From Gammaproteobacteria bacterium (lineage in GTDB: Bacteria > Pseudomonadota > Gammaproteobacteria > JAKDMP01), in the NCBI GenBank assembly GCA_027018875.1, contig JALUYA010000047.1:62001-126000 (forward strand): 64,000 bases of DNA, given 5' to 3'. Below, in pieces: positions 1-64,000 of the stretch. Made by a program: the position numbers and the translations under genes. Each line of letters begins with the position of its first letter. Position 1 is the first letter of the stretch. A model generated the notes under the pieces. The model saw only the letters and a program-made list of their open reading frames with translations. It made no database searches and was not told the DNA's origin.

Positions 1-1007
1 ACCCGCTGGAAACGGCGCTCGAGCGCGGCGTCCTTCTCGATATACTTGCGATACTCATCCAGGGTGGTCGCACCAATGCAGTGCAGCTCCCCACGGGCCA
101 GCGCGGGCTTGAGCATATTGCCCGCATCCATCGCCCCCTCGGCCTTGCCGGCACCGACCACCGTGTGAATCTCGTCGATAAACAAAATAATGCGCCCTTC
201 CTCTTTCGAGATCTCCTGCAACACGGCCTTCAGGCGTTCTTCGAATTCACCGCGAAACTTGGCCCCGGCCAGTAGCGCCGCCATATCCAGCGCCAGCAGG
301 CGCTTGTGCTTCAGCCCCTCGGGCACCTCGGCGTTGATGATCCGCTGCGCCAGCCCCTCGACGATCGCGGTCTTGCCCACGCCCGGCTCGCCGATCAGCA
401 CCGGGTTGTTCTTGGTTCGCCGCTGCAGAATCTGTACCACGCGGCGAATCTCCTCGTCGCGCCCAATCACCGGATCGAGTTTGCTCGCCTCGGCTCGGGC
501 GGTCAGATCCAGGGTGTATTTCTCCAGCGCCTGGCGCTTCTCCTCGGCATTGGGGTCATTCACCCGGGTCCCGCCACGCACCTCCTCGATGGCCCGTTCG
601 AACGCTCCCTTGGTCGCACCGGCCTCCTTCAAGGCCTGGGCGACCTCGCCGCGATCCTCGAGCAACGCCAGCGGGAACAGTTCGGAGGAGATAAACTCAT
701 CCCTCCGTTGCTGGGCCAGCTTGTCGGTCATATTCAGCACCCGCTGCAGGTCATTGCCGATCGGCACCTCGCCCGGCGCACCTTCCTGGCGCGGCAGCCG
801 CTCGATCACCATGGCCAGGCGGTCGCGCAGAACATTCAGGTTTACGCCCGACTTCTCGAGCAATGGCCGGACGCCGCCGCCCTCCTGGTCGATCAGCGCC
901 GACAGCAGGTGCACCGGTTCGATGAAGGGATGATCGCGCCCCACCGCAAGGGACTGCGCATCGGCAAGCGCCATCTGAAATTTGGTCGTCAACTTATCGA
1001 GTCGCAC
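1..1007 (-). CDS. clpB: ATP-dependent disaggregase ClpB, 5' part (runs off the window edge)
   Basis: The AAA+ disaggregase works with DnaK/DnaJ/GrpE to pull proteins out of aggregates in the cytosol. About the first 335 residues are present. The reading frame opens with [20 protein letters not shown], the typical N-terminal (Clp-N) domain, and runs into the first nucleotide-binding domain with Walker A GEPGVGKT and Walker B LFIDEIHT. It stops at the window edge inside NBD1 ([20 protein letters not shown]). The start is a GTG at 1007 with an AGGAG Shine-Dalgarno seven bases upstream; no ATG fits. pgeF and rluD lie upstream on the same strand, as in many Gammaproteobacteria. The 277-bp leader was searched by eye for a sigma-32 promoter and none was convincing. 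Confidence 0.96.
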
Positions 1008-1284
1008 GCAAGCTCTCCTGTTAGCAGGAGCCCGCCGGAGCTGAAAACAACCTACCGCGATGCTGGAATGGCGGCCAAAATATCTCCGGTTCCTCGTCCA
1101 GGCCCGCTATGCGCCTTAAAGTCAGAAATATTTTGACTCGTTTTCCCATTGTACTCGCTACGATTGCCTCGGCCCGACCGGCCCGTGGGTAAAATCCCGC
1201 AACGGGTGTTGCCTTATATGTTGTGTACAAAGCCGCGATATTCAACCGCTCATCCGCTGCGGGCAAACCCCATGGCGCGTTTCG

Positions 1285-2028
1285 CTACCGCCGCGGCATC
1301 CGCCAGATCAGGCTTGCCATGCGCCCGGTAGCGCCATCGCGGCGATAAGAATAAAACCGCCGCGAATCGCTGAAGGTGCACTCCCCGCCGATCCCCACCC
1401 AGCCGACACCCGCCGCCCGCAGGCGCGCCCGGGCCAGCAGCGGCAGATCACAATACCAGTACCCGGGCTCGGCGGCGGCAACCAATCCCGCCGCGCTTCC
1501 CGGCGCATCCGCGAAGGCCGCGCGCACCGCTGCACCCACCCGGTAGCGGCGCACCCCGATGCCGGGGCCGATCCAGGCCTGAACCTCGGCCGCCGCCGTG
1601 CCCAGGGCCCGCAGCGTCCGTTCCAGCACCCCGGCGGCAAGCCCCCGCCAACCGGCATGGGCCAACCCCACCACGGCGCCATCGACGGAGGCAAAAAAGA
1701 CCGGCAGGCAATCGGCGCTGAGAACGGCCAGCACCTCGCCGGTTCCGCGCGCGACCGCGGCATCGGCCTCGGGCTCCGGTTCACAGGCCCCGGCCTCGAC
1801 CACCCGGGTTCCATGAACCTGGCGTAACCACAGGGGCGCGGCGGGAAGGGCCAGCGCGGCGGCGAGGCGGCGCCGGTTATCCGCCACCGCCTCGGGCCGA
1901 TCGCCGACTCGGGTGCCAAGGTTGAGCCCGGCCCAGACGCCGCTACTCACCCCCCCCACGCGTGTCGTGGTCACCGCCCGTACCCCCGGGACCGGACGCC
2001 AACCGGGCACGATAAACTCGGGTTTCAT
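1285..2028 (-). CDS. pgeF: Purine nucleoside phosphorylase / peptidoglycan-editing protein PgeF (YfiH family)
   Basis: This is a 247-aa cytosolic multicopper-oxidase-like (DUF152/YfiH) protein. Members act on purine nucleosides, and E. coli PgeF prevents serine misincorporation into peptidoglycan. The family metal/active-site residues are visible: His72 in VHGTRVVEA, Cys107 in ADCLPVFF and His124 in AHAGWRGL. A longer in-frame start exists 21 bases upstream, but ATG at 2028 overlaps the rluD stop as ATGA and begins with MKPEFIVPGW, the usual start of the family, so I use it. It is translationally coupled to rluD, and clpB follows. Confidence 0.93.
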   Translation of the reverse strand: MKPEFIVPGWRPVPGVRAVTTTRVGGVSSGVWAGLNLGTRVGDRPEAVADNRRRLAAALALPAAPLWLRQVHGTRVVEAGACEPEPEADAAVARGTGEVLAVLSADCLPVFFASVDGAVVGLAHAGWRGLAAGVLERTLRALGTAAAEVQAWIGPGIGVRRYRVGAAVRAAFADAPGSAAGLVAAAEPGYWYCDLPLLARARLRAAGVGWVGIGGECTFSDSRRFYSYRRDGATGRMASLIWRMPRR

Positions 2029-2993
2029 CGACCCACGGTGCGGAGACAATCCAGCAGCCGGGAAAAATCCGCCGGCAGGGGCGCCTCGAAACTCAGGGTT
2101 GCCCCGCTTGCGGGATGCACCAGTTCCAGTTGTGCCGCATGCAACGCCTGGCGCCGAAAGGCCTGTACCACGGAGCGGGCCTCGAGACCGAGCCCGGGAG
2201 GCAATACCCGCCGCCCGCCATAGACCGAATCACCCACCACGGGCGTTCCGACATGCGCCAGGTGAACCCGAATCTGGTGGGTGCGCCCGGTTTCGAGCCA
2301 CACGTCAAGCAGCGTGAATTCCCCCAGGCGCTCGGCGATCCGGGTATGCGTCAGCGCCGGGCGGCCCCGTTGGATGACGGCCATGCGGGTACGCACCCCG
2401 GGGTGGCGCCCGATCGGGGCATCGATACTGCGCCCGCCCGTCACCCGACCCCGCACCAGTGCCCGGTAACGGCGCCCGATTTCGCGCCGGGCCAGCGCGG
2501 CGACCAACGCCGCGTGCGCAGCGGGCGTACGGGCGACCACCAGCAGCCCGGTGGTATCTTTGTCGAGCCGGTGCACCAGCCCGGCACGCGGCAGGCGGGC
2601 CAACTCCGGGGCATAGTGCAACAGCGCATTGACCAGGGTACCACTGCGGTTGCCGGCTCCCGGATGCACCACCAGCCCGGCCGGCTTATTGATGATAATC
2701 AGCGCGGCATCGGCATGAACGACATCCAGCGGGATCGCCTCGGCCCGATCCTCTCCCACCGGCTCGAGCACCGCCTCCAGCTCGATTCGCTCGCCCCCGG
2801 CCACCGGGTCGCGGGCGCGGCGCACCACGCCGTCCACACGGACTTTTTCGGTGTCGATCCAGCGCCGTAAACGGCTGCGTGAATACTCGGGCAAGGCCCG
2901 CGCCAACGCCTGATCCAGGCGCAAACCGGCAAGCTCCTGCGCCACAATCAATTCGTGGCGTCGAACTTCGCGGGCAAACAAGGGTCCGACCAA
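2025..2993 (-). CDS. rluD: 23S rRNA pseudouridine(1911/1915/1917) synthase RluD
   Basis: RluD converts three uridines in helix 69 of 23S rRNA to pseudouridine. An N-terminal S4-like domain (RLDQALARALPEYSRSRLRR) is followed by the RluA-type catalytic domain with the signature GLVHRLDKDTTGLLVVART holding the catalytic Asp. The C-terminal part includes RTHQIRVHLAHVGTPVVGD. I place the start at TTG 2993 because AGGAGG (3003-3008) lies nine bases ahead of it. This gives 322 aa, close to the E. coli protein. The longer open frame reaching back to 3233 runs over divergent bamD and is not family sequence. The stop overlaps the pgeF start. Confidence 0.94.
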   Translation of the reverse strand: MVGPLFAREVRRHELIVAQELAGLRLDQALARALPEYSRSRLRRWIDTEKVRVDGVVRRARDPVAGGERIELEAVLEPVGEDRAEAIPLDVVHADAALIIINKPAGLVVHPGAGNRSGTLVNALLHYAPELARLPRAGLVHRLDKDTTGLLVVARTPAAHAALVAALARREIGRRYRALVRGRVTGGRSIDAPIGRHPGVRTRMAVIQRGRPALTHTRIAERLGEFTLLDVWLETGRTHQIRVHLAHVGTPVVGDSVYGGRRVLPPGLGLEARSVVQAFRRQALHAAQLELVHPASGATLSFEAPLPADFSRLLDCLRTVGR

Positions 2994-3026
2994 CGTACAA
3001 TGCCTCCTTTGAACCACCGACGAGCC

Positions 3027-3776
3027 ATGCGCCGGATCCATATTTATCTTATCCCCGTCCTCTTCGCCGCCCTGTTGCTTGCCGGCTGCGCCGGTGGCCC
3101 GAAACCGGTGACGAAGGCCGCCAAGATCTACCACCAGGCCTACAACGCCATGATTACCGAGCGCTGGAATGCCGCCGCGGCCAAGTACCGTCAATTGCTG
3201 GCCACCTATCCCTTCGGAAAATATGCCACGCAATCACGCCTGAATCTGATCTATACCTATTTTCGCGCGGGGATGCCCGAGGAGGCCGGCCGCCAGGCGG
3301 ACTCATTCGCCAGGGAAAACCAAGCCAGTCCCTATGTTCCCTACGCGCTTTACATCAAGGGTGTCGCCTATGCGATGGCAATGCAACCGGGATTGCTGGA
3401 CAAGGCCTTTATCGTGGACATGTCCCGGCGCGACCCCCGTGACCAACAACAGGCCTTCGCCGCCTTCAAACAACTGGTAACCCGCTACCCGAAAAGCGCC
3501 TATGCCCAACCGGCGAAGCGCTGGATGGTTTACGTTCGCAATCGCCTCGCGCGCTTCAATCTCGGGCTCGCCCGATTCTATTTCCGCCGCAAGGAGTGGG
3601 TCGCCGCGGCCAATCGGGCCGCGATCATCATCACCCGTTTTCCGCGCACTCCCGCGGCCAAGCCGGCATTGAAGATCCTGGCACAATCCTACCGGGCGCT
3701 CGGAGAGAAAAAGCTGGCCGCGGCCGCGGCCGGCTATTATCGCTACAACTTCCAGTTGAAAACCCCACCCGCCTGA
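3027..3776 (+). CDS. bamD: Outer membrane assembly lipoprotein BamD
   Basis: BamD is the essential lipoprotein of the BAM complex, which folds beta-barrels into the outer membrane. The 249-aa protein starts with a lipoprotein signal, MRRIHIYLIPVLFAALLLAG followed by Cys21, then TPR-like helices (YHQAYNAMITERWNAAAAKY, YPFGKYATQSRLNLIYTYFR). The segment IVDMSRRDPRDQQQAFAAFK is a BamD hallmark. An upstream in-frame start at 2955 would bury the signal peptide and overlap rluD, so ATG 3027 is preferred. It is divergent from rluD, the conserved arrangement, and convergent with nadE. Confidence 0.95.
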   Translation: MRRIHIYLIPVLFAALLLAGCAGGPKPVTKAAKIYHQAYNAMITERWNAAAAKYRQLLATYPFGKYATQSRLNLIYTYFRAGMPEEAGRQADSFARENQASPYVPYALYIKGVAYAMAMQPGLLDKAFIVDMSRRDPRDQQQAFAAFKQLVTRYPKSAYAQPAKRWMVYVRNRLARFNLGLARFYFRRKEWVAAANRAAIIITRFPRTPAAKPALKILAQSYRALGEKKLAAAAAGYYRYNFQLKTPPA

Positions 3777-3792
3777 TCGGCTCACCGGAGCG

Positions 3793-5565
3793 TCAATCGT
3801 CGGCCCGATTCTCCCCCGGCTTGTCCGCGGGCGGCTTGAGTACGAACCCCGAGGTGATCGGGTAACGCCGTTCCCGTCCAAAGGCCCGGGGAGAAATCTT
3901 CACCCCCGGCGGGGCCTGGCGGCGCTTGTACTCATTGCTTTTGACCATCTCGGCGATCCGATAAACCGTATCGGCCTCGAATCCCTCCCGCATCAGATCG
4001 TCCGGGGTCCGGTCATTTTCGATCAACCCGTTGAGCACGCCGTCCAGCACCGGGTAGGGGGGCAACCGATCGGTATCCTTCTGCCCCGCCGCGAGTTCCG
4101 CCGACGGCTCCCGGGTCAGCACCGGCTCGGGGATCGGCGCTATATCACCCAGGCGGTTGCGATAGCGCGCAAGCCGATAGGCCAGCGTCTTGTAGACATC
4201 TTTCAGCGGCGCGTAACCGCCGGCCATGTCGCCGTACAGAGTCGCGTAACCGGTGGCATATTCACTCTTGTTCCCGGTTGTCAATACCAACTTGCCGGTC
4301 TTGTTGGAAATGGCCATCAGGATCACGCCCCGGCAACGCGCCTGGATATTCTCCTCGGTGACATCGGGCTCCAGCCCGCCAAACACATCCTGGAGCGCAT
4401 TCTGAAACGCCTGGAACGGCTCCTCGATAGACACCACATGCGACTTGATGCCCAGCCGTCGCACCTGCTCCCGGGCCAACTCCACGCTGATCTCGGAGGT
4501 ATAACGCGAAGGCATCATCACCGCGCTGACCTGCTGGGTCCCCAACGCATCGACCGCAATCGCCAGGGTCAACGCCGAATCGATCCCTCCCGACAAACCC
4601 ACCAACGCACCCTGAAAGCCATTCTTCAAGGCGTAATCGCGCACCGCCAGGGTCAGGGCGCGATAGACATCGGCATCGGACTCGAATGCCGTTCCCGCCT
4701 CCGCCAGGCCCGAAAGCGATGCCCCCTTGGCCTCCTCTTCCGCCGCCTCCTCGTCCTCGTCCTCGGCTTGGCGATCCGAACCCGGCTTGATGTTGGCATA
4801 CGCCGCCCGCCCGCCGATGTGCCCCCGCCGTCCCGGCATGGCCGAGACATTCAGCACCACGAACTCTTCCTCGAAGCCCGGCAGGCGATCGACAATATTT
4901 CCATCCTTGCCCACGGCAAAGGAATGGCCGTCGAAGACCAGTTCGTCCTGCCCCCCGACCAGGTTCAGGTACAGGATCGAAACCCCGTTGTCCCGGGCCC
5001 GGGCACTCACCACCTGCTCGCGGTTGGCCCGCTTGCCGATGCAGTAGGGAGAAGCATTGACATTGATCACCAACCGGGCACCGGCCGCGACCGCCTCCTC
5101 GACAGGCCCCTCTTCCCATACGTCCTCGCAAATTGTGAGTCCAATGGGAAGATTGTTGAGGTCCATCACCACTGTCTCGCTGCCGGGAGTGAAATAGCGC
5201 TTTTCGTCGAACACGCCGTAGTTGGGCAACCTGCGCTTGCGGTAGGTGGCCAGCGTCTGGCCATCGCCGATCAGCGAGCAGGCATTGTAAATGAGCCCAT
5301 CCTGGTACTCCGGATGCCCCACCAACACCCGGGTTCCACGCACCTGCTCCCGCAGATGGTTCAGCGCCTCCTCGACCTGGCGCCGCAGCTCGGAGTGCAG
5401 CAGTAGATCCTCGGGAGGATAACCGGTCAGGTTGAGCTCGGGGAATACCAACAGATCGACATGCTTGTGCTGCGCCTCGACCCACTGGAGAACCCGCCGG
5501 GCATTGCCCGTAACGTTTCCGACCAGGCAATCGACCTGAACCATTCCGATACGGACATTTGCCAT
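3793..5565 (-). CDS. nadE: Glutamine-dependent NAD+ synthetase
   Basis: The 590-aa enzyme amidates deamido-NAD to NAD+ using glutamine. The N-terminal half is a nitrilase-type glutaminase with the triad Glu43 (FPELNLTGYPPED), Lys110 (YRKRRLPNYGVFDE) and Cys146 (TICEDVW). The C-terminal half is an ATP-pyrophosphatase with the loop GLSGGIDSALTLAIA and the motif TTGNKSEYATGYATLYGDMA. Between the two lies a very acidic stretch (QAEDEDEEAAEEEAKG) that I do not recognise as a standard family element. The gene is 42 bases downstream of sucD on the same strand and may be co-transcribed with it. Confidence 0.95.
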   Translation of the reverse strand: MANVRIGMVQVDCLVGNVTGNARRVLQWVEAQHKHVDLLVFPELNLTGYPPEDLLLHSELRRQVEEALNHLREQVRGTRVLVGHPEYQDGLIYNACSLIGDGQTLATYRKRRLPNYGVFDEKRYFTPGSETVVMDLNNLPIGLTICEDVWEEGPVEEAVAAGARLVINVNASPYCIGKRANREQVVSARARDNGVSILYLNLVGGQDELVFDGHSFAVGKDGNIVDRLPGFEEEFVVLNVSAMPGRRGHIGGRAAYANIKPGSDRQAEDEDEEAAEEEAKGASLSGLAEAGTAFESDADVYRALTLAVRDYALKNGFQGALVGLSGGIDSALTLAIAVDALGTQQVSAVMMPSRYTSEISVELAREQVRRLGIKSHVVSIEEPFQAFQNALQDVFGGLEPDVTEENIQARCRGVILMAISNKTGKLVLTTGNKSEYATGYATLYGDMAGGYAPLKDVYKTLAYRLARYRNRLGDIAPIPEPVLTREPSAELAAGQKDTDRLPPYPVLDGVLNGLIENDRTPDDLMREGFEADTVYRIAEMVKSNEYKRRQAPPGVKISPRAFGRERRYPITSGFVLKPPADKPGENRADD

Positions 5566-5607
5566 GGAGTACCCCTCGCCCGGCGTTGGGACGCCGATCC
5601 GCTTCGC

Positions 5608-6477
5608 TCAGCCCAGTACCTGGGTCACGGCGCGGCCGATATCCGCACTCGAGCGAACCGTCGTCACTCCCGCCCGCTCGAGCGCGGCGAACTTGTGCCC
5701 GGCGGTTCCCTTCCCTCCGGAAATGATGGCACCGGCATGGCCCATGCGCTTGCCCGGCGGCGCGGTCACCCCGGCGATGTAGGCCACCACCGGCTTGGTG
5801 ACCTCGGAGCGGATATACTCCGCCGCCTGCTCCTCGTCGTTGCCGCCGATCTCACCCACCATCACGATAGCCTGGGTCGCCGAATCCTGCTGAAACAGCG
5901 CCAATACCTCCACAAAGCCCAGGCCATGAACCGGGTCGCCGCCGATGCCGACGCAAGTCGATTGCCCCAACCCCTCGAGCGTGGTTTGGTACACCGCGAC
6001 ATAGGTGAGGGTGCCCGAGCGCGAAACGATGCCGACTTTGCCCGGGCGGTGAATGTGCCCGGGCATGATGCCGATCTTGCACTCTCCCGGGGTGATCACC
6101 CCGGGGCAATTCGGCCCTACCAGGCGAACCGATGAGCCCTTCAGCGCCGCCTTCACCCGTACCATATCCAGCACCGGAATGCCTTCGGTGATACAAACGA
6201 TGGTCTCGATCCCGGCGGCGGCCGCCTCGAGGATCGCATCGGCGGCAAAGGGCGCCGGCACGTAGATCATGCTGGCGCCGGCCCCGGTCGCCTCCACCGC
6301 CTCCCGACAGGTGTTGAACACCGGCCGGTCGAGGTGGGTTTCTCCGCCCCGTCCCGGCGTTACCCCGCCCACCAGGCGGGTGCCGTAGGCAATGGCCTGC
6401 TCACTGTGAAACGTCCCCTGGCGGCCGGTAAATCCCTGGCAGATGACCCGTGTGTCCCGGTCGATCAAAATACTCAT
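5608..6477 (-). CDS. sucD: Succinate-CoA ligase (ADP-forming), alpha subunit
   Basis: The alpha subunit carries the phosphohistidine and CoA site of succinyl-CoA synthetase, a cytosolic TCA-cycle enzyme. The 289-aa protein starts [20 protein letters not shown] (CoA-binding Rossmann part). The active-site histidine lies in KRMGHAGAI near residue 246, and [20 protein letters not shown] is also present. The ATG overlaps the sucC stop by four bases (ATGA). No sucA or sucB lies beside the pair. Confidence 0.96.
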
Positions 6478-7661
6478 GATGGCTTTCCTTCGCGTTGCGT
6501 ATGACGTGCCGCGGCTACCGCCTTCTCGGCGGCATCGGTCAGATTCTCGGCGGCGATGATGTCCAGCCCGCTCTCGGTGAGCAGCTTGCGCCCGGCCTCC
6601 ACATTGGTGCCCTCGAGCCGCACCACCACCGGCACCGGAACGCCCACGCCCTTGACCGCATTGATGACCCCCTCGGCGATCATGTCGCAGTGGACGATTC
6701 CGCCGAAGATGTTCACCAGGATCGCCTTGACCCGCGGGTTGGACAGAATCAGCCGAAACGCCACGGTGACCCGCTCGGCGGTCGCGCTGCCGCCCACGTC
6801 GAGGAAGTTCGCGGGCTCACCGCCGGCGAGCTTGATCAGATCCATCGTCGCCATCGCCAGCCCCGCGCCGTTGACCATGCAGGCGATATCGCCATCGAGC
6901 GAAACGTAGTTCAAACCATGCTCGCCCGCCTCGGCCTCGGTGGCATCCTCCTGGCTCGGATCACGCAGATCGGCAAGATCCTGGTGCCGGAACAGGGCAT
7001 TGTCATCCAGGTTCACCTTGGCGTCGAGTGCCAACAACTCGCCGGCGGCGGTGACGATCAGCGGGTTGATCTCGATCAAACTGGCATCCTTGGCTACAAA
7101 CAGGTCATACAGCCCCCGCGCGAGGCGCGTAAAGGCCTTGACCTGCCCCCCCTCGAGCCCGAGCGCAAAGGCCAGGCGCCGGGCCTCGAAACCGGAAAAC
7201 CCGGAGGCCGGGTTGATGGCAACAGTAATAATCTGCTCCGGGTGCTTGGCCGCGACCTCTTCGATCTCCATGCCACCGGCGGCCGAAGCGATAAAGGCGA
7301 GGCACTCGCGCGAACGATCCACCACCAGGCTCAGGTACAGTTCGCGGGCGATCGCCGAGCCGCACTCGACCCACACCTTCTCGATCGGCAGCCCCTGGGC
7401 CTGGGTCTGGTGCGTCACCAGCCGCCGCCCGATCATCGCCTCGGCGGCCGCGCCGGCCTCGGCGGCCGAGCGGCACAGCTTCACCCCGCCCGCCTTGCCA
7501 CGCCCCCCGGCGTGGATCTGCGCCTTGACCACCCAAAGTTCACCCCCGAGCGAACGCGTCGCGGCCTCGGCCTCGGCGCGGTTGCCGGCCACCCGCCCCG
7601 CGGGCACCGGAACGCCAAAACGCGCGAACAGCGGCTTGGCCTGATATTCATGTAAATTCAT
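6474..7661 (-). CDS. sucC: Succinate-CoA ligase (ADP-forming), beta subunit
   Basis: The beta subunit has an ATP-grasp domain that binds nucleotide and succinate. It starts [20 protein letters not shown], then [17 protein letters not shown] (ATP-grasp), [21 protein letters not shown], and the C-terminal [14 protein letters not shown] loop. The open frame also offers an ATG four codons earlier (7673), but MNLHEYQAK is the family start and has GGGA six bases ahead, so 7661 is used (395 aa). It is the first gene of the sucC-sucD(-nadE) unit and is divergent from pilS across a 77-bp gap. Confidence 0.96.
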
Positions 7662-7691
7662 TGAATTTCCCATTCCATAGGTATAAAAAAT

Positions 7692-7714
7692 GTTCCGCCC
7701 GGCTGCGGCGGAAC
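7692..7714. promoter_or_regulatory. Inverted repeat between divergent sucC and pilS
   Basis: GTTCCGCC and GGCGGAAC form a perfect 8-bp inverted repeat with a 7-base loop, in the 77-bp gap between the start codons of sucC and pilS. The flanks are A/T rich (TATAAAAAA on one side, TTTATATTTTGC on the other). It could be an operator for one of the two genes or an mRNA leader hairpin. No known regulator site was recognised. Confidence 0.35.
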
Positions 7715-7738
7715 CAATAAACCTTTATATTTTGCATT

Positions 7739-9304
7739 ATGCGTATTGATTTCGCAAAATGGCCGGTCGATAAAATCGGCAAGCGGGGCGAACGGACGGT
7801 TCGCTGGCGCCTGCTCGAACTGCTGAATATCTACCGCCTGATCCTGGCCGGTTCCGCGCTGAGCGTTGCCGCCGCGCCGCACATGGCCGTGGCGCTGGGC
7901 ATTCGCTCGCCCCGGGTACTGGCCGCGACGGCGCTGTTCTACCTGCTGTTCGGGCTGCTCGCAATCCCCATGCTGGTGCGGGAACGGCCCAGTCTCTTCC
8001 TGCAAAGCCGCCTCGAACCGCTTCTCGATCTGCTCGCCGCCGCCGTGTTGACCCAGGCCGTTGGGGTCGATCTTGCCGGGCTGGCTCTCCTGCTGGTGCT
8101 GCCCGTGGCGGTCGGCTCGGCCGCCGCCGCGAACCGCTCCCACGCCTATTTCCCCGCCGCCGCCGCCGCCCTGCTCCTGCTTACCGTCGTGCTCGTGAAA
8201 AACCTCGGCGGCACGGCTTTTATCGCCGGCTATACCGCGGCCGCCCTGCTCGGACTCGGCCTGTTCGCCCTCGCCTGGCTGGGGCATTTCCTTGCCACCC
8301 GCCTGCTCGCGAGCGAAGCCCTGGCGCAACGCCGGGGCCTGGATGTGGCGCGCCTCGATGCGCTCAACCGCCGGGTCATCGCCGAACTCGATATCGGCCT
8401 CGTGGTCATCGATGCCGCGGGGCGCATCCTGCGCAGCAACCCCGCGGTGCATCACCTGCTCGGCGACGAGGGGCTGCTCCGGCTGGCGGAACTGATTCAC
8501 GAACCGCAGGAAGATTACGCCGCGGAACGGCTCATCAATCTCTCCGGGGGGGCGCAACGCCGCATCCGCCTGCGCACCCTGGGCAACCACAGGGAGCGGC
8601 TGGTGTTTATCGAAGACGCCAATGCCGCGGCCGAGCAGGCCCAGGCCCTCAAGCTCACCGCCCTCGGGCGCCTCAGCGCCGGCATCGCTCACCAGGTACG
8701 CAATCCGCTCGCGGCCATCAGCCACGCGAACCAGTTGCTCGGCGAAAGCGCGGCGCTCGGCGAACCCGAGCAACGGCTGGTCGGGATCATCGAACGCCAA
8801 TCCCGCCGCCTGGAACAGATAATCGAGGACGTGCTTCGCCTGTCCCGGCGCGCCCCCGCCGACACCCGCGACCTCGACCTGCCCGAGTGGCTGCAAAACT
8901 TTCGCTCCCGCTACGGTGAAAGCCACCCCGAACGCCTGGCACGGCTCAAAATCCACGTTCCCGAACGAATCCCGCCCGTGCGCTTCGACTCGGGGCACCT
9001 GTCGCTGATCGTGGAAAACCTGGTGGATAATGCCTTCGGTCACGGGGCCTCGCCCGCGGGAGCCACCATCCGGGCGAGCCGCTCCGCGGCGATGGTGTAT
9101 CTTGACGTACTGGACCGCGGCCCCGGAGTCGCAGGTCGGGAGGAAGCCATGTTCGAACCGTTTACCACCACCCACGCCCAGGGCACCGGGCTCGGCCTGT
9201 ACCTGGCCCGCGAACTGGCGGTAGCCAACGGCGCCGAAATCATCGCCGCCACCCGCCCCGGCGGAGGTGCGCGGTTTCGCCTCAGGATGCGCACCGAGCC
9301 ATGA
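7739..9304 (+). CDS. pilS: Sensor histidine kinase PilS of the type IV pilus two-component system
   Basis: PilS is the inner-membrane kinase that controls pilin transcription through PilR. The 521-aa protein has about six hydrophobic helices (residues 30-185), a PAS-like region ([20 protein letters not shown]), a HisKA dimerisation helix and an ATPase domain with N-box [15 protein letters not shown]1 LDRGPGV and G2 [12 protein letters not shown]. The phospho-accepting His318 sits in [13 protein letters not shown], so the residue after it is Gln319 rather than the Glu of PilS and most HisKA proteins (CAG codon at 8693-8695). The stop overlaps the pilR ATG by four bases. Confidence 0.9.
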
Positions 9305-10647
9305 GCCAGCCCCGCAGTATCTCCCCCCCCGCCCGGGTTTTGATCGTCGACGATGAACCCGACATCTGCGACCTGATCGCGCTCACGCTGGAGCAGATGG
9401 GCTGCCTGGCCACCATCGCCGCCAGCCTGGCCGAGGCCCGCCACCAGTTGAGCGCCAACCCGATCGATGCGGTACTGACCGACCTGCGCCTGCCCGACGG
9501 CGAGGGGCTCGAACTGGTCGAGTGGATGCAGACCCAGGCCGCCACGGTGCCGATCGCGGTCATCACCGCCTATGGCAACGTGGAAAGCGCCGTCGCCGCG
9601 CTCAAGGCCGGCGCCTTCGACTTCGTCGCCAAGCCCGTCGATCTCGGCGTACTGCGCCGCCTCATCACCCGTGCCCTCGAATTACGCCACACCCCCCAGG
9701 CCCGGCCCCCGACCTCGCTGCTCGGCGAATCGCCGGCGCTCTACAAGCTGCGGGGGCTGATCGCGCGGGTAGCCCGCAGCCAGGCCCCGGTACTGATCCG
9801 CGGTGAATCGGGTACCGGCAAGGAACTGGTCGCCCGGCTCATCCACGACAGCGGCCCCCGCGCCCCGGGGCCCTTCATCCCCGTCAACTGCGGCGCCATT
9901 CCCGCCGAACTGGTCGAAAGCGAACTGTTCGGCCACAGAAAGGGCGCCTTCACCGGGGCGATCGCGAACCGCCGGGGCCTGGTCGAGGCCGCCGAGGGCG
10001 GCACCCTGTTTCTCGACGAGGTGAGCGAACTGCCCCCGGCAATGCAAGTCAAGCTGCTGCGCCTGATTCAGGAACGCGCCGTCCGTCCCGTCGGCGAGAG
10101 CCGAGAAAAACCGGTGGACGTGCGCTTTCTTTCCGCCACCCACCGGGACCTGGAACGCTGGATCGGCGCGGGCAAGTTCCGCGAGGATCTCTATTACCGC
10201 CTCGACGTCATCACCCTGCATGTGCCCCCGCTGCGCGAACGCCGGGAAGATATCCCGCTGCTGACCGAACACTTTCTGGAACGGTTTGCGGCCCGGGTCG
10301 GCCGGCCCGCCCCGCGCCTGAGCAGCGCCGCCCGCTATCGGCTCGATGCCCACCCCTGGCCCGGCAACGTCCGCGAACTGGAAAACGTGATCGAGCGCGC
10401 CTTCACGCTGGCCACCGGCCCGCGGATCGAGGTCGAGGATCTGCAACTTCGCGACCATCCGACGACCGCGGGCGAAACTTTTCTCGGCACCTGCACCCTG
10501 CCCAACCTGCTGGAGCAGCTCGAGCGCGAAGCCATCGTCAAGGCCCTGCGCGCGACCGGCGGCAACCGCACCGAGGCGGCGCGACGGCTCGGCGTCAGCT
10601 TCCGCCAACTCCGCTACCGCATCGACAAGCTCGGCATCAACCTGTAA
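9301..10647 (+). CDS. pilR: Sigma-54-dependent response regulator PilR
   Basis: PilR is an NtrC-family activator of the pilin gene. The 448-aa protein has a receiver domain (VLIVDDEPD; phospho-acceptor Asp61 in TDLRLPDG; Lys in AKPVD), then a sigma-54 AAA+ domain with Walker A GESGTGKE at 169-176, the sigma-54-contacting loop GAFTGA at 216-221, and [12 protein letters not shown]. It ends in a Fis-type helix-turn-helix, [20 protein letters not shown]. It is coupled to pilS, and its probable target pilA, with a sigma-54 promoter, is the next gene. Confidence 0.93.
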
Positions 10648-10689
10648 TCCCCGCCGATCCCCGCGTCCGGGCACCGCGCCCGAGTGCCG

Positions 10690-10720
10690 ATTTTTGTCAC
10701 CCGGTGACGCAAAATGTCGC
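10690..10720. promoter_or_regulatory. Candidate PilR enhancer site upstream of pilA
   Basis: The 351 bp between pilR and pilA contain no gene. GTCACCCGGTGAC (10696-10708) is a palindrome with a single central base, flanked by T-rich and A-rich runs; a third TGTC follows at 10715-10718. PilR of Pseudomonas binds repeated TGTC-containing sites upstream of its sigma-54 promoter, so this is a plausible enhancer, about 220 bp ahead of the -24 element. It could instead be a weak pilR terminator; it lacks a proper U-tract. Confidence 0.35.
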
Positions 10721-10923
10721 CCGCGCCCCCCCTGCCACCGCCCGGTCTCCGCGTGGCCGCCGCTTGCGGGAAAACCGGTCCGCAACGCGGGATAAACCCC
10801 CATGGATTTCTCCCATAAAAATGGTTTTTTATTTAACAAGAAACACTTACTGGAGTAAAACCAGAAACCGTATGAATTGAGAACGCGCGTTTTGAACGAT
10901 CCTGACTCGCATCTTTCGGGACT

Positions 10924-10941
10924 TCGGCACGCATCTTGCTG
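10924..10941 (+). promoter_or_regulatory. Sigma-54 (-24/-12) promoter of pilA
   Basis: The string TCGGCACG-CATC-TTGCT matches the sigma-54 consensus TTGGCACG-N4-TTGCW at all but one position. The invariant GG (10926-10927) and GC (10938-10939) are separated by the required ten bases. Transcription would begin near 10951, leaving a 5' leader of about 48 bases before the pilA ATG. The upstream neighbour pilR encodes a sigma-54 activator, which supports the call. Confidence 0.85.
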
Positions 10942-10998
10942 TAGTTTTGGCGTAGGCCATGGTGGCCTGCCCCGCAAGCTTTTTGGAGGACCGATAAC

Positions 10999-11448
10999 AT
11001 GCGTAAACAGCAACAGGGCTTCACCCTGATCGAACTGATGATCGTGGTCGCGATCATCGCCATCCTGGCGGCGATTGCGATCCCCCTGTACCTCAACTAC
11101 ACCAACCGCGCCAAGCTGTCGGCGACCATCGTCAAAATGGGGCCGGCCAAGACCGCGGTGGCCGAGTACTACTCCACCAACGGCAGATTTCCCGGGAGCA
11201 ACGCTTCGGCTGGACTCAGCTCGCCGACCTCCTACGCCGGCCCGGCCACGGCCTCGGTCACCGTCGGCGCCGGTGGCCGGATCACCGCTCTAACGTCGGG
11301 TGCAAGTGGCAACCTACCCCCTCCCGCACAGGGAAAAACCATCATTCTCAGTCCGGTTGTCGCTGGAGGCGGCGCCTCGATTACCTGGATCTGCAAAAAA
11401 GGCACTACCCCGCCACAATACCTGCCGGCCAACTGTCGTAACCCCTAA
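10999..11448 (+). CDS. pilA: Major type IV pilin PilA
   Basis: This is the structural subunit of type IV pili. The 149-aa prepilin has a short basic leader (MRKQQQG) cut before Phe8 by PilD, then the canonical hydrophobic helix [20 protein letters not shown] with Glu5 of the mature protein. The C-terminal Cys pair (WICKKG...PANC) would form the usual disulfide D-loop. GGAGG lies nine bases ahead of the ATG. It is driven by the sigma-54 promoter just upstream and followed by a strong terminator, so it is probably monocistronic. Confidence 0.96.
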
Positions 11449-11492
11449 AAACCGTCCTCCTCTCGTCGCACGCTGGTGCGGCGGACACCCCT

Positions 11493-11519
11493 ACGGCCCG
11501 CCTCGGCGGGCCGTTTTTT
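11493..11519 (+). terminator. Rho-independent terminator of pilA
   Basis: ACGGCCCGCC and GGCGGGCCGT form a ten-base perfect inverted repeat separated by two bases (the tip would open into a small loop), followed directly by six T. It lies 45 bases after the pilA stop. Confidence 0.92.
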
Positions 11520-11633
11520 AACCCGCCCCCGCGCCCCGAAAACGCCTCCGAATGCCAATGATTGCCAATCACGGCAAGCCGGGGTACACTGGTTCCAGGG
11601 CCTGGCAACCGAAACTCGAGGGAGGGCACGGTC

Positions 11634-13781
11634 ATGCAGCCAAAGGCAGCGCGTAACGGGCATCCGGCGTACCGGCCGTTGTATCTCGTCCAGCAAATAC
11701 TGGTCCTGGTCTTTCTCGGCGTGGCCGCGTGGTACCTGATCTGGCGCAGCGGCACCTTCAACCCGTTGGCCCGTTACTTCTCCTGGGCGGTGTACGCGGC
11801 CGAGACCTACGGCCTGTTGAGCGTGTTGCTACATCTGTTCATGGTGTGGCGCCTGAGCGTACGCAAACCACCCGCCGCGCCCGCGGACAAAAGCGTGGAT
11901 GTGTTCATCCCTACCTATAACGAACCCGTCGAGCTGGTACGGCGCACCCTGATCGGAGCGCTCGCCATCGACTACCCGCACCAGACCTGGCTGCTGGACG
12001 ACGGCGACCGCCCGCAGATGCGGCAACTGGCCACGGAACTCGGCTGCCGTTATCTCGCCCGCGCCGCCAATACCGACGCCAAGGCCGGCAACCTCAACAA
12101 CGCCCTCAACCACAGCGATGCCGAGTTCATCGCCGTATTCGATGCCGACCACATCCCGAACGCCCACTTTCTCTCCCGCACGCTGGGTTACTTCACCGAC
12201 GACAAGGTCGCCTTCGTGCAGTGCCCACAGGAGTTCTATAACCTCGATTCCTACCAGAACCGCGGCCGCGGACGGCTGCGCTGGGGCGAGCAGTCGCTGT
12301 TTTTCCGGGTGGTCCAGCGCGGCAAGGACTACTGGAACGCCACCATGTTCGCCGGCACCACGGCGGTGCTACGCCGCCGGGCGCTCGACTCGGTCGATGG
12401 CTTCGCCACCGGCACCGTGGCCGAGGATCTGCACACCACGCTGCGGCTGCAGAAAAAAGGCTGGCGCTCGGTCTATCACGCCGAGGCCCTGGCCTTCGGG
12501 ATCGCCTCGCCCACGCTACGCGCCTTTTTGCGCCAGCGCCTGCGTTGGGGTCAGGGGGCGATGCAGATCTGGCGCCAGGAAGGGCTGCTGTTCGCGCGCG
12601 GCTACACCATGGCCCAGCGCCTCTGCAATGCCGCCTCGGTGCTCACCTACTTCGACGCCTGGCAACGATTGCTCCTCTACGTGGTGCCGGGGGTGGTACT
12701 GTTCACCGGCATCATGCCCATCAACACCTTCAATATCGACTTCCTGATGCACTTCCTGCCCTACTACTTTCTCAGCTTCTGGCTGTTCGAGGAGCTGGCC
12801 CGGGGCTACGGCAGCACCCCCAACATCGAGCAGTACAACCTGCTACGCGCCTTCGTGTTCGCCTACGCCACGCTCTCGCTGGCACGCGGCAAGATCAGTT
12901 TCAAGGTAAGCAGCAAGGGGCAGAACACCCGCGGCAGCGAGGCCGCCCTGCTGCTGCCGCAAATGCTGCTGCTGGCGTTTCTCGCCACCTCGATCGGCAT
13001 CGGTGCCTGGCTCTATCCCGCGCAGCATCAACTGCCGTGGGAGGCACTGGTAGCCAACATCCTGTGGGCGGGCCTGGTCGTGCTCCTGGGGCTTGCGGTG
13101 GTGGGCTTTACCCTGGGCCGGCGGGGCCAGCGGGCCGAATACCGCTTCCCGGTACCGCTCGCGGTGCGGGTCGAACACGGCGGGGAAGAAACCCTCGGCG
13201 TCGCCGACGATATCTCCGTCGGCGGGATGCGCCTGTACGCCGAATGCACCCCGCCCCCGACTGCGGGCACAACCCTGAAGGGCCGGCTCCTGCTGCCGGG
13301 AGGCGAGCTACCGTTCGCGGCCCGGGTGGTGGAAACACCGGGGGATGAACGGCGTCATTACGGCCTGAATTTTCTCTGGACCGAGGCGGAGACTCCGGTC
13401 GAGCTGCTGCGGTTTCTCTACGGTTCGGAGCTACAGTGGCGGGTACGTGGACTCACCGCCCGCCTGCGCACGCCGCTCGAAGTGATGCTGGACCTGCTCC
13501 AGGGTCACCCGCGGCAGCGCTTGCCCAATCTCCGTTTCTGGGCGCCCCTGCTGGGTACCGGCGGAAAAGACCGTAAACCGCGCCCGCTGGGGCTGATCAG
13601 CGGGGAACAGGAGGGCGAACGCCCGCTGATACTCAGTCTCAACGCCCTGCCCACCGACAAGACTCTCGCCCTGCTGCGGCTGGGCAAGTATCACCGGGAC
13701 CTGATCCAGGGCAAACTCAAGCCGCTCGCAAGGCACAATTCCGCGGCGGTCGAACCCTATCTGTACGAGGTAATATCATGA
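11634..13781 (+). CDS. bcsA: Cellulose-synthase-like catalytic protein with C-terminal PilZ domain (BcsA-like)
   Basis: This inner-membrane GT2 processive synthase uses UDP-glucose (expected) and is switched by cyclic-di-GMP. In the 715-aa product, catalytic motifs are DDG (122-124), DAD (170-172), AED (263-265) and QRLRWGQG (301-308), with hydrophobic segments on both sides. The PilZ domain follows, with RAEYR (500-504) and DISVGG (526-531), both halves of the c-di-GMP site. ATG 11634 is chosen because GGAGGG precedes it; the frame opens 24 codons earlier. Its stop overlaps the next gene. No bcsB or bcsC lies in the window, so the polymer and export route need proof. Confidence 0.88.
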   Translation: MQPKAARNGHPAYRPLYLVQQILVLVFLGVAAWYLIWRSGTFNPLARYFSWAVYAAETYGLLSVLLHLFMVWRLSVRKPPAAPADKSVDVFIPTYNEPVELVRRTLIGALAIDYPHQTWLLDDGDRPQMRQLATELGCRYLARAANTDAKAGNLNNALNHSDAEFIAVFDADHIPNAHFLSRTLGYFTDDKVAFVQCPQEFYNLDSYQNRGRGRLRWGEQSLFFRVVQRGKDYWNATMFAGTTAVLRRRALDSVDGFATGTVAEDLHTTLRLQKKGWRSVYHAEALAFGIASPTLRAFLRQRLRWGQGAMQIWRQEGLLFARGYTMAQRLCNAASVLTYFDAWQRLLLYVVPGVVLFTGIMPINTFNIDFLMHFLPYYFLSFWLFEELARGYGSTPNIEQYNLLRAFVFAYATLSLARGKISFKVSSKGQNTRGSEAALLLPQMLLLAFLATSIGIGAWLYPAQHQLPWEALVANILWAGLVVLLGLAVVGFTLGRRGQRAEYRFPVPLAVRVEHGGEETLGVADDISVGGMRLYAECTPPPTAGTTLKGRLLLPGGELPFAARVVETPGDERRHYGLNFLWTEAETPVELLRFLYGSELQWRVRGLTARLRTPLEVMLDLLQGHPRQRLPNLRFWAPLLGTGGKDRKPRPLGLISGEQEGERPLILSLNALPTDKTLALLRLGKYHRDLIQGKLKPLARHNSAAVEPYLYEVIS

Positions 13782-14497
13782 TGGCTTGCGGATCGCGCGG
13801 CTGGACACACATGGCGCTGTTGGGCGCGGTGCTGGCGCTCGCCCTGCCGGCGGCCGCCACGGGCGCCGCCCCGCGGAACCTGTTCCTGGTCGGCGGACAA
13901 TTCTCGGCGAACGGCGACTCGGCCTATTTGGGCAGTCTCATCCCCCTGGCCGGATCGCGCCTCGGCCAGGGCTGGTTCGTGCGTCCCTGGCTGCAGTACA
14001 CCACCTACCGCTATGTCGGCGGACCGGGCCTGGTCAAGGCTCACGTTCCGGGAGCGGCTTTCGGCTTCGGCTATGGCTGGTCGGGCGCGGGCTGGAGCCG
14101 GGCGCTCTCGATCGCACCGGGCTGGCAGAATACGCATCTCAGTCCGAATGACCCCGGCGCCCGCAATCGCGGCGGCCGGGCCTTTGTGCTCGTCCAGGCC
14201 GAGTTCAGCCGAGCCTTTACCCCCCGGCTCGCAGGCGAGCTGATCGCCAACTACAGCATCGGCCCCCGTCAATACTGGAGCCGGGCGCGCCTGGGCTACG
14301 CCTTTACCCCCCGATTCTCCTTCGGCCCGGCGGCAGGCTACCAGGGAGGGCCGGATTATCACATCTGGCGGGCGGGATTATTTTCCGGCTGGCGCCTTAC
14401 CCGGCACCTGCGCCTGGATACCGGCGCGGGGTATCTCAAGAGTTCGGGGGTGAGCGGCGTCGGCTACGTCAGCCTGTCCCTCAGCATGGGCTATTGA
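13778..14497 (+). CDS. BcsS-like cellulose-locus protein, probable outer-membrane beta-barrel
   Basis: The 239-aa protein has an N-terminal signal peptide (HMALLGAVLALALPAAATGA) and then alternating aromatic/polar strands (WFVRPWLQYTTYRYVG, FGFGYGWSGAGWSRALSIAPG, LGYAFTPRFSFGPAAGYQGG). It ends in YVSLSLSMGY, a terminal aromatic typical of outer-membrane barrels. The pattern resembles the BcsS family found next to bcsA in other Proteobacteria; that assignment rests on overall look and context, not alignment. It overlaps the bcsA stop by four bases, so the two are co-translated. The role of BcsS is not well established. Confidence 0.6.
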   Translation: MMACGSRGWTHMALLGAVLALALPAAATGAAPRNLFLVGGQFSANGDSAYLGSLIPLAGSRLGQGWFVRPWLQYTTYRYVGGPGLVKAHVPGAAFGFGYGWSGAGWSRALSIAPGWQNTHLSPNDPGARNRGGRAFVLVQAEFSRAFTPRLAGELIANYSIGPRQYWSRARLGYAFTPRFSFGPAAGYQGGPDYHIWRAGLFSGWRLTRHLRLDTGAGYLKSSGVSGVGYVSLSLSMGY

Positions 14498-14563
14498 CCC
14501 CGGTCCCGTTGGGTTAAAGCCGGCGCAGCGGCCGCGACAAGGAATCCGAATGGTGCCGCCCGA

Positions 14564-16003
14564 TCAGGGTTGCGGGGAATCAAGGATCGCTCCCCACTCA
14601 TCCAGCGCATCCAGTATCCGTTGGGCCTGGGCATCGCCCGCATGCTTATCCCGGAGCCGCGCGATCCGCGCGTAATAATCCCGCAGGGTGATCCCGTCAA
14701 CCCCCTCTGCATCCCGTAGCCGCCGGTGGCAAAATCGTTCCCAGCGCCGGGCTTCCTCCGGGGACAGGGTCTCCGGCCAGTTTCGGGCCCGGTAACGGAA
14801 TAGCAGTTCCGACAACCGGGTATCGTGAAAATCGAACCGGGTTGTTGCCAGTTCCCGCGGCGAAGCATCACGCACCCGGATTAACAACGCCCGGTCTGCA
14901 TCGCCCAGAAAACCATCATATAGCGCCAGGTCGACGTCCGCGGCGGGGCGGAATTCCCGTCGGCCATAGGCTTGGGCAACTCGCTGGATGAAGCCCTGGT
15001 TCGCACTTAATCGGTGCCAATTCCGGCTACAGGCATCCAGGTCGATCGCGATCCGCTCGACAACCGCTCGATCGAGCGTCTTGGGGGGTGCCAGGGCCGG
15101 GCAGCGGTTGATTTTCACGGACTTGACCGGCAGCCGCTCCACCCCCTCCGGTAAATCCTCAACCCGGGTGAACAAGCGTTCACGCAGACTCGCCTCGTCC
15201 AGATCCAGGAACGGTGCCGGATCCCGGCGCAGATCGTAGACCAACACCCCGTTGGAGTTCCCCGGCTCGCCGACCAGCGGCATGACCAGGGTAGTGCAAC
15301 CGGTCTGGGCCGGGTACCGCCGCGAGGTGTGTACCACGGGCCGATGCCCTACCAGGTCCAGCTGCTCGGCCGCCCGGCGCTTGTCGCGCAGCCGGAATAG
15401 CCAATCATAGAGACGGGGTTGGCGGCTACGAACCCGGCGTGCCAGGCCAAGGGTGGCCTGCACGTCGGACAACGCATCGTGGGCGCGGTCGTGGCCGATC
15501 CCGTTGGCCGCGGCCAGGTCCTCGAGCCGAAAGCTGGGCCGGCCATCGCCGTAGCGGGGCCACTCGATTCCCTCCGGGCGCAGGGCATAGGCCATGCGCG
15601 CCAGGTCGATGATATCCCAGCGCGAATTTCCTTCTCGCCATTCCCGGGCATAGGGATCGTAGAAATTCCGGTACAACGCGTGGCGGGTCACCTCGTCGTC
15701 GAACCGCAGGCTGTTGTAACCCACGCCGCAGGTGCCCGGGTGACTCAGCTCGGCGTGAATGCGGGCGATGAACTCGGGCTCCGGCAGGCCCCGCGCAGCC
15801 GCCAGCTGGGGGGTGATACCGGTGAGCAGGCAGGCCTCCGGGGAGGGCAAACCATCCCGCGCCGGCCGGCAGTAGATGACCAGCGGCTCGCCGATTTCGT
15901 TGAGCGCGGCATCGGTACGCAGCCCGGCAAACTGCGCCGGGCGATCCCGCCTGGGATCGACGCCGAAGGTCTCATAGTCATGCCAGTACAGCGTCACCGT
16001 CAC
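14564..16003 (-). CDS. sbcB: Exodeoxyribonuclease I (ExoI, SbcB)
   Basis: ExoI is a 3'-5' single-strand DNA exonuclease of the DEDD family used in recombination and mismatch repair. The N-terminal exonuclease motif HDYETFGVDP is followed by RPAQFAGLRTDAALNEIGEP, LTGITPQ and GYNSLRFDDE, and HDALSDVQATLGLA carries the last catalytic residues. The C-terminal half matches the ExoI SH3-like and helical region. The start is uncertain: the frame is open to 16138, overlapping addA, but GTG 16003 gives 479 aa, near the E. coli length, and puts the first motif at the expected place. It lies downstream of addA on the same strand. Confidence 0.88.
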   Translation of the reverse strand: MTVTLYWHDYETFGVDPRRDRPAQFAGLRTDAALNEIGEPLVIYCRPARDGLPSPEACLLTGITPQLAAARGLPEPEFIARIHAELSHPGTCGVGYNSLRFDDEVTRHALYRNFYDPYAREWREGNSRWDIIDLARMAYALRPEGIEWPRYGDGRPSFRLEDLAAANGIGHDRAHDALSDVQATLGLARRVRSRQPRLYDWLFRLRDKRRAAEQLDLVGHRPVVHTSRRYPAQTGCTTLVMPLVGEPGNSNGVLVYDLRRDPAPFLDLDEASLRERLFTRVEDLPEGVERLPVKSVKINRCPALAPPKTLDRAVVERIAIDLDACSRNWHRLSANQGFIQRVAQAYGRREFRPAADVDLALYDGFLGDADRALLIRVRDASPRELATTRFDFHDTRLSELLFRYRARNWPETLSPEEARRWERFCHRRLRDAEGVDGITLRDYYARIARLRDKHAGDAQAQRILDALDEWGAILDSPQP

Positions 16004-16116
16004 GGGCTTCGATACCCGCTTGCCGCGTATCGCCCCACCCCGGTGTTCCAGCCGCCCATCACCCGTCGAACCTCCCGGTACCCGCACTTGATTCTGCCAC
16101 AGCAACGACCTCCCGG

Positions 16117-19100
16117 CTACAACGGCCACTCCCGCCACCCCCCCAGAAGCGGGAAATACAGGCCCAGGCGAATCGGTTTTGTTTCTATTTTGCGCATCAA
16201 GGCAGCGTAGCGTTCCAACTGCTGCCGGTAGCGCTCTTGCTCTCGGTCCAAAAATTCTTCGACGCCGCCCCCGGCGTGAATGCCGGTCTTGTAATCGATG
16301 ATCCAGCGGGTGCCGCGTTCATCCACGAATGTCCGATCGATGACCAGGTGGACGATCCCGCCGGCGTGGGCGGCGCTCAGCGCCAGCTCGCAGTGTGCCT
16401 GCTCATGCCGTCCGCTGAGAATCCACTTTCCCCGCGCATCCTGCAGCATCACCCGCAGGGCCGCGCCCACCTTCCCGGCCGCAACCGCAAGATGATCCCC
16501 GGACACTCCCAGGTCGATCAACATCTTGCGGCCAATTCGCTCGAAGCGCCGCAATTCACCGGCCGTAACGGACTCGGCACCCATTGCCCCAATCCGTTGC
16601 AGCAACCGGTGCACCACGGTACCGACGTGTCGCGCGGTCTCTCCGGCCCAATGAAACTCCGGTAACCCGCCGCTGCTCTGCGCGACCGTAGCGGCAACCG
16701 GAACGGATTCCGGCGGGGCCGGCAAGGACCAGTCCGGCGCCAGCCGGGTGCGCCCAAAGGCATGGATCGCCGGTTCAAGTGAATCTTTCGGTTCCGCCGT
16801 GGCACCGCCGGAGGCGGCCAGCAGCGCTCGAAAGTCATTGGCAACCGCCGGCCACAGGCGCGCCAAAAGAGAATCCCGGGGCGGATCCTTGAGTCCGGGT
16901 CCCGATCCGCCATCGGGTTCCCGAACCTCAACATGCCCCAGAAGATGCAGTCGTTGCTTGGCCCGGGTCGCGGCAACATACAGCAAACGTCCATCCTCAA
17001 AGTGCCCCTTCGCGGTGTCCAGCCGCTGCAGGTAGGCCGCCATCGGGTTCTTATCCTCGCCATGGGCGCTGATCGGGGCAAGCAGGAGATCGCTGCCACC
17101 CGACTCCCGGCCCCGCTCCAGCCAATGCAACAGTTTCGCCTCATCACGGCCCGGGCCGCGGCCCAGCCCGGGCACGATCACCGTATCGAATTCCAATCCC
17201 TTGGCCTTATGAATCGTCATCAGTTGCAGGGAATCGTCCGCTGCCACATCCGCCAAGGCAAAGAGCTGTTCGACCTGGCGGTTAAGCTCGGCGATATCCG
17301 GCATATCTCCTTCGCCGCCGAGCCTTTCCAGCAACTGAAAATAGACCTCTCCATCCTCCAGGTCCGTCTCCTCGGTCACGCAAGCCGGACCGCCCAAGGC
17401 GATCCACGCCCCTTCGATGGTACTGCGCAGGGGCCGCCGCGCCTGCTCCGAGAGCAGCGCATCCAGCACCGGCAGCACCCGGGCGATACGCTCTTGACCC
17501 TCCGGGCTCAACCGCTTCAGGCGCCGTTGCTGGTGCAATAAATCGATAATCGTATGCTCGGAATCGTCTCCCGCCAAGGTATGCAGATCCTTCAGCGTCA
17601 GCCCGCAATACGGCGCCCTGAGCACCGCCAGCCAAGCGATGCGATCACCAAGATGGCTCAATGCCCGGGTCAGCGCCAGCAGATCCTGCACCACCGTCCG
17701 GTGTGCCAGGCGCTCGATCTCCACCGCCCGGAAGCGCAAGCCGGCCTCGTGGAGCCGCTCCACGATCCGCGCCAGGTGGGCCCGGCTCCGGACCAGGATG
17801 GCGGTCGTGCCCTGTGGGTGCGCCGCCTTCGCCTGCCGCACCAGCGCCACGACCCGGCATGCTTCCGCGGCATCATCCCGTGCCAACGAGGGATAGACGC
17901 TGACGGCCGCCCCCGCCAATGGCGGGTGAAAGGCGGTCGTCGGCGCATAGGACACGGCGCCGCCGGCAACATCGTCCGCACCCGGCAATATGGCCGGAAA
18001 GTGTTGATTGATCCAATCGACGATCCCCTGCTGCGAGCGAAAATTGACCGCGAGACGGAGAAATTCGAGCGGTACCTGACCGATCCCATGTTTTCTGGCG
18101 GCCAAAAACAAGCCGACTTCCGCTTCCCGGAAGCGGTAGATGGACTGCATGGGATCACCCACCACGAACAGGGTATGGCCATCTCCCGGCTGCCAGCCGG
18201 CCGTTAGGCGCTGGAGTAATTCGTACTGGTTGAACGAGGTATCCTGAAACTCGTCCACCAACAAGTGGCGAATACGATAGTCCAGCGCCAAAGCGAGATC
18301 CGTCGGCGCTTCGGGCTCGCCCAATGCCCGGATAGCCGCCTGGGCCAAGGCGGGAAAATCCACCCGGCCTCGTTCCCGGAATACCAGCTCGAGCTGTGCC
18401 GCCGCCACCCGCAACAGCTCGACCAGGGCCTGCAAGGTTTCCCACTCCCCGGCACTATATCGATGCGGCGGCAACTCCCGCAGCCCAGCCAACTGTTTCC
18501 TGAATTCCTCCTCGTCCGACCACGCCTCCAGCAACGTCGTAATGCGCTGCTTCATCTCGGCAAAGCGGGCCCTGGCATCATTCTTCGCACGACTCGGCGC
18601 CGGAAATCCCTGATCCTTGGTCAAGCGCTGCCGCCAAGCCCCATCCCGGGTCAACAACATTTCCGCCAGCCCTTCCCAGCGGCTACGCTCCGTCACCTGC
18701 CGCCCCGGCAAACCTTGAAGCCCGGCACAAGCGAGGATCGGGGAATCCGTGCCCCGCAGGTTATCCGCGGCGAAGCGGGCCAGCTCGATCAGCTCCGGCT
18801 CCCAAGACCCGGGAACCCGCGCCGCCAGACCGCGCAACGAATCGGTAACCAGGCGGGCCCAGGCCGCTTCCAGGTTTTCCCGTTTCAGGATCGGGTGGCC
18901 CGGATCGGCGACGTGACGCAACCATTGATCCCGGCGGGCGAGCATGGTCGCGATCAGGTCCCGCAATTTATCCAACCGATTATCCAGGTGCTGAACCAAG
19001 TGGGCGATGGCATCCGAGTATTCGGCGCCGGATTCCAATTCGGCAATGGTGTTGCCGGCCGCCTCGAAATAGAGCGATGCGGCGTCCTCGGCAACGGCCG

Positions 19101-19527
19101 GAACCGAGCCGAACCGGGAGAGAATAGGCATCTGCCGTGCCAACGCCGTACTCAGGGAGTCGATGGTTTGGATGCGCAGGCGGGCCGGGTTAGCCAGCAA
19201 CTGCCATCCCCGTTCCTCGTCCCGCGCCAGGGCTCGCCGGGCAAGCTCCCAGGTACGCCTGGCATGATCCTGCTCCGGCGCCCGCCCGCTCCCGCTCCGT
19301 TCCAATGCCTCCAATATCCGTTGCCGCATCTCACCGGCCGCCTTGCGGGTGAACGTAATCGCAACGATCTCCTCCGGGGCATCGACTCCCGCTAGAAGCA
19401 CCAGGAACCGCTGCGTGAGCAAACCCGTTTTTCCCGAGCCCGCCGGCGCCTGGACAATGAATGATGCCGTCGGATCGAGGGCCCGCAAGCGGGCCTCGCG
19501 ATCGGCTGTTTGTTGCCGGGAGTTCAT
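16117..19527 (-). CDS. addA: AddA/RecB-type helicase-nuclease subunit for double-strand break repair
   Basis: The 1136-aa UvrD-family (SF1A) helicase is fused to a C-terminal PD-(D/E)XK nuclease. Walker A is QAPAGSGKTG (residues 26-35), the Walker B region is LLVDEFQDTSFNQYELL, and later helicase motifs include VVGDPMQSIYRFREAEVGLF, VNFRSQQGIVDWIN and LMTIHKAKGLEFDTVIVPGL. The nuclease core is TRWIIDYKTGIH, with an upstream His (GTVVHRLLQR). It overlaps addB by four bases (ATGA), so the two subunits are made together. Such pairs resect double-strand ends to load RecA and replace RecBCD. The exact subtype (AddA or a RecB-like variant) was not separated. Confidence 0.87.
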   Translation of the reverse strand: MNSRQQTADREARLRALDPTASFIVQAPAGSGKTGLLTQRFLVLLAGVDAPEEIVAITFTRKAAGEMRQRILEALERSGSGRAPEQDHARRTWELARRALARDEERGWQLLANPARLRIQTIDSLSTALARQMPILSRFGSVPAVAEDAASLYFEAAGNTIAELESGAEYSDAIAHLVQHLDNRLDKLRDLIATMLARRDQWLRHVADPGHPILKRENLEAAWARLVTDSLRGLAARVPGSWEPELIELARFAADNLRGTDSPILACAGLQGLPGRQVTERSRWEGLAEMLLTRDGAWRQRLTKDQGFPAPSRAKNDARARFAEMKQRITTLLEAWSDEEEFRKQLAGLRELPPHRYSAGEWETLQALVELLRVAAAQLELVFRERGRVDFPALAQAAIRALGEPEAPTDLALALDYRIRHLLVDEFQDTSFNQYELLQRLTAGWQPGDGHTLFVVGDPMQSIYRFREAEVGLFLAARKHGIGQVPLEFLRLAVNFRSQQGIVDWINQHFPAILPGADDVAGGAVSYAPTTAFHPPLAGAAVSVYPSLARDDAAEACRVVALVRQAKAAHPQGTTAILVRSRAHLARIVERLHEAGLRFRAVEIERLAHRTVVQDLLALTRALSHLGDRIAWLAVLRAPYCGLTLKDLHTLAGDDSEHTIIDLLHQQRRLKRLSPEGQERIARVLPVLDALLSEQARRPLRSTIEGAWIALGGPACVTEETDLEDGEVYFQLLERLGGEGDMPDIAELNRQVEQLFALADVAADDSLQLMTIHKAKGLEFDTVIVPGLGRGPGRDEAKLLHWLERGRESGGSDLLLAPISAHGEDKNPMAAYLQRLDTAKGHFEDGRLLYVAATRAKQRLHLLGHVEVREPDGGSGPGLKDPPRDSLLARLWPAVANDFRALLAASGGATAEPKDSLEPAIHAFGRTRLAPDWSLPAPPESVPVAATVAQSSGGLPEFHWAGETARHVGTVVHRLLQRIGAMGAESVTAGELRRFERIGRKMLIDLGVSGDHLAVAAGKVGAALRVMLQDARGKWILSGRHEQAHCELALSAAHAGGIVHLVIDRTFVDERGTRWIIDYKTGIHAGGGVEEFLDREQERYRQQLERYAALMRKIETKPIRLGLYFPLLGGWREWPL

Positions 19528-22250
19528 GGGCGGTCCGCCCCGGCGACAGGCCCGCCCAGCGCGCGCAATTCATCGATGCGACACAATGGTCCAAGCCCAC
19601 AGTGGGCACAGGTATCCGGGTACTTCCTGGGTTTAACCGCCGCGTCTCCGCGGCAAAAAGACTCTCCCAACCGCTCCATCGCCGTGCGCCAGTGCCCCAG
19701 CACCTCGGCCCAGGAATTCATCTGGCGCGTCTGCGGTAACTCTTTATAAGTCTTTGCCCCCGGCACCAGCCCGGCCTCGGCGACCACCCCCTTGAAGGCC
19801 ATTGCTCCCGCCTTGACTTGTGCGAACAGCACCCCGGAAACATCTCCTCCAAGCGCCATGCTGTAGAGCAGCAGTTGTGGTTCCTCGGGCGGCTCCCCGG
19901 GCCGCTCCCCGAACCACTGCCGTGGCTTCACCTCACCGGTCTTGTAGTCGATCACCACCCGGCGGCCGGCGGCCAGTTCATCGATCCGATCGATTTTCAA
20001 CCGCACCCGGACCCCGCCGGCGGTCACGCTGTATTTCCGCTCCTTCTCCACCACCCGAAATGGTTCCCGTCGCCGCTCCAGCTCCAGCCATTCCAATGCC
20101 TGCCGCCGCAGGCGCCCGGCCTCCAGTTCCCGGAAGCGAGCGGTAAATGCCTGGGGATGACGTCCGGCGGCTTCCTCGATCGCCTCATCCACCAGGGCTT
20201 GCACCAGGGCTTCCAGGCCGGTGGCTTCCAGGGAGAGCAGCCGCTCGTGTGAATTCAATGCCCGCCATATCCGCTCCAGGATACGGTGCATCAATGTCCC
20301 CCGGGTCTTGGCATTCAAGCCGATCTCCGCCGGCTCCAGGGGCCGCGCCCCCAACCGCAGTTCCGCAAAGGCGCGAAAGGGGCAGGCCGCCTGGAGCTTG
20401 AAAACCTTACTGCCCCCCCCCGCCTCTCTATTTTCCAGGGGCGGTGCGGGATCTTGCGCCAACGGCACCAACCTGGCGCCGGCGTGAACCGCATCCCGCC
20501 ATCTCATCGCCGGCCACAGCCGCAAGGCCCGCGAATCCACCAGGGGAAGCGCGGCGATCAGCGGGCTGGGCCGCAGTTGCTCATCGCCGCTGCGCTGCGG
20601 AAAACTCACCACCACCTCGGTCGCGCTCGTCAATATCCGCCGGGTAACGGTGCGCGCCACCCGCAGTTCGCGCTCTTCGCTGGAATGCGGCAGTCCGGCA
20701 TCGCGCTGCAAGGGCAATGGGATGAACGGATTCGGTCGTGGGCTTGCCGGCCACATGCCGTCATGCAGCCCCATGACCCAGAGGCAATCGAATCGAAGCC
20801 CACCGGCCTCGAGCATTCCCAGCACCTGCACCGGCACCGCCCCGGTTTGCGGCTGGAACGTTCGCTCCCCGGCCAGGCGCCACAGTTGCGCCACCGCCGC
20901 GGCCGCACCCAGCGATCCGGTGACCGGCTCCAGGGCCGCAAACACGCCCAATAACTCATGCCAGGCCTCCGCGGCCTGGTATTCCTCACTCGACAAGGGC
21001 CGCCCGTTCGCCCAGCCAACGGCGCTCAATAATTGCGTAAACCATTCCGCCCACTGCCCCGGACGAGCGCTACAGGGAAGATTGCGCGCGATCCCGATCC
21101 AGGCGCCGAGCCTCTGCGCGAGCGCCGGGCAGGAGTACGGCCTGTCGGGTTGCGCGGCGTGGTAGTGCAGCGTCTTCACCGCCACGTGAAGTTCGCCGGT
21201 CTCCCGCAATCGGGCATCCAGCAACGCCCGGGTGCCGGCTTCCCGTTCCCACCCCGCGAGGAACGGTGAACGCAGCAACCCGCCCGCCTTTTCCAGGTCA
21301 ATGCTCGAGGCCAATAGGTCGAGCAGCCGCAGTGCCGTACGGACCAGGGGATAGGTACTCAACGGCGCCCCCAGCGAGATGTTGTAAGGACGGGCGCCGG
21401 AGTGACATCCCGGCGATAATACCCTCGGGGCCAGAATCCGGTCGAGCGCATGAATCAGGAGTTCCCGCTGCGACGCCAGGTCCGGAACCACGATGCCGAT
21501 CCGGGCCCCGGGCTTCTCGTCGAGCCACCGCCGCGCCCAGCGGGCGGCGGTTAGCGCCTCTTCGCGCCCATCGGCGCAACCGCTCCGGGCCACTCGACTC
21601 TTCTTGCCCATGAGCCGCACCCAGCGCAGCTCGCAACCCGACCCGGCCAGGGTTGATAATAACGACTGCTGCCGTGGTGTCAGTTCATCGAAACCGATCA
21701 GCATCAATTCGCCGGGCACGGCCAGGTCCCCGGCCCGAATGCGGCGCTGGAGTTCAGCGCCGAGCCGGGCGAGGGGCAACCACCCGTTGCGCGCGCACCG
21801 GGCCTCGAATTCCGTTGCCCATTCCCAGAATGCCGCACTGTCGATGTTGTAACGAAATACCGCCGCATCCCACGGTAATCGCCACGATTGGATCAACTGC
21901 CAGGCTTGCTGCACCCGGCGTACCGTCCCGGGTACCTGCTGTAGGGGCCGATCCACCATGTTCGCGGTAATGATCGCTTCCCACACCCACTGTTCCTGCG
22001 GGGAGGTGAGCAAGAGTTCGCCCGCCGTCGCGGCACCGCCGAGCACGACCTCCTCCCAGGTCCTGTGCAACCACGCGGACCAGGGCAGCAGATCCGGAGT
22101 CGGCCAAACTTCGCGCCCCCGGTCCATCGCCGCTTGTTCATAGGCGCGGCGCAGCGCGCCTGCCAAACGCTTGTTGCCGGTAACCACGGTCACCCCGCGG
22201 TCCAGGGTGGCGAATACTTGCGGTAAAGAAATTTCCTGCGGTTCAATCAC
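19524..22250 (-). CDS. addB: AddB-type nuclease/inactivated-helicase subunit
   Basis: The 908-aa partner of AddA has a helicase-like N-terminus without a clean Walker A (TVVTGNKRLAGALRRAYE) and a C-terminal PD-(D/E)XK nuclease (RRVVIDYKTGEVKPRQWFGE). The four cysteines of an iron-sulfur staple are visible, one in LQAACPFRAFAE and three in TCAHCGLGPLC (C-x2-C-x5-C), as in AddB proteins. It overlaps the 3' end of bcsZ by eight bases and addA by four, so all three are coupled. Confidence 0.85.
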   Translation of the reverse strand: MIEPQEISLPQVFATLDRGVTVVTGNKRLAGALRRAYEQAAMDRGREVWPTPDLLPWSAWLHRTWEEVVLGGAATAGELLLTSPQEQWVWEAIITANMVDRPLQQVPGTVRRVQQAWQLIQSWRLPWDAAVFRYNIDSAAFWEWATEFEARCARNGWLPLARLGAELQRRIRAGDLAVPGELMLIGFDELTPRQQSLLSTLAGSGCELRWVRLMGKKSRVARSGCADGREEALTAARWARRWLDEKPGARIGIVVPDLASQRELLIHALDRILAPRVLSPGCHSGARPYNISLGAPLSTYPLVRTALRLLDLLASSIDLEKAGGLLRSPFLAGWEREAGTRALLDARLRETGELHVAVKTLHYHAAQPDRPYSCPALAQRLGAWIGIARNLPCSARPGQWAEWFTQLLSAVGWANGRPLSSEEYQAAEAWHELLGVFAALEPVTGSLGAAAAVAQLWRLAGERTFQPQTGAVPVQVLGMLEAGGLRFDCLWVMGLHDGMWPASPRPNPFIPLPLQRDAGLPHSSEERELRVARTVTRRILTSATEVVVSFPQRSGDEQLRPSPLIAALPLVDSRALRLWPAMRWRDAVHAGARLVPLAQDPAPPLENREAGGGSKVFKLQAACPFRAFAELRLGARPLEPAEIGLNAKTRGTLMHRILERIWRALNSHERLLSLEATGLEALVQALVDEAIEEAAGRHPQAFTARFRELEAGRLRRQALEWLELERRREPFRVVEKERKYSVTAGGVRVRLKIDRIDELAAGRRVVIDYKTGEVKPRQWFGERPGEPPEEPQLLLYSMALGGDVSGVLFAQVKAGAMAFKGVVAEAGLVPGAKTYKELPQTRQMNSWAEVLGHWRTAMERLGESFCRGDAAVKPRKYPDTCAHCGLGPLCRIDELRALGGPVAGADRP

Positions 22251-23505
22251 ACCGGTTTTCCTGGAAACTATCGAATTGGGTCAATCGCGGCAAATATGGG
22301 ACGGCGGGCTTGCGCAGCATCCACCGCCGCGGGGGGTACCAAGGCAGCACCAAGTGCCCATCGTCGGCAAAGCGATAACGCCCGTCGAGAAACCCCAGGG
22401 CAAACAGCACCAGTACGTTCTGATAATAACGCGGCAGGTAACCCGGAGGCCGGGCATAAAGGCCATCGCGAACTCGGAAGGCGGCAAGACGCGCCCGCAA
22501 AGAAGCAAATACCGAGCGCTCGCCCAGCGCCTTGAGATCCGGCAGTATCGCGGCGAGGAACCCGACCGGGGCCTGCCCCCCACCGCCCCGTCCGGTGCGT
22601 ATATTGATCTGCAGGGGAACCGCATCACGGCGGCGCAGGTACCGCCCCATGCCATCCGTCGCCCGCAACACGGCCCGATACCCCGGGCTCGCCGGTGCAC
22701 TGATCCCGGCCCAAAGATAGACGCGGATGGCATCCCAGCTTCCCATCCCTTCCCGGGCAAGCGGCAGACCGTAGCCGAACCCCGGCAACCACAGGGCCCA
22801 GTCCGGGCACAGGCCGTTGCGGCATACGGCCGCCAGTTGCGCGGGCAACTCCCGGGCCAACCCGCTCCACGGTCCCCGCGGAGCGGCCCGGGCCAGGGCA
22901 AGCAACAGCGGCAGGGCGGGATAGCTGGGATTGAATAAATAACCCTCGTGGGTCACAAACCCCTTATCGCCTCCAAGCAGCAGAGTCAGCCCGGGGCGAG
23001 GCCGCACCACCTCGCGCGAGGCGATCAGGCGGGCCAGCGCAAGACCTTCCCGCCGCCAACCCGGCACCCGCCACAATCGGGCGGCCTGGATAAGCGTATA
23101 GGCGATCCACAGATCGGCATCGGCCGCGGAACGTCGCTCCTTCACCCCCCAGCGCCCATTCGTGTGCCGCCCCCACCACCAGGCAGGCAGATTCCGGGCC
23201 AGGTCGCCCGCGGCCAGGTGTCTGCGCGTCCACCCCAGCAGGCGCTCGAAGACGGGGCGATCATCGGCCACCAGGGCGAAGAACAGGGCATAGGCCTGGC
23301 CCTCGGAGACGGTGCGTAGATCCCTCTCCTTACGCACGATAACCCGCCCGTCGTAGGTAACGAAACGCGCCTTGAAGGCCTGCCACAGCGGCCAGGCCGG
23401 GGCCCGCCCCGCCGCCGGCGTGAGCGTTACCAGAACCAGGCCCAGGAACACTCCCCCGGAGACAAGGCGCTTGCCCGGGATTCCGCTCGGCGTTCGCTTC
23501 CCCAT
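22243..23505 (-). CDS. bcsZ: Periplasmic endo-1,4-beta-glucanase, GH8 family (BcsZ-like)
   Basis: This secreted cellulase trims nascent cellulose in the periplasm. The frame opens far upstream, but ATG 23505 (MGKRTPSGIPGKRLVSGG) gives a 420-aa protein with a normal signal peptide (VFLGLVLVTLTPAAGRA). GH8 landmarks are TVSEGQAYALFFALV with the presumed acid Glu, AADADLWIAYTLIQAARLW, and SWDAIRVYLW with the presumed base Asp. It is on the strand opposite to bcsA-bcsS and 7.7 kb from them, and it heads the addB-addA-sbcB run. Confidence 0.87.
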   Translation of the reverse strand: MGKRTPSGIPGKRLVSGGVFLGLVLVTLTPAAGRAPAWPLWQAFKARFVTYDGRVIVRKERDLRTVSEGQAYALFFALVADDRPVFERLLGWTRRHLAAGDLARNLPAWWWGRHTNGRWGVKERRSAADADLWIAYTLIQAARLWRVPGWRREGLALARLIASREVVRPRPGLTLLLGGDKGFVTHEGYLFNPSYPALPLLLALARAAPRGPWSGLARELPAQLAAVCRNGLCPDWALWLPGFGYGLPLAREGMGSWDAIRVYLWAGISAPASPGYRAVLRATDGMGRYLRRRDAVPLQINIRTGRGGGGQAPVGFLAAILPDLKALGERSVFASLRARLAAFRVRDGLYARPPGYLPRYYQNVLVLFALGFLDGRYRFADDGHLVLPWYPPRRWMLRKPAVPYLPRLTQFDSFQENRCD

Positions 23506-23650
23506 GAAAATTTTCCGGCTGTAATGTGTATTTCGCGTTGAGGTATACCATAAACGGAATGCCGTCACCGGCTTTCTCCCGGCTCGATCCCCTTCACACC
23601 GGCAGATCCACCCGCTCGTTCCCGCGCCTCGGGAAAGGTAAAATGCCTCC

Positions 23651-25618
23651 ATGTTTCGCACCCGGATCCAGCCTTGGCTTCCCCTACTCGCCCTGCTGGC
23701 ATTGCTGGGGGTAACCGCGGCGGCCTACCTTCCGGGTCTGGGTGGGCCGTTCCTGCTCGATGACTGGGGCACGCTACCGAAGCTCGGCGCCTATGGCCCG
23801 GTCGACAACCCGCTCACCCTGGTCAGCTACCTCACCAGCGGCAATGCCGGGCCCACGGGGCGCCCGCTCGCGCTGGCCAGTTTTCTCATCGATGCCCGCA
23901 ACTGGCCGGCCCCGCCGTGGCCATTCAAGTTCACCAATCTTCTGATCCATCTTTTCAACGGCATCCTGCTCGCGTTTCTGCTCCTGCGCCTGTCGCGGAC
24001 ACGGGGACTCGATCCGCCGCGCGCGGCCTGGGCCGGGGTGCTCGGCGCCGGGCTGTGGCTGCTGCATCCACTCTTCGTCTCGACCACGCTTTACGTGGTG
24101 CAACGCATGGCCGAACTGGCCGCAACCTTTGTTTTCGCGGGGTTACTCGCCTGGCTTGCCGGGCGTGAGCGCCTGGCCCGGGGGCGAACCCGCAGCGGCT
24201 ACGCCCTGATGCTGAGCGGACTGCTCGGGGGAACCTTCCTCGGCGTGCTGGCCAAGGAAAACGCGGTGCTGTTGCCGTTGCTCACCCTGGTGCTGGAGGC
24301 AACCGTGCTCGCCGCGCCCGCGGCGCACCAGCCCGCCCCAACCCGGCCCTGGTTCGGGTTTCGGCTCCTGTTCCTGGGACTGCCCGCGGCGCTGGTCGGG
24401 GCCTACCTGCTGGGCCTTTTGCGTCACGCCAGCCGCATCATCCCGTTTCGGGGAATCAGCATTGCCGAGCGTCTGCTCACCGAGCCCCGGGTACTCACAC
24501 ACTATCTTTACCTTCTCGTGATCCCCCATGTCGCGACCGGCGGCCTGTTCACCACGCCGGCCCCTTCGCGCGGCTGGTTCGAACCCTGGAGCACCCTGCC
24601 GGCGATCGTTCTGATTCTCGGGTTGATCGCCTTCGCCTGGCGTACCCGCCGCCGCTGGCCCGCACTTGCGGCGGCGATCCTGTTCTACTTCGCCGGGCAA
24701 CTGCTCGAGTCCACCACCATCCCGCTGGAGCTTTACTTTGAGCATCGCAACTACCTGCCCGCCGCACTGCTGTTCTGGCCACTGGGACTGTGGCTGGTGC
24801 GCAGTCCCGGTGCCGGCCCCCGCCTGCGCACCGGCCTGGCCGTGGGCACGCTGGCGCTGCTTGCCGGGCTGACCGCGCTGCGCGCCGACCTGTGGGGAAA
24901 CCGAACCCTACTCCTGCTCTCGTGGATGCGGCAAGACCCGAACTCCTCCCGCGCCATCGTCCGGGGCACCCAAACGCTCGTGGAGCAAGGACACCCCCTG
25001 GCGGCACTGGCTATCCTGCGGCGGGATTCGGCCCGCCTCCCCGAAGACATCAGCATCGGGCTCATGCGCCTGAGTACCGCCTGCGCACTGGGCCGAGCCA
25101 CCCCCGCCGACCTGGCGGCGGCGCGGCGGGCCGCCGTCACCTCCCGCGCGGGTTCATCGCTGATCTACCAGGCAGTGCAACGTCTTGAGCGGCAAATGGC
25201 ACGGCACCGGTGCGCCCCGTTCGATACCGCGGATATGCTCGCACTCGCCCGGGCCGCACTGGCTAATCCAAATTTCAGCCATGATCCCGCCTTGCGCCAA
25301 GAATTCACCATCCTCGAGGGCCGCCTCTACCTGGATGCCGGGAATATCCCGGCCGCCTACGAGCATTTTGCCGCCGCGCTTCCCCTCTACGTCAAACCCG
25401 ATGTCGCCCTGGTAACCGCCTCACTGCTCGGTGCGGCCGATGCCCCGCGCCGCGGACTCGCCCTGCTGAATGAATACCGGCAGCTGCACCCCCTGCCACC
25501 ACGCGGTTGGACCATGCGCCGCCTGCACCGCTGGTGGCTGGAGCGCAGCGGCTGGTATCGGGATTCCTTCCGCCACGTGCGCCGGCTGCTGGAATCGTCA
25601 GCCCGTAAACCCGCCTGA
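23651..25618 (+). CDS. GT-C/TMTC-like membrane glycosyltransferase with TPR-like C-terminus, copy 1
   Basis: The 655-aa polytopic inner-membrane protein opens with a helix and FLLDDWGTL (Asp pair at 37-38), the first-loop acidic motif of GT-C enzymes, followed by about ten hydrophobic segments. LHPLFVSTTLYVVQRMAELA and AKENAVLLPLL are signatures of the bacterial TMTC-like family. The last 200 residues are soluble and helical, TPR-like, and probably periplasmic. It is the first of three tandem paralogues; its stop overlaps the next start (TGATG). Donor and acceptor are unknown; pilin or exopolysaccharide decoration is a guess from the neighbourhood. Confidence 0.75.
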   Translation: MFRTRIQPWLPLLALLALLGVTAAAYLPGLGGPFLLDDWGTLPKLGAYGPVDNPLTLVSYLTSGNAGPTGRPLALASFLIDARNWPAPPWPFKFTNLLIHLFNGILLAFLLLRLSRTRGLDPPRAAWAGVLGAGLWLLHPLFVSTTLYVVQRMAELAATFVFAGLLAWLAGRERLARGRTRSGYALMLSGLLGGTFLGVLAKENAVLLPLLTLVLEATVLAAPAAHQPAPTRPWFGFRLLFLGLPAALVGAYLLGLLRHASRIIPFRGISIAERLLTEPRVLTHYLYLLVIPHVATGGLFTTPAPSRGWFEPWSTLPAIVLILGLIAFAWRTRRRWPALAAAILFYFAGQLLESTTIPLELYFEHRNYLPAALLFWPLGLWLVRSPGAGPRLRTGLAVGTLALLAGLTALRADLWGNRTLLLLSWMRQDPNSSRAIVRGTQTLVEQGHPLAALAILRRDSARLPEDISIGLMRLSTACALGRATPADLAAARRAAVTSRAGSSLIYQAVQRLERQMARHRCAPFDTADMLALARAALANPNFSHDPALRQEFTILEGRLYLDAGNIPAAYEHFAAALPLYVKPDVALVTASLLGAADAPRRGLALLNEYRQLHPLPPRGWTMRRLHRWWLERSGWYRDSFRHVRRLLESSARKPA

Positions 25619-27591
25619 TGCGCCGCCGCGGCCGAACCAGCGCCATCCTGGGAGCCATCCTGGCACTGGCCGCGCTCGTTTACTGGCCCGGCACACGCGG
25701 TGGATTCATGCTCGACGACTATCCCAATATCGTGCTCAACCCGGCCCTGCATATCCACAGACTGACCCCGGAAACCCTGCTTCAGGCCGCCTTCAGCGAA
25801 CGCAGCGGCCTGCTTCGCCGCCCGCTCAGCATGGCCAGTTTCGCCCTCGACTATTACGCGAACGGCCTCGATCCCCGGCCCATGAAGCGCGTGAACCTGG
25901 CCATTCACCTACTCAACGGACTGCTCGTCTTCCTGCTCGTGCGCTTGATTCTCGCCGTCTTCGCCCGGGCTCGGAACCAGAACGCCCCCAGCGAAAAACT
26001 CCGCGATGCCGTGGCGCTCATGGTCACCGCCGCCTGGCTGCTCGCGCCCATCAATCTCACCTCGGTGTTGTACGTGGTGCAGCGCATGACTTCGCTGGCG
26101 GCCACCTTTACCCTGCTCGGCCTGATCGCCTGGCTCGCCGGGCGCGAGCGACTCTACACCGGCCGGGGCCGTCGCCGCGGCCTCCTGCTGCTCGCCTTCG
26201 CCGCGGTGGTGGCCACGCCGCTGGCCCTGCTCGCCAAGGAGATCGGCGCGCTGACCCTGCTCTATGCCCTGGTGCTCGAGTGGGCTCTGTACGGATTCCG
26301 CCGTGCCGATCGGCACCTCGATTGGGGTATCGTGGCCTATTTTCTGGCATTTCTTGTCCTCCCCGGAATACTCGGGCTGGCCTGGGTACTCCCCGGTATA
26401 TTGGCTCCCAGCGCCTGGGCCGCGCGCCCGTTCAGTCTCGGTGAACGGCTGCTCACCGAGGGCCGGGTGCTGTGGCATTACCTGGCCTGGTCGCTGGTTC
26501 CCAATCCCTACGCACTGAGCCTGTATCACGATGACTTCCCGATCTCGACCGGGTTGTTCTCTCCCTGGACCAGCCTCCCCGCCTGGGCCGGGATTGCCGC
26601 GTTGACCGGGGCCGGGTTTGCCCTGCGCCGCCGGGCACCGCTGTTCGGCCTGGGAATCCTGTGGTTTCTCGCCGGGCAGGTGCTGACCGCGGGCTTTATT
26701 CCCCTGGAACTGGTCTTCGAACACCGGCAGTATCTGCCCACCCTGGGACTGTTCCTCGGACTTTTCGCAACCTTGCTACTCGCCACGCCACGGATGCGCC
26801 TCGCCCGGGCGGCCTGGCTGGGTGTTGCGGCCTTCGTCGCCCTTTCCACCGCCGCGCTGGCGCTGCGCGCCCAGACCTGGTCCAACCCCCTGCTTTACTA
26901 TCTGAGTGCCGCGACCGATCATCCCCGCTCACCCCGCGCCACCTATGGGTACGGCCGCGAGCTGGCGATTCTCGCCAACGCCAACCCCGCGCTCGCGCCC
27001 AAGGCCTATGCCGCGCTGGAGCGGGCCGCACGGGTACCGGGGCAAAGCATCAACCCGGAATCCTCCATGATTTTACTCTCCTCGTGGCTTGGGAAACCGG
27101 TTAAATCCCGGTGGTACCAGGAGATGGAACGCTCCCTGGCCCGGCGCCGGATCCCCAACGCCCAGGATGTCTCGGCGCTGTTCGCCCTGGTGCGTTGCGC
27201 CACCCGGGCTACGAACCCCTGCCGCCTCGATCCGCGCCGCATGCGTGCCGTGTTCGCCGCCGCGCTGGCCAACCCCTACCCGAACCGCGACATCATGGCG
27301 ATCCACGGCAACTACCAACTCAATGTACTGCATCGAGCGGACCGGGCGGTACAAACTTTTTCCGCCCTGGTGCGCTTGGCTCCGCGGCGCGCACTTTATC
27401 ATTATGACCTCGGCGTGGCGCTCGCCGCGGGCGGCCGCTTCCAGGCCGCCCGCAGTGAACTCGCCACGCTCAAACGCCTGGATCGGGCCGGTCTCGAGCG
27501 CCCCCTGATCCGCCGACTCAGCCATCTCATTCACCGCCTGGATCCGTCCCATGCCGCAAAAACAACCAGCCTGCCGCCTGCCGATTCCTGA
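25618..27591 (+). CDS. GT-C/TMTC-like membrane glycosyltransferase with TPR-like C-terminus, copy 2
   Basis: This is a 657-aa paralogue of the preceding gene. FMLDDYPNIVLNPALHI places the Asp pair at 33-34; RRPLSMASFALDYYANGLDP, LTSVLYVVQRMTSLAATF, AKEIGALTLLY and GERLLTEGRVLWHYL align with copies 1 and 3. The motif His-Pro found in copies 1 and 3 reads Ala-Pro here (LLAPINLTS). The C-terminus (ALYHYDLGVALAAGGRFQAA) is TPR-like. It is coupled to both neighbours by overlaps and has the same uncertain substrate. Confidence 0.75.
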   Translation: MRRRGRTSAILGAILALAALVYWPGTRGGFMLDDYPNIVLNPALHIHRLTPETLLQAAFSERSGLLRRPLSMASFALDYYANGLDPRPMKRVNLAIHLLNGLLVFLLVRLILAVFARARNQNAPSEKLRDAVALMVTAAWLLAPINLTSVLYVVQRMTSLAATFTLLGLIAWLAGRERLYTGRGRRRGLLLLAFAAVVATPLALLAKEIGALTLLYALVLEWALYGFRRADRHLDWGIVAYFLAFLVLPGILGLAWVLPGILAPSAWAARPFSLGERLLTEGRVLWHYLAWSLVPNPYALSLYHDDFPISTGLFSPWTSLPAWAGIAALTGAGFALRRRAPLFGLGILWFLAGQVLTAGFIPLELVFEHRQYLPTLGLFLGLFATLLLATPRMRLARAAWLGVAAFVALSTAALALRAQTWSNPLLYYLSAATDHPRSPRATYGYGRELAILANANPALAPKAYAALERAARVPGQSINPESSMILLSSWLGKPVKSRWYQEMERSLARRRIPNAQDVSALFALVRCATRATNPCRLDPRRMRAVFAAALANPYPNRDIMAIHGNYQLNVLHRADRAVQTFSALVRLAPRRALYHYDLGVALAAGGRFQAARSELATLKRLDRAGLERPLIRRLSHLIHRLDPSHAAKTTSLPPADS

Positions 27592-29608
27592 TCTCTCGCT
27601 GCCGGCGTACGCTGCTATCGACCCCCGGCTGGCCTGGTGGCTGGCATTCACGGCCCTGCTCGCCGCCACCTGGCTGGTGTACCTGCCCGGGTTGACCGGA
27701 GGTTGGCTCCTCGACGATTACGGCAACCTCGTCAACAACGGGGGCCTGGCGATGTCGAACCTGAACTGGCAGGCATTGTGGCATGCCATGTGGTCATTCA
27801 AGGCCGGGCCGCTCGGGCGCCCGATATCGCTGGCCGGCTTCGCCCTCGAACGCTACTTTTTCGGGCTGGACCCTTATGTATTCAAAACGACCAATCTCGC
27901 CATTCACCTGCTGAACACGGCGCTTTTCATCGGCTTCACCCGCGCCCTTCTCGAAGCCTGGCGCCGCCGCCATGCCCCCGCCGTCTCCCCGCGACGAATC
28001 GTCTGGGTCGCACTCGGCAGCGGCACCCTGTGGGCGTTACACCCGGTTAATCTCACCTCGATTCTCTACGCGGTGCAGCGCGAGACCGCGCTCGCCGCCA
28101 CCTTCACCCTCGCCGGGCTATGGGTCTATGTCGTAATCCGCAAGCGCCTCGCCCTGACGCCCTGGACCCTCGTGCTGCTCGGCACAACGGTTGGGCTCTT
28201 CGGACTACTCGGCACCTATACCAAGGAAACCGGTGCCCTGCTGCCGGTATTCACCCTGCTGCTGGAATTCACGGTACTGCGTTTCGCCGATCCGGATGGG
28301 CGCCGCCGCCCCCTGCTGATCGTTCTCTACGCGTTCATCCTGATCGTCCCGGCGGTGGCGGGACTGCTGTGGCTGCTGCCCGGCATCACCACGCACGGTT
28401 ACCTGGGCCGCGAATTCAACCTCGGTGAGCGGCTGCTGACCGAGGGCCGGGTCGTGGTGTTCTACCTCGGGCTCATCCTCGGTCCCAGGCTCTCGGCCAT
28501 GACGCTCTACCACGACGACTTCGTCATCTCGACCGGGTTGCTTTCACCGCCGACTACCCTGCTTTCGTTTTTGCTCCTCGGCGCATTGCTCGCCTTGGCA
28601 CTGTGGCAAGTCCGCCGCCGACCCCTATTTGCGCTCGGTACCCTGTGGTTTTTTGCCGCCCAAATACTCACCTCTACTATTTTTCCACTGGAAATCGCCT
28701 TCGAGCATCGCCTGTATCTGGCCGCCTGGGGCATTATCCTTGCCCTGATGAGCCTGGTGTTCCTGGAACCCCTACGCATCCCGTTGCGACTTCCGCGGTG
28801 GCACCCGCGGCAGTGGCCTCGCTTCGGCGCGATCTTCGTGGTAATGCTGGCAATGGCGCTCGGGCTGGCCACCGCGGCGCGCGCCATGCACTGGAGCAGC
28901 AACCTGATGCTGGCGCGATGGAGCGCGAAAAACCACCCGGACTCGCCCCGAGGCACCTATCTGCTATCGCGGATCTACACCAATCTCGCCCTGGAAGGCA
29001 AACCGCAATTCATTGCTCCGGCCTTTGCGGCCTCGGAGAGAGCCGCCCGGGTATATGGTGCAGGGTTGGATCCGTGGGTGGCGATGGTCCTGCTGGCGGC
29101 CCAGACCGGGCGCCGGATCGATCCGGCCTGGTTCAAGGGCATGATCCGGACCGTCGCCGAGCGTCCCTTCACCGTCTCCGACGTCAATGCCATCGAGGCC
29201 CTGGTCTCGTGCATCACCCGGCAGCAGTGCCGGGTGCCGCGCACCGATATGCAACGCCTGTTCAGCGCCATCTATCACAGCCCCCACATTCGCCGACTGG
29301 GGATGAACTACGCCAACGTCTTGGTGACCGAGGCCAACTATATTGGCTACTCGAGCGCGGCGCAGCGCGCAAAATCCGCACCCCTGCTGCAACGGGCCGC
29401 AAACCTCATGCCCACGACGCCGCAGTACCAGGTCAACGTATTCAACATCGCCCTGACCGACGGTAAACTCGCCCTGGCACGCAAAATGTTGCACCGCGTG
29501 GAACGGCTGAACCGTCTCGGGAAACTCGACCTAACCGTTGCGCGCATGCGCCGCCGCCTCGCCGCCCATACTCACGCCGCGGCACCGGCCTCGAACGGGC
29601 CACACTGA
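27551..29608 (+). CDS. GT-C/TMTC-like membrane glycosyltransferase with TPR-like C-terminus, copy 3
   Basis: This 685-aa third paralogue has WLLDDYGNLVNNGG (Asp pair 55-56), GRPISLAGFALERYFFGLDP, LHPVNLTSILYAVQRETALA, TKETGALLPVF and GERLLTEGRV. The ATG at 27551 overlaps copy 2 by 41 bases; no later ATG, GTG or TTG precedes the first helix, so this start is kept, though no good ribosome-binding site is seen. The C-terminus resembles the others (TPQYQVNVFNIALTDGKLAL). It is followed closely by a GT2 glycosyltransferase, which may supply its lipid-linked sugar donor. Confidence 0.75.
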   Translation: MPQKQPACRLPIPDLSLPAYAAIDPRLAWWLAFTALLAATWLVYLPGLTGGWLLDDYGNLVNNGGLAMSNLNWQALWHAMWSFKAGPLGRPISLAGFALERYFFGLDPYVFKTTNLAIHLLNTALFIGFTRALLEAWRRRHAPAVSPRRIVWVALGSGTLWALHPVNLTSILYAVQRETALAATFTLAGLWVYVVIRKRLALTPWTLVLLGTTVGLFGLLGTYTKETGALLPVFTLLLEFTVLRFADPDGRRRPLLIVLYAFILIVPAVAGLLWLLPGITTHGYLGREFNLGERLLTEGRVVVFYLGLILGPRLSAMTLYHDDFVISTGLLSPPTTLLSFLLLGALLALALWQVRRRPLFALGTLWFFAAQILTSTIFPLEIAFEHRLYLAAWGIILALMSLVFLEPLRIPLRLPRWHPRQWPRFGAIFVVMLAMALGLATAARAMHWSSNLMLARWSAKNHPDSPRGTYLLSRIYTNLALEGKPQFIAPAFAASERAARVYGAGLDPWVAMVLLAAQTGRRIDPAWFKGMIRTVAERPFTVSDVNAIEALVSCITRQQCRVPRTDMQRLFSAIYHSPHIRRLGMNYANVLVTEANYIGYSSAAQRAKSAPLLQRAANLMPTTPQYQVNVFNIALTDGKLALARKMLHRVERLNRLGKLDLTVARMRRRLAAHTHAAAPASNGPH

Positions 29609-29666
29609 ACAAGCCGGGCGGCGGTATGCGACAATCGGCCGCATCCGCTCCCGGGGAACCCCGACC

Positions 29667-30533
29667 ATGCCCGCACTATCCATCGTCCTGCCCGCCCACA
29701 ACGAGGCCGAAACCCTGCCCTCGCTGCTTGCCGAGCTGCGCGGACTGTACCCCGAAGCCGAAATCGTGGTGGTCGATGACGGCTCCACCGACGGCACCGG
29801 GGAACTGGCCCGCGCCGGGGGCGCCGACCAGGTGCTGCGCCACCCTTACCCGATGGGTAACGGCGCGGCCATCAAGGACGGGGCCCGCAAGGTACGGGGA
29901 GAGGTGGTCGTGTTCATGGACGCCGACGGGCAACACCGGCCCGGTGAAATCGCCAAGTTGCTGGCGGCGCTGGAAGCAGGCTATGCCATGGCTGTCGGCG
30001 CCCGCACTGCCGGTGGCCATGCCAACCTCGCACGGCGCCTGGCCAACGGCTTCTACAACCGGCTCGCAAGCTGGGTCACCGGCTACCGCATCGCCGACCT
30101 CACCTCGGGTTTTCGCGCCGCCCGGCGTGAACTGTTCCGAAAAATTCTGTTTCTGCTGCCCAATGGCTTTTCCTACCCCACCACCAGCACGATGGCCTTC
30201 CTGCGCGCCGGATTTCCGGTGCGCTTCGTCCCGGTGGAGGTAAAACCCCGCGGCGGAGCCGCCAGCCACATCCGCCCCCTGCGCGACGGCAGCCGGTTCC
30301 TGCTCATCATCCTCAAGGTGGCCATGCTGTATTCACCGCTCAAGGTGTTCACACCGGCCTCGCTCGCCTTTTTTCTTGTCGGCGCCGGCTATTACGGCTG
30401 GACCTACACCACCTCGCACCGTTTCTCGAATATGAGCGCACTCCTGCTCATCGTCTCGGGGCTGGTGTTTCTGATGGGCCTGGTGGCCGAGCAGATCGCG
30501 ACCTTGCTTTATGCCAACACCAGCCGCGACTGA
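29667..30533 (+). CDS. GT2 family glycosyltransferase, polyprenyl-phosphate sugar synthase type
   Basis: The 288-aa protein starts MPALSIVLPAHNEAETLPSL and has VVVDDGSTDGTGEL and VVFMDADGQHRPGEI, the nucleotide-sugar and metal motifs of the DPM1/ArnC-like branch of GT2. It ends in two hydrophobic segments (FTPASLAFFLVGAGYYGW, LLLIVSGLVFLMGLVAEQIA), as in membrane-anchored enzymes that charge undecaprenyl phosphate. The frame is open upstream to 29538, but ATG 29667 fits the family. It lies 58 bases after the GT-C array, consistent with making their donor (inference). Confidence 0.82.
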   Translation: MPALSIVLPAHNEAETLPSLLAELRGLYPEAEIVVVDDGSTDGTGELARAGGADQVLRHPYPMGNGAAIKDGARKVRGEVVVFMDADGQHRPGEIAKLLAALEAGYAMAVGARTAGGHANLARRLANGFYNRLASWVTGYRIADLTSGFRAARRELFRKILFLLPNGFSYPTTSTMAFLRAGFPVRFVPVEVKPRGGAASHIRPLRDGSRFLLIILKVAMLYSPLKVFTPASLAFFLVGAGYYGWTYTTSHRFSNMSALLLIVSGLVFLMGLVAEQIATLLYANTSRD

Positions 30534-30671
30534 CACCCCGTGCCCGGCCCGCTCGCCCATGACTCGACGCCATCCTCGCCCGACTTCCACACACCGCCCG
30601 CCGGCGCTTCGCGCCCGAGCGCGCAGGCCGTGTGCCGAACCGGAAAACGGCGGCACGCAAGATCCGCGCCC

Positions 30672-31409
30672 ATGAGGCCCCCGGCCCCCGGGCGGCAGGC
30701 CCATGCCGTTCTCGATCTGCCTTCCCGCCGACTCAAGGCGCTCAAGATCGAGCATCTACTTAACCTGGTATCCGATCCCCAGCCGTTGCGGCTGCTGGAG
30801 ATAGGCACCGGCTCGGGCGGCATCTCCCATTACTTCGCCACCCACCCGGGGCTTGCCTGCGAAGTCACCGCCGTGGATACCGTCGATCAACGCCTGCTGC
30901 GCGAAGGCTTCGACTTCCACCGGGTCGAGGGCACTAAACTGCCGTTCCCGGACGCAAGTTTCGACGTCGTAATTACCAACCACGTGATCGAACATGTCGG
31001 CGATCTCAATGCCCAGCGCCATCATCTCCAGGAGGTGCATCGCATCCTGCGCACCACCGGCGTCGGCTACCTGGCCGTGCCCAACCGCTGGATGATCATC
31101 GAGCCCCATTTCCGCCTGCCGTTCCTGAGTTGGCTCTCCCGGTCGCTACGCAGTCCCTACCTGCACCTCGCACGCCGCGGCAAGCGCTACGACTGCGAGC
31201 CGTTGAGCCTCGGTCAATTAGAAAGGCTACTCACAGAAACCCGCTTTGAATACCGCAACCTCGGGGTCCAAGCCTGGCGCGAAATGTTAGCCATCGAGGG
31301 TGGCAGAGGCCTGCTCAACACGGCCGTCCGCAGGCTCCCCAATCTCTGGATCGCTCGGCTCGCCCCACTCGTTCCCACCCTGATCTACCGCCTCATTCGT
31401 AACCCCTGA
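30672..31409 (+). CDS. Class I SAM-dependent methyltransferase
   Basis: A Rossmann-fold methyltransferase with motif I LLEIGTGSGGISHYFA, the acidic loop end AVDTVDQRL, and motif FDVVITNHVIEHVGDLNAQ, as in UbiE/Methyltransf_11 proteins acting on small molecules or sugars. The frame is open from GTG 30540, seven bases after the glycosyltransferase stop, but those first 44 residues look like translated non-coding DNA; I prefer ATG 30672 (245 aa). Neither start has a clear ribosome-binding site. The context suggests a sugar or glycan methyl group as product, but the substrate is unknown. Confidence 0.75.
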   Translation: MRPPAPGRQAHAVLDLPSRRLKALKIEHLLNLVSDPQPLRLLEIGTGSGGISHYFATHPGLACEVTAVDTVDQRLLREGFDFHRVEGTKLPFPDASFDVVITNHVIEHVGDLNAQRHHLQEVHRILRTTGVGYLAVPNRWMIIEPHFRLPFLSWLSRSLRSPYLHLARRGKRYDCEPLSLGQLERLLTETRFEYRNLGVQAWREMLAIEGGRGLLNTAVRRLPNLWIARLAPLVPTLIYRLIRNP

Positions 31410-31499
31410 GTCCCGTTTCCAGCCACCAGGGAGGTCACGCCCGAATCGGAGCAACGCGATCCCCGCAAGCCCTGAAACCCGGCCCGGCCGGCACGGGGT

Positions 31500-33221
31500 T
31501 CAGCGGATATAACCGCGATGCTCCAGCTTGAGCATCAGGCTCTGGGCGGCCTCCTCCGGGGTCATGCCCTGGGTATCGACCTTGATTTCGGGATTCTCGG
31601 GTACCTCGTAGGGATCGCTCACCCCGGTGAACTCCTTGATCTGTCCGGCCCGCGCCCGGGCATAGAGCCCCTTGCGATCGCGGGCCTCGCAAACCGCCAG
31701 CGAGGTCGCCACATAAACCTCGATGAAGCCGCCGCCGCTCGCCTCGACCATCTCGCGTACCGCGCGGCGGGTCGCCGCATAGGGGGCGATCGGGGCGCAT
31801 AGAGCGATGCCCCCGTGCTTGGCGATTTCACTGGCGACAAACCCGATGCGCTGAATATTCAGGTCGCGATGGGCCTTGGAAAAGCCGAGTTCACTGGAGA
31901 GATTGCGGCGCACGATGTCGCCGTCGAGCAGCGTCACCCGCCGCCCGCCCAGTTCCAGCAACTTGACCATCAGGGCATTGGCGATGGTGGACTTGCCCGA
32001 CCCCGACAGGCCGGTGAAAAATACCGTGAATCCGCGCCGATACAGCGGCGGATGCGTGCGGCGCAACTCCTCCACCACCTCGGGAAACGAGAACCAGTCG
32101 GGAATTTCCAGCCCTTCGGCGAGGCGGCGGCGAAACTCGGTACCGGAAATGTCGAGTACGGTCTCGCCTTCGCGTACCTCATTCACCGGCGCATACTGGG
32201 CGCGCTCGCGTACATAGACCATCTGCTTGAAGGGCAGCATCTCGATGCCGACCTCGGCGGCATATTCGGCGACCAGTTCCTGGGCCGCGTAGGGATCGTA
32301 AAATGGAGTCCCGTCGGCGCGCTTGCCGGGGCCGGCATGGTCGCGGCCAACGATGAGATGCGTCGCGCCGTGGTTGCGGCGGATGATCGCATGCCACAGC
32401 GCCTCGCGGGGACCGCCCATGCGCATCGCCAGCGGCAACAGGGCCAGCATCGTAGTCTGTTCCGGGTAGCGTTTGACCAAGTGTTCGTAACAGCGCACTC
32501 GGGTGAAATGGTCGATGTCACCCGGCTTGGTCATTCCCACGCTCGGGTGAATGAGCAAGTTGGCCTCGGCCTCGCGGGCGGCGCGAAAGGTCAGCTCCAT
32601 GTGTGCCCGGTGCATCGGGTTACGGGTCTGAAAGGCCACGATCCGGCGCCAACTGCGCCGCTCGAAACGTTGCCGCAGATCATTCGGCGTCAGGCGCAAG
32701 TGCTTGAAATCGTAGTGCACCGGGGGAGCCAGGCCGATGACGCTTCCGCCCACATAGACTGGGTGGGTCTGCCCCAACAGGTAACGCACTCCCGGATGAG
32801 CCGGATCGGTGGTTCCGAACACTCCGGCCGCCTCCTCGCGCCGGTCGGGCTCCCACAGATCGGTCACCGTCAAAATCGCCAGTGCCACGCCTTCGGGATC
32901 GCGCAAGGTGATGCGCCGCCCCGGCGCGATCGTCTCGGCAAACGCTTGCGGAACATCCAGGGTGACCGGGATAGGCCACAATGCGCCGGAGGCGAGGCGC
33001 ATCGAATCGATCACGCCGCGATAGTCGGCACGCCCCAGAAAACCCGTGAGCGGGGCAAACCCGCCGTTGCAGATCAGTTCCAGGTCGCAGCGCTGGCGTT
33101 CACTGAGGCACCATTCGGGCAGCGACCCCGCTTCCCGCTTCAACTCCCGGAGTTGAGATTCGGGGGCGTAGCGCTCGGGTACCCGCCCGACTACCCGGCG
33201 ATCCACGCTGCTTCGGTTCAT
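31500..33221 (-). CDS. sat-cysC: Bifunctional ATP sulfurylase / APS kinase
   Basis: The 573-aa fusion has N-terminal ATP sulfurylase with QTRNPMHRAH (198-207) and GRDHAG (292-297), joined to APS kinase with P-loop GLSGSGKST (404-412), LLDGDIVRRNLSSELGF and the APS-binding segment IAPYAATRRAVREM. It either activates sulfate to PAPS or, in sulfur oxidisers, runs the sulfurylase half backwards to make ATP from APS. No cysD/cysN or aprAB lies near, so the direction is not settled. It stands alone, convergent with the methyltransferase gene. Confidence 0.94.
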   Translation of the reverse strand: MNRSSVDRRVVGRVPERYAPESQLRELKREAGSLPEWCLSERQRCDLELICNGGFAPLTGFLGRADYRGVIDSMRLASGALWPIPVTLDVPQAFAETIAPGRRITLRDPEGVALAILTVTDLWEPDRREEAAGVFGTTDPAHPGVRYLLGQTHPVYVGGSVIGLAPPVHYDFKHLRLTPNDLRQRFERRSWRRIVAFQTRNPMHRAHMELTFRAAREAEANLLIHPSVGMTKPGDIDHFTRVRCYEHLVKRYPEQTTMLALLPLAMRMGGPREALWHAIIRRNHGATHLIVGRDHAGPGKRADGTPFYDPYAAQELVAEYAAEVGIEMLPFKQMVYVRERAQYAPVNEVREGETVLDISGTEFRRRLAEGLEIPDWFSFPEVVEELRRTHPPLYRRGFTVFFTGLSGSGKSTIANALMVKLLELGGRRVTLLDGDIVRRNLSSELGFSKAHRDLNIQRIGFVASEIAKHGGIALCAPIAPYAATRRAVREMVEASGGGFIEVYVATSLAVCEARDRKGLYARARAGQIKEFTGVSDPYEVPENPEIKVDTQGMTPEEAAQSLMLKLEHRGYIR

Positions 33222-33283
33222 GGTTCGGAAAACCCCCTACCTGGAAATTGACAGGCTAGCATAACCGAGTGCCGCCCTCTCAC

Positions 33284-35470
33284 TCAGGAAAAGGTCCAGG
33301 CGAGCTTGGCAACCAGCTGATTCCCGCCCGTGACCCCGTTCCCCTCGGGGTTGTTGGTGGTGATTACCGGAACATCGTGGTTCCACACCAGGTACAGGTC
33401 GCTTCCGGGGCGCAGGTGCCACCGAAAGATGCTTTTCACCGACACCCGGTGTGAAATCGTATCGTACTGAGCGCTGTTGCTGAGCGTCACCGCGGGCGAT
33501 CCGGCCCAGGTCAGCCCGAGTCCATACAAGCGCAACACGAAATCGCCCTCCGGCAGGCGGCCGAAAACGCTTTCCGCGCTGAGCCGGACACTCCAATGCC
33601 CCCCCGGGGTGGCGTAGGCCACCGAGCCATCGACCTGGGTCAGGCGTCCATTGTAGAATCTCCCGGCGTGGATCGTGCCACCGATTTGCCAGGTGCGCCC
33701 CGCCGGCGAATTAGCCTGTATCCGGTAGCGGTTGTAACGATAGTCTCCCGCCGGAATAGTCACATTCGAAGCCACCTCGAAGGCCTGGGTCAGGCGCTGA
33801 AAGTGCGGCATCCAGTTCACCTCGAAGTGGGTGCCGTCGGCAAGCTGAAAATTGAACGGAGTCACAAAAAACCGCCAGTCGAGCAGCTCGCCCGTGGTGG
33901 CGGCGGTGTAATGCCCGTAGAACTCATAGAAGAACTGCCGCGCCCAACCGAAGTGGCCCAGCGGGTTCGGCCGCGGTTGATAGGCAAACCCGCCGTCCAG
34001 GGTGCGGATGCCGGGGCGCGGCAGAAACCCGAGCGCGGGGTACAGCGCCGGACCGAACTGATTGTAGCTCAGATGCCACGTCCACAGATCGTTGGGATAA
34101 GACACCCGGGCGCCCCAACCGCCGGCGTATCCCGGCACCGGATTGCCGACCGAGCGGGCGGTCCAGGCCGAGGCATTGAAGTTACGATCGCCGAACAGGT
34201 GAGTGGTTTCCCAGGCGGCGTCCATCCCAAGGAAAGTATTGTCGCTGGTGCCGGTCGGATCCCCATGAGTCACCAGTGTCCCGATTCGAAGCCCCCCGGG
34301 AAGCGGCCAGGCGAGCGCTCCGGCAAAGAGATTTTGCGGCCCGACACCCGCCCCCGAGGTGGTTTGGACATCCATTACCCCCACCGAAGTCAGGCCCGAC
34401 CGGCCCACCAATTTGGCGCCGGCGAGCACCGGTATCACCACGCCGTCAACCTGTCCGACCTGCCGTGAATAAAATGGGATGAGGCGATCGGAAAGCCCCG
34501 GGGCAAAGGCGAACAGGTTGGCTCCCTCGAGAAAGAACGCCCGGGTCTCGGGAATGAACAAGGGATACGGAGTCAAGTTGAGTTGGGCACTCGGCGCCTC
34601 GGCTTCGGCAAAATCGGGCCGCACGGTCAGCACTCCGGTGAGCCGGGGAGTAAGCGTTCCCTTCAGGGTGATCCCGGCCTTCTGCCGCGCCCCCCCGCCA
34701 CCCGCCTCGGCCACGACATAAGGCGTGAAGAACCAGTGCCGCCGCGCCGCGATCCCGGCCATGCCGAGCAACCGCCCGGCCTGGCGCAGATCGAATACGT
34801 TGCTGTTGAGCCTATGCCCGGCCCAGGTAAGCATCAGTTGCCGGCGCGGAACCATCCGCGCCAGGTTCATTTTCCAGCCCGAGTGGCCCGGATTAAAGCG
34901 CAGGGTGGAATAGGGAATGCGCAGCAGCGCCACCCAGCCCCAGGATCGGCGCCAGACCCGTACATCCCATAATCCGTTCCACTGCCACTCCGGGCGGGTG
35001 CGTCCCGGCGCCAGCAGACCGTCCCGGCGGGCGCCGCCGGCGTTGACCTGAAACACATAGCCCAGTTGACCGGTCGCATCGGGATCCAGCACCAGGCTGA
35101 CGTGATCGTCGTTGTCCTGCGAGGCATCGCGCAGCAGCGTATTCACGCTGATTCCGCCCGGATACGGATCCCGGTTGAAAAAAGCGACATACAGTGCCCG
35201 CCGGCCGCGAAGCAGTTTGACCGTAGTCACGAACCGGGTTGCCGCTCCGGGATCCGGCGACTGCTGAACCAATTTGCGAATCAGCGTGGCCCGGGTCCAC
35301 ACCCCGCCCTGGGGAAAATGGCGCCAGGGCACACGCCCGGGCGCCTGAACGATCCGCAGCGTCGGGATCGGCGAGCCCCGGGCGGGCAGGGCTAGCATCA
35401 GGCCCAACACCGCCCCGCCCAGGCCGAGGACAGCCGAATGCCCGCACCACGCCCCGGCCACCCGCGGCAC
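33284..35470 (-). CDS. Secreted CBM9/DUF5916-type outer-membrane beta-barrel protein
   Basis: The 728-aa protein has a signal peptide (VLGLGGAVLGLMLALPARGS), then a carbohydrate-binding-9-like domain (ALYVAFFNRDPYPGGISVNT, DDHVSLVLDPDATGQLGYVF). A long series of aromatic strands like DUF5916 barrels follows (FFLEGANLFAF, IPFYSRQVGQVDG), ending in LVAKLAWTFS, which closes with a C-terminal aromatic. The start is GTG 35470, directly after the stop of the dienelactone-hydrolase gene (TGAGTG), so the two are coupled. Function is unproven; a role with extracellular glycans is suggested by family name only. Confidence 0.7.
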   Translation of the reverse strand: MPRVAGAWCGHSAVLGLGGAVLGLMLALPARGSPIPTLRIVQAPGRVPWRHFPQGGVWTRATLIRKLVQQSPDPGAATRFVTTVKLLRGRRALYVAFFNRDPYPGGISVNTLLRDASQDNDDHVSLVLDPDATGQLGYVFQVNAGGARRDGLLAPGRTRPEWQWNGLWDVRVWRRSWGWVALLRIPYSTLRFNPGHSGWKMNLARMVPRRQLMLTWAGHRLNSNVFDLRQAGRLLGMAGIAARRHWFFTPYVVAEAGGGGARQKAGITLKGTLTPRLTGVLTVRPDFAEAEAPSAQLNLTPYPLFIPETRAFFLEGANLFAFAPGLSDRLIPFYSRQVGQVDGVVIPVLAGAKLVGRSGLTSVGVMDVQTTSGAGVGPQNLFAGALAWPLPGGLRIGTLVTHGDPTGTSDNTFLGMDAAWETTHLFGDRNFNASAWTARSVGNPVPGYAGGWGARVSYPNDLWTWHLSYNQFGPALYPALGFLPRPGIRTLDGGFAYQPRPNPLGHFGWARQFFYEFYGHYTAATTGELLDWRFFVTPFNFQLADGTHFEVNWMPHFQRLTQAFEVASNVTIPAGDYRYNRYRIQANSPAGRTWQIGGTIHAGRFYNGRLTQVDGSVAYATPGGHWSVRLSAESVFGRLPEGDFVLRLYGLGLTWAGSPAVTLSNSAQYDTISHRVSVKSIFRWHLRPGSDLYLVWNHDVPVITTNNPEGNGVTGGNQLVAKLAWTFS

Positions 35471-36136
35471 TCAGTCTTGCAACCGTTCGCGCAAAAAGCG
35501 CAAACTGCGATCCCAGGCAAGGGTCATCGCCGCCCGGTCATAGGTCTTACATTCCGCATTCAGGAAAGCGTGATCCGCTTCGTAGCGATAGAACTCGTAA
35601 GGCCGCCGGGCCGCCTCGAGCCCAGCCGCGAATTCGGCGACCATCCGTGGCGTAATCTCTTGGTCGCGGCTCGCGAAATGCCCCTGCAGGGGCGCCCGCA
35701 CCCTGTCCGGGCTCAGGTGCTCGAGTGGGGGTAATCCGTAAAAGGTGATTGCGGCGCTCACCTCCGGCACATGCGCCGCGGCCAGGACACCGAGCATGCC
35801 GCCGAGGCCGAAACCGATGCACCCGACCCTGCCGCCGAGCGCCAGTCGGCGCGCGGCACCCGTGAGAATCTGCCCCACGACGTGCTCATAATCGAGCGCT
35901 TCCATCGCCTCGCCCGCCCCGATCGTATCGGTATAAGGCACCACCTCACCGGCGTAGAGATCCGGAGCGAGCGCCGCGAAACCCGCAGCGGCGAGGCGTT
36001 CACAGAGCGTATGGATCTGGCTGTTCACTCCCCACCATTCCTGGATCACCACAACACCCGGCGCCTTGACACCCCCGGCACGAAACCCCGTGGCCGCTGA
36101 GCCATCCGGCGTCTCGAACTCGATCCTCTCGGTCAT
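35471..36136 (-). CDS. Dienelactone-hydrolase-family protein lacking the nucleophilic Cys
   Basis: This 221-aa alpha/beta hydrolase has the DLH fold signatures: PGVVVIQEWWGVN (with the helper Glu33), APDLYAGEV, a triad Asp158 in FASRDQEITP and His189 in ADHAFLN. The nucleophile elbow G-x-C-x-G-G reads GFGLGG, so residue 110 is Gly (codon GGC at 35807-35809); a Cys lies four residues earlier. The enzyme may be inactive as a hydrolase or do something else. ATG 36136 (MTERIEFETPDG) is chosen over upstream open sequence. It is coupled to the downstream barrel protein. Confidence 0.85.
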   Translation of the reverse strand: MTERIEFETPDGSAATGFRAGGVKAPGVVVIQEWWGVNSQIHTLCERLAAAGFAALAPDLYAGEVVPYTDTIGAGEAMEALDYEHVVGQILTGAARRLALGGRVGCIGFGLGGMLGVLAAAHVPEVSAAITFYGLPPLEHLSPDRVRAPLQGHFASRDQEITPRMVAEFAAGLEAARRPYEFYRYEADHAFLNAECKTYDRAAMTLAWDRSLRFLRERLQD

Positions 36137-36239
36137 CTCGTCACCATTCCCTGGAAACCGATTGCAAATTGTATAGCGTTGAGGTACTCCGTGCGGGCCG
36201 GGTGAGGCCCCGGCAAGGCGGCGGCGCAAGCGATGGGGG

Positions 36240-36335
36240 TCCAAGCAGCGGGGGCGGCGTCCGGGTCAAAGCGATTTTCTCGGTATCGAGCCGAACAATC
36301 AACGCCTACGGGTCAGCCACGGCGGCGGCGCGAAG
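36240..36335 (-). pseudogene. Remnant of an outer-membrane-factor (TolC/OMF) gene C-terminus
   Basis: Read on the - strand, one frame gives a stop codon followed by ALIVRLDTEKIALT, the same string found near the C-terminus of the intact OMF gene at 46876-48210. At DNA level 31 consecutive bases are identical (36271-36301 against 46937-46967), with scattered matches beyond. An in-frame TAG replaces the Gln codon just before the match, and no start or full frame exists. The scrap lies directly downstream of the first RND pump gene, where an OMF gene would be expected. Confidence 0.7.
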
Positions 36336-36405
36336 CAACGCATCCCGAATGGAAGGCGAAGGTCTGGATCATCGGCACAGGCATGCCCGCAATGGCCAAG
36401 CCCAA

Positions 36406-39400
36406 TCATCGGAATGCGGCCTCGGGCGCAATGGATCGCGGGTGCCAATGCAGGTACAACGCCGGAATCAAGTTGGTCGTCAGCAGGGCGCTCCAGAGGA
36501 TGCCGCCGAGGATCACCACCGCGAGTCCCTGCTCGGGGGCCGCCCCCTGCCCCCAGCCAAGCGCCGTGGGTAGCATGCCGAGCACGGCCGTCAGGGTAGT
36601 CAAAAGGATCGGGCGAAAACGCACCTGAATGGCCTCGGTGATGGCCTCGCGTAGCGGCATCCCGCCACGTTCGTTACGGCGAATACGATGCAGCAGCACG
36701 ATGCCATGGTTCAGGCTGATCCCCACCAGGGTCAGGAAGGCCACCAGTCCACCGAGGTTCAGCCCGACGCCGCTCAGCAGCAGCGCCAGCGCCCCACCGG
36801 TAAAGGCCAGTGGAATTTGCAGCAACAGCAAGCCGGGAACCAGCAAGCCATCGAATTGCAGGACCAGGATTCCCACCATCAAGACCAAGGCCACGATTCC
36901 GGCCAGGCCAAGGCCGATTGCCGCCTGTTCGAGTTCGGGATACAGACCGCCGAAACCAATCCGGTAACCGGGCGGCAAACTCAGGCCGGCGAGCGCCCGG
37001 CGGGCGCTCGAGATTGCGCTCCCCAGCGATCCCCGCGGCGTAGCCAGAATATCGACGGCTCGGGTCCCGTCGATATGACGGATCTGGTTGGGGGTGCTCA
37101 CCCAGCGCAACCGGGCCAATTGCCCCAACGGGGTCCAGCCATCTCGGGTCTCGATGGGAATCGAGCCGAGTTGCCGCAAGGAACGCGCGGGGGCATCGGC
37201 AAGGCGGGTATAAATCGCCAGCGGTAGCGCGCCATCGGGCACCGAGGCGACAATCTCGCCCTGGAGCAGGGGTTTGAGTTGGGCGTACAATCCGGCGGCG
37301 CTCAGGCCATAGATTCCCAACGCGGAGGGTTTGGGCTTGATCCTGATCTGGGTAACGGGATAGGCATCGTTGTTAAAGATGTCCGCAAGCGCAGGAACCC
37401 GACGCAGGCGGTTCGTGATTTTCACCGAAAGTTCACGCAACTCGCCGATGCGATTGCCGTACAGCCGCAAGACGAAGGGTTGGGGAAGACCGGACAGGCT
37501 CTCCCCGACCCGCTCCACGGTCGGGGTATCGAGCGCCAGTTGTACCCCCGGCGAGCGACTTTCATGAAGCAGTCTTCGACCAATCCGATCCAGGCTGTTC
37601 ACATCGACCCCGGGCTTCAGGACAATCATGATCTCCCCCGCCGAAGCCGGCTCGGTGTAGCCGGTATTTACCGCAGAACCGATGCGGGCATAGGTATGGG
37701 CGACGAGCGGGTCGGCTTGCAGGCGCCGGGTGATGCGATTCACCACCGCCTCGGTATCGGCAAACGCCGTTCCGGGCGACAGGGTAAAACTTTCCAGCAG
37801 AACCCCCTCGTTGGGAAGCGAAAGAAAATTGACCGCTACCAGGACGAGACCGGCAAGGCTTGCAAACAACAGCCCCACACAAGCCAGCAGCGCGGTGCGC
37901 GGAAAACCCGCCGCGAGTGCAAACAGCTTTCGGTTCAAGCGATACAGGGTTTCGAGCAGGCGCGTGGCGGCGCTCGGGCGGGTGCGCGGGGCCGCTCGGA
38001 CGAACCCCAGTCCGAGCGGGATCAAACTCAGGGATATGGCCAGGGAAGCCAGGAGGGCAAAGCCCATGGCCAGCGCAAAGGGAAGGAAAAACAACCCCGC
38101 CAACCCGCCGACAAACAGCAGCGGGACAAACACGACCACCGTCGTCAAGGTGCCGGTCAGGTCCGGGCCGGCAATGTCGCGCAGGCCATTGCGGATGCCG
38201 TCCCAGCGGCTCTCGCCTCGCTCCCAGCGATGATAAATGCTCTCGAGCACGATAATGGCGTCATCGGCCAATAGGCCCACGGCGACGCTGAGCGCCCCGA
38301 GGGTCATCAGGTTCAGGCTTTGCCCGGTAAAGAAAAGCCCGGCCACGGCGATGAGAAGCGAGAGTGGAATACTCAGGGCAAGCATCCAGATCCCCCGCCC
38401 CGCTCCCAGGATCCAAAACAGTACCGCGATGGCAAGCAGGGCGCCAATGAGCAGATTCCGCCCCAGGTCGGCTCCGATCAGGTGCACGATGTGGCCCTGG
38501 CTGTAGGCACGGATCCAGCGAACCCCGTGCGGCAACTGGTTCAGGGTTTGATCGAGTGTCGCCTGAACCGCCCGGGTCACGGGCAGGGTGGATGCGCCGG
38601 GCTGCTTGAGCACGGTAATGGCGACACTCGGGCGTCCATCGAGCAACACCGCATTTTGCGCCGGTAGCGGTGCCCGCACGATGCGCGCCAACGCCGCGAG
38701 TGGAATCGGTCCCGAAGGCGAGGTGACCGGCAGCTCCCCAAGGGCACGAATGCTGAGCGGCAGGTTGCGCACCTCGATCAGGACATGGCGGTGACCGGCG
38801 GACAAGTAGCCGCCGGGCTTGAGCAGTACGGCCCGTCGCAACGCCTCGTCGAGCGCCGTGACCGGCACCCGGTAACGACGCAAGGCTTGCAGATCGGGCT
38901 GGACCCAGAGCGACTCCCTGCCCATCCCGTACACCTCGACTCGTTGCACCCCGGGCAACGCCCGCAGGGCGGGAACGACCCTTGCCCGTACCGCGCGTTG
39001 CACCGCGGCCGGCGACACCTGCGGCGGAATTTTTGCGGTGTAATCGGCCACCTCGTTGATGGCGTTTCCCATGATCTCGGCCAGGGGATGAACCGCAAGC
39101 GGCAGCCGCTCCCGGGCCCGGTCAATGGCGCCGTTCACGGCTTGAAGATCCGACTCCACCCGGCTCCCGTTGGTAAATCGCACGTCGGTCCGGACCGTAC
39201 CGTTGCCCATGATGGAACGCACGCTTTGCACCCCGGGCAAGGCGAGAAGTTGCCCTTCGAGGGGGCGGGCGATCGAAGTCTCCAGCTCCGCCGCCGTGGC
39301 GCCCGGTCGGTGGGAGATCACCCGGATCAGGGGAAAGTCGAAACGTGGCAGCACTTCTACGGGAATATGCATCCAGGCGTAGGCCCCCGAAAGGCCCAAA

Positions 39401-39468
39401 AATCCGAAAACCAGCACCCAGAACAGCGGGCGTAGCAACAGCTTCCGGGGCCGATTCGGTTCAGCCAT
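36406..39468 (-). CDS. RND-family efflux pump inner-membrane subunit (system 1)
   Basis: The 1020-aa RND transporter uses the proton gradient to export a substrate through the envelope. TM1 near the N-terminus (PLFWVLVFGFLGLSGAYAWM) is followed by a large periplasmic loop, then TM2-6 with VGLLADDAIIVLESIYHRWE. The adjacent Asp pair in TM4 is typical of proton relay in HAE-type pumps and unlike the DG of heavy-metal CusA pumps. A second half repeats the layout (VGILVLQFDGLLVPGLLLLQ). It begins five bases after the adaptor gene. Substrate unknown. Confidence 0.88.
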   Translation of the reverse strand: MAEPNRPRKLLLRPLFWVLVFGFLGLSGAYAWMHIPVEVLPRFDFPLIRVISHRPGATAAELETSIARPLEGQLLALPGVQSVRSIMGNGTVRTDVRFTNGSRVESDLQAVNGAIDRARERLPLAVHPLAEIMGNAINEVADYTAKIPPQVSPAAVQRAVRARVVPALRALPGVQRVEVYGMGRESLWVQPDLQALRRYRVPVTALDEALRRAVLLKPGGYLSAGHRHVLIEVRNLPLSIRALGELPVTSPSGPIPLAALARIVRAPLPAQNAVLLDGRPSVAITVLKQPGASTLPVTRAVQATLDQTLNQLPHGVRWIRAYSQGHIVHLIGADLGRNLLIGALLAIAVLFWILGAGRGIWMLALSIPLSLLIAVAGLFFTGQSLNLMTLGALSVAVGLLADDAIIVLESIYHRWERGESRWDGIRNGLRDIAGPDLTGTLTTVVVFVPLLFVGGLAGLFFLPFALAMGFALLASLAISLSLIPLGLGFVRAAPRTRPSAATRLLETLYRLNRKLFALAAGFPRTALLACVGLLFASLAGLVLVAVNFLSLPNEGVLLESFTLSPGTAFADTEAVVNRITRRLQADPLVAHTYARIGSAVNTGYTEPASAGEIMIVLKPGVDVNSLDRIGRRLLHESRSPGVQLALDTPTVERVGESLSGLPQPFVLRLYGNRIGELRELSVKITNRLRRVPALADIFNNDAYPVTQIRIKPKPSALGIYGLSAAGLYAQLKPLLQGEIVASVPDGALPLAIYTRLADAPARSLRQLGSIPIETRDGWTPLGQLARLRWVSTPNQIRHIDGTRAVDILATPRGSLGSAISSARRALAGLSLPPGYRIGFGGLYPELEQAAIGLGLAGIVALVLMVGILVLQFDGLLVPGLLLLQIPLAFTGGALALLLSGVGLNLGGLVAFLTLVGISLNHGIVLLHRIRRNERGGMPLREAITEAIQVRFRPILLTTLTAVLGMLPTALGWGQGAAPEQGLAVVILGGILWSALLTTNLIPALYLHWHPRSIAPEAAFR

Positions 39469-39473
39469 CCCGG

Positions 39474-40535
39474 TTAATCCGGAGCCTGGTAATACTTGGA
39501 GAAATCACGCTGAAACAGCAGGTAAACGTTTTCGACCACCACCTCGGCTCCCGGAGCAAGCCCCCCAAGCAGAAAGGTCTCGCTACCTCGGCTCGGTCCC
39601 GGGATCACCGCGCGCCGTGCGAGCCCGCTCCGGGTTCGCACCAGCACCCACCACCGCCCCCGATCCAGTACCAGGGCCCGGGTAGGAACCGCCACCAGGG
39701 TCCGGGGTTCCCCGGACAGGGTCACCGTACCGGCCTCGCCGGCAACCCACCCGGATCCCCTCCCTTGTGGCAAGAGTCCGACCCCGCGCGCGCCGTCGGC
39801 ACGAACCAGCGACAAAATGCTCACCACCCGAACCGGGATGGACTTCGAGCCGCCGAGCGGAGAAAACCAGCCGCGCATGCCGCGGTGAATTACCGCGGCA
39901 TCGTGGCCATAAAACTCGGCAAGCAGCCACAGGCTCCCGGGCGCTTGCAGGCGCAGAACGACCTGGCCCGCGCTCACCCGTTCGCCCTCGGCCACGGCCA
40001 GGGAAACGACCGTACCCGAGACCGGGGCCTTCACGAGCGTTTCCGCGCGCGTTGCCCGTAGCATGGCCGCGGCCGCCCGGAGTGTTTGACGGGCCTCGCT
40101 TGCGGCACCGCTCAACCGCGCCAGGGCGCCGCGGGTAATCCAATGCCCGAAATATTGTCCGCGGGCGACCCGCAGCACCTCGCGTGCCGTTTTCAATCGC
40201 ACCCGCGCCGAGCTCACGGCCGCTTCGCGGGCGGCTAAAAGAGAGTTGATCTTCGGACCCGCCAACCGGGCCACGGCGACACCGGCCCGGAGCCGTTGCC
40301 CCGGCAATATCTCGAATCGGCTCACCCGCCCGGGCAGCGCCGCCCTCAAGGACAACAGGGCGATCGGCCTCACGCGGGCAAAGGCAAGGTAATGCGGCTC
40401 TACAACCCGCTTCCGGGCCGCTACCGTCCGCCGTAGCCCAGCGGATGTTTCGGCTCCGCCCGCCATCGCCGTGCCTGCAAGAGCGGCCAGTATGAGCGGC
40501 AGCAAAAGCAGATAACGCGAGCCGAAATATTGCAT
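39474..40535 (-). CDS. RND efflux periplasmic adaptor (membrane fusion protein, system 1)
   Basis: The 353-aa protein has a signal peptide (LLLLPLILAALAGTAMAGGA), a lipoyl/barrel-sandwich half (ALPGRVSRFEILPGQRLRAG, VKAPVSGTVVSLAVAEGERV) and alpha-helical hairpin segments rich in Ala and Arg. It ends with the beta-barrel and membrane-proximal parts (FLLGGLAPGAEVVVENVYLL). The frame runs open to 40871, but ATG 40535 is the first start that exposes the signal peptide. It is divergent from the response regulator and is the first gene of the adaptor-pump pair. Confidence 0.85.
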   Translation of the reverse strand: MQYFGSRYLLLLPLILAALAGTAMAGGAETSAGLRRTVAARKRVVEPHYLAFARVRPIALLSLRAALPGRVSRFEILPGQRLRAGVAVARLAGPKINSLLAAREAAVSSARVRLKTAREVLRVARGQYFGHWITRGALARLSGAASEARQTLRAAAAMLRATRAETLVKAPVSGTVVSLAVAEGERVSAGQVVLRLQAPGSLWLLAEFYGHDAAVIHRGMRGWFSPLGGSKSIPVRVVSILSLVRADGARGVGLLPQGRGSGWVAGEAGTVTLSGEPRTLVAVPTRALVLDRGRWWVLVRTRSGLARRAVIPGPSRGSETFLLGGLAPGAEVVVENVYLLFQRDFSKYYQAPD

Positions 40536-40536
40536 G

Positions 40537-40553
40537 GCCTCTAGTATAGAGGC
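40537..40553. promoter_or_regulatory. Inverted repeat adjoining the adaptor start codon
   Basis: GCCTCTA-GTA-TAGAGGC is a perfect 7-bp inverted repeat one base upstream of the adaptor ATG (cat 40533-40535 on the + strand). It lies in the 214-bp gap between the divergent adaptor and response-regulator genes. On the mRNA it would form a small hairpin over the ribosome-binding site (AGAGG); on DNA it could be an operator for the neighbouring regulator. No known consensus was recognised. Confidence 0.4.
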
Positions 40554-40749
40554 ATCCGCCGCCACTGCCCATCGAATCTTCATTACAATTGTTTCATCCG
40601 CCCGCCTCCACGGCAATCGGGCAAACCCGTTGCCGCAGCGCATGGAGGCAATCGCCCGAACGGCACCCGCCCCGACAATCCTCGGGTGCGGACACTTTCC
40701 TTTACTGCTTAAAATGCGTAAGCTCGATCTGCTCCCGGGGTATGCCACG

Positions 40750-41427
40750 ATGCTCATTCTTGTCGTCGAGGACGACGCCGAACTTGCGCTCGATATTGTC
40801 AATGGACTGATCGATGCCGGCCACACGACAAGCCGGGCCGAATCGCTGGCCCAGGCCCGCGCGGCCTGCAATCAACGAACACCCCGGATCGTCGTGCTCG
40901 ATCGCCTGCTGCCCGATGGCGAAGGCTTGGAACTGATCCCCTGGCTGCGCCGCCGACATCCCGCGGTAAAAATCCTGGTGCTCTCGGCCCTCGCATCGGT
41001 CGATGCCCGCGTCGGCGGACTGAACGCCGGCGCCGACGACTACCTGGGAAAACCCTATGCAATGCCCGAATTGCATGCCCGGATCAACGCCCTGGCCCGC
41101 CGCGACGACGATGCCAACCAGCCATGCCTCGGGAGCGGCGCCCTGGTGCTCGATCGTATCCGCCGCCGGATAACGGTCGGCGGAGAATCCCTGCGCCTGA
41201 AGCCACGTGAATACCTCCTGCTGGAGTACCTGTTGCTGCATTCGGGCGAAGTCGTCAGCCGCGAGATGATCCTGCGCGATGTCTGGGGGTACAACTTCGA
41301 TCCCGGAACCAACGTGATCGATGTCCACATGAGCCGCCTGCGCGCCAAGCTTGCCGCGACCGCGGCCGCCGGCTGCCTCGAGACCGTCCGCGGCGAAGGG
41401 TATCGCCTGGACGCGCTCGGCGCATGA
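40750..41427 (+). CDS. OmpR/PhoB-family response regulator
   Basis: The 225-aa protein has a receiver domain (MLILVVEDDAELALDIVNGL; Asp in LDRLLPDGEGL; Lys in GKPYAMPELHARI) and a winged-helix DNA-binding domain (LRLKPREYLLLEYLLLHSGE, NVIDVHMSRLRAKL). ATG 40750 begins exactly at the receiver; upstream ATG 40714 is possible. Its stop overlaps the kinase ATG. It lies between two RND systems and probably regulates at least the divergent one (inference). Confidence 0.9.
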   Translation: MLILVVEDDAELALDIVNGLIDAGHTTSRAESLAQARAACNQRTPRIVVLDRLLPDGEGLELIPWLRRRHPAVKILVLSALASVDARVGGLNAGADDYLGKPYAMPELHARINALARRDDDANQPCLGSGALVLDRIRRRITVGGESLRLKPREYLLLEYLLLHSGEVVSREMILRDVWGYNFDPGTNVIDVHMSRLRAKLAATAAAGCLETVRGEGYRLDALGA

Positions 41428-42773
41428 GCACAGCGACGCGGTTTTCGCTGCTGCGTACCACCGCTTTCCGTGTGGCCGCCCTGTATGCCTTCCTCTACGC
41501 ATTTCTCACCGCCGCCATCGTCGCGATGGTGCTGGTGGCGACCCATGATCAGATCGGGGCCCAAGTCCAAGCCGGCCTCAAGGCCGAATCCCTGGCCCTT
41601 ACCGCGCTATACGTCAACCGGGGAAGTATCGCCCTGGTACACGCCGTGGCCCAAAGGAGCAACGCCGTATTTGTTCCGGGCGACCGGGATGCGGACGATC
41701 CGGGCCGCCGATTCTATGCCTTGGCGAGCGCGCAAGGCAAGATACTCGCCGGAGATTTCCGGCATTGGCCCACGGGTGCACCGACCCGAGGCTGGTTTCG
41801 TTTCCGGTTCCGTGGCGGCGGGCCCCGCATCGAGGCCTTGGTGCGCCCCTTGCCCGGCGGCAACCGTCTCCTGATCGGCCAATCCCTGCGCATACCCGAC
41901 CAGCTGACAGACAGTTTCAAGCTCTGGGGAGCCGTGGCCGCCGGATTGATGTTTCTCGCCGGCCTGGCCGGAGGCGTCGCCATCGGACGCAGCGTCATGA
42001 AGCGCATCGCCGGCGCCAGTGCAACCGCCGAGCGGATTCGCGGCGGCCGCCTGGGTGAGCGGCTCGATGAGACGGGACCCGGCGAGCATGTCGTACTCGC
42101 CCGGGCGTTCAACGCCATGCTTGAACGCATCGAAACGGCGGTCCTCGGCCTGCATGACCTCGGCTCACGCATGGCCCACGAGATAAAACACCCGCTGGCC
42201 CGCGCCTCGCGGGCGCTCGAGCGCGCGGCCACCGCCACCGGAAGCGATCCGGGCAAGGAGATCGCCCATGCCCGCGAGGAGCTGGCCGAGCTCGATCGCC
42301 GTGTCGAGGCGCTGTTGCGGCTGGCACAACTGGAAGGCGGCGCGAGCACGGAGTTCTTTCGCGAATTCGACTTGGGCGCCCTGGTGGCGGATCTGGCCGA
42401 ACTCTACCTGCCGGTCGCACAAGAATGCGGCCAGCGGATCGAAAACCACACCCGGGGCCGAGTACGCTGCACCGGGGATCGTCAACTGATCGCCCAGGCC
42501 CTGGTCAACCTGCTGGAGAATGCTTTGCGCTACGCGCCGCGAACCGCTCCGATCATCCTCACCGCCCGCGCCGCCGGCCGGCAACTGGTACTGGAGGTGC
42601 ATGACGGCGGCAAGGGCCCTCCGGAAGGCGGCGGCCGCCGCCCGGGAGGTGCCGGCCTGGGACTTGCTATCGCTCGCGCCATCGCCCGCTTGCATGAGGG
42701 AACCCTCGAGCTCGAACACGACTCCACAGGGTTTACCGCCCGGCTGAGAATGGCCGCGACGGCCGGCGCCTAA
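41424..42773 (+). CDS. Sensor histidine kinase partner of the OmpR-type regulator
   Basis: The 449-aa kinase has TM1 near residues 15-40 (VAALYAFLYAFLTAAIVAMV), a periplasmic domain of about 130 residues, TM2 (WGAVAAGLMFLAGLAGGVAI), a HAMP-like segment (RSVMKRIAGASATAERIRGG), the H-box RMAHEIKHPLARA, N-box LVNLLENALRYAP and G-boxes HDGGKG and GGAGLGLAIARAI. The sensor domain has no recognised metal motif, and the signal is unknown. ATGA overlap with the regulator. Confidence 0.9.
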   Translation: MSTATRFSLLRTTAFRVAALYAFLYAFLTAAIVAMVLVATHDQIGAQVQAGLKAESLALTALYVNRGSIALVHAVAQRSNAVFVPGDRDADDPGRRFYALASAQGKILAGDFRHWPTGAPTRGWFRFRFRGGGPRIEALVRPLPGGNRLLIGQSLRIPDQLTDSFKLWGAVAAGLMFLAGLAGGVAIGRSVMKRIAGASATAERIRGGRLGERLDETGPGEHVVLARAFNAMLERIETAVLGLHDLGSRMAHEIKHPLARASRALERAATATGSDPGKEIAHAREELAELDRRVEALLRLAQLEGGASTEFFREFDLGALVADLAELYLPVAQECGQRIENHTRGRVRCTGDRQLIAQALVNLLENALRYAPRTAPIILTARAAGRQLVLEVHDGGKGPPEGGGRRPGGAGLGLAIARAIARLHEGTLELEHDSTGFTARLRMAATAGA

Positions 42774-42782
42774 GCGCCGGCC
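42761..42782. terminator. Hairpin between convergent kinase and RND genes
   Basis: A perfect nine-base GC stem encloses a four-base loop (CTAA) that contains the kinase stop codon TAA. There is no U-tract on either strand. It sits between convergent genes, so it may act as a bidirectional pause or an RNA 3'-end protector rather than a textbook terminator. Confidence 0.45.
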
Positions 42783-42794
42783 TGGGAATTCCTC

Positions 42795-45700
42795 TCAACC
42801 TCCGCCGGGCGCATCCGCCCGGACCCTACCCAGGCAAAGGCGGTAGGTCACCGGAACCACGATCAGCGCGAGCGGCAACTGGACCAGCAGGCCGGAAACG
42901 ATCGCGATCGCCAGCGGCTGCAACATCCGGGCTCCCTGCCCCATGCCGAAGGCCAGCGGTACGAGCGCGAGGATGAAGGCCAGCGTGGTCATCAGGATGG
43001 GACGCAGGCGGTTGGCCCCCGCCTCTACCAAGGCATCGTAAAGACCCAACCGCTTACGCACCTGCTCCAGCTCGGAAAAATAAAACACCGCAAGCTCAGT
43101 CACGATACCGACGATCATGGTCATGCCCATGATCGCGGCGATGTTCAGCTCGGTTCCCGTGAGCCACAGCCCCAGGAACACAGCCGGCAGAGCGAACAGC
43201 GGCGCGACGAGGATCGCCAGGGCGATGCGGAAGCGTTCGAACTGGTACAGCAAGGCGAAAAACACCAACGTCAGGGCGGCGAGAAAAACGATGACCAGGT
43301 CGTGAAAGGCGATCTGTTGCTGCCGATAAAGTCCGCCAAGCCGGTAATACACCCCCGGGGGAAGAAACCCCGGCCTGTCGAGCACCTGGCGCACATCGGC
43401 GAGCGCCGCCCCATAGCCGCGGCCCTGAATCCGGGCCGAGACCGTGACCTCGGGCTTGAGATCGTAGCGCGTCAGTTGCGCCTGACCCACCACCGGCACG
43501 AGGCGGGCGACCTCCCCGAGCGGAACCAGACGCCCGGCGGGCGTACGCAACATGAGCCGCCCGATCTGCCTGCGCGTCGCCCGGTCCGCGCGTGGCACCC
43601 ACACCCGCACTCCGACCATTTTCTGCGGCTTTTCGATCCGGGTGACCACCCGGCCGGCAAGATAGGTCTCAAGCTGGTTGGTGATCGCCCTCGGGGTGAG
43701 CCCCAGAAGCCCGGCACGCATGCGATCGATTTGAACGCGCAGCGAATCGCCGGCGATAATCACCCCGTCCTGTACTTCATCCAGTCCCGGAACCCGGCTT
43801 ATCGCCCGTGCCACCCTGGGGGCGAGGCGGTGCAAATCACCCGCATCGCCCCCGAACAGGCGGATCACCACCGGGCGGGGCGAAGAGGTCAGGTCGCCGA
43901 TCAGGTCCTGCATCGGCTGCTTGATATCGAGAATGGTGAAACCCGGCACCTCGTGCCGAATCCGCCGGGCGATTCTGGCCATCACTTGCTGCTGCTGCGC
44001 CGGGCGGCGCAGGCGAATAAAGAAGTCCCCTTCGTTTTGCTCGGTAATCCCGCCTCCGAGCTGCGCCCCGGTTCGCCGCGACCAGTTGCGTACCTCGGGC
44101 GTCGTCGCCAAAATATGCGCAACTTGTGTGATCAAGCGATCGGTTTCCTTCAGCGAGGTACCGGGCAGGGTCCGGTAATCGAGTACGAAACCACCTTCAT
44201 TCATGTGCGGCATAAAGCCCGAACGGGTGTAGTGAAAGCCAAGAAATCCGAGCCCGAACAGCGGCAGGAGCCCGGCTAGCAGCCAGGCGGGATGTACGAC
44301 CAGCAGGCGCATCAAGCGGCGGTAGCCGTCGCGCAATGCCTCCATAAAACGGCCGTTTCGTTCGAGCGCCCGCGCGTCTTTGTCATCCATCAACCGGTCC
44401 GCGATGAGCGGCAGCGCGATCCAGGCATACAGGAACGAAAGCGCCAGGCCGGCAACCATGGTCAGCGAGAGCGCCTTGAAAAAGGCGCCGGTAACCCCGC
44501 TCAGGAAAGCCAGCGGCAAAAAAATGATCGTGGTAACGAGCGAGGAACCGATCAGGGGCCGGGTGAACTCCCGCCCATAGGCAAGCATGGCCTCCGGCCT
44601 ATGCCCATCCTCGCCCAGGCGACGGCCCAGATGTTCCAGCATCACGATCATGTCGTCGATGATCAGCCCCACGGCCGCCGCCATCCCACCAAGAGTCATG
44701 ATATTGAAACTAAGGCCCGCCAGATACAGCACCAGCACCGTGCTCGCAAGCACCGCGGGAACCGCAAGCAGCGCAATCAACGTCAATTTAAAATTACGCA
44801 GGAAAAGAAGCAGAATTCCCATCGCAAACAGCACGCCGAGCGCGAGCGCGTCGCGTACCGAAACCGCCGATGCCTCGATCAGCCCGCTCTGGTTGTACCA
44901 CTGCCGAATCGTGACTCCCGCGGGAATCACCTTGCGGTACGCCTTGAGTCGATTGGCAATGGCGCGATCGATTGCGACCGTATTGCCTCCCAGCTGTTGA
45001 TAGACCATCACCAGGACCGCCCGCTTGCCGTCGGCGCCGACCGTCATCCACTGCGGCATCACCGCGGCATGGACCGTTGCCACATCGGCCACCGTAACCA
45101 CCCCATCGGGCCGCGCGCGGATCACCACCCGGGCGATGGCGGCGGGGCGCTTGACCTGGTTATCGGAAAGCACCAAGTACAACCGGTAATGGGCGCGGTA
45201 ACGCCCGAGCGCCGCCACTACATTTGACCGGGTCAGCGCGCGCTCCACCGCCGCGAGACTCAGCCCGTACCGAATCAACTTGCCCGGATCCACGCTCACC
45301 CTGTACTCGGCGATTTTACCGCCGAGAATAGCCACCCGCCGCACTCCCTTCACTCCCGTGAACAATGGCAAAAGCGTTTCGCGGGCGATATCGCGCAGCG
45401 CCACCTGCGATAGCGTCTTGGCGCTCAGGCTGTAGGCGATCACCGGAAAGGTGGTCGGGTCCATACGCCGGGCGAGAAAGCTCGTGCCCGGCGGTAACCG
45501 CGGCATCACCTGGTTGATCGCCGCCTCCACCTGCAGCAGCGCCCGCGACATATCGGTACCCCAATTGAAACGTAGCGACAGGTCCGTCGCCCCGCGGCTG
45601 GTGGTGGAACTAATCGCGGTAACCCCCGGTACCGCCCGGACGGCGAATTCGAGCGGGCGTGTAACCAGGAGTTCTTCCTGGCGTTCAGGACGCGAGCCGG

Positions 45701-45851
45701 AATCCACATTCACCTCGATGCGTGGGAACATCACCGCCGGAAACAGCGCCACCGGCAGACGAAAGACCGAAAAAATGCCGGCACCCGCCAGCACTGTCAA
45801 CAGGAACAGGGCGGAGCGTCGGTGTCGGCCGAACCACTCGGTAAGACTCAT
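42795..45851 (-). CDS. RND-family efflux pump inner-membrane subunit (system 2)
   Basis: This 1018-aa transporter starts MSLTEWFGRHRRSALFLLTV, coupled to the adaptor stop by ATGA; the open frame upstream is not used. TM4 reads GLIIDDMIVMLEHLGRRLGE with the Asp pair, and the large loops carry FTILDIKQPMQDLIGDLTS and PVVIRLFGGDAGDL. The family resembles transporters annotated as acriflavin/CzcA-like resistance proteins; the DD motif argues against a classic Cu/Ag pump. It completes the OMF-adaptor-pump operon. It is only distantly similar to system 1 by eye. Confidence 0.88.
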   Translation of the reverse strand: MSLTEWFGRHRRSALFLLTVLAGAGIFSVFRLPVALFPAVMFPRIEVNVDSGSRPERQEELLVTRPLEFAVRAVPGVTAISSTTSRGATDLSLRFNWGTDMSRALLQVEAAINQVMPRLPPGTSFLARRMDPTTFPVIAYSLSAKTLSQVALRDIARETLLPLFTGVKGVRRVAILGGKIAEYRVSVDPGKLIRYGLSLAAVERALTRSNVVAALGRYRAHYRLYLVLSDNQVKRPAAIARVVIRARPDGVVTVADVATVHAAVMPQWMTVGADGKRAVLVMVYQQLGGNTVAIDRAIANRLKAYRKVIPAGVTIRQWYNQSGLIEASAVSVRDALALGVLFAMGILLLFLRNFKLTLIALLAVPAVLASTVLVLYLAGLSFNIMTLGGMAAAVGLIIDDMIVMLEHLGRRLGEDGHRPEAMLAYGREFTRPLIGSSLVTTIIFLPLAFLSGVTGAFFKALSLTMVAGLALSFLYAWIALPLIADRLMDDKDARALERNGRFMEALRDGYRRLMRLLVVHPAWLLAGLLPLFGLGFLGFHYTRSGFMPHMNEGGFVLDYRTLPGTSLKETDRLITQVAHILATTPEVRNWSRRTGAQLGGGITEQNEGDFFIRLRRPAQQQQVMARIARRIRHEVPGFTILDIKQPMQDLIGDLTSSPRPVVIRLFGGDAGDLHRLAPRVARAISRVPGLDEVQDGVIIAGDSLRVQIDRMRAGLLGLTPRAITNQLETYLAGRVVTRIEKPQKMVGVRVWVPRADRATRRQIGRLMLRTPAGRLVPLGEVARLVPVVGQAQLTRYDLKPEVTVSARIQGRGYGAALADVRQVLDRPGFLPPGVYYRLGGLYRQQQIAFHDLVIVFLAALTLVFFALLYQFERFRIALAILVAPLFALPAVFLGLWLTGTELNIAAIMGMTMIVGIVTELAVFYFSELEQVRKRLGLYDALVEAGANRLRPILMTTLAFILALVPLAFGMGQGARMLQPLAIAIVSGLLVQLPLALIVVPVTYRLCLGRVRADAPGGG

Positions 45852-46879
45852 TGCCCGATTTCCCGCACCAGCATGCCGTCCTTCAACTCGTGGTTTCCGA
45901 TGTTCACCACCCGCTCCCCGCCGCGGAGCCGGCCCGACACCAGGGCCTGGCCTCGCCGCATCACCAGGAGTTTTACCGGCACCCGCATGGCCCGGTCGCG
46001 GCGCACCACGAAAACATGGTAGCCGCCTCGACCGGGGAGCAGCGAGCTTTCGGGAACCAACCACCCTAAGAAATTGCCCGTCGTGATCCGGGCACGTAGC
46101 CATTCCCCGGGTAGAAGACCCGGATTGTGCTGCAGATAGACGATTGCATCGACAAAACCGCTTGCCGGGTTGACCTGTCTGCCCACGCTGCGGATCCTCG
46201 CCCTCGGCCCCCTACTGGAACCACGGCGTCCGAATACCGGGCTGAGAGCAACCGGCATCCCGGGGCGTACCCGGGTACTCTCCCTCGCCGTGAGCCCGAG
46301 CCGAATCCAGGTGCCGGCCGTAGGATTAATCCCGAGCAACGGCTGTCCGGCGGCCACCCATTGCCCTTGCTCGACTCTTATCGCCGTCACGGTAGCCGCT
46401 TGTCGCGCCCGAATCAGGCGCACGGGCCGACTCGCTCCTTCGGACACGAGCGCCGCCAGATCCGCCCGCAGCTTGATCCACGTTGCCCTGGCCGCGGCCA
46501 GCCTCGCCCGGGTAGAGAGCCCCTCCCGGGCGAGCCGCCGCGCCTGCTCCAGCCGTGCGGCCGCCGCCCGGAGCGCCGCCCGGGTCCCGCGGTAGGCGGC
46601 AAATGCCCGGGGCTGGGCCACCTCGATCAGCGCCTGGCCAGGCGCCACCACCTCCCCGGGATTTACCAGCAATCGCACCACGCGCACCGGCCCCGCCGCG
46701 CTTATCCAGACGCGGGCCCGGGGCAGGTTATCCACCTGGCCATAGACCGTAAGCCTCCGCGCGAGGTGCTCCATTCTCACCGCTTGGGTGCGGACCTGCG
46801 CCACTGGAGCGGAAGTTGCACCGAACCCGGCACCGGCGTAGAGCCCGATCCCGAAAAGCACAAAGACCCGAAGTTTCAT
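45848..46879 (-). CDS. RND efflux periplasmic adaptor (membrane fusion protein, system 2)
   Basis: The 343-aa adaptor has a signal peptide (MKLRVFVLFGIGLYAGAGFG), lipoyl halves (AAGPVRVVRLLVNPGEVVAP and ATVTAIRVEQGQWVAAGQPL), a short helical hairpin rich in Ala and Arg, and the beta-barrel/membrane-proximal end (SGRLRGGERVVNIGNHELKD). It bridges pump and outer-membrane channel in the periplasm. The start overlaps the OMF stop by four bases and its stop overlaps the pump start, so all three proteins are made from one message. Confidence 0.86.
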   Translation of the reverse strand: MKLRVFVLFGIGLYAGAGFGATSAPVAQVRTQAVRMEHLARRLTVYGQVDNLPRARVWISAAGPVRVVRLLVNPGEVVAPGQALIEVAQPRAFAAYRGTRAALRAAAARLEQARRLAREGLSTRARLAAARATWIKLRADLAALVSEGASRPVRLIRARQAATVTAIRVEQGQWVAAGQPLLGINPTAGTWIRLGLTARESTRVRPGMPVALSPVFGRRGSSRGPRARIRSVGRQVNPASGFVDAIVYLQHNPGLLPGEWLRARITTGNFLGWLVPESSLLPGRGGYHVFVVRRDRAMRVPVKLLVMRRGQALVSGRLRGGERVVNIGNHELKDGMLVREIGQ

Positions 46880-48210
46880 CGCCGCCGCCCGCTAAAGGAG
46901 GAAAATCCGAGCAACGTGCGCAGCGTCAGTGTCAAGGCGATTTTCTCGGTATCGAGCCGAACAATCAGCGCCTGCTGGTTCATCCATGCCGCGTAGGCGG
47001 CGTAGGCCGCGAGCCGATTCATCGCCCCGGCGCGAACCGCCGCGAGGGCCCCCCGGGCGCCGTGTTCTATCGCGGGAGCGTGACTCCGTGCCGCGACGAG
47101 TAACCTCCCCACCGCGTCCAGGCGTTCGTGCACGCTCAGAATCCGGTTCATGCCGGTATCGAGGTGTAACAGGTAGGCGGCGCGTAATGCCCGGCGCGTG
47201 GCCCGAGCGATGGCAATTTGCCCCCGGTTGCCATTGAACACGGGCAGCCGCAACGAGATGCCGAGCCCAATGGCGTTATTGCCGGCGGTATCGCGGCTCC
47301 GGTTCAGCCCGAGCGACAGCAGGGGAAACTGGGCCAGGATTGCGGCCCGCAGCCTCGCATCGGCGCCGGCATAGCCTGCCCGCAGCGCCCGCAAGTCCAG
47401 CCGCCTTGCAGCCAAGCTCGCCAATGCCCGGTCCACCCCGGCCGCGGCGACGGGCCGCACCGCGGCCGGGGCATGGAGTCGAAGGGGCGTTGTCGCCCGC
47501 AGGGCGAGCAGGTTCGCCAACCGGGCGTGAAACCGCAGCTCGGCTCGATCAAGAGCCCCCAACCGCGATTGCAGCGCCACCCACCGGGTTTCGAGCCGGG
47601 CGTAAACAAGTGTGGTCAACGCCCCCGCGGCCCGGGCGCGCCGGGCCGCCCGGAGCGTGGCGCCCAAGAGTGCCCGCGCCTGTCGTCCATAGCCGATTTC
47701 CTGTTTCACGGACCACAGACGCAAATAAGCGAGCCGCGCCTTGAGGGCAACTTGTTCGGCCTGCCAGCGCCACCCCAACAATGCGGCGGCATAGCGGGCC
47801 CGCGCCGCCTGGTGGCGACGGCCCCGGGTGATCAAGGCGATCAGGCCGGCATCCAGGCCGGCGCTCCAGCCGTTGAAGGAATCCGGACCACTCAGCAAAT
47901 AATCCCCACTCAAGCCGAGCCGGGGATCCGGCAACAGGCCCGCCGCATAGGCCCGGGCCTTCTCGACTTCGACCCGCCCGCGCAGCGCCTGCAACACCGG
48001 GGCACGCATCACCGCCAAGCGCCCGACATTACCAAGGCTCAGCGTCACTCCCGCCGGTGCCGCCGTTATCGCCGCTGCCAAAGAGTTCTGCAGGTTGTCG
48101 CGTGGCGGTAGCGGCAAGGCATGGTAGCTCGTGCACCCCGCGAGCAGCATCACCACCACGCCACCCAACAGGCTCCTGTTTCCGATCGGTTGTATCCGAT
48201 GAAGCGACAT
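46876..48210 (-). CDS. Outer-membrane efflux lipoprotein, TolC/OMF family (system 2)
   Basis: This 444-aa outer-membrane channel has a lipoprotein signal (SLLGGVVVMLLAG then Cys26) and repeated helical/coiled-coil halves (KARAYAAGLLPDPRLGLSGD, LRAAILAQFPLLSLGLNRSR, IGLGISLRLPVFNGNRGQIA). ATG 48210 is eight bases after GGAGG; the nearer ATG 48216 has too short a spacing. It is the first gene of the OMF-adaptor-pump operon. Its 3' part shares 31 identical bases with the pseudogene remnant next to system 1. Confidence 0.86.
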   Translation of the reverse strand: MSLHRIQPIGNRSLLGGVVVMLLAGCTSYHALPLPPRDNLQNSLAAAITAAPAGVTLSLGNVGRLAVMRAPVLQALRGRVEVEKARAYAAGLLPDPRLGLSGDYLLSGPDSFNGWSAGLDAGLIALITRGRRHQAARARYAAALLGWRWQAEQVALKARLAYLRLWSVKQEIGYGRQARALLGATLRAARRARAAGALTTLVYARLETRWVALQSRLGALDRAELRFHARLANLLALRATTPLRLHAPAAVRPVAAAGVDRALASLAARRLDLRALRAGYAGADARLRAAILAQFPLLSLGLNRSRDTAGNNAIGLGISLRLPVFNGNRGQIAIARATRRALRAAYLLHLDTGMNRILSVHERLDAVGRLLVAARSHAPAIEHGARGALAAVRAGAMNRLAAYAAYAAWMNQQALIVRLDTEKIALTLTLRTLLGFSSFSGRRR

Positions 48211-48669
48211 GAGCATATCCTCCAGTCCCCGGGATAAAATCCAGTGTGAAAACTTAACCCGATTTCTTGCCCTCACCCTGCCCGGATCGCCCGGAACCCA
48301 CCCCGGGCACAAAAATCCATCTCGAATGACCCGTCCAGAGAGCGGACAAGGGGGTGGCACATCGGTCACGCACTGGAAACGTGGCGGGCGGGTACAAAAC
48401 ATAAAAAATACGCAAAAATCTCTGCCTTATTCACCTTCTCTGAAGGCGGAATTCTCGATCCGGAGTAAAAGTAAAAACTCTCGATTCCACTCTATCGTGA
48501 ACCGGCCCTAATGGGAACCTTTTCCCGATTACAACTCGTTAATGTGCCGGAGGGTCCAGGGTGCTTGCCCTACGCCGCCATGCAGAATCCAATGCAGGCT
48601 CTTTACTTTCAAAACCCCTTTTTTTATCATGCGGCATAGACCGTGCTTGCTCCTGATCAAGGGGGAAAT
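48211..48669. other. Intergenic region between divergent efflux operon and orphan membrane gene
   Basis: About 460 bases without a convincing gene. The part from about 48390 to 48500 is clearly richer in A and T than the rest of the window (runs such as ACATAAAAAATACGCAAAAA), so promoters for both directions probably lie here. I could not fix -35 and -10 boxes. Short open frames here lack ribosome-binding sites. Confidence 0.5.
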
Positions 48670-49218
48670 ATGCTACCTAACGCTGCCCTGGCGACCCTGG
48701 TTATTCCAGACTTTATTTTTGCAATCATGATGGTCGGGCTTATCGGCTACCTATTGAAAGTGCATCCCCCGAAGGCCCGGCGGCGGTCGTTACGCGGAGG
48801 GACTACGTTGCAGCTTCTTTATGTTGCCGTAAGCATAGCGGGCGCAGTGATCGTAAGGCTTTGGTTACCACGGGGCATGATTGCCGATTACAATGCCCTG
48901 TACTGGACCGCGGTGGCATCCAGCCTGGTTGTCATGTTCCACATTTTTATCATTGAATCGGCGCGCTCCAGTCGCAGCCTGAGGTGGATTTCCATATTAT
49001 TGCTTGTTGTCTCCGGCCTTGCCTCAGCACCTTTCATTGCCCTACAGTCCCAGGTCTCCTCGACCATCTACGGATTGCCGACGCCGCTTTCTTTAGTGGC
49101 CTTTGCGATTTATATTCTTCCTGTTTTAATAACTGATCCTACGTTGCGTGGTACTACGAATATTCTGCAGCACGGCGTTTTTTGGAGTAACGAGGTGCAT
49201 GAGAAAGCCGGAGAATGA
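48670..49218 (+). CDS. Hypothetical polytopic membrane protein
   Basis: I do not recognise this 182-aa protein. It has about five hydrophobic segments: IPDFIFAIMMVGLIGYLL, LLYVAVSIAGAVIVRLW, WTAVASSLVVMFHIFII, WISILLLVVSGLASAPFIAL and PLSLVAFAIYILPVLI, with basic loops (KARRRSLRGG). ATG 48670 has GGGGG five bases upstream; an earlier frame start at 48643 is less likely. Its codon use is less GC-rich than its neighbours, and it ends eight bases before tRNA-Pro on the other strand, which hints at recent arrival. Confidence 0.65.
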   Translation: MLPNAALATLVIPDFIFAIMMVGLIGYLLKVHPPKARRRSLRGGTTLQLLYVAVSIAGAVIVRLWLPRGMIADYNALYWTAVASSLVVMFHIFIIESARSSRSLRWISILLLVVSGLASAPFIALQSQVSSTIYGLPTPLSLVAFAIYILPVLITDPTLRGTTNILQHGVFWSNEVHEKAGE

Positions 49219-49226
49219 GTATATAT

Positions 49227-49303
49227 TGGTCGGGGTGGCGGGACTCGAACCCGCGGCCTCCTGCTCCCAAAGCAGGCGCGCTACCAGGCTGCGCCACACC
49301 CCG
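49227..49303 (-). tRNA. tRNA-Pro (anticodon TGG)
   Basis: The - strand folds as a full 77-nt cloverleaf. The acceptor stem CGGGGTG pairs with CACCCCG, followed by A and an encoded CCA. The D-arm is GCGCAGCCTGGTAGCGC, the anticodon arm CCTGC-TTTGGGA-GCAGG has anticodon TGG (49267-49269), and the T-arm has GGTTCGAGTCC. Anticodon TGG reads proline codons. Confidence 0.97.
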
Positions 49304-49404
49304 TGCCGCTGAATTGTAGCGGGATATGCCGGGCGAAGTCCACTGGATCAAAACCACGCCGCCGCCGGCGGGCTCCTGGGCTAAAATACCAAGCTTTGTT
49401 AACC

Positions 49405-50298
49405 ATGGCCCAATCAATGCCCGCCCGACTGCTGGACGGTAAAATCCTGGCCCTTTCGATTCGCAGGAAACTGCGCGCCGAAGTCGAGGAACTGACGCTC
49501 CGGGGCCGGCGTCAGCCGGGCCTGGCCGTGGTACTGGTCGGGGACAACCCGGCCTCCGAGATTTATGTCCGTCACAAGCGCGAAGCCTGCCGCGAGGTGG
49601 GTATCGCAACCACGGCGTATGAACTCCCCGGAGATACACCCCAGCTCGAGCTGGATCTTTTGATCGAGAACCTGAATCGGCAGCCCTTTATCGATGGGAT
49701 CCTGGTCCAGCTGCCGCTCCCGCCCCAGCTCGACACCGGCAGGGTGATCGAGCGGATCGATCCCGCCAAGGATGTGGACGGGTTCCACCCCTATAATGTC
49801 GGGCGCCTGGCGCAACGCATCCCCCGGCTCAGATCCTGCACACCAAAGGGTATCGTGCGGATGCTGGAGGAGATCGGCGAAAAATTCAAGGGCCGCGAAC
49901 ACGTGGTGATCGGGGCTTCAAATATCGTGGGCCGCCCCTTGGCACTCGAACTGCTGTTGGCCGGGGCCACGGTCACGGTATGTCACAAATTCACCCGCAA
50001 CCTGCGCCTCCATGTCGAGCGCGCGGAAGTGCTGACCGTTGCGGTCGGAAAACCGAACCTGATCCCGGGCGAATGGGTCCGTCCTGGCGCCACGGTAATC
50101 GACGTCGGCATGAATCGGCTCGGTAACGGGCGCCTGGTAGGCGACGTGGGTTTCGACGCGGCCCGCCAACGCGCCGCCTGGATCACCCCGGTTCCCGGCG
50201 GCGTAGGCCCGATGACGGTCGCCATGCTGCTCGAGAACACGCTCGAGGCCTACCGCCGGCGTGAAGAAGGGCTAAAAGAAAACCCCGCAGCAGCCTAG
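49405..50298 (+). CDS. folD: Methylene-THF dehydrogenase / methenyl-THF cyclohydrolase FolD
   Basis: The 297-aa bifunctional cytosolic enzyme interconverts 5,10-methylene- and 10-formyl-tetrahydrofolate. Signatures are [18 protein letters not shown] (catalytic Lys), [30 protein letters not shown], the NADP-binding [15 protein letters not shown], and VGDVGFDAA...[16 protein letters not shown]. Starts at ATG 49405 and 49417 are both possible, and neither has a good Shine-Dalgarno. Its last four bases overlap convergent cysS. Confidence 0.95.
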
Positions 50299-51698
50299 GT
50301 CTGGCTGCTGCGCCACAGGGTTCCTTCCGGGGTATCTTCCAGCACGATGCCGGCAGCGGCCAGTTCATCCCGAATCCGGTCCGACCGGGCGTAGTCGCCC
50401 GCCTTGCGCGCCGCGGCTCGGGCGGCGATTTGCCGGTCGATCTCCCCGGTATCGAATCCCGCACTGGATTTCCCCCGCAGGAAAGCCTCGGGATCCTGCT
50501 GCAGCAATCCCAACGGCCCGGCCAGCTCTCGCAACCGGGCCCCCAGCCCGGCCGCCGGCTCACCACTTTTGCGCCGCCGGTTGATTTCATGGGCGCAATC
50601 GAACAGGACGGCCAGGGCCTCGGGCGTATTGAAATCCTCGCTCATTGCGGCATGGAACCGCCGGGCATAGCCTTCCCCGGCCGCGTCTCCCGGGTCGCCT
50701 TCGTGGGGAAGTCCACGCAAGCCCAGGTATAGCCGCGAAAGCGCGCTGTGTGCCTCGGCCAGCCGGCCCTCGGTATAGTTCAGGGGACTGCGATAATGGC
50801 TGGTGAGAACAAAGTAGCGTAGGGTCTCTCCCGCCCAGCGGGCAAGCAGTTGCCTCACGGTTGTGAAGTTGCCCAATGATTTAGCCATTTTTTCCTCGCC
50901 CACCTCGACAAAGCCATTATGCAGCCACAGGTTCACGAAGGGCTCCCCGGTCGCGGCCTCGGACTGGGCGATTTCGTTTTCATGATGGGGAAATTTCAGA
51001 TCGAGTCCGCCGCCATGAATATCGAAATGGGGCCCCAGGGCCGCCGTGGACATGGCCGAGCATTCGATATGCCACCCCGGGCGTCCCGGCCCCCAAGGGG
51101 ACTCCCACCGGGGCTCCCCGGGCTTGGCCGCCTTCCACAGGGTGAAGTCCAGCGGCGAGCGCTTGTCCTTGCCGGGGGCGATGCGCCCGCCGGCCCTCAG
51201 CGAGTCCGGATCGTGCCCCGACAGGGCACCGTAACGCGGGAACCGCTCGACGGCGTAATAGACATCACCCGCCTCACCCCGGTACGCGTAACCTTGCTCG
51301 ATCAGGCGGGTGATCATGGCAATGATCGACTCCATGCTCGCGGTGGCGCGGGGTTCATGATCGGGCCGCAGCACCCCGAGCGCGGCCTCGTCCGCGTGCA
51401 GCCGCTCGATGTAGCGGGTGGTCAGCGCCTGCCAGCCTTGACCGGTTTCCGCGGCGCGGCGGATGATCTTGTCATCGATATCGGTGATATTGCGCACATA
51501 CTCGACCCGGTAACCCCGGGCGCGAAGGTAGCGCACGACCACATCGAAAGACACCAACATTCGCGCATGCCCGAGGTGACAATCATCATAGACGGTCACG
51601 CCGCAGACATAGATGCCTATCCTGCCCGGCAAGATGGGCCGAAGGGGCTCAAGCCGCCGTGATAGGGAATTGTAGCAACGGATCTCGGGCAATCTCAT
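50295..51698 (-). CDS. cysS: Cysteinyl-tRNA synthetase
   Basis: The 467-aa class I synthetase has the zinc site Cys32 in YVCGVTVYD with [10 protein letters not shown] and [14 protein letters not shown]-type CHLGHAR and KMSKS-type [12 protein letters not shown]. It ends with the tRNA-binding helical domain ([20 protein letters not shown]). The start overlaps the gltX stop by four bases, so gltX-cysS form a translation operon. It is convergent with folD. Confidence 0.96.
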
Positions 51699-53098
51699 GC
51701 GTCATCTCGCTGGGCCAGGCCGGCCGCGTAATCAAGCCGGGCGGCACGTTCCCGGGGCGTGAGATAGGCCCATAGGCGGGCCAATTCCGGGCCGTCGAGA
51801 CAACCGCTGAGAGCGGCCCGAAGCGGCTTGAACAATCGCCGCCCCCCCAGCCCGGTCGCGATGCGCACCCGTTCGAGCACCCGCACAAAATCCTCGCAGT
51901 CGGCGCAGTTCCCGGCGGCGCGAAACAGTCCGGCCGGAGCCAGGCCTATTTCCGCCCGGGCCGGCTCGAGCATGGCCTGCGGGGCGGCCAGTAACTCGGC
52001 CCAGACCCGGAGGTCCTCGGGTCGTCTGCTGTTGTCTCGGGCCAAGTCCCAGAGGGCGGGCCAGCGGTCCCGCGCGACCGAGGAGACGCCACTCCAGCGC
52101 CAGGCCCGATCGGCGGTAAGCTCCCGCACCGCAAGCCGCTGCCAATGTTCGAGTTGTGCCTCATCGTCATGCGCCGGGGAAAGAGCCAGGCGTGCCACAT
52201 CGAAATTCCCGGCAAGCTCATCAAATCCCGCAAGGGTTGCAGGCTCCGCGCTGTAGCCGAGGCGGGCCAGGTAATTCATCACCGCCTCGGGCAGGATACC
52301 CCGCTCCCGCAGGGACGCAAGACTCGCCGCCGCGCCGCGCTTGGAAAGTGGGCGCCCCTGCGCGCCGACAATCAGGGGCAGATGCCCATACGCCGGGGGT
52401 TTCCGCCCCAGGGCTTCCAGCACCAGCCGCTGACGCGGCGTATTACTCACATGATCCGCCCCCCGCAATACGTGACTGATCCGCATATCCGCATCGTCCA
52501 GCGCGTTGGCAAACAGGAACGCGGGACTCGAATCGGCCCGACGAAGGATGAAATCCCCCATCGAATCGCTCATAACCGCCTGGTGACCGCGGATCAGGTC
52601 TTCATACTCGATCCGGCGCCCGGGGGGCACTCGGAATCTCAGCGCATGCGCCTCGCCCAAGTCGATTCGCCGCCGGGCCGCGTCATTACCGAGCCGGGCA
52701 CAGCGGCCCGAATACCGCGGCGGATGCCCGGCGGCCAACTGCCGCTCGCGCTCCGCGGCCAGTTGCTCCGGCGAACAAAAACAGGGATAGGCACGATCCT
52801 CACCAAGCAGTCGTTCGAGCGCCTCCCGGTACCGATCCCCCCGCCGGGATTGGTAATAAGGTCCAAAATCCCCGCCGATGTCCGGCCCCTCCGTCCAGGC
52901 AAGGCCCAGCCAGCGCAGATCCTCGACCAGCTCATCCACGTGCACCGCTTGGCTACGCCCGGCATCGGTATCTTCTATGCGCAAAATAAAAGCGCCACCG
53001 GCCTTGGCGGCAAACAAGGCATTGAACAGTGCCGTGCGTGCATTGCCCAGGTGCAACCGTCCCGTGGGACTGGGGGCAAATCGCGTTCTCAGCCGCAT
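51695..53098 (-). CDS. gltX: Glutamyl-tRNA synthetase
   Basis: The 467-aa class I synthetase has [20 protein letters not shown] (HIGH), the zinc site [14 protein letters not shown]...RYSGRC and [15 protein letters not shown]. The KMSKS loop reads [17 protein letters not shown], where most GluRS have KLSKRHGA; this variant and the length suggest a GltX2-like or otherwise divergent copy. Whether it charges tRNA-Gln too cannot be told here. It is divergent from lpxH and coupled to cysS. Confidence 0.92.
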
Positions 53099-53135
53099 TA
53101 TGTCTCTATAAATCGCAATGAAAGTATGGATTGTT

Positions 53136-53150
53136 TATTGTCGCACAATA
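53136..53150. promoter_or_regulatory. Palindrome in the gltX-lpxH divergent promoter region
   Basis: TATTGT-CGC-ACAATA is a perfect 6-bp inverted repeat in the 103-bp gap between gltX and lpxH. TATGAT (53163-53168) is a possible -10 for lpxH, which would put the palindrome over the -35 region. It is a candidate operator; the regulator is not known. Confidence 0.4.
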
Positions 53151-53201
53151 GATCGAAACCGCTATGATGTGACGCTTGATATTGTTGGGAATAGGCCGTC
53201 C

Positions 53202-53972
53202 ATGCCTCAAGCCGCATCCGCTCCGGGTGATCAGCCGACGAGTACGCTGTTCATATCCGATCTTCATCTCGACCCCTCGCGCCCCGCCGTAACCCGGGTA
53301 TTTCTCGATTTTCTTGCCGGCCCGGCGCGTAAAGCCGCCGCACTGTATATCCTCGGCGACCTGTTCGAGGCCTGGATCGGGGATGACGCCATCGAGCGGC
53401 ACCACGGCGAAATCGCCACGGGACTAAAAGCTCTGTCCACCAGGATTCCGATCTATTTCATGGCCGGTAATCGTGATTTTCTCCTTGGTGCGGAGTACGC
53501 GCGACTGGCCGGCATGGAACGGATAGCAGAGCCCGTACTGCACGATTTTTACGGGGTCTCGACGCTCCTGTTGCATGGCGACATCCTGTGCACCGATGAT
53601 ACGGAGTATCGCGCCTTTCGGGCGATGGTCCACAACCCGGCCTGGCAGCACGATTTTCTCGCCAAGCCCATCGAAGTCCGCCGGGCAATGGCCGGGACGG
53701 CCCGCGAGAGAAGCGGCGAGCGGCTGCGAACCCTGGCCCCCGAAATCATGGATGTCAACCCCGAGGCCGTGGCACAAACCTTTCGCAAGCAGGGCGTTCG
53801 CCGTGTCATCCACGGCCATACCCATCGCCCCGCCATCCACCAACTGGAGGTCGATGGCATAGCCCGGGAAAGGATCGTGTTGGGAAACTGGCATGAACAG
53901 GGCGGCAGCGTGCTGTGGCTGGATGCCAATGGGCCCCGGCTCGAGGCTCCGCCGCTGCAAGCGGGCGCTTGA
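53202..53972 (+). CDS. lpxH: UDP-2,3-diacylglucosamine diphosphatase LpxH
   Basis: LpxH makes lipid X from UDP-diacylglucosamine in lipid A synthesis, at the inner membrane face. The 256-aa calcineurin-like phosphoesterase has the metal motifs FISDLHLDPS, LGDLFEAWIGDD, GNRDFLLG, LLHGDILCTDD and IHGHTHRPAIH, plus the lipid-binding insertion HNPAWQHDFLAKPIEVRR. ATG 53202 is preferred to upstream 53118, which lacks family sequence. It is convergent with the glycerate-kinase gene. Confidence 0.94.
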   Translation: MPQAASAPGDQPTSTLFISDLHLDPSRPAVTRVFLDFLAGPARKAAALYILGDLFEAWIGDDAIERHHGEIATGLKALSTRIPIYFMAGNRDFLLGAEYARLAGMERIAEPVLHDFYGVSTLLLHGDILCTDDTEYRAFRAMVHNPAWQHDFLAKPIEVRRAMAGTARERSGERLRTLAPEIMDVNPEAVAQTFRKQGVRRVIHGHTHRPAIHQLEVDGIARERIVLGNWHEQGGSVLWLDANGPRLEAPPLQAGA

Positions 53973-53984
53973 ATAACGCGCCGA

Positions 53985-55175
53985 CTATTGCCGCCAGGCC
54001 AGCACCAGGTCACTGACATTGGTGCCGGTGGGTCCGCTGCGAAACTCGCTTCCGGCCCGCTGGAGGAAGCCCCCGGAATCGGCTCGCCGCAAGGCCCGCC
54101 GAGCCTCTTCGATCGTTCCGCCCCGGGCAATACTGTTGCCGTCGACGACCGCGCCCGCGGTCGGGTCGGTGCCATCGTGGCCATCGCTCCCCGCGGCCAG
54201 CAGGCACCAGCCATCCCGGCCGTAGAGTTCAACGGCCGCGGCCAGGGCAAGTTGGCGGCAGCGCCCGCCGCGGCCCGGGTGCCGCGGGAGGCGGACCGTG
54301 GTCTCGCCAACCCAGCCATAAAGTCCACCCGGCAAGGACCGGAGTGAACGGGCCAGCCCCCGCCCCACATCCCGGGCATCACCCGTGAGCATGGGACCTG
54401 GCCGGGCGCCTAATTTCTTCACGACCGTCAACAACTGATCAGGACCGGCAAGCAGTTTAAGTTCAATGGGCCGCCGCCATCGCGGAGGATATTCGGGGCG
54501 CCTCGCCTCGATCCATCCCGGCAGCCGGGGCCAATCAACCACGGGTGCCTGGCTCAAAGGCCCGCCGCCCACCCAGTCGATTTCTCCCCCGGGGATATCG
54601 CTCAGCACGAACCCGGTCGTGACCCGGGACCCCAGCCAAGCGCCCAACCCGCCCGCTTTTAATTCGGAGAAAACACCGCGAACCCGGTTGACGTCCCGAA
54701 TCGGCAATCCACTGGCGAGCAACCAGCGATTAAGGCGTACCAAAAAATCCAGATCAATGCCCGCGGCGGGATATTCAACCGCCGCCGAGGTCCCCCCGGA
54801 GATCAGTACCGCAACGCGGGCGTGAGCGGGTAAACGGGTACAAAAGGCATGCAAGGCGCTACCGGCACGAAGGCTCGACTCATCCGGTACGGGATGCGCC
54901 CCTTTAAAACATTCGATCGGGGCATCTCCCGCAAGCTCCCCGGTTCCATAGCCTCGGGGCCAGGCGGCGAAGCCGGCCTCCAGTCGCCCACCCAAAATTC
55001 GGTAGGCGGCCGCGGCCATCGCCTCGCCCGCCTTGCCCAGGGAAATAACATGGGAGAAATCATCCCCCCCGAACGCTCCGGCGACCCACCGATCGGCGCG
55101 CATGCCATGCAGTGCCCGGCGAAATAGTTGAATCAGATATTGATTCGGATCCGGCTCATATGTCGTTGAGGACAT
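53985..55175 (-). CDS. Glycerate 2-kinase family protein (DUF4147/MOFRL)
   Basis: The 396-aa protein resembles GckA/TtuD glycerate kinases that make 2-phosphoglycerate. [58 protein letters not shown] and the C-terminal MOFRL part [20 protein letters not shown] are characteristic. It overlaps the 3' end of purF by 20 bases and probably belongs to that operon. No glycolate or tartronate genes lie nearby, so the pathway is not proven. Confidence 0.85.
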
Positions 55176-56661
55176 CGGTCAGTTCGGCTCGCGCCCGGAT
55201 CCATTTATTGGCCTCGGCTCGCTCGGCGGCCAACTCGGCCAAATAGCCTTCGCTCACATCCCCGGTAATATACCGACCGCTGAAACAAGAATCCTCAAAT
55301 TCATGCAGGCCCGGATGTCCGGCCCGGACCGCCGTCGAAAGGTCGGCAAGATCCTGGTAAACCAACCAGTCGGCGCCGATGTAAGCCTCGATTTCGGCAT
55401 TGGTGCGATCATGCGCGATCAATTCGGAAGCAGCAGGCATGTCGATGCCATACACGTTCGGATAGCGCACCGGCGGTGCAGCGGAAGCAAAATATACCCG
55501 CCGGGCACCCGCGCGTCTTGCCATCTCGACGATTTTTCGCGAGGTGGTTCCACGAACGATGGAATCATCGATAAGCAACACATTTTTGTCCCGAAACTCG
55601 AGATCGATTGCGTTGAGCTTGCGGCGCACGGAACGTTGACGTTCTTCCTGCCCGGGCATGATAAAGGTACGCCCGACGTAACGGTTCTTGACGAAGCCTT
55701 CACGCAGCGGCACTCCCAGCATCTGGGCCAACGGCAAGGCCGAGGTGCGGCTGGTTTCGGGAATTGGGATGACCACATCGATATCGTGATTCGGGCGTTC
55801 ACGCAAGATTTTTGCGCCCAGGGAGGCACCCATCTGCAAGCGCACCTGGTAAACCGAGGCCCCGTTCATCATTGAATCGGGCCGCGCCAGATAGACGTAT
55901 TCAAATATGCAGGGAACCAGTTTCGATGTTACGGCGACCTCTTGCGCATGCAGTCTCCCATCCCGCTCGATATAGATCGCCTCCCCCGGGGCGACATCGC
56001 GTAACAGTTCAAAATCGAGCACATTCAGGGCCACACTTTCGGAGGCGATCATGTACTCGGGACCATTGTCGACATTGCGCTGACCCAACACCAGGGGGCG
56101 GATCCCGTAGGGATCGCGGAAGGCCACGAGCCCGTGTCCCGCGATCATGGCTACCACGGCATAGGCGCCTCGGCAGCGTTTATGAACCGCGGCGACCGCC
56201 CGAAAAATATCCTCGGGTTGCGCCTTCACTCCAGCGGCACGCGAGAGTTCATGGGCAAAAACGTTGAGAACAACCTCGGAATCGGAGGTGGTATTCAGAT
56301 GACGCCGGTCGGACCGGTAGATCAGCTCGGATAGCGTCCTGGAATTGGTGAGATTGCCGTTATGCGCAAGGCCAATCCCGAACGGCGAGTTAGTGTAAAG
56401 CGGTTGGGCTTCGGCCGCACTCGGCCCCCCGGCAGTGGGATAGCGACAGTGCCCAATGCCCATATCGCCTTCCAGGCGCAACATATGCCGAGCCTGGAAA
56501 ACCTCGCGCACCAGCCCGTTAGCCTTGCGCAGGTGAAACCTCCGATCCTGGGCCGTCATGATGCCGGCCGCATCCTGGCCCCGGTGCTGCAGCACGGTCA
56601 GGGCATCATACAGGGTCTGGTTGACCGGGCCCCGCCCGACGATTCCAACCACTCCGCACAT
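55156..56661 (-). CDS. purF: Amidophosphoribosyltransferase
   Basis: PurF carries out the first committed step of purine synthesis, turning PRPP and glutamine into phosphoribosylamine. The 501-aa protein begins [11 protein letters not shown], so Cys2 becomes the N-terminal nucleophile. Then come [37 protein letters not shown], and the PRPP-binding [23 protein letters not shown] 56661 is fixed by this N-terminus; the frame is open upstream. It follows cvpA by one base, the conserved cvpA-purF pair. Confidence 0.96.
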
Positions 56662-56662
56662 A

Positions 56663-57145
56663 CTAGGCTCTCCCCAGCCGACTGTTCGGTAAATGTTCGC
56701 TGATCCACACCGCCAACGGGCGGGAATAAGGCAGCAACTTCGATTGCTGCCACCACGGTGCCTGCGGCAGATTCGTGAAGGAGGCGGCCACGACCAGTGC
56801 GGCAACCGCAATATAGCCCCGGGCAAAGCCGAATATCAGCCCCATGCCGCGATCGAGCGCACTCAACTTCGCCCGCTCGACCAAGGTTCCGGCAACATGG
56901 CCCAAAACGATACCGACCAGCAGTGTCAGCGCAAACAGTCCCGCAAAAGCAAGCACCAGCCGTAATTGTTCTCCGTGCAGGTAGCGAACCAGCAAGCCGG
57001 AAGCGGCAGCGGAAAACAGCACCGCCACGACGAAGGCGCCGATCCAGCTTGCCAGCGAAAAGACCTCGCGGACGAATCCTCGAACCATCCCCACCACCGC
57101 CGAAAACACGACAATAGCGATGATGACATAATCGGCCCAGACCAT
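56663..57145 (-). CDS. cvpA: CvpA family membrane protein
   Basis: The 160-aa inner-membrane protein has about four helices: [60 protein letters not shown] and [18 protein letters not shown]. In E. coli the homologue is needed for colicin V production and envelope stress tolerance; its mechanism is unclear. The ATG overlaps the SPOR gene stop as TAATG, and purF follows one base after its stop. Confidence 0.93.
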
Positions 57146-57735
57146 TATCTTTTCCCCGGGGGGGCACGCAGCAGCACTTTGGCGCCGGTGAGTTTCTCGA
57201 TCCGGGGTATGACCGCACGAGCATCGGCCTGCCGGGCATAGGGACCAATCATAACCCGTAGATAAATTCGTCCACGCAGCGTATTCGGATCCAGGTAAAC
57301 CGGGAACCCCAATTTCTCCAACCGCCCGGCCAGCGCCCGCGCGGTATTGCGCCGGGCGTAACTGGCAACCTGGATAGTCCATCCCCGGCGTGCGCGGGAG
57401 ATCCCCTTACCGATGCTGAACCGACTCGTGGAAACGGAGCCCACCGGGGCGGCCTCCGGGCTTTGCGCAGTGACGGCGGCGGGGACGGATGCCGCGACCG
57501 TCGCCTTGGCCGAGGAGGCTCCCTGCTCGGCTTCGGCCAGCGCCCGCGCGGCTATGGAGGGGTAAGTCCCGGCCGCTGCCGGCCTCGTTGTGGTGCCGGC
57601 GCCACGGACTATCACTCCGGGAACAGGCAGGACGCGCACAACCTTGCGGGGATGGTGCGCCCGCGAAATCAGCCAAGGAACCAGAATAACGACTGCAATA
57701 ATCACTATCGCAGCACCGATCAATCGTTCTCGCAT
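57145..57735 (-). CDS. dedD: SPOR-domain inner-membrane protein, DedD-like
   Basis: The 196-aa single-pass protein has TM helix [20 protein letters not shown] at the N-terminus, a Pro/Ala-rich periplasmic linker, and a C-terminal SPOR domain (RGWTIQVASYARRNTARALA, GRIYLRVMIGPYARQADARA) that binds denuded septal peptidoglycan. DedD assists cell constriction in E. coli. It sits between folC and cvpA as expected and overlaps folC by 16 bases. Confidence 0.88.
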   Translation of the reverse strand: MRERLIGAAIVIIAVVILVPWLISRAHHPRKVVRVLPVPGVIVRGAGTTTRPAAAGTYPSIAARALAEAEQGASSAKATVAASVPAAVTAQSPEAAPVGSVSTSRFSIGKGISRARRGWTIQVASYARRNTARALAGRLEKLGFPVYLDPNTLRGRIYLRVMIGPYARQADARAVIPRIEKLTGAKVLLRAPPGKR

Positions 57736-59036
57736 AGCCCCTTTTCCGGCAACAGTCCGCTCGCCCGAGCCTGCGCCACCGTATGAAATGAACCCAACAC
57801 AATGATCCGATCGCCCGTCACGGCCGATACCAAGGCCGCCTCAATGGCTTGGGTGATATTGTCACACAGTTGGGCTCGCGAAAGAACCTTGCCGGCACGA
57901 GCGGCCAGGGCAGCCGCATCCTGGCCCCGTGAACCAGCCAACCCGCCGACAAACCAGCGGGAAATCCAGGGGGACAAGGTGGCAACAACCGGGATGGGAT
58001 TCTTGTCCCTGAGCATCCCGATTACGGCCAGGCTCCGCCGGGGCTCGGCGGATTCGAGCCACCCGGCCAGGTTGGCGGCCGCCCCGGCGTTGTGAGCCAC
58101 ATCCAGCACCCACTCCAGGCCATCTCCCCGGCACCGCTCGATGCGCCCGGGCAGGACAAGCCCGGACAGTACCCGGGAAATTCCAGTCGCATCAGGGAGT
58201 CGCTCGTGAAGCAACGCCTCACAGAGCGCCAGCGCGACAGCGGCATTATCGCGCTGGCGGGGGCCCGCCAGCGCGGGTTCCGGCAGCGGTGTACGCCATT
58301 GCGCCGGGCCCCGATAACTCCAGCCCCGCTCCAGCGGCTCGGCATCAAAATCCCGCCCGATCCGCCACAACTCGGCTCCGATCCGATCGATCCGCTTGAG
58401 CAAACCACTCGGCGGATGCCGCTCGCCCACGATGGCTACCCGACCCGGGCGAAATATACCGGCCTTTTCCCGGCCGATCGAATCCAGATCCGGCCCCAGC
58501 CAATCCTGGTGGTCAAAACCAACCGAAACCACGGCGGCAACATCGGGATTCACCGCATTGACGGCATCCAGGCGTCCACCCAGTCCTACTTCGAGTACGG
58601 CGATATCCACCTCCGCCCGACGGAAAACCTCCAATGCCGCCGCAGTACTAAACTCAAAATAGGTCAGCGGAACACCCTCCCGGGCGCTCTCTACGGCATC
58701 GAAAGCACGCAGCAGCGCGCCCGGTTCGACCGCAACTCCCGCAATTGCGATCCGCTCGCGATATTCATAAAGATGCGGCGAGGTATAGGCCCCCACACGG
58801 TGCTGCCCGGTAGCCGCAAGCAACGCAGCGGTACTGACGACAACCGATCCCTTGCCATTGGTTCCCCCCACCGTCAAAACCCGGAATGGAGGGGGAATCA
58901 GGCCCAGGCGTTGTAATACCCCCTGCAGCCGCTCAAGGCCCAGCTCGATCCGAGCCGGATCGAGCTTTTCCAACCGCGCAAGCCACGCGCCCAGAGCATG
59001 ATCGGGATCGATCCTCGAATCGAGCGAAGTCGTCAA
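57720..59036 (-). CDS. folC: Folylpolyglutamate / dihydrofolate synthase
   Basis: The 438-aa Mur-ligase-family enzyme adds glutamate to folates. The ATP loop is [14 protein letters not shown]; other marks are [53 protein letters not shown] and [20 protein letters not shown]. The start is TTG at 59036, overlapping the accD stop as TTGA; no ATG or GTG precedes the first conserved block. It lies in the accD-folC-dedD-cvpA-purF run. Confidence 0.95.
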
Positions 59037-59893
59037 ACAGCCGGAAGGTTCATCAGCATGGCGAGTAGATTCGCCAGGCGGTTGCGCAATTCACGCCGAT
59101 CGACTATCAGATCGAGCACACCATGCTCCAGCAGGAACTCGCTGCGCTGAAACCCATCGGGCAGAGTCTCGCGTACCGTTTGCTCAATCACCCGCGGCCC
59201 CGCAAAGCCGATCAGGGCCTTGGGCTCGGCAATATTGATATCCCCAAGCATGGCAAGACTCGCTGCAACCCCCCCCGTGGTCGGGTCGGTCATCACCGAA
59301 ACATAAGGCAAATGGGCCTCACGAAGGGCATTCAGCGCCGCGCTCGTCTTGGCCATCTGCATCAGCGATACCAGCGCTTCCTGCATCCGCGCCCCCCCGC
59401 TGGCACTGAAACAGACAAAAGCCGAACGGGAATCAATGGCGCAGCGCACCCCACGCACGAAGCGCTCGCCCACGACCGATCCCATCGACCCGCCCATGAA
59501 GCCGAATTCAAAAGCGCCCGCAACTACCGGAATACCGGCAAGCCGCCCCCGGGTAACGACCAAGGCATCTGCTTCACCAGTCTTCTTCTGCGCCTGGCTG
59601 AGACGATCCCGGTAGCGCTTGGTATCACGAAACCGCAGAAAATCAACCGCCGTTACCGCGGCACCAATCTCTTCGCGGGGTTCGGGGTCGAGGAACAGGT
59701 CCAGGCGTTCACGCGCCCCGAGCCGTGCGTGATGATTGCACTTGGGGCAAACTTTCAGATTGCGTTCCAGTTCACCCCGGTACAATATCGAACTGCAAGC
59801 GCTGCAACGTGTCCATAGCCCTTCCGGAACCCGGCGGGTCGGCCGGGTTTCGGCGTTAATCCGAGTTGGAATCAATTTCCGTAACCAGCTCAT
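59033..59893 (-). CDS. accD: Acetyl-CoA carboxylase carboxyltransferase beta subunit
   Basis: AccD, with AccA, transfers the carboxyl group from biotin to acetyl-CoA in fatty acid synthesis. The 286-aa protein has the zinc ribbon Cys30, Cys33, Cys49, Cys52 ([20 protein letters not shown]) and the carboxyltransferase signatures [40 protein letters not shown] and [16 protein letters not shown]. The ATG overlaps the truA stop. Confidence 0.96.
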
Positions 59894-60792
59894 GATTGGT
59901 AATCCGGGCCCGGCAACAAGGACTTATCATTATAAGGAACGGAATCGATCCTATCGCAATCGATACCGAAATCCGGCTCCAGAAGGACGGCACAAGAGGG
60001 CACCCCAAAACGTTCGGGATAATCGACCCCCAGCAGGTTGAGTCCCCGCGCCGGCGCCGTCGGACCGCCCGCGCGCCGATCGCCGCCTTGAAGCAGTTTT
60101 CCCAGCCACCCGAGCGATGCGTCGCCCTTGCCGACAACCAGCAAACTGCCAACTATATTACGTACCATGCGATATAAAAATGCATTGGCTTCAATTTCAA
60201 TCCAAACAAGAGAACCTCGCGTCCGGATCTCCAGCCGTTTGATGGTACGCACCGAGCTTTTAGCCTGGCACCCGGCCGCACGAAAAGCACTGAAATCATG
60301 TTCGCCGAGCAGGAGTTCGCCCGCCCGGCGCATGCGGGCGATATCGAGCCGGGAATGGATCCAGGCGCAGGTCCGGCGACAGGATACGGGCCGCAAGGAT
60401 TGCTGCAGCAACTGATACCGATAGGTACGCGAGCGGGCACTGAAGCGGGCATGAAAGTCACCGGGTACCTCACGGATCCAACGCAACGCGACATCCGCGG
60501 GAAGATTGGAGTTGACGCCAAGCAACCAGCTTCTCGGGGAACGCACGCTATTGGTGTCAAAGTGAACCACCTGTCCACCGGCATGTACCCCGGCGTCCGT
60601 TCGTCCCGCGCAAAACACGGTGAGCGGGTGATTCGCCACCCGGGACAATGCGGTCTCAAGCGTATCCTGCACGCTGCGCAACCCTTCCTGGTGCTGCCAT
60701 CCTACGAAATCGGTCCCGTCATACTCGACGCCGAGCGCAAACCTCCGGGCCGCTGAATTCTTGTCCGTCGGCTCCCTACCGTATCGTCTCAA
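59890..60792 (-). CDS. truA: tRNA pseudouridine(38-40) synthase TruA
   Basis: TruA modifies uridines 38-40 of the tRNA anticodon arm. [16 protein letters not shown], the catalytic Asp in [26 protein letters not shown] and [20 protein letters not shown] are diagnostic. No ATG or GTG lies near the first domain. TTG 60792, overlapping the fimV stop by 17 bases, gives 300 aa and is the best start; the open frame to 60837 overlaps fimV further. The trpF-trpB-trpA genes that often follow truA are absent; accD follows at once. Confidence 0.93.
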
Positions 60793-63205
60793 GCAGCTCT
60801 CGGGCCTCCTGCTGGCGGGCGTCATCGCCCTCATCAATCACCTCTTCGAGGATGCTTCGTGCCGAATCGGAATCGCCCATATCGATATAGGCACGGGCTA
60901 AATCCAGCTTGGTGCCGACCGTATCGGGCAGCGCGGTATCCTGCTCGAGTTCCAGTGCCAAATCGGCTTCCGCGGCCGGCAAATCCCCTTCGTCCGGATT
61001 AAACTCCAGCGGTTCATCCACTTGCCTCTCCCCCTCGGGCAACGGTTTATTTACTGTTGCATCGGCCGGCAACTGTAGCTCCAGGTGTGCATCTCCCTCG
61101 CCGGGAACATAGGTTTCTATGAAGGTGGAGAGTTCTTCCAGCGTTTGCTCGAACTCTTTCTGCTCATCCGGAATAGCCTCCAGGGTTTTACTCAATCTAT
61201 CCAGCGCCGCTTCAAAATCCGGGGGTTCTGTGGGCTGGTCGGGAAGATCCCCGGAGGTTGGGGCGGCGGATTCGTCCGGGGCCTCGGGCAGGATGATCCC
61301 CGGCGCAGGATTATCGGCAAAAAGTGGATCCTGCGGTAATAACTGCCGCCCCATGACCGCCACCTGCGCCCAATCCGGATCATCCTGGCGGGTTTCCAGC
61401 AGACCATCGAGTTCAACCGCCTGCTCACGAAACGCTTCCGCCTCGCCGGCATCGAATAATAATTCGAGTAGCTTCAGCCGTATATCACGGCGTTGTGGAT
61501 CCCTGACCAGGGCATCACGCAACAACTGGATGGCCTGATCACGATGGCCACATCCCGCATGAAATTCGGCCTGGGCAAGCGTATCGGTTTCATCTACCGG
61601 CACCTCGGGGCCACCGATATAATCTTGGCCGTGTTCCCTGGGATCCTGCGGCAAGGTTTCCTGAACCACCTCGTCCGCCCCGGAAGAGGGAGGTTCCGGT
61701 TCTCCAGCACGGGCCTCGGGTGCCTCGGGGGCAGATAAACCATCGTCTTCCGGCTCCGTTGCGAGGCGCTTTCCCCGTATTCGGCGCTGCCCCAACAACA
61801 AGCCACCCAAAAGCAGGAGAATTAAACCTCCGGCAAGGATCCAACCTTTGGGTGTAGTCACCCAGTTTTCAAACACCCCCGAGGACGGTTTTTGAGGAAA
61901 AGTTACGCCGGGTGTTCGCGGTTGCACCGGGGGTTTCTTTTGCGGCTCCCCAGAGGCCAACCGGGAAAAAGTTTGACTTTTGATTTTAACCGGAGCCACA
62001 GTACCCGCAACTCTCGTCGTGGCCACGGCAAGCCCCGCGGTCCCGTTCGAAGCGCCCTTACCGGCCTCAACGGCAGCAGCGGATGCGCCCGTGCCGGGGG
62101 CAACGGAAGTAGCAGAACTCACTGGATTAACCACCGCCTTGGAACCCGAAGCGATCGTGGTTGGAACCACCCCGGTCGGTGCGCTCAAAATCACCTGCCC
62201 CCCCTGGGCGGAGGGCGTCACCGCCGGGCTTACACTCGGCTTGGAAGAACTCGACTTCTCCGCGCCGGGTGCCGTTGCAGGGGTCGATGGGGATTTTGCC
62301 CGGGATGGAACCCCGCTCGCCCCGAGACCGCCCGCCACCGGCTTAACAAGGCTACGCCGCCACAGCCGATTCTGCCGGATCACTTCGCGGGTAGCCAATC
62401 CCCGGGTAACAGCCAAAACCGCCTTGCGGGCAGGGATTCGTAGAATATAGCCGGCCTTGAGACGATTGATATTGCCGTAAAAGGCCCCCGGATTGGCCCG
62501 ATACAAGGCCACCATCATTTGATTAATGGTAATGGCTGACGAAGACCGCAATCGATGCGCCAACCCCCACAAGGTGGCACCGCGCGGAATGGGTCCATAG
62601 GTTGTCGCCAAAGCCGCGCCCGTCGTCGTTACTCCTCCGGAAGCGGCGGCCCGCGGTCGCGCCGGAGGTGGTATGGCGGGTTGAGCAGAAGTCGGCGCCG
62701 CGATCGGCGTTGACCTGATCGGGGGAGAATGCTTGGGAGCGACCGGCGTATTGACACCGCCGGCGGTGCTTGTGCTTGAGGAATTTGAAGCGAAGATGGG
62801 GGGGTTAAGCAGCACGGTATATTGACGCGTCAACTCGCCGCTGGGCCAGTCCACACGAACCAGCAGATTAATGAAGGGCAGGTGCACCGGCTTACGGGAA
62901 GTAATCAGCACATAAAAGGCGTTCGCCACCCGCACTACCGAAAACTTCAGGCTGAATAAATAGTCCGGCATATTCAACCCGGCCTGCCGATAGACACTGG
63001 CATCGGCGAGCCGAACCTTAATGCCGTCGATACCACTCGCCCCCACGTTAATAAGAGGCACACGAGCCTTGAAGTTCTGCCCGATGCGGGTACTGCTCTG
63101 GATCGGGCCCAACCCAAGTGCCCAAGCCGCTACCGGCACGCCAAGGGCCGGCACGGCCAACGAGATAAGCCAGAACAGGCGAGATACGCGCAATAATTTA
63201 ATCAT
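60776..63205 (-). CDS. fimV: FimV-like polar scaffold protein with LysM domain
   Basis: FimV organises the cell pole and type IV pilus assembly. The 809-aa protein has a signal peptide (MIKLLRVSRLFWLISLAVPA), the conserved N-terminal beta-domain (GLGPIQSSTRIGQNFKARVP), a LysM peptidoglycan-binding region around YGPIPRGATLWGLAHRLRSS, then a long Ser/Thr/Pro/Ala-rich linker. One TM (WILAGGLILLLLGGLLLGQR) leads to an acidic cytoplasmic tail ending in a TPR-like FimV C-terminal domain (KLDLARAYIDMGDSDSARSI). ATG 63205 exposes the signal peptide. It functions with the pil genes at 7.7-11.4 kb. Confidence 0.9.
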   Translation of the reverse strand: MIKLLRVSRLFWLISLAVPALGVPVAAWALGLGPIQSSTRIGQNFKARVPLINVGASGIDGIKVRLADASVYRQAGLNMPDYLFSLKFSVVRVANAFYVLITSRKPVHLPFINLLVRVDWPSGELTRQYTVLLNPPIFASNSSSTSTAGGVNTPVAPKHSPPIRSTPIAAPTSAQPAIPPPARPRAAASGGVTTTGAALATTYGPIPRGATLWGLAHRLRSSSAITINQMMVALYRANPGAFYGNINRLKAGYILRIPARKAVLAVTRGLATREVIRQNRLWRRSLVKPVAGGLGASGVPSRAKSPSTPATAPGAEKSSSSKPSVSPAVTPSAQGGQVILSAPTGVVPTTIASGSKAVVNPVSSATSVAPGTGASAAAVEAGKGASNGTAGLAVATTRVAGTVAPVKIKSQTFSRLASGEPQKKPPVQPRTPGVTFPQKPSSGVFENWVTTPKGWILAGGLILLLLGGLLLGQRRIRGKRLATEPEDDGLSAPEAPEARAGEPEPPSSGADEVVQETLPQDPREHGQDYIGGPEVPVDETDTLAQAEFHAGCGHRDQAIQLLRDALVRDPQRRDIRLKLLELLFDAGEAEAFREQAVELDGLLETRQDDPDWAQVAVMGRQLLPQDPLFADNPAPGIILPEAPDESAAPTSGDLPDQPTEPPDFEAALDRLSKTLEAIPDEQKEFEQTLEELSTFIETYVPGEGDAHLELQLPADATVNKPLPEGERQVDEPLEFNPDEGDLPAAEADLALELEQDTALPDTVGTKLDLARAYIDMGDSDSARSILEEVIDEGDDARQQEARELLETIR

Positions 63206-63336
63206 CTCTATTCCCCAACCCCGTACCGGCGGCTCCCCGCCGCTCCCCATGAACTTAAGCTGTCGGATTACAAAACAACGCCAACTGTTTCGATACTATA
63301 GCCTAAATAGGAGTATTTGAAACTCCCTTATGCTCA

Positions 63337-64000
63337 TCACCGCCCGAAACGATCGCAGAATCCCGGCCCGGCCAGAATCAGCTCGGCAATCTGTACGCTA
63401 TTCAGGGCCGCCCCCTTGCGAATGTTATCGGTCACGACCCATAGATCCAGCCCGCGGGAATGGGAAATATCTTCCCGAATCCGGCTCACATAGACCTTAT
63501 CGTGATTTGCGGCTTCGGTCGCGGCCGTGGCATAACCGCCGGAGCGACGTTCATCAACCACTTCAATGCCCGGAGCATGAAAAAGAATCTCGCGGGCTTG
63601 TTCGGCGCTCAACTTACGCCGGGTTTCAACGTGTATCGCCTCTGAATGGCCAAAAAACACGGGCACCCGCACGGCGGTCGGGTTGATCCGGATCGAATCA
63701 TCACTAAGAATCTTCCGGGTTTCCCAGACCATTTTCATCTCCTCCCGGGTATAGCCGTTATCCATGAATCGGTCGATTTGAGGAATCGAATTGAATGCGA
63801 TCTGCTTCGGCATAACCTTGCACTCGATCGGCCGCCCCCCCAGCAACCGGGCACTTTGTCCGGCCAATTCCTCGATCGCGGCCTTGCCGGCACCGGAAAC
63901 GGACTGGTAGGTCGCCACGTTGATCCGTTCGATACCGGCGGCATCGTGCAGGGGCTTCAGGGCCACCACCATTTGGATGGTCGAACAGTTGGGATTAGCG
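63337..64000 (-). CDS. asd: Aspartate-semialdehyde dehydrogenase, 3' part (5' end outside window)
   Basis: Asd reduces aspartyl phosphate on the way to lysine, methionine, threonine and diaminopimelate. The frame enters from the window edge at ANPNCSTIQMVVAL, which holds the catalytic Cys, and continues through RINVATYQSVSGAGKAAIEE and IAFNSIPQIDRFMDNGYTRE, with the substrate-binding VPVFFGHSEAIHVETRRKL, to the stop at 63337. About 220 residues are present. It lies 131 bases upstream of fimV on the same strand, the conserved order. Confidence 0.96.
   Translation of the reverse strand, partial: ANPNCSTIQMVVALKPLHDAAGIERINVATYQSVSGAGKAAIEELAGQSARLLGGRPIECKVMPKQIAFNSIPQIDRFMDNGYTREEMKMVWETRKILSDDSIRINPTAVRVPVFFGHSEAIHVETRRKLSAEQAREILFHAPGIEVVDERRSGGYATAATEAANHDKVYVSRIREDISHSRGLDLWVVTDNIRKGAALNSVQIAELILAGPGFCDRFGR

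Follow-up and report, generated by a model that had tools for sequence, protein, structure and literature searches.

What is the short DNA segment that lies directly behind the RND1 pump gene at this locus, and why is a run of 31 bases within it identical to part of an intact outer-membrane factor (OMF) gene 10.7 kb away? A sequence-only reading had described the segment as the remnant of an OMF C-terminus and offered three origins for the identity: duplication followed by decay, a gene-conversion tract, or a conserved DNA or RNA element lying in the coding region. The window, that is the whole stretch of DNA that was analysed, comprises 64,000 nt of the forward strand of assembly GCA_027018875.1 (Gammaproteobacteria bacterium; contig JALUYA010000047.1, positions 62,001-126,000). 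It carries two RND systems of the drug- or metal-pump type, arranged on the minus strand in the order OMF, MFP2, RND2, MFP1, RND1, fragment and dienelactone-hydrolase gene, with an opposed two-component system on the plus strand between RND2 and MFP1 (Table 1). Intact OMF genes and full-length RND permeases each number five in the 2.2-Mb genome.

Table 1. Features of the pump cluster and of the OMF fragment, in window coordinates.
Feature	Position	Strand	Basis
Dienelactone-hydrolase-family gene, downstream of the fragment	35471-36145	-	PF01738, E 4.4e-42
OMF pseudogene fragment, C-terminal end only, frameshifted, in-frame stop	36240-36335	-	Local alignment to 46906-47005; E 1.4e-17 in own genome
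31-bp exact island common to fragment and intact OMF	36271-36301	-	Exact pattern match
TAG stop opposite CAG (Gln) of the intact gene	36306-36308	-	Alignment
RND1, RND permease, system 1, directly upstream of the fragment	36406-39468	-	PF00873, E 1.8e-166
MFP1, membrane-fusion protein, system 1; ORF reaches 40871	39474-40700	-	HlyD_D23/HlyD_3 domains
Response regulator and histidine kinase, between both pump systems	40534-42773	+	Pfam PF00072/PF00486 and PF02518/PF00672
RND2, RND permease, system 2	42795-45860	-	PF00873, E 5e-200
MFP2, membrane-fusion protein, system 2	45848-46879	-	TIGR01730 above cutoff
Intact OMF gene, 508 aa ORF, OEP domain	46876-48402	-	Pfam PF02321, E 3.9e-16
31-mer copy inside the intact OMF, codons ~LIVRLDTEKIA	46937-46967	-	Exact pattern match

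A decayed OMF fragment behind RND1

The segment was aligned to the intact OMF under two scoring schemes. With the stricter one, positions 36240-36319 pair with 46906-46986 over 81 columns, of which 68 are identical and one holds a 1-base gap; with the looser one the alignment covers the whole fragment and 80 of 100 columns are identical. Alignment scores of 94 and 55.5 were obtained, compared to maxima of 36 and 23 in 500 dinucleotide shuffles. The homology reaches past the 31-mer on both flanks with the order preserved; the flanks retain about 74% DNA identity to the intact gene, and the earlier description of the surroundings as strongly decayed is therefore overstated. When the 261 bases around the fragment were searched against the whole genome, the intact OMF was the sole match (E 1.4e-17, 85% over 74 bases) besides the fragment. 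The fragment lies 70 bp past the RND1 stop codon in direct orientation relative to the intact OMF, corresponds to approximately the last 32 codons of the gene and ends in register about 30 bp short of the gene end. Its description as a degraded OMF C-terminus placed directly downstream of RND1 is thus borne out.

The stop codon noticed in the sequence-only reading is indeed in frame, a TAG replacing a glutamine codon of the intact gene. That reading had also called for a count of the substitution pattern. The mismatches between fragment and OMF are spread evenly over the codon positions (6/6/4), a count of few events that is indicative only; as changes are even over the three positions, the fragment appears to have decayed as non-coding DNA. 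Homology beyond chance, disabling changes (stop, frameshift and truncation) and loss of coding constraint are all present, and the segment 36240-36335 is an OMF pseudogene fragment (OEP family, PF02321). In its surroundings, no remnant of a second copy was detected for the 93% of the OMF gene that the fragment lacks, for MFP2, for RND2 or for the regulator region.

Origin of the 31-base identity

The 31-mer, GCGATTTTCTCGGTATCGAGCCGAACAATCA, is exact at both sites, as had been noted before, and none would be expected by chance. Allowing up to 3 mismatches, no third copy was found in the window, the only sites in the 2.2-Mb genome were the fragment and the intact OMF, and 368 further genomes of the class had no copy; no exact match was found in the IMG/VR viral contigs. 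Occurrence at many unrelated non-coding places had been named beforehand as the mark of a repeat element. With two genomic sites, none in the 368 class genomes and no viral-contig match, a repeat element is ruled out.

A conserved DNA or RNA element (a binding site, a structured RNA or a terminator) present both in the OMF coding region and behind RND1 would also produce an exact island, and the existence of the island and its location downstream of the operon are what speaks for it. Against it, no codon position of the island is conserved in the OMFs of relatives: the stretch is weakly conserved, with 1-2 of 11 residues matching and third positions matching in a fraction of only 0-0.18. The island folds no better than shuffled sequences (z 0.83, -0.23 and 0.38), no Rfam family matched it, and searches for terminators and promoters at the island gave no match; a structured RNA or a terminator is ruled out by these results. 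Together with the absence of the 31-mer from the 368 class genomes and from viral contigs, they make a conserved element of any kind extremely improbable, and this option of the sequence-only reading was dropped. Constraint on the encoded protein was likewise rejected as the source of the identity, as ALIVRLDTEKIA shows no conservation across the family, and the third positions of the relic match as well. Because the stretch is poorly conserved in the OMFs of relatives, the identity stems neither from protein constraint nor from an old conserved DNA element. The island identity reflects a recent common copy.

We then asked how unusual an exact run of this length is. Under random placement of the mismatches, exact runs of 31 bases or more are obtained with p 0.013 (13 mismatches in 81 columns) or p 0.005 (20 mismatches in 100 columns), and a scan allowing any two-rate segment gives p 0.05; the site was selected for its long run and these p values are therefore weak evidence. 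A 31-bp exact run in a uniformly decaying relic of 80-100 bp is thus only mildly unusual (p ~0.005-0.05). The excess over random placement is one of two points in favour of gene conversion, by which a short tract from the intact OMF would have partly overwritten an OMF relic behind RND1 that was older and already diverged; the other is that the two copies are in direct orientation and 10.7 kb apart. However, the excess shrinks to p 0.05 once any segment is allowed, in a finding picked for its run, and the flanks themselves speak against an old relic. They show about 74% DNA identity to the intact gene, whereas separate OMF lineages show just 30-42% amino-acid identity and, over this stretch, agree in 0-45% of bases at each codon position. 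As the flanks are far closer than separate OMF lineages, they too derive from a recent copy. Gene conversion, the second of the options offered earlier, is thus possible, but it is not needed to account for the island, and we consider it unlikely. A further proposal, that ongoing gene conversion holds the island identical and that the relic thereby serves the last OMF codons as a reservoir or a handle for recombination, is more doubtful still and would be very surprising.

Affiliation of the OMF and its usual place in related pumps

In a tree of 64 rows, the intact OMF is placed among OMFs located before MFP2 (98/85 support for its grouping with L085 and L086) and outside a large clade made up of RND1-downstream OMFs; its best blastp match is also L085 (42%). 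Its branch is long, and in an AU test a placement with the RND1-downstream OMFs was not rejected (p 0.136). By tree support and best matches, the intact OMF looks like a system-2 type, although this assignment is not formally decisive. The fragment is far nearer to the intact OMF than to any other OMF in the data, so that either it must be a recent copy of that gene or both must be copies of one recent ancestor. Since the intact OMF appears to be of system-2 type, the fragment looks like a copy of that OMF and not like an independent old OMF of system 1.

A comparison with genomes in which system 1 keeps its own OMF had been suggested in the sequence-only reading. RND1 relatives were fetched (n=80, 54-70% identity), 70 of them with enough flanking sequence. 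An OMF lies directly downstream of RND1 in the same orientation in 45 of the 70 (44 counted by script, plus L071, whose OMF match overlaps the RND1 end); in the others, the OMF is upstream of MFP1 (6), at other spots in the locus (3) or not detected (16). Because an OMF is commonly found behind RND1 in relatives, the fragment sits at the usual OMF place. Most of the OMFs found there belong to a different clade from the OMF of the window. In 28 relatives that have no OMF next to RND1, a protein search of the region behind the pump gene detected no remnant, and one as short as the fragment could escape such a search. One genome of the same family (G001) was compared and contained no close relative of RND1, of the dienelactone-hydrolase gene or of the DUF5916 gene.

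Cluster order is highly variable among relatives. The same two pump systems occur in two different orders with one OMF gene each: L008 carries MFP1-RND1-OMF-MFP2-RND2, in which the single OMF adjoins both pumps (8001-16518), and L041 (genome G056) carries OMF-MFP2-RND2-MFP1-RND1, with a single OMF for both pumps (450-10008). The regulators also differ in position. In genomes G262 and G241 (L131 and L132), the regulator most similar to that of the window (48-50% identity) sits divergently upstream of the system-2 OMF; the regulator pair of the window lies between RND2 and MFP1 and is divergent from system 1. Regulation of the two pump systems may have been rewired relative to G262 and G241. In L131, the RND2 homologue beside the closest relative of the window's OMF (11071-14095) is split into two frames (11071-12123 and 12125-14095); either the pump gene is frameshifted or the sequence may contain an error.

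Combined, these results indicate that the fragment is very probably the decaying 3' end of a second OMF copy behind RND1 that arose by duplication and was subsequently truncated and degraded. Duplication followed by decay was the first of the options put forward in the sequence-only reading, and the homology of the flanks, the mismatches over the codon positions and the stop codon all agree with it. We infer the route and the direction of the duplication as follows. A second copy of the OMF gene, sharing a recent ancestor with the intact system-2 OMF, would have come to lie directly behind RND1, the usual OMF place in this pump family. The duplication may have taken in the whole OMF, for example if the two-pump cluster was duplicated in tandem, or its 3' end only. 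What is left of the copy is truncated, frameshifted and interrupted by the stop, and it yields no product. The MFP1-RND1 pair of system 1 presumably now docks to the intact OMF, at a distance of 10.7 kb, or to another OMF encoded in the genome.

Three points count against this account: no other piece of a second copy is found near the fragment, which leaves a full-length copy conjectural; the AU test does not reject a placement of the intact OMF with the RND1-downstream OMFs (p 0.136); and the exact run somewhat exceeds the length predicted by uniform decay (p 0.005-0.05). Within the duplication reading, it is conceivable, and we hold it tentatively, that just a piece of about 100 bp from the 3' end of the OMF was copied in the rearrangement that joined the pump systems, and that a full second OMF never existed. 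The lack of any trace of the rest of the gene and of MFP2 beside the fragment is consistent with this, as are the large differences in cluster order between relatives. In contrast, the very site that the fragment occupies holds a full OMF in 45 of 70 relatives, which favours the loss of a once-complete gene.

Comparison with known efflux systems

The outer membrane efflux protein family (PF02321, OEP, of the TolC-OprM type) provides the first comparison: the fragment aligns to the C-terminal end of a family member, but unlike such members it is non-coding, spans about 32 codons and, with its frameshift and stop, cannot make protein. The closest parallel is found in P. aeruginosa. In strain PAO1 and most serotypes, a truncated oprA lies downstream of mexXY, behind mexY; MexXY uses OprM, an OMF encoded by another pump operon, and this sharing was tested; strains of serotype O12 are known to carry oprA intact (PMC3516279). 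Both loci contain an RND operon with a small portion of an OMF gene, in place of a full one, behind the RND gene; they would also resemble each other in the loss of a downstream OMF gene and in the use of an OMF from another pump operon. They differ in that sharing of an OMF was tested in P. aeruginosa, whereas we infer it here by analogy, and in that an intact downstream gene is known there in O12 strains. Unlike oprA, the remnant here closely copies the OMF found in the adjacent system.

The fragment suggests that both pump systems of the window share one channel. It points to no new mechanism and lends support to a picture in which outer-membrane channels are time and again acquired, shared and lost by RND pump operons. 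In conclusion, the fragment is very probably an ordinary relic of gene duplication, of a kind already described beside the efflux pumps of P. aeruginosa.
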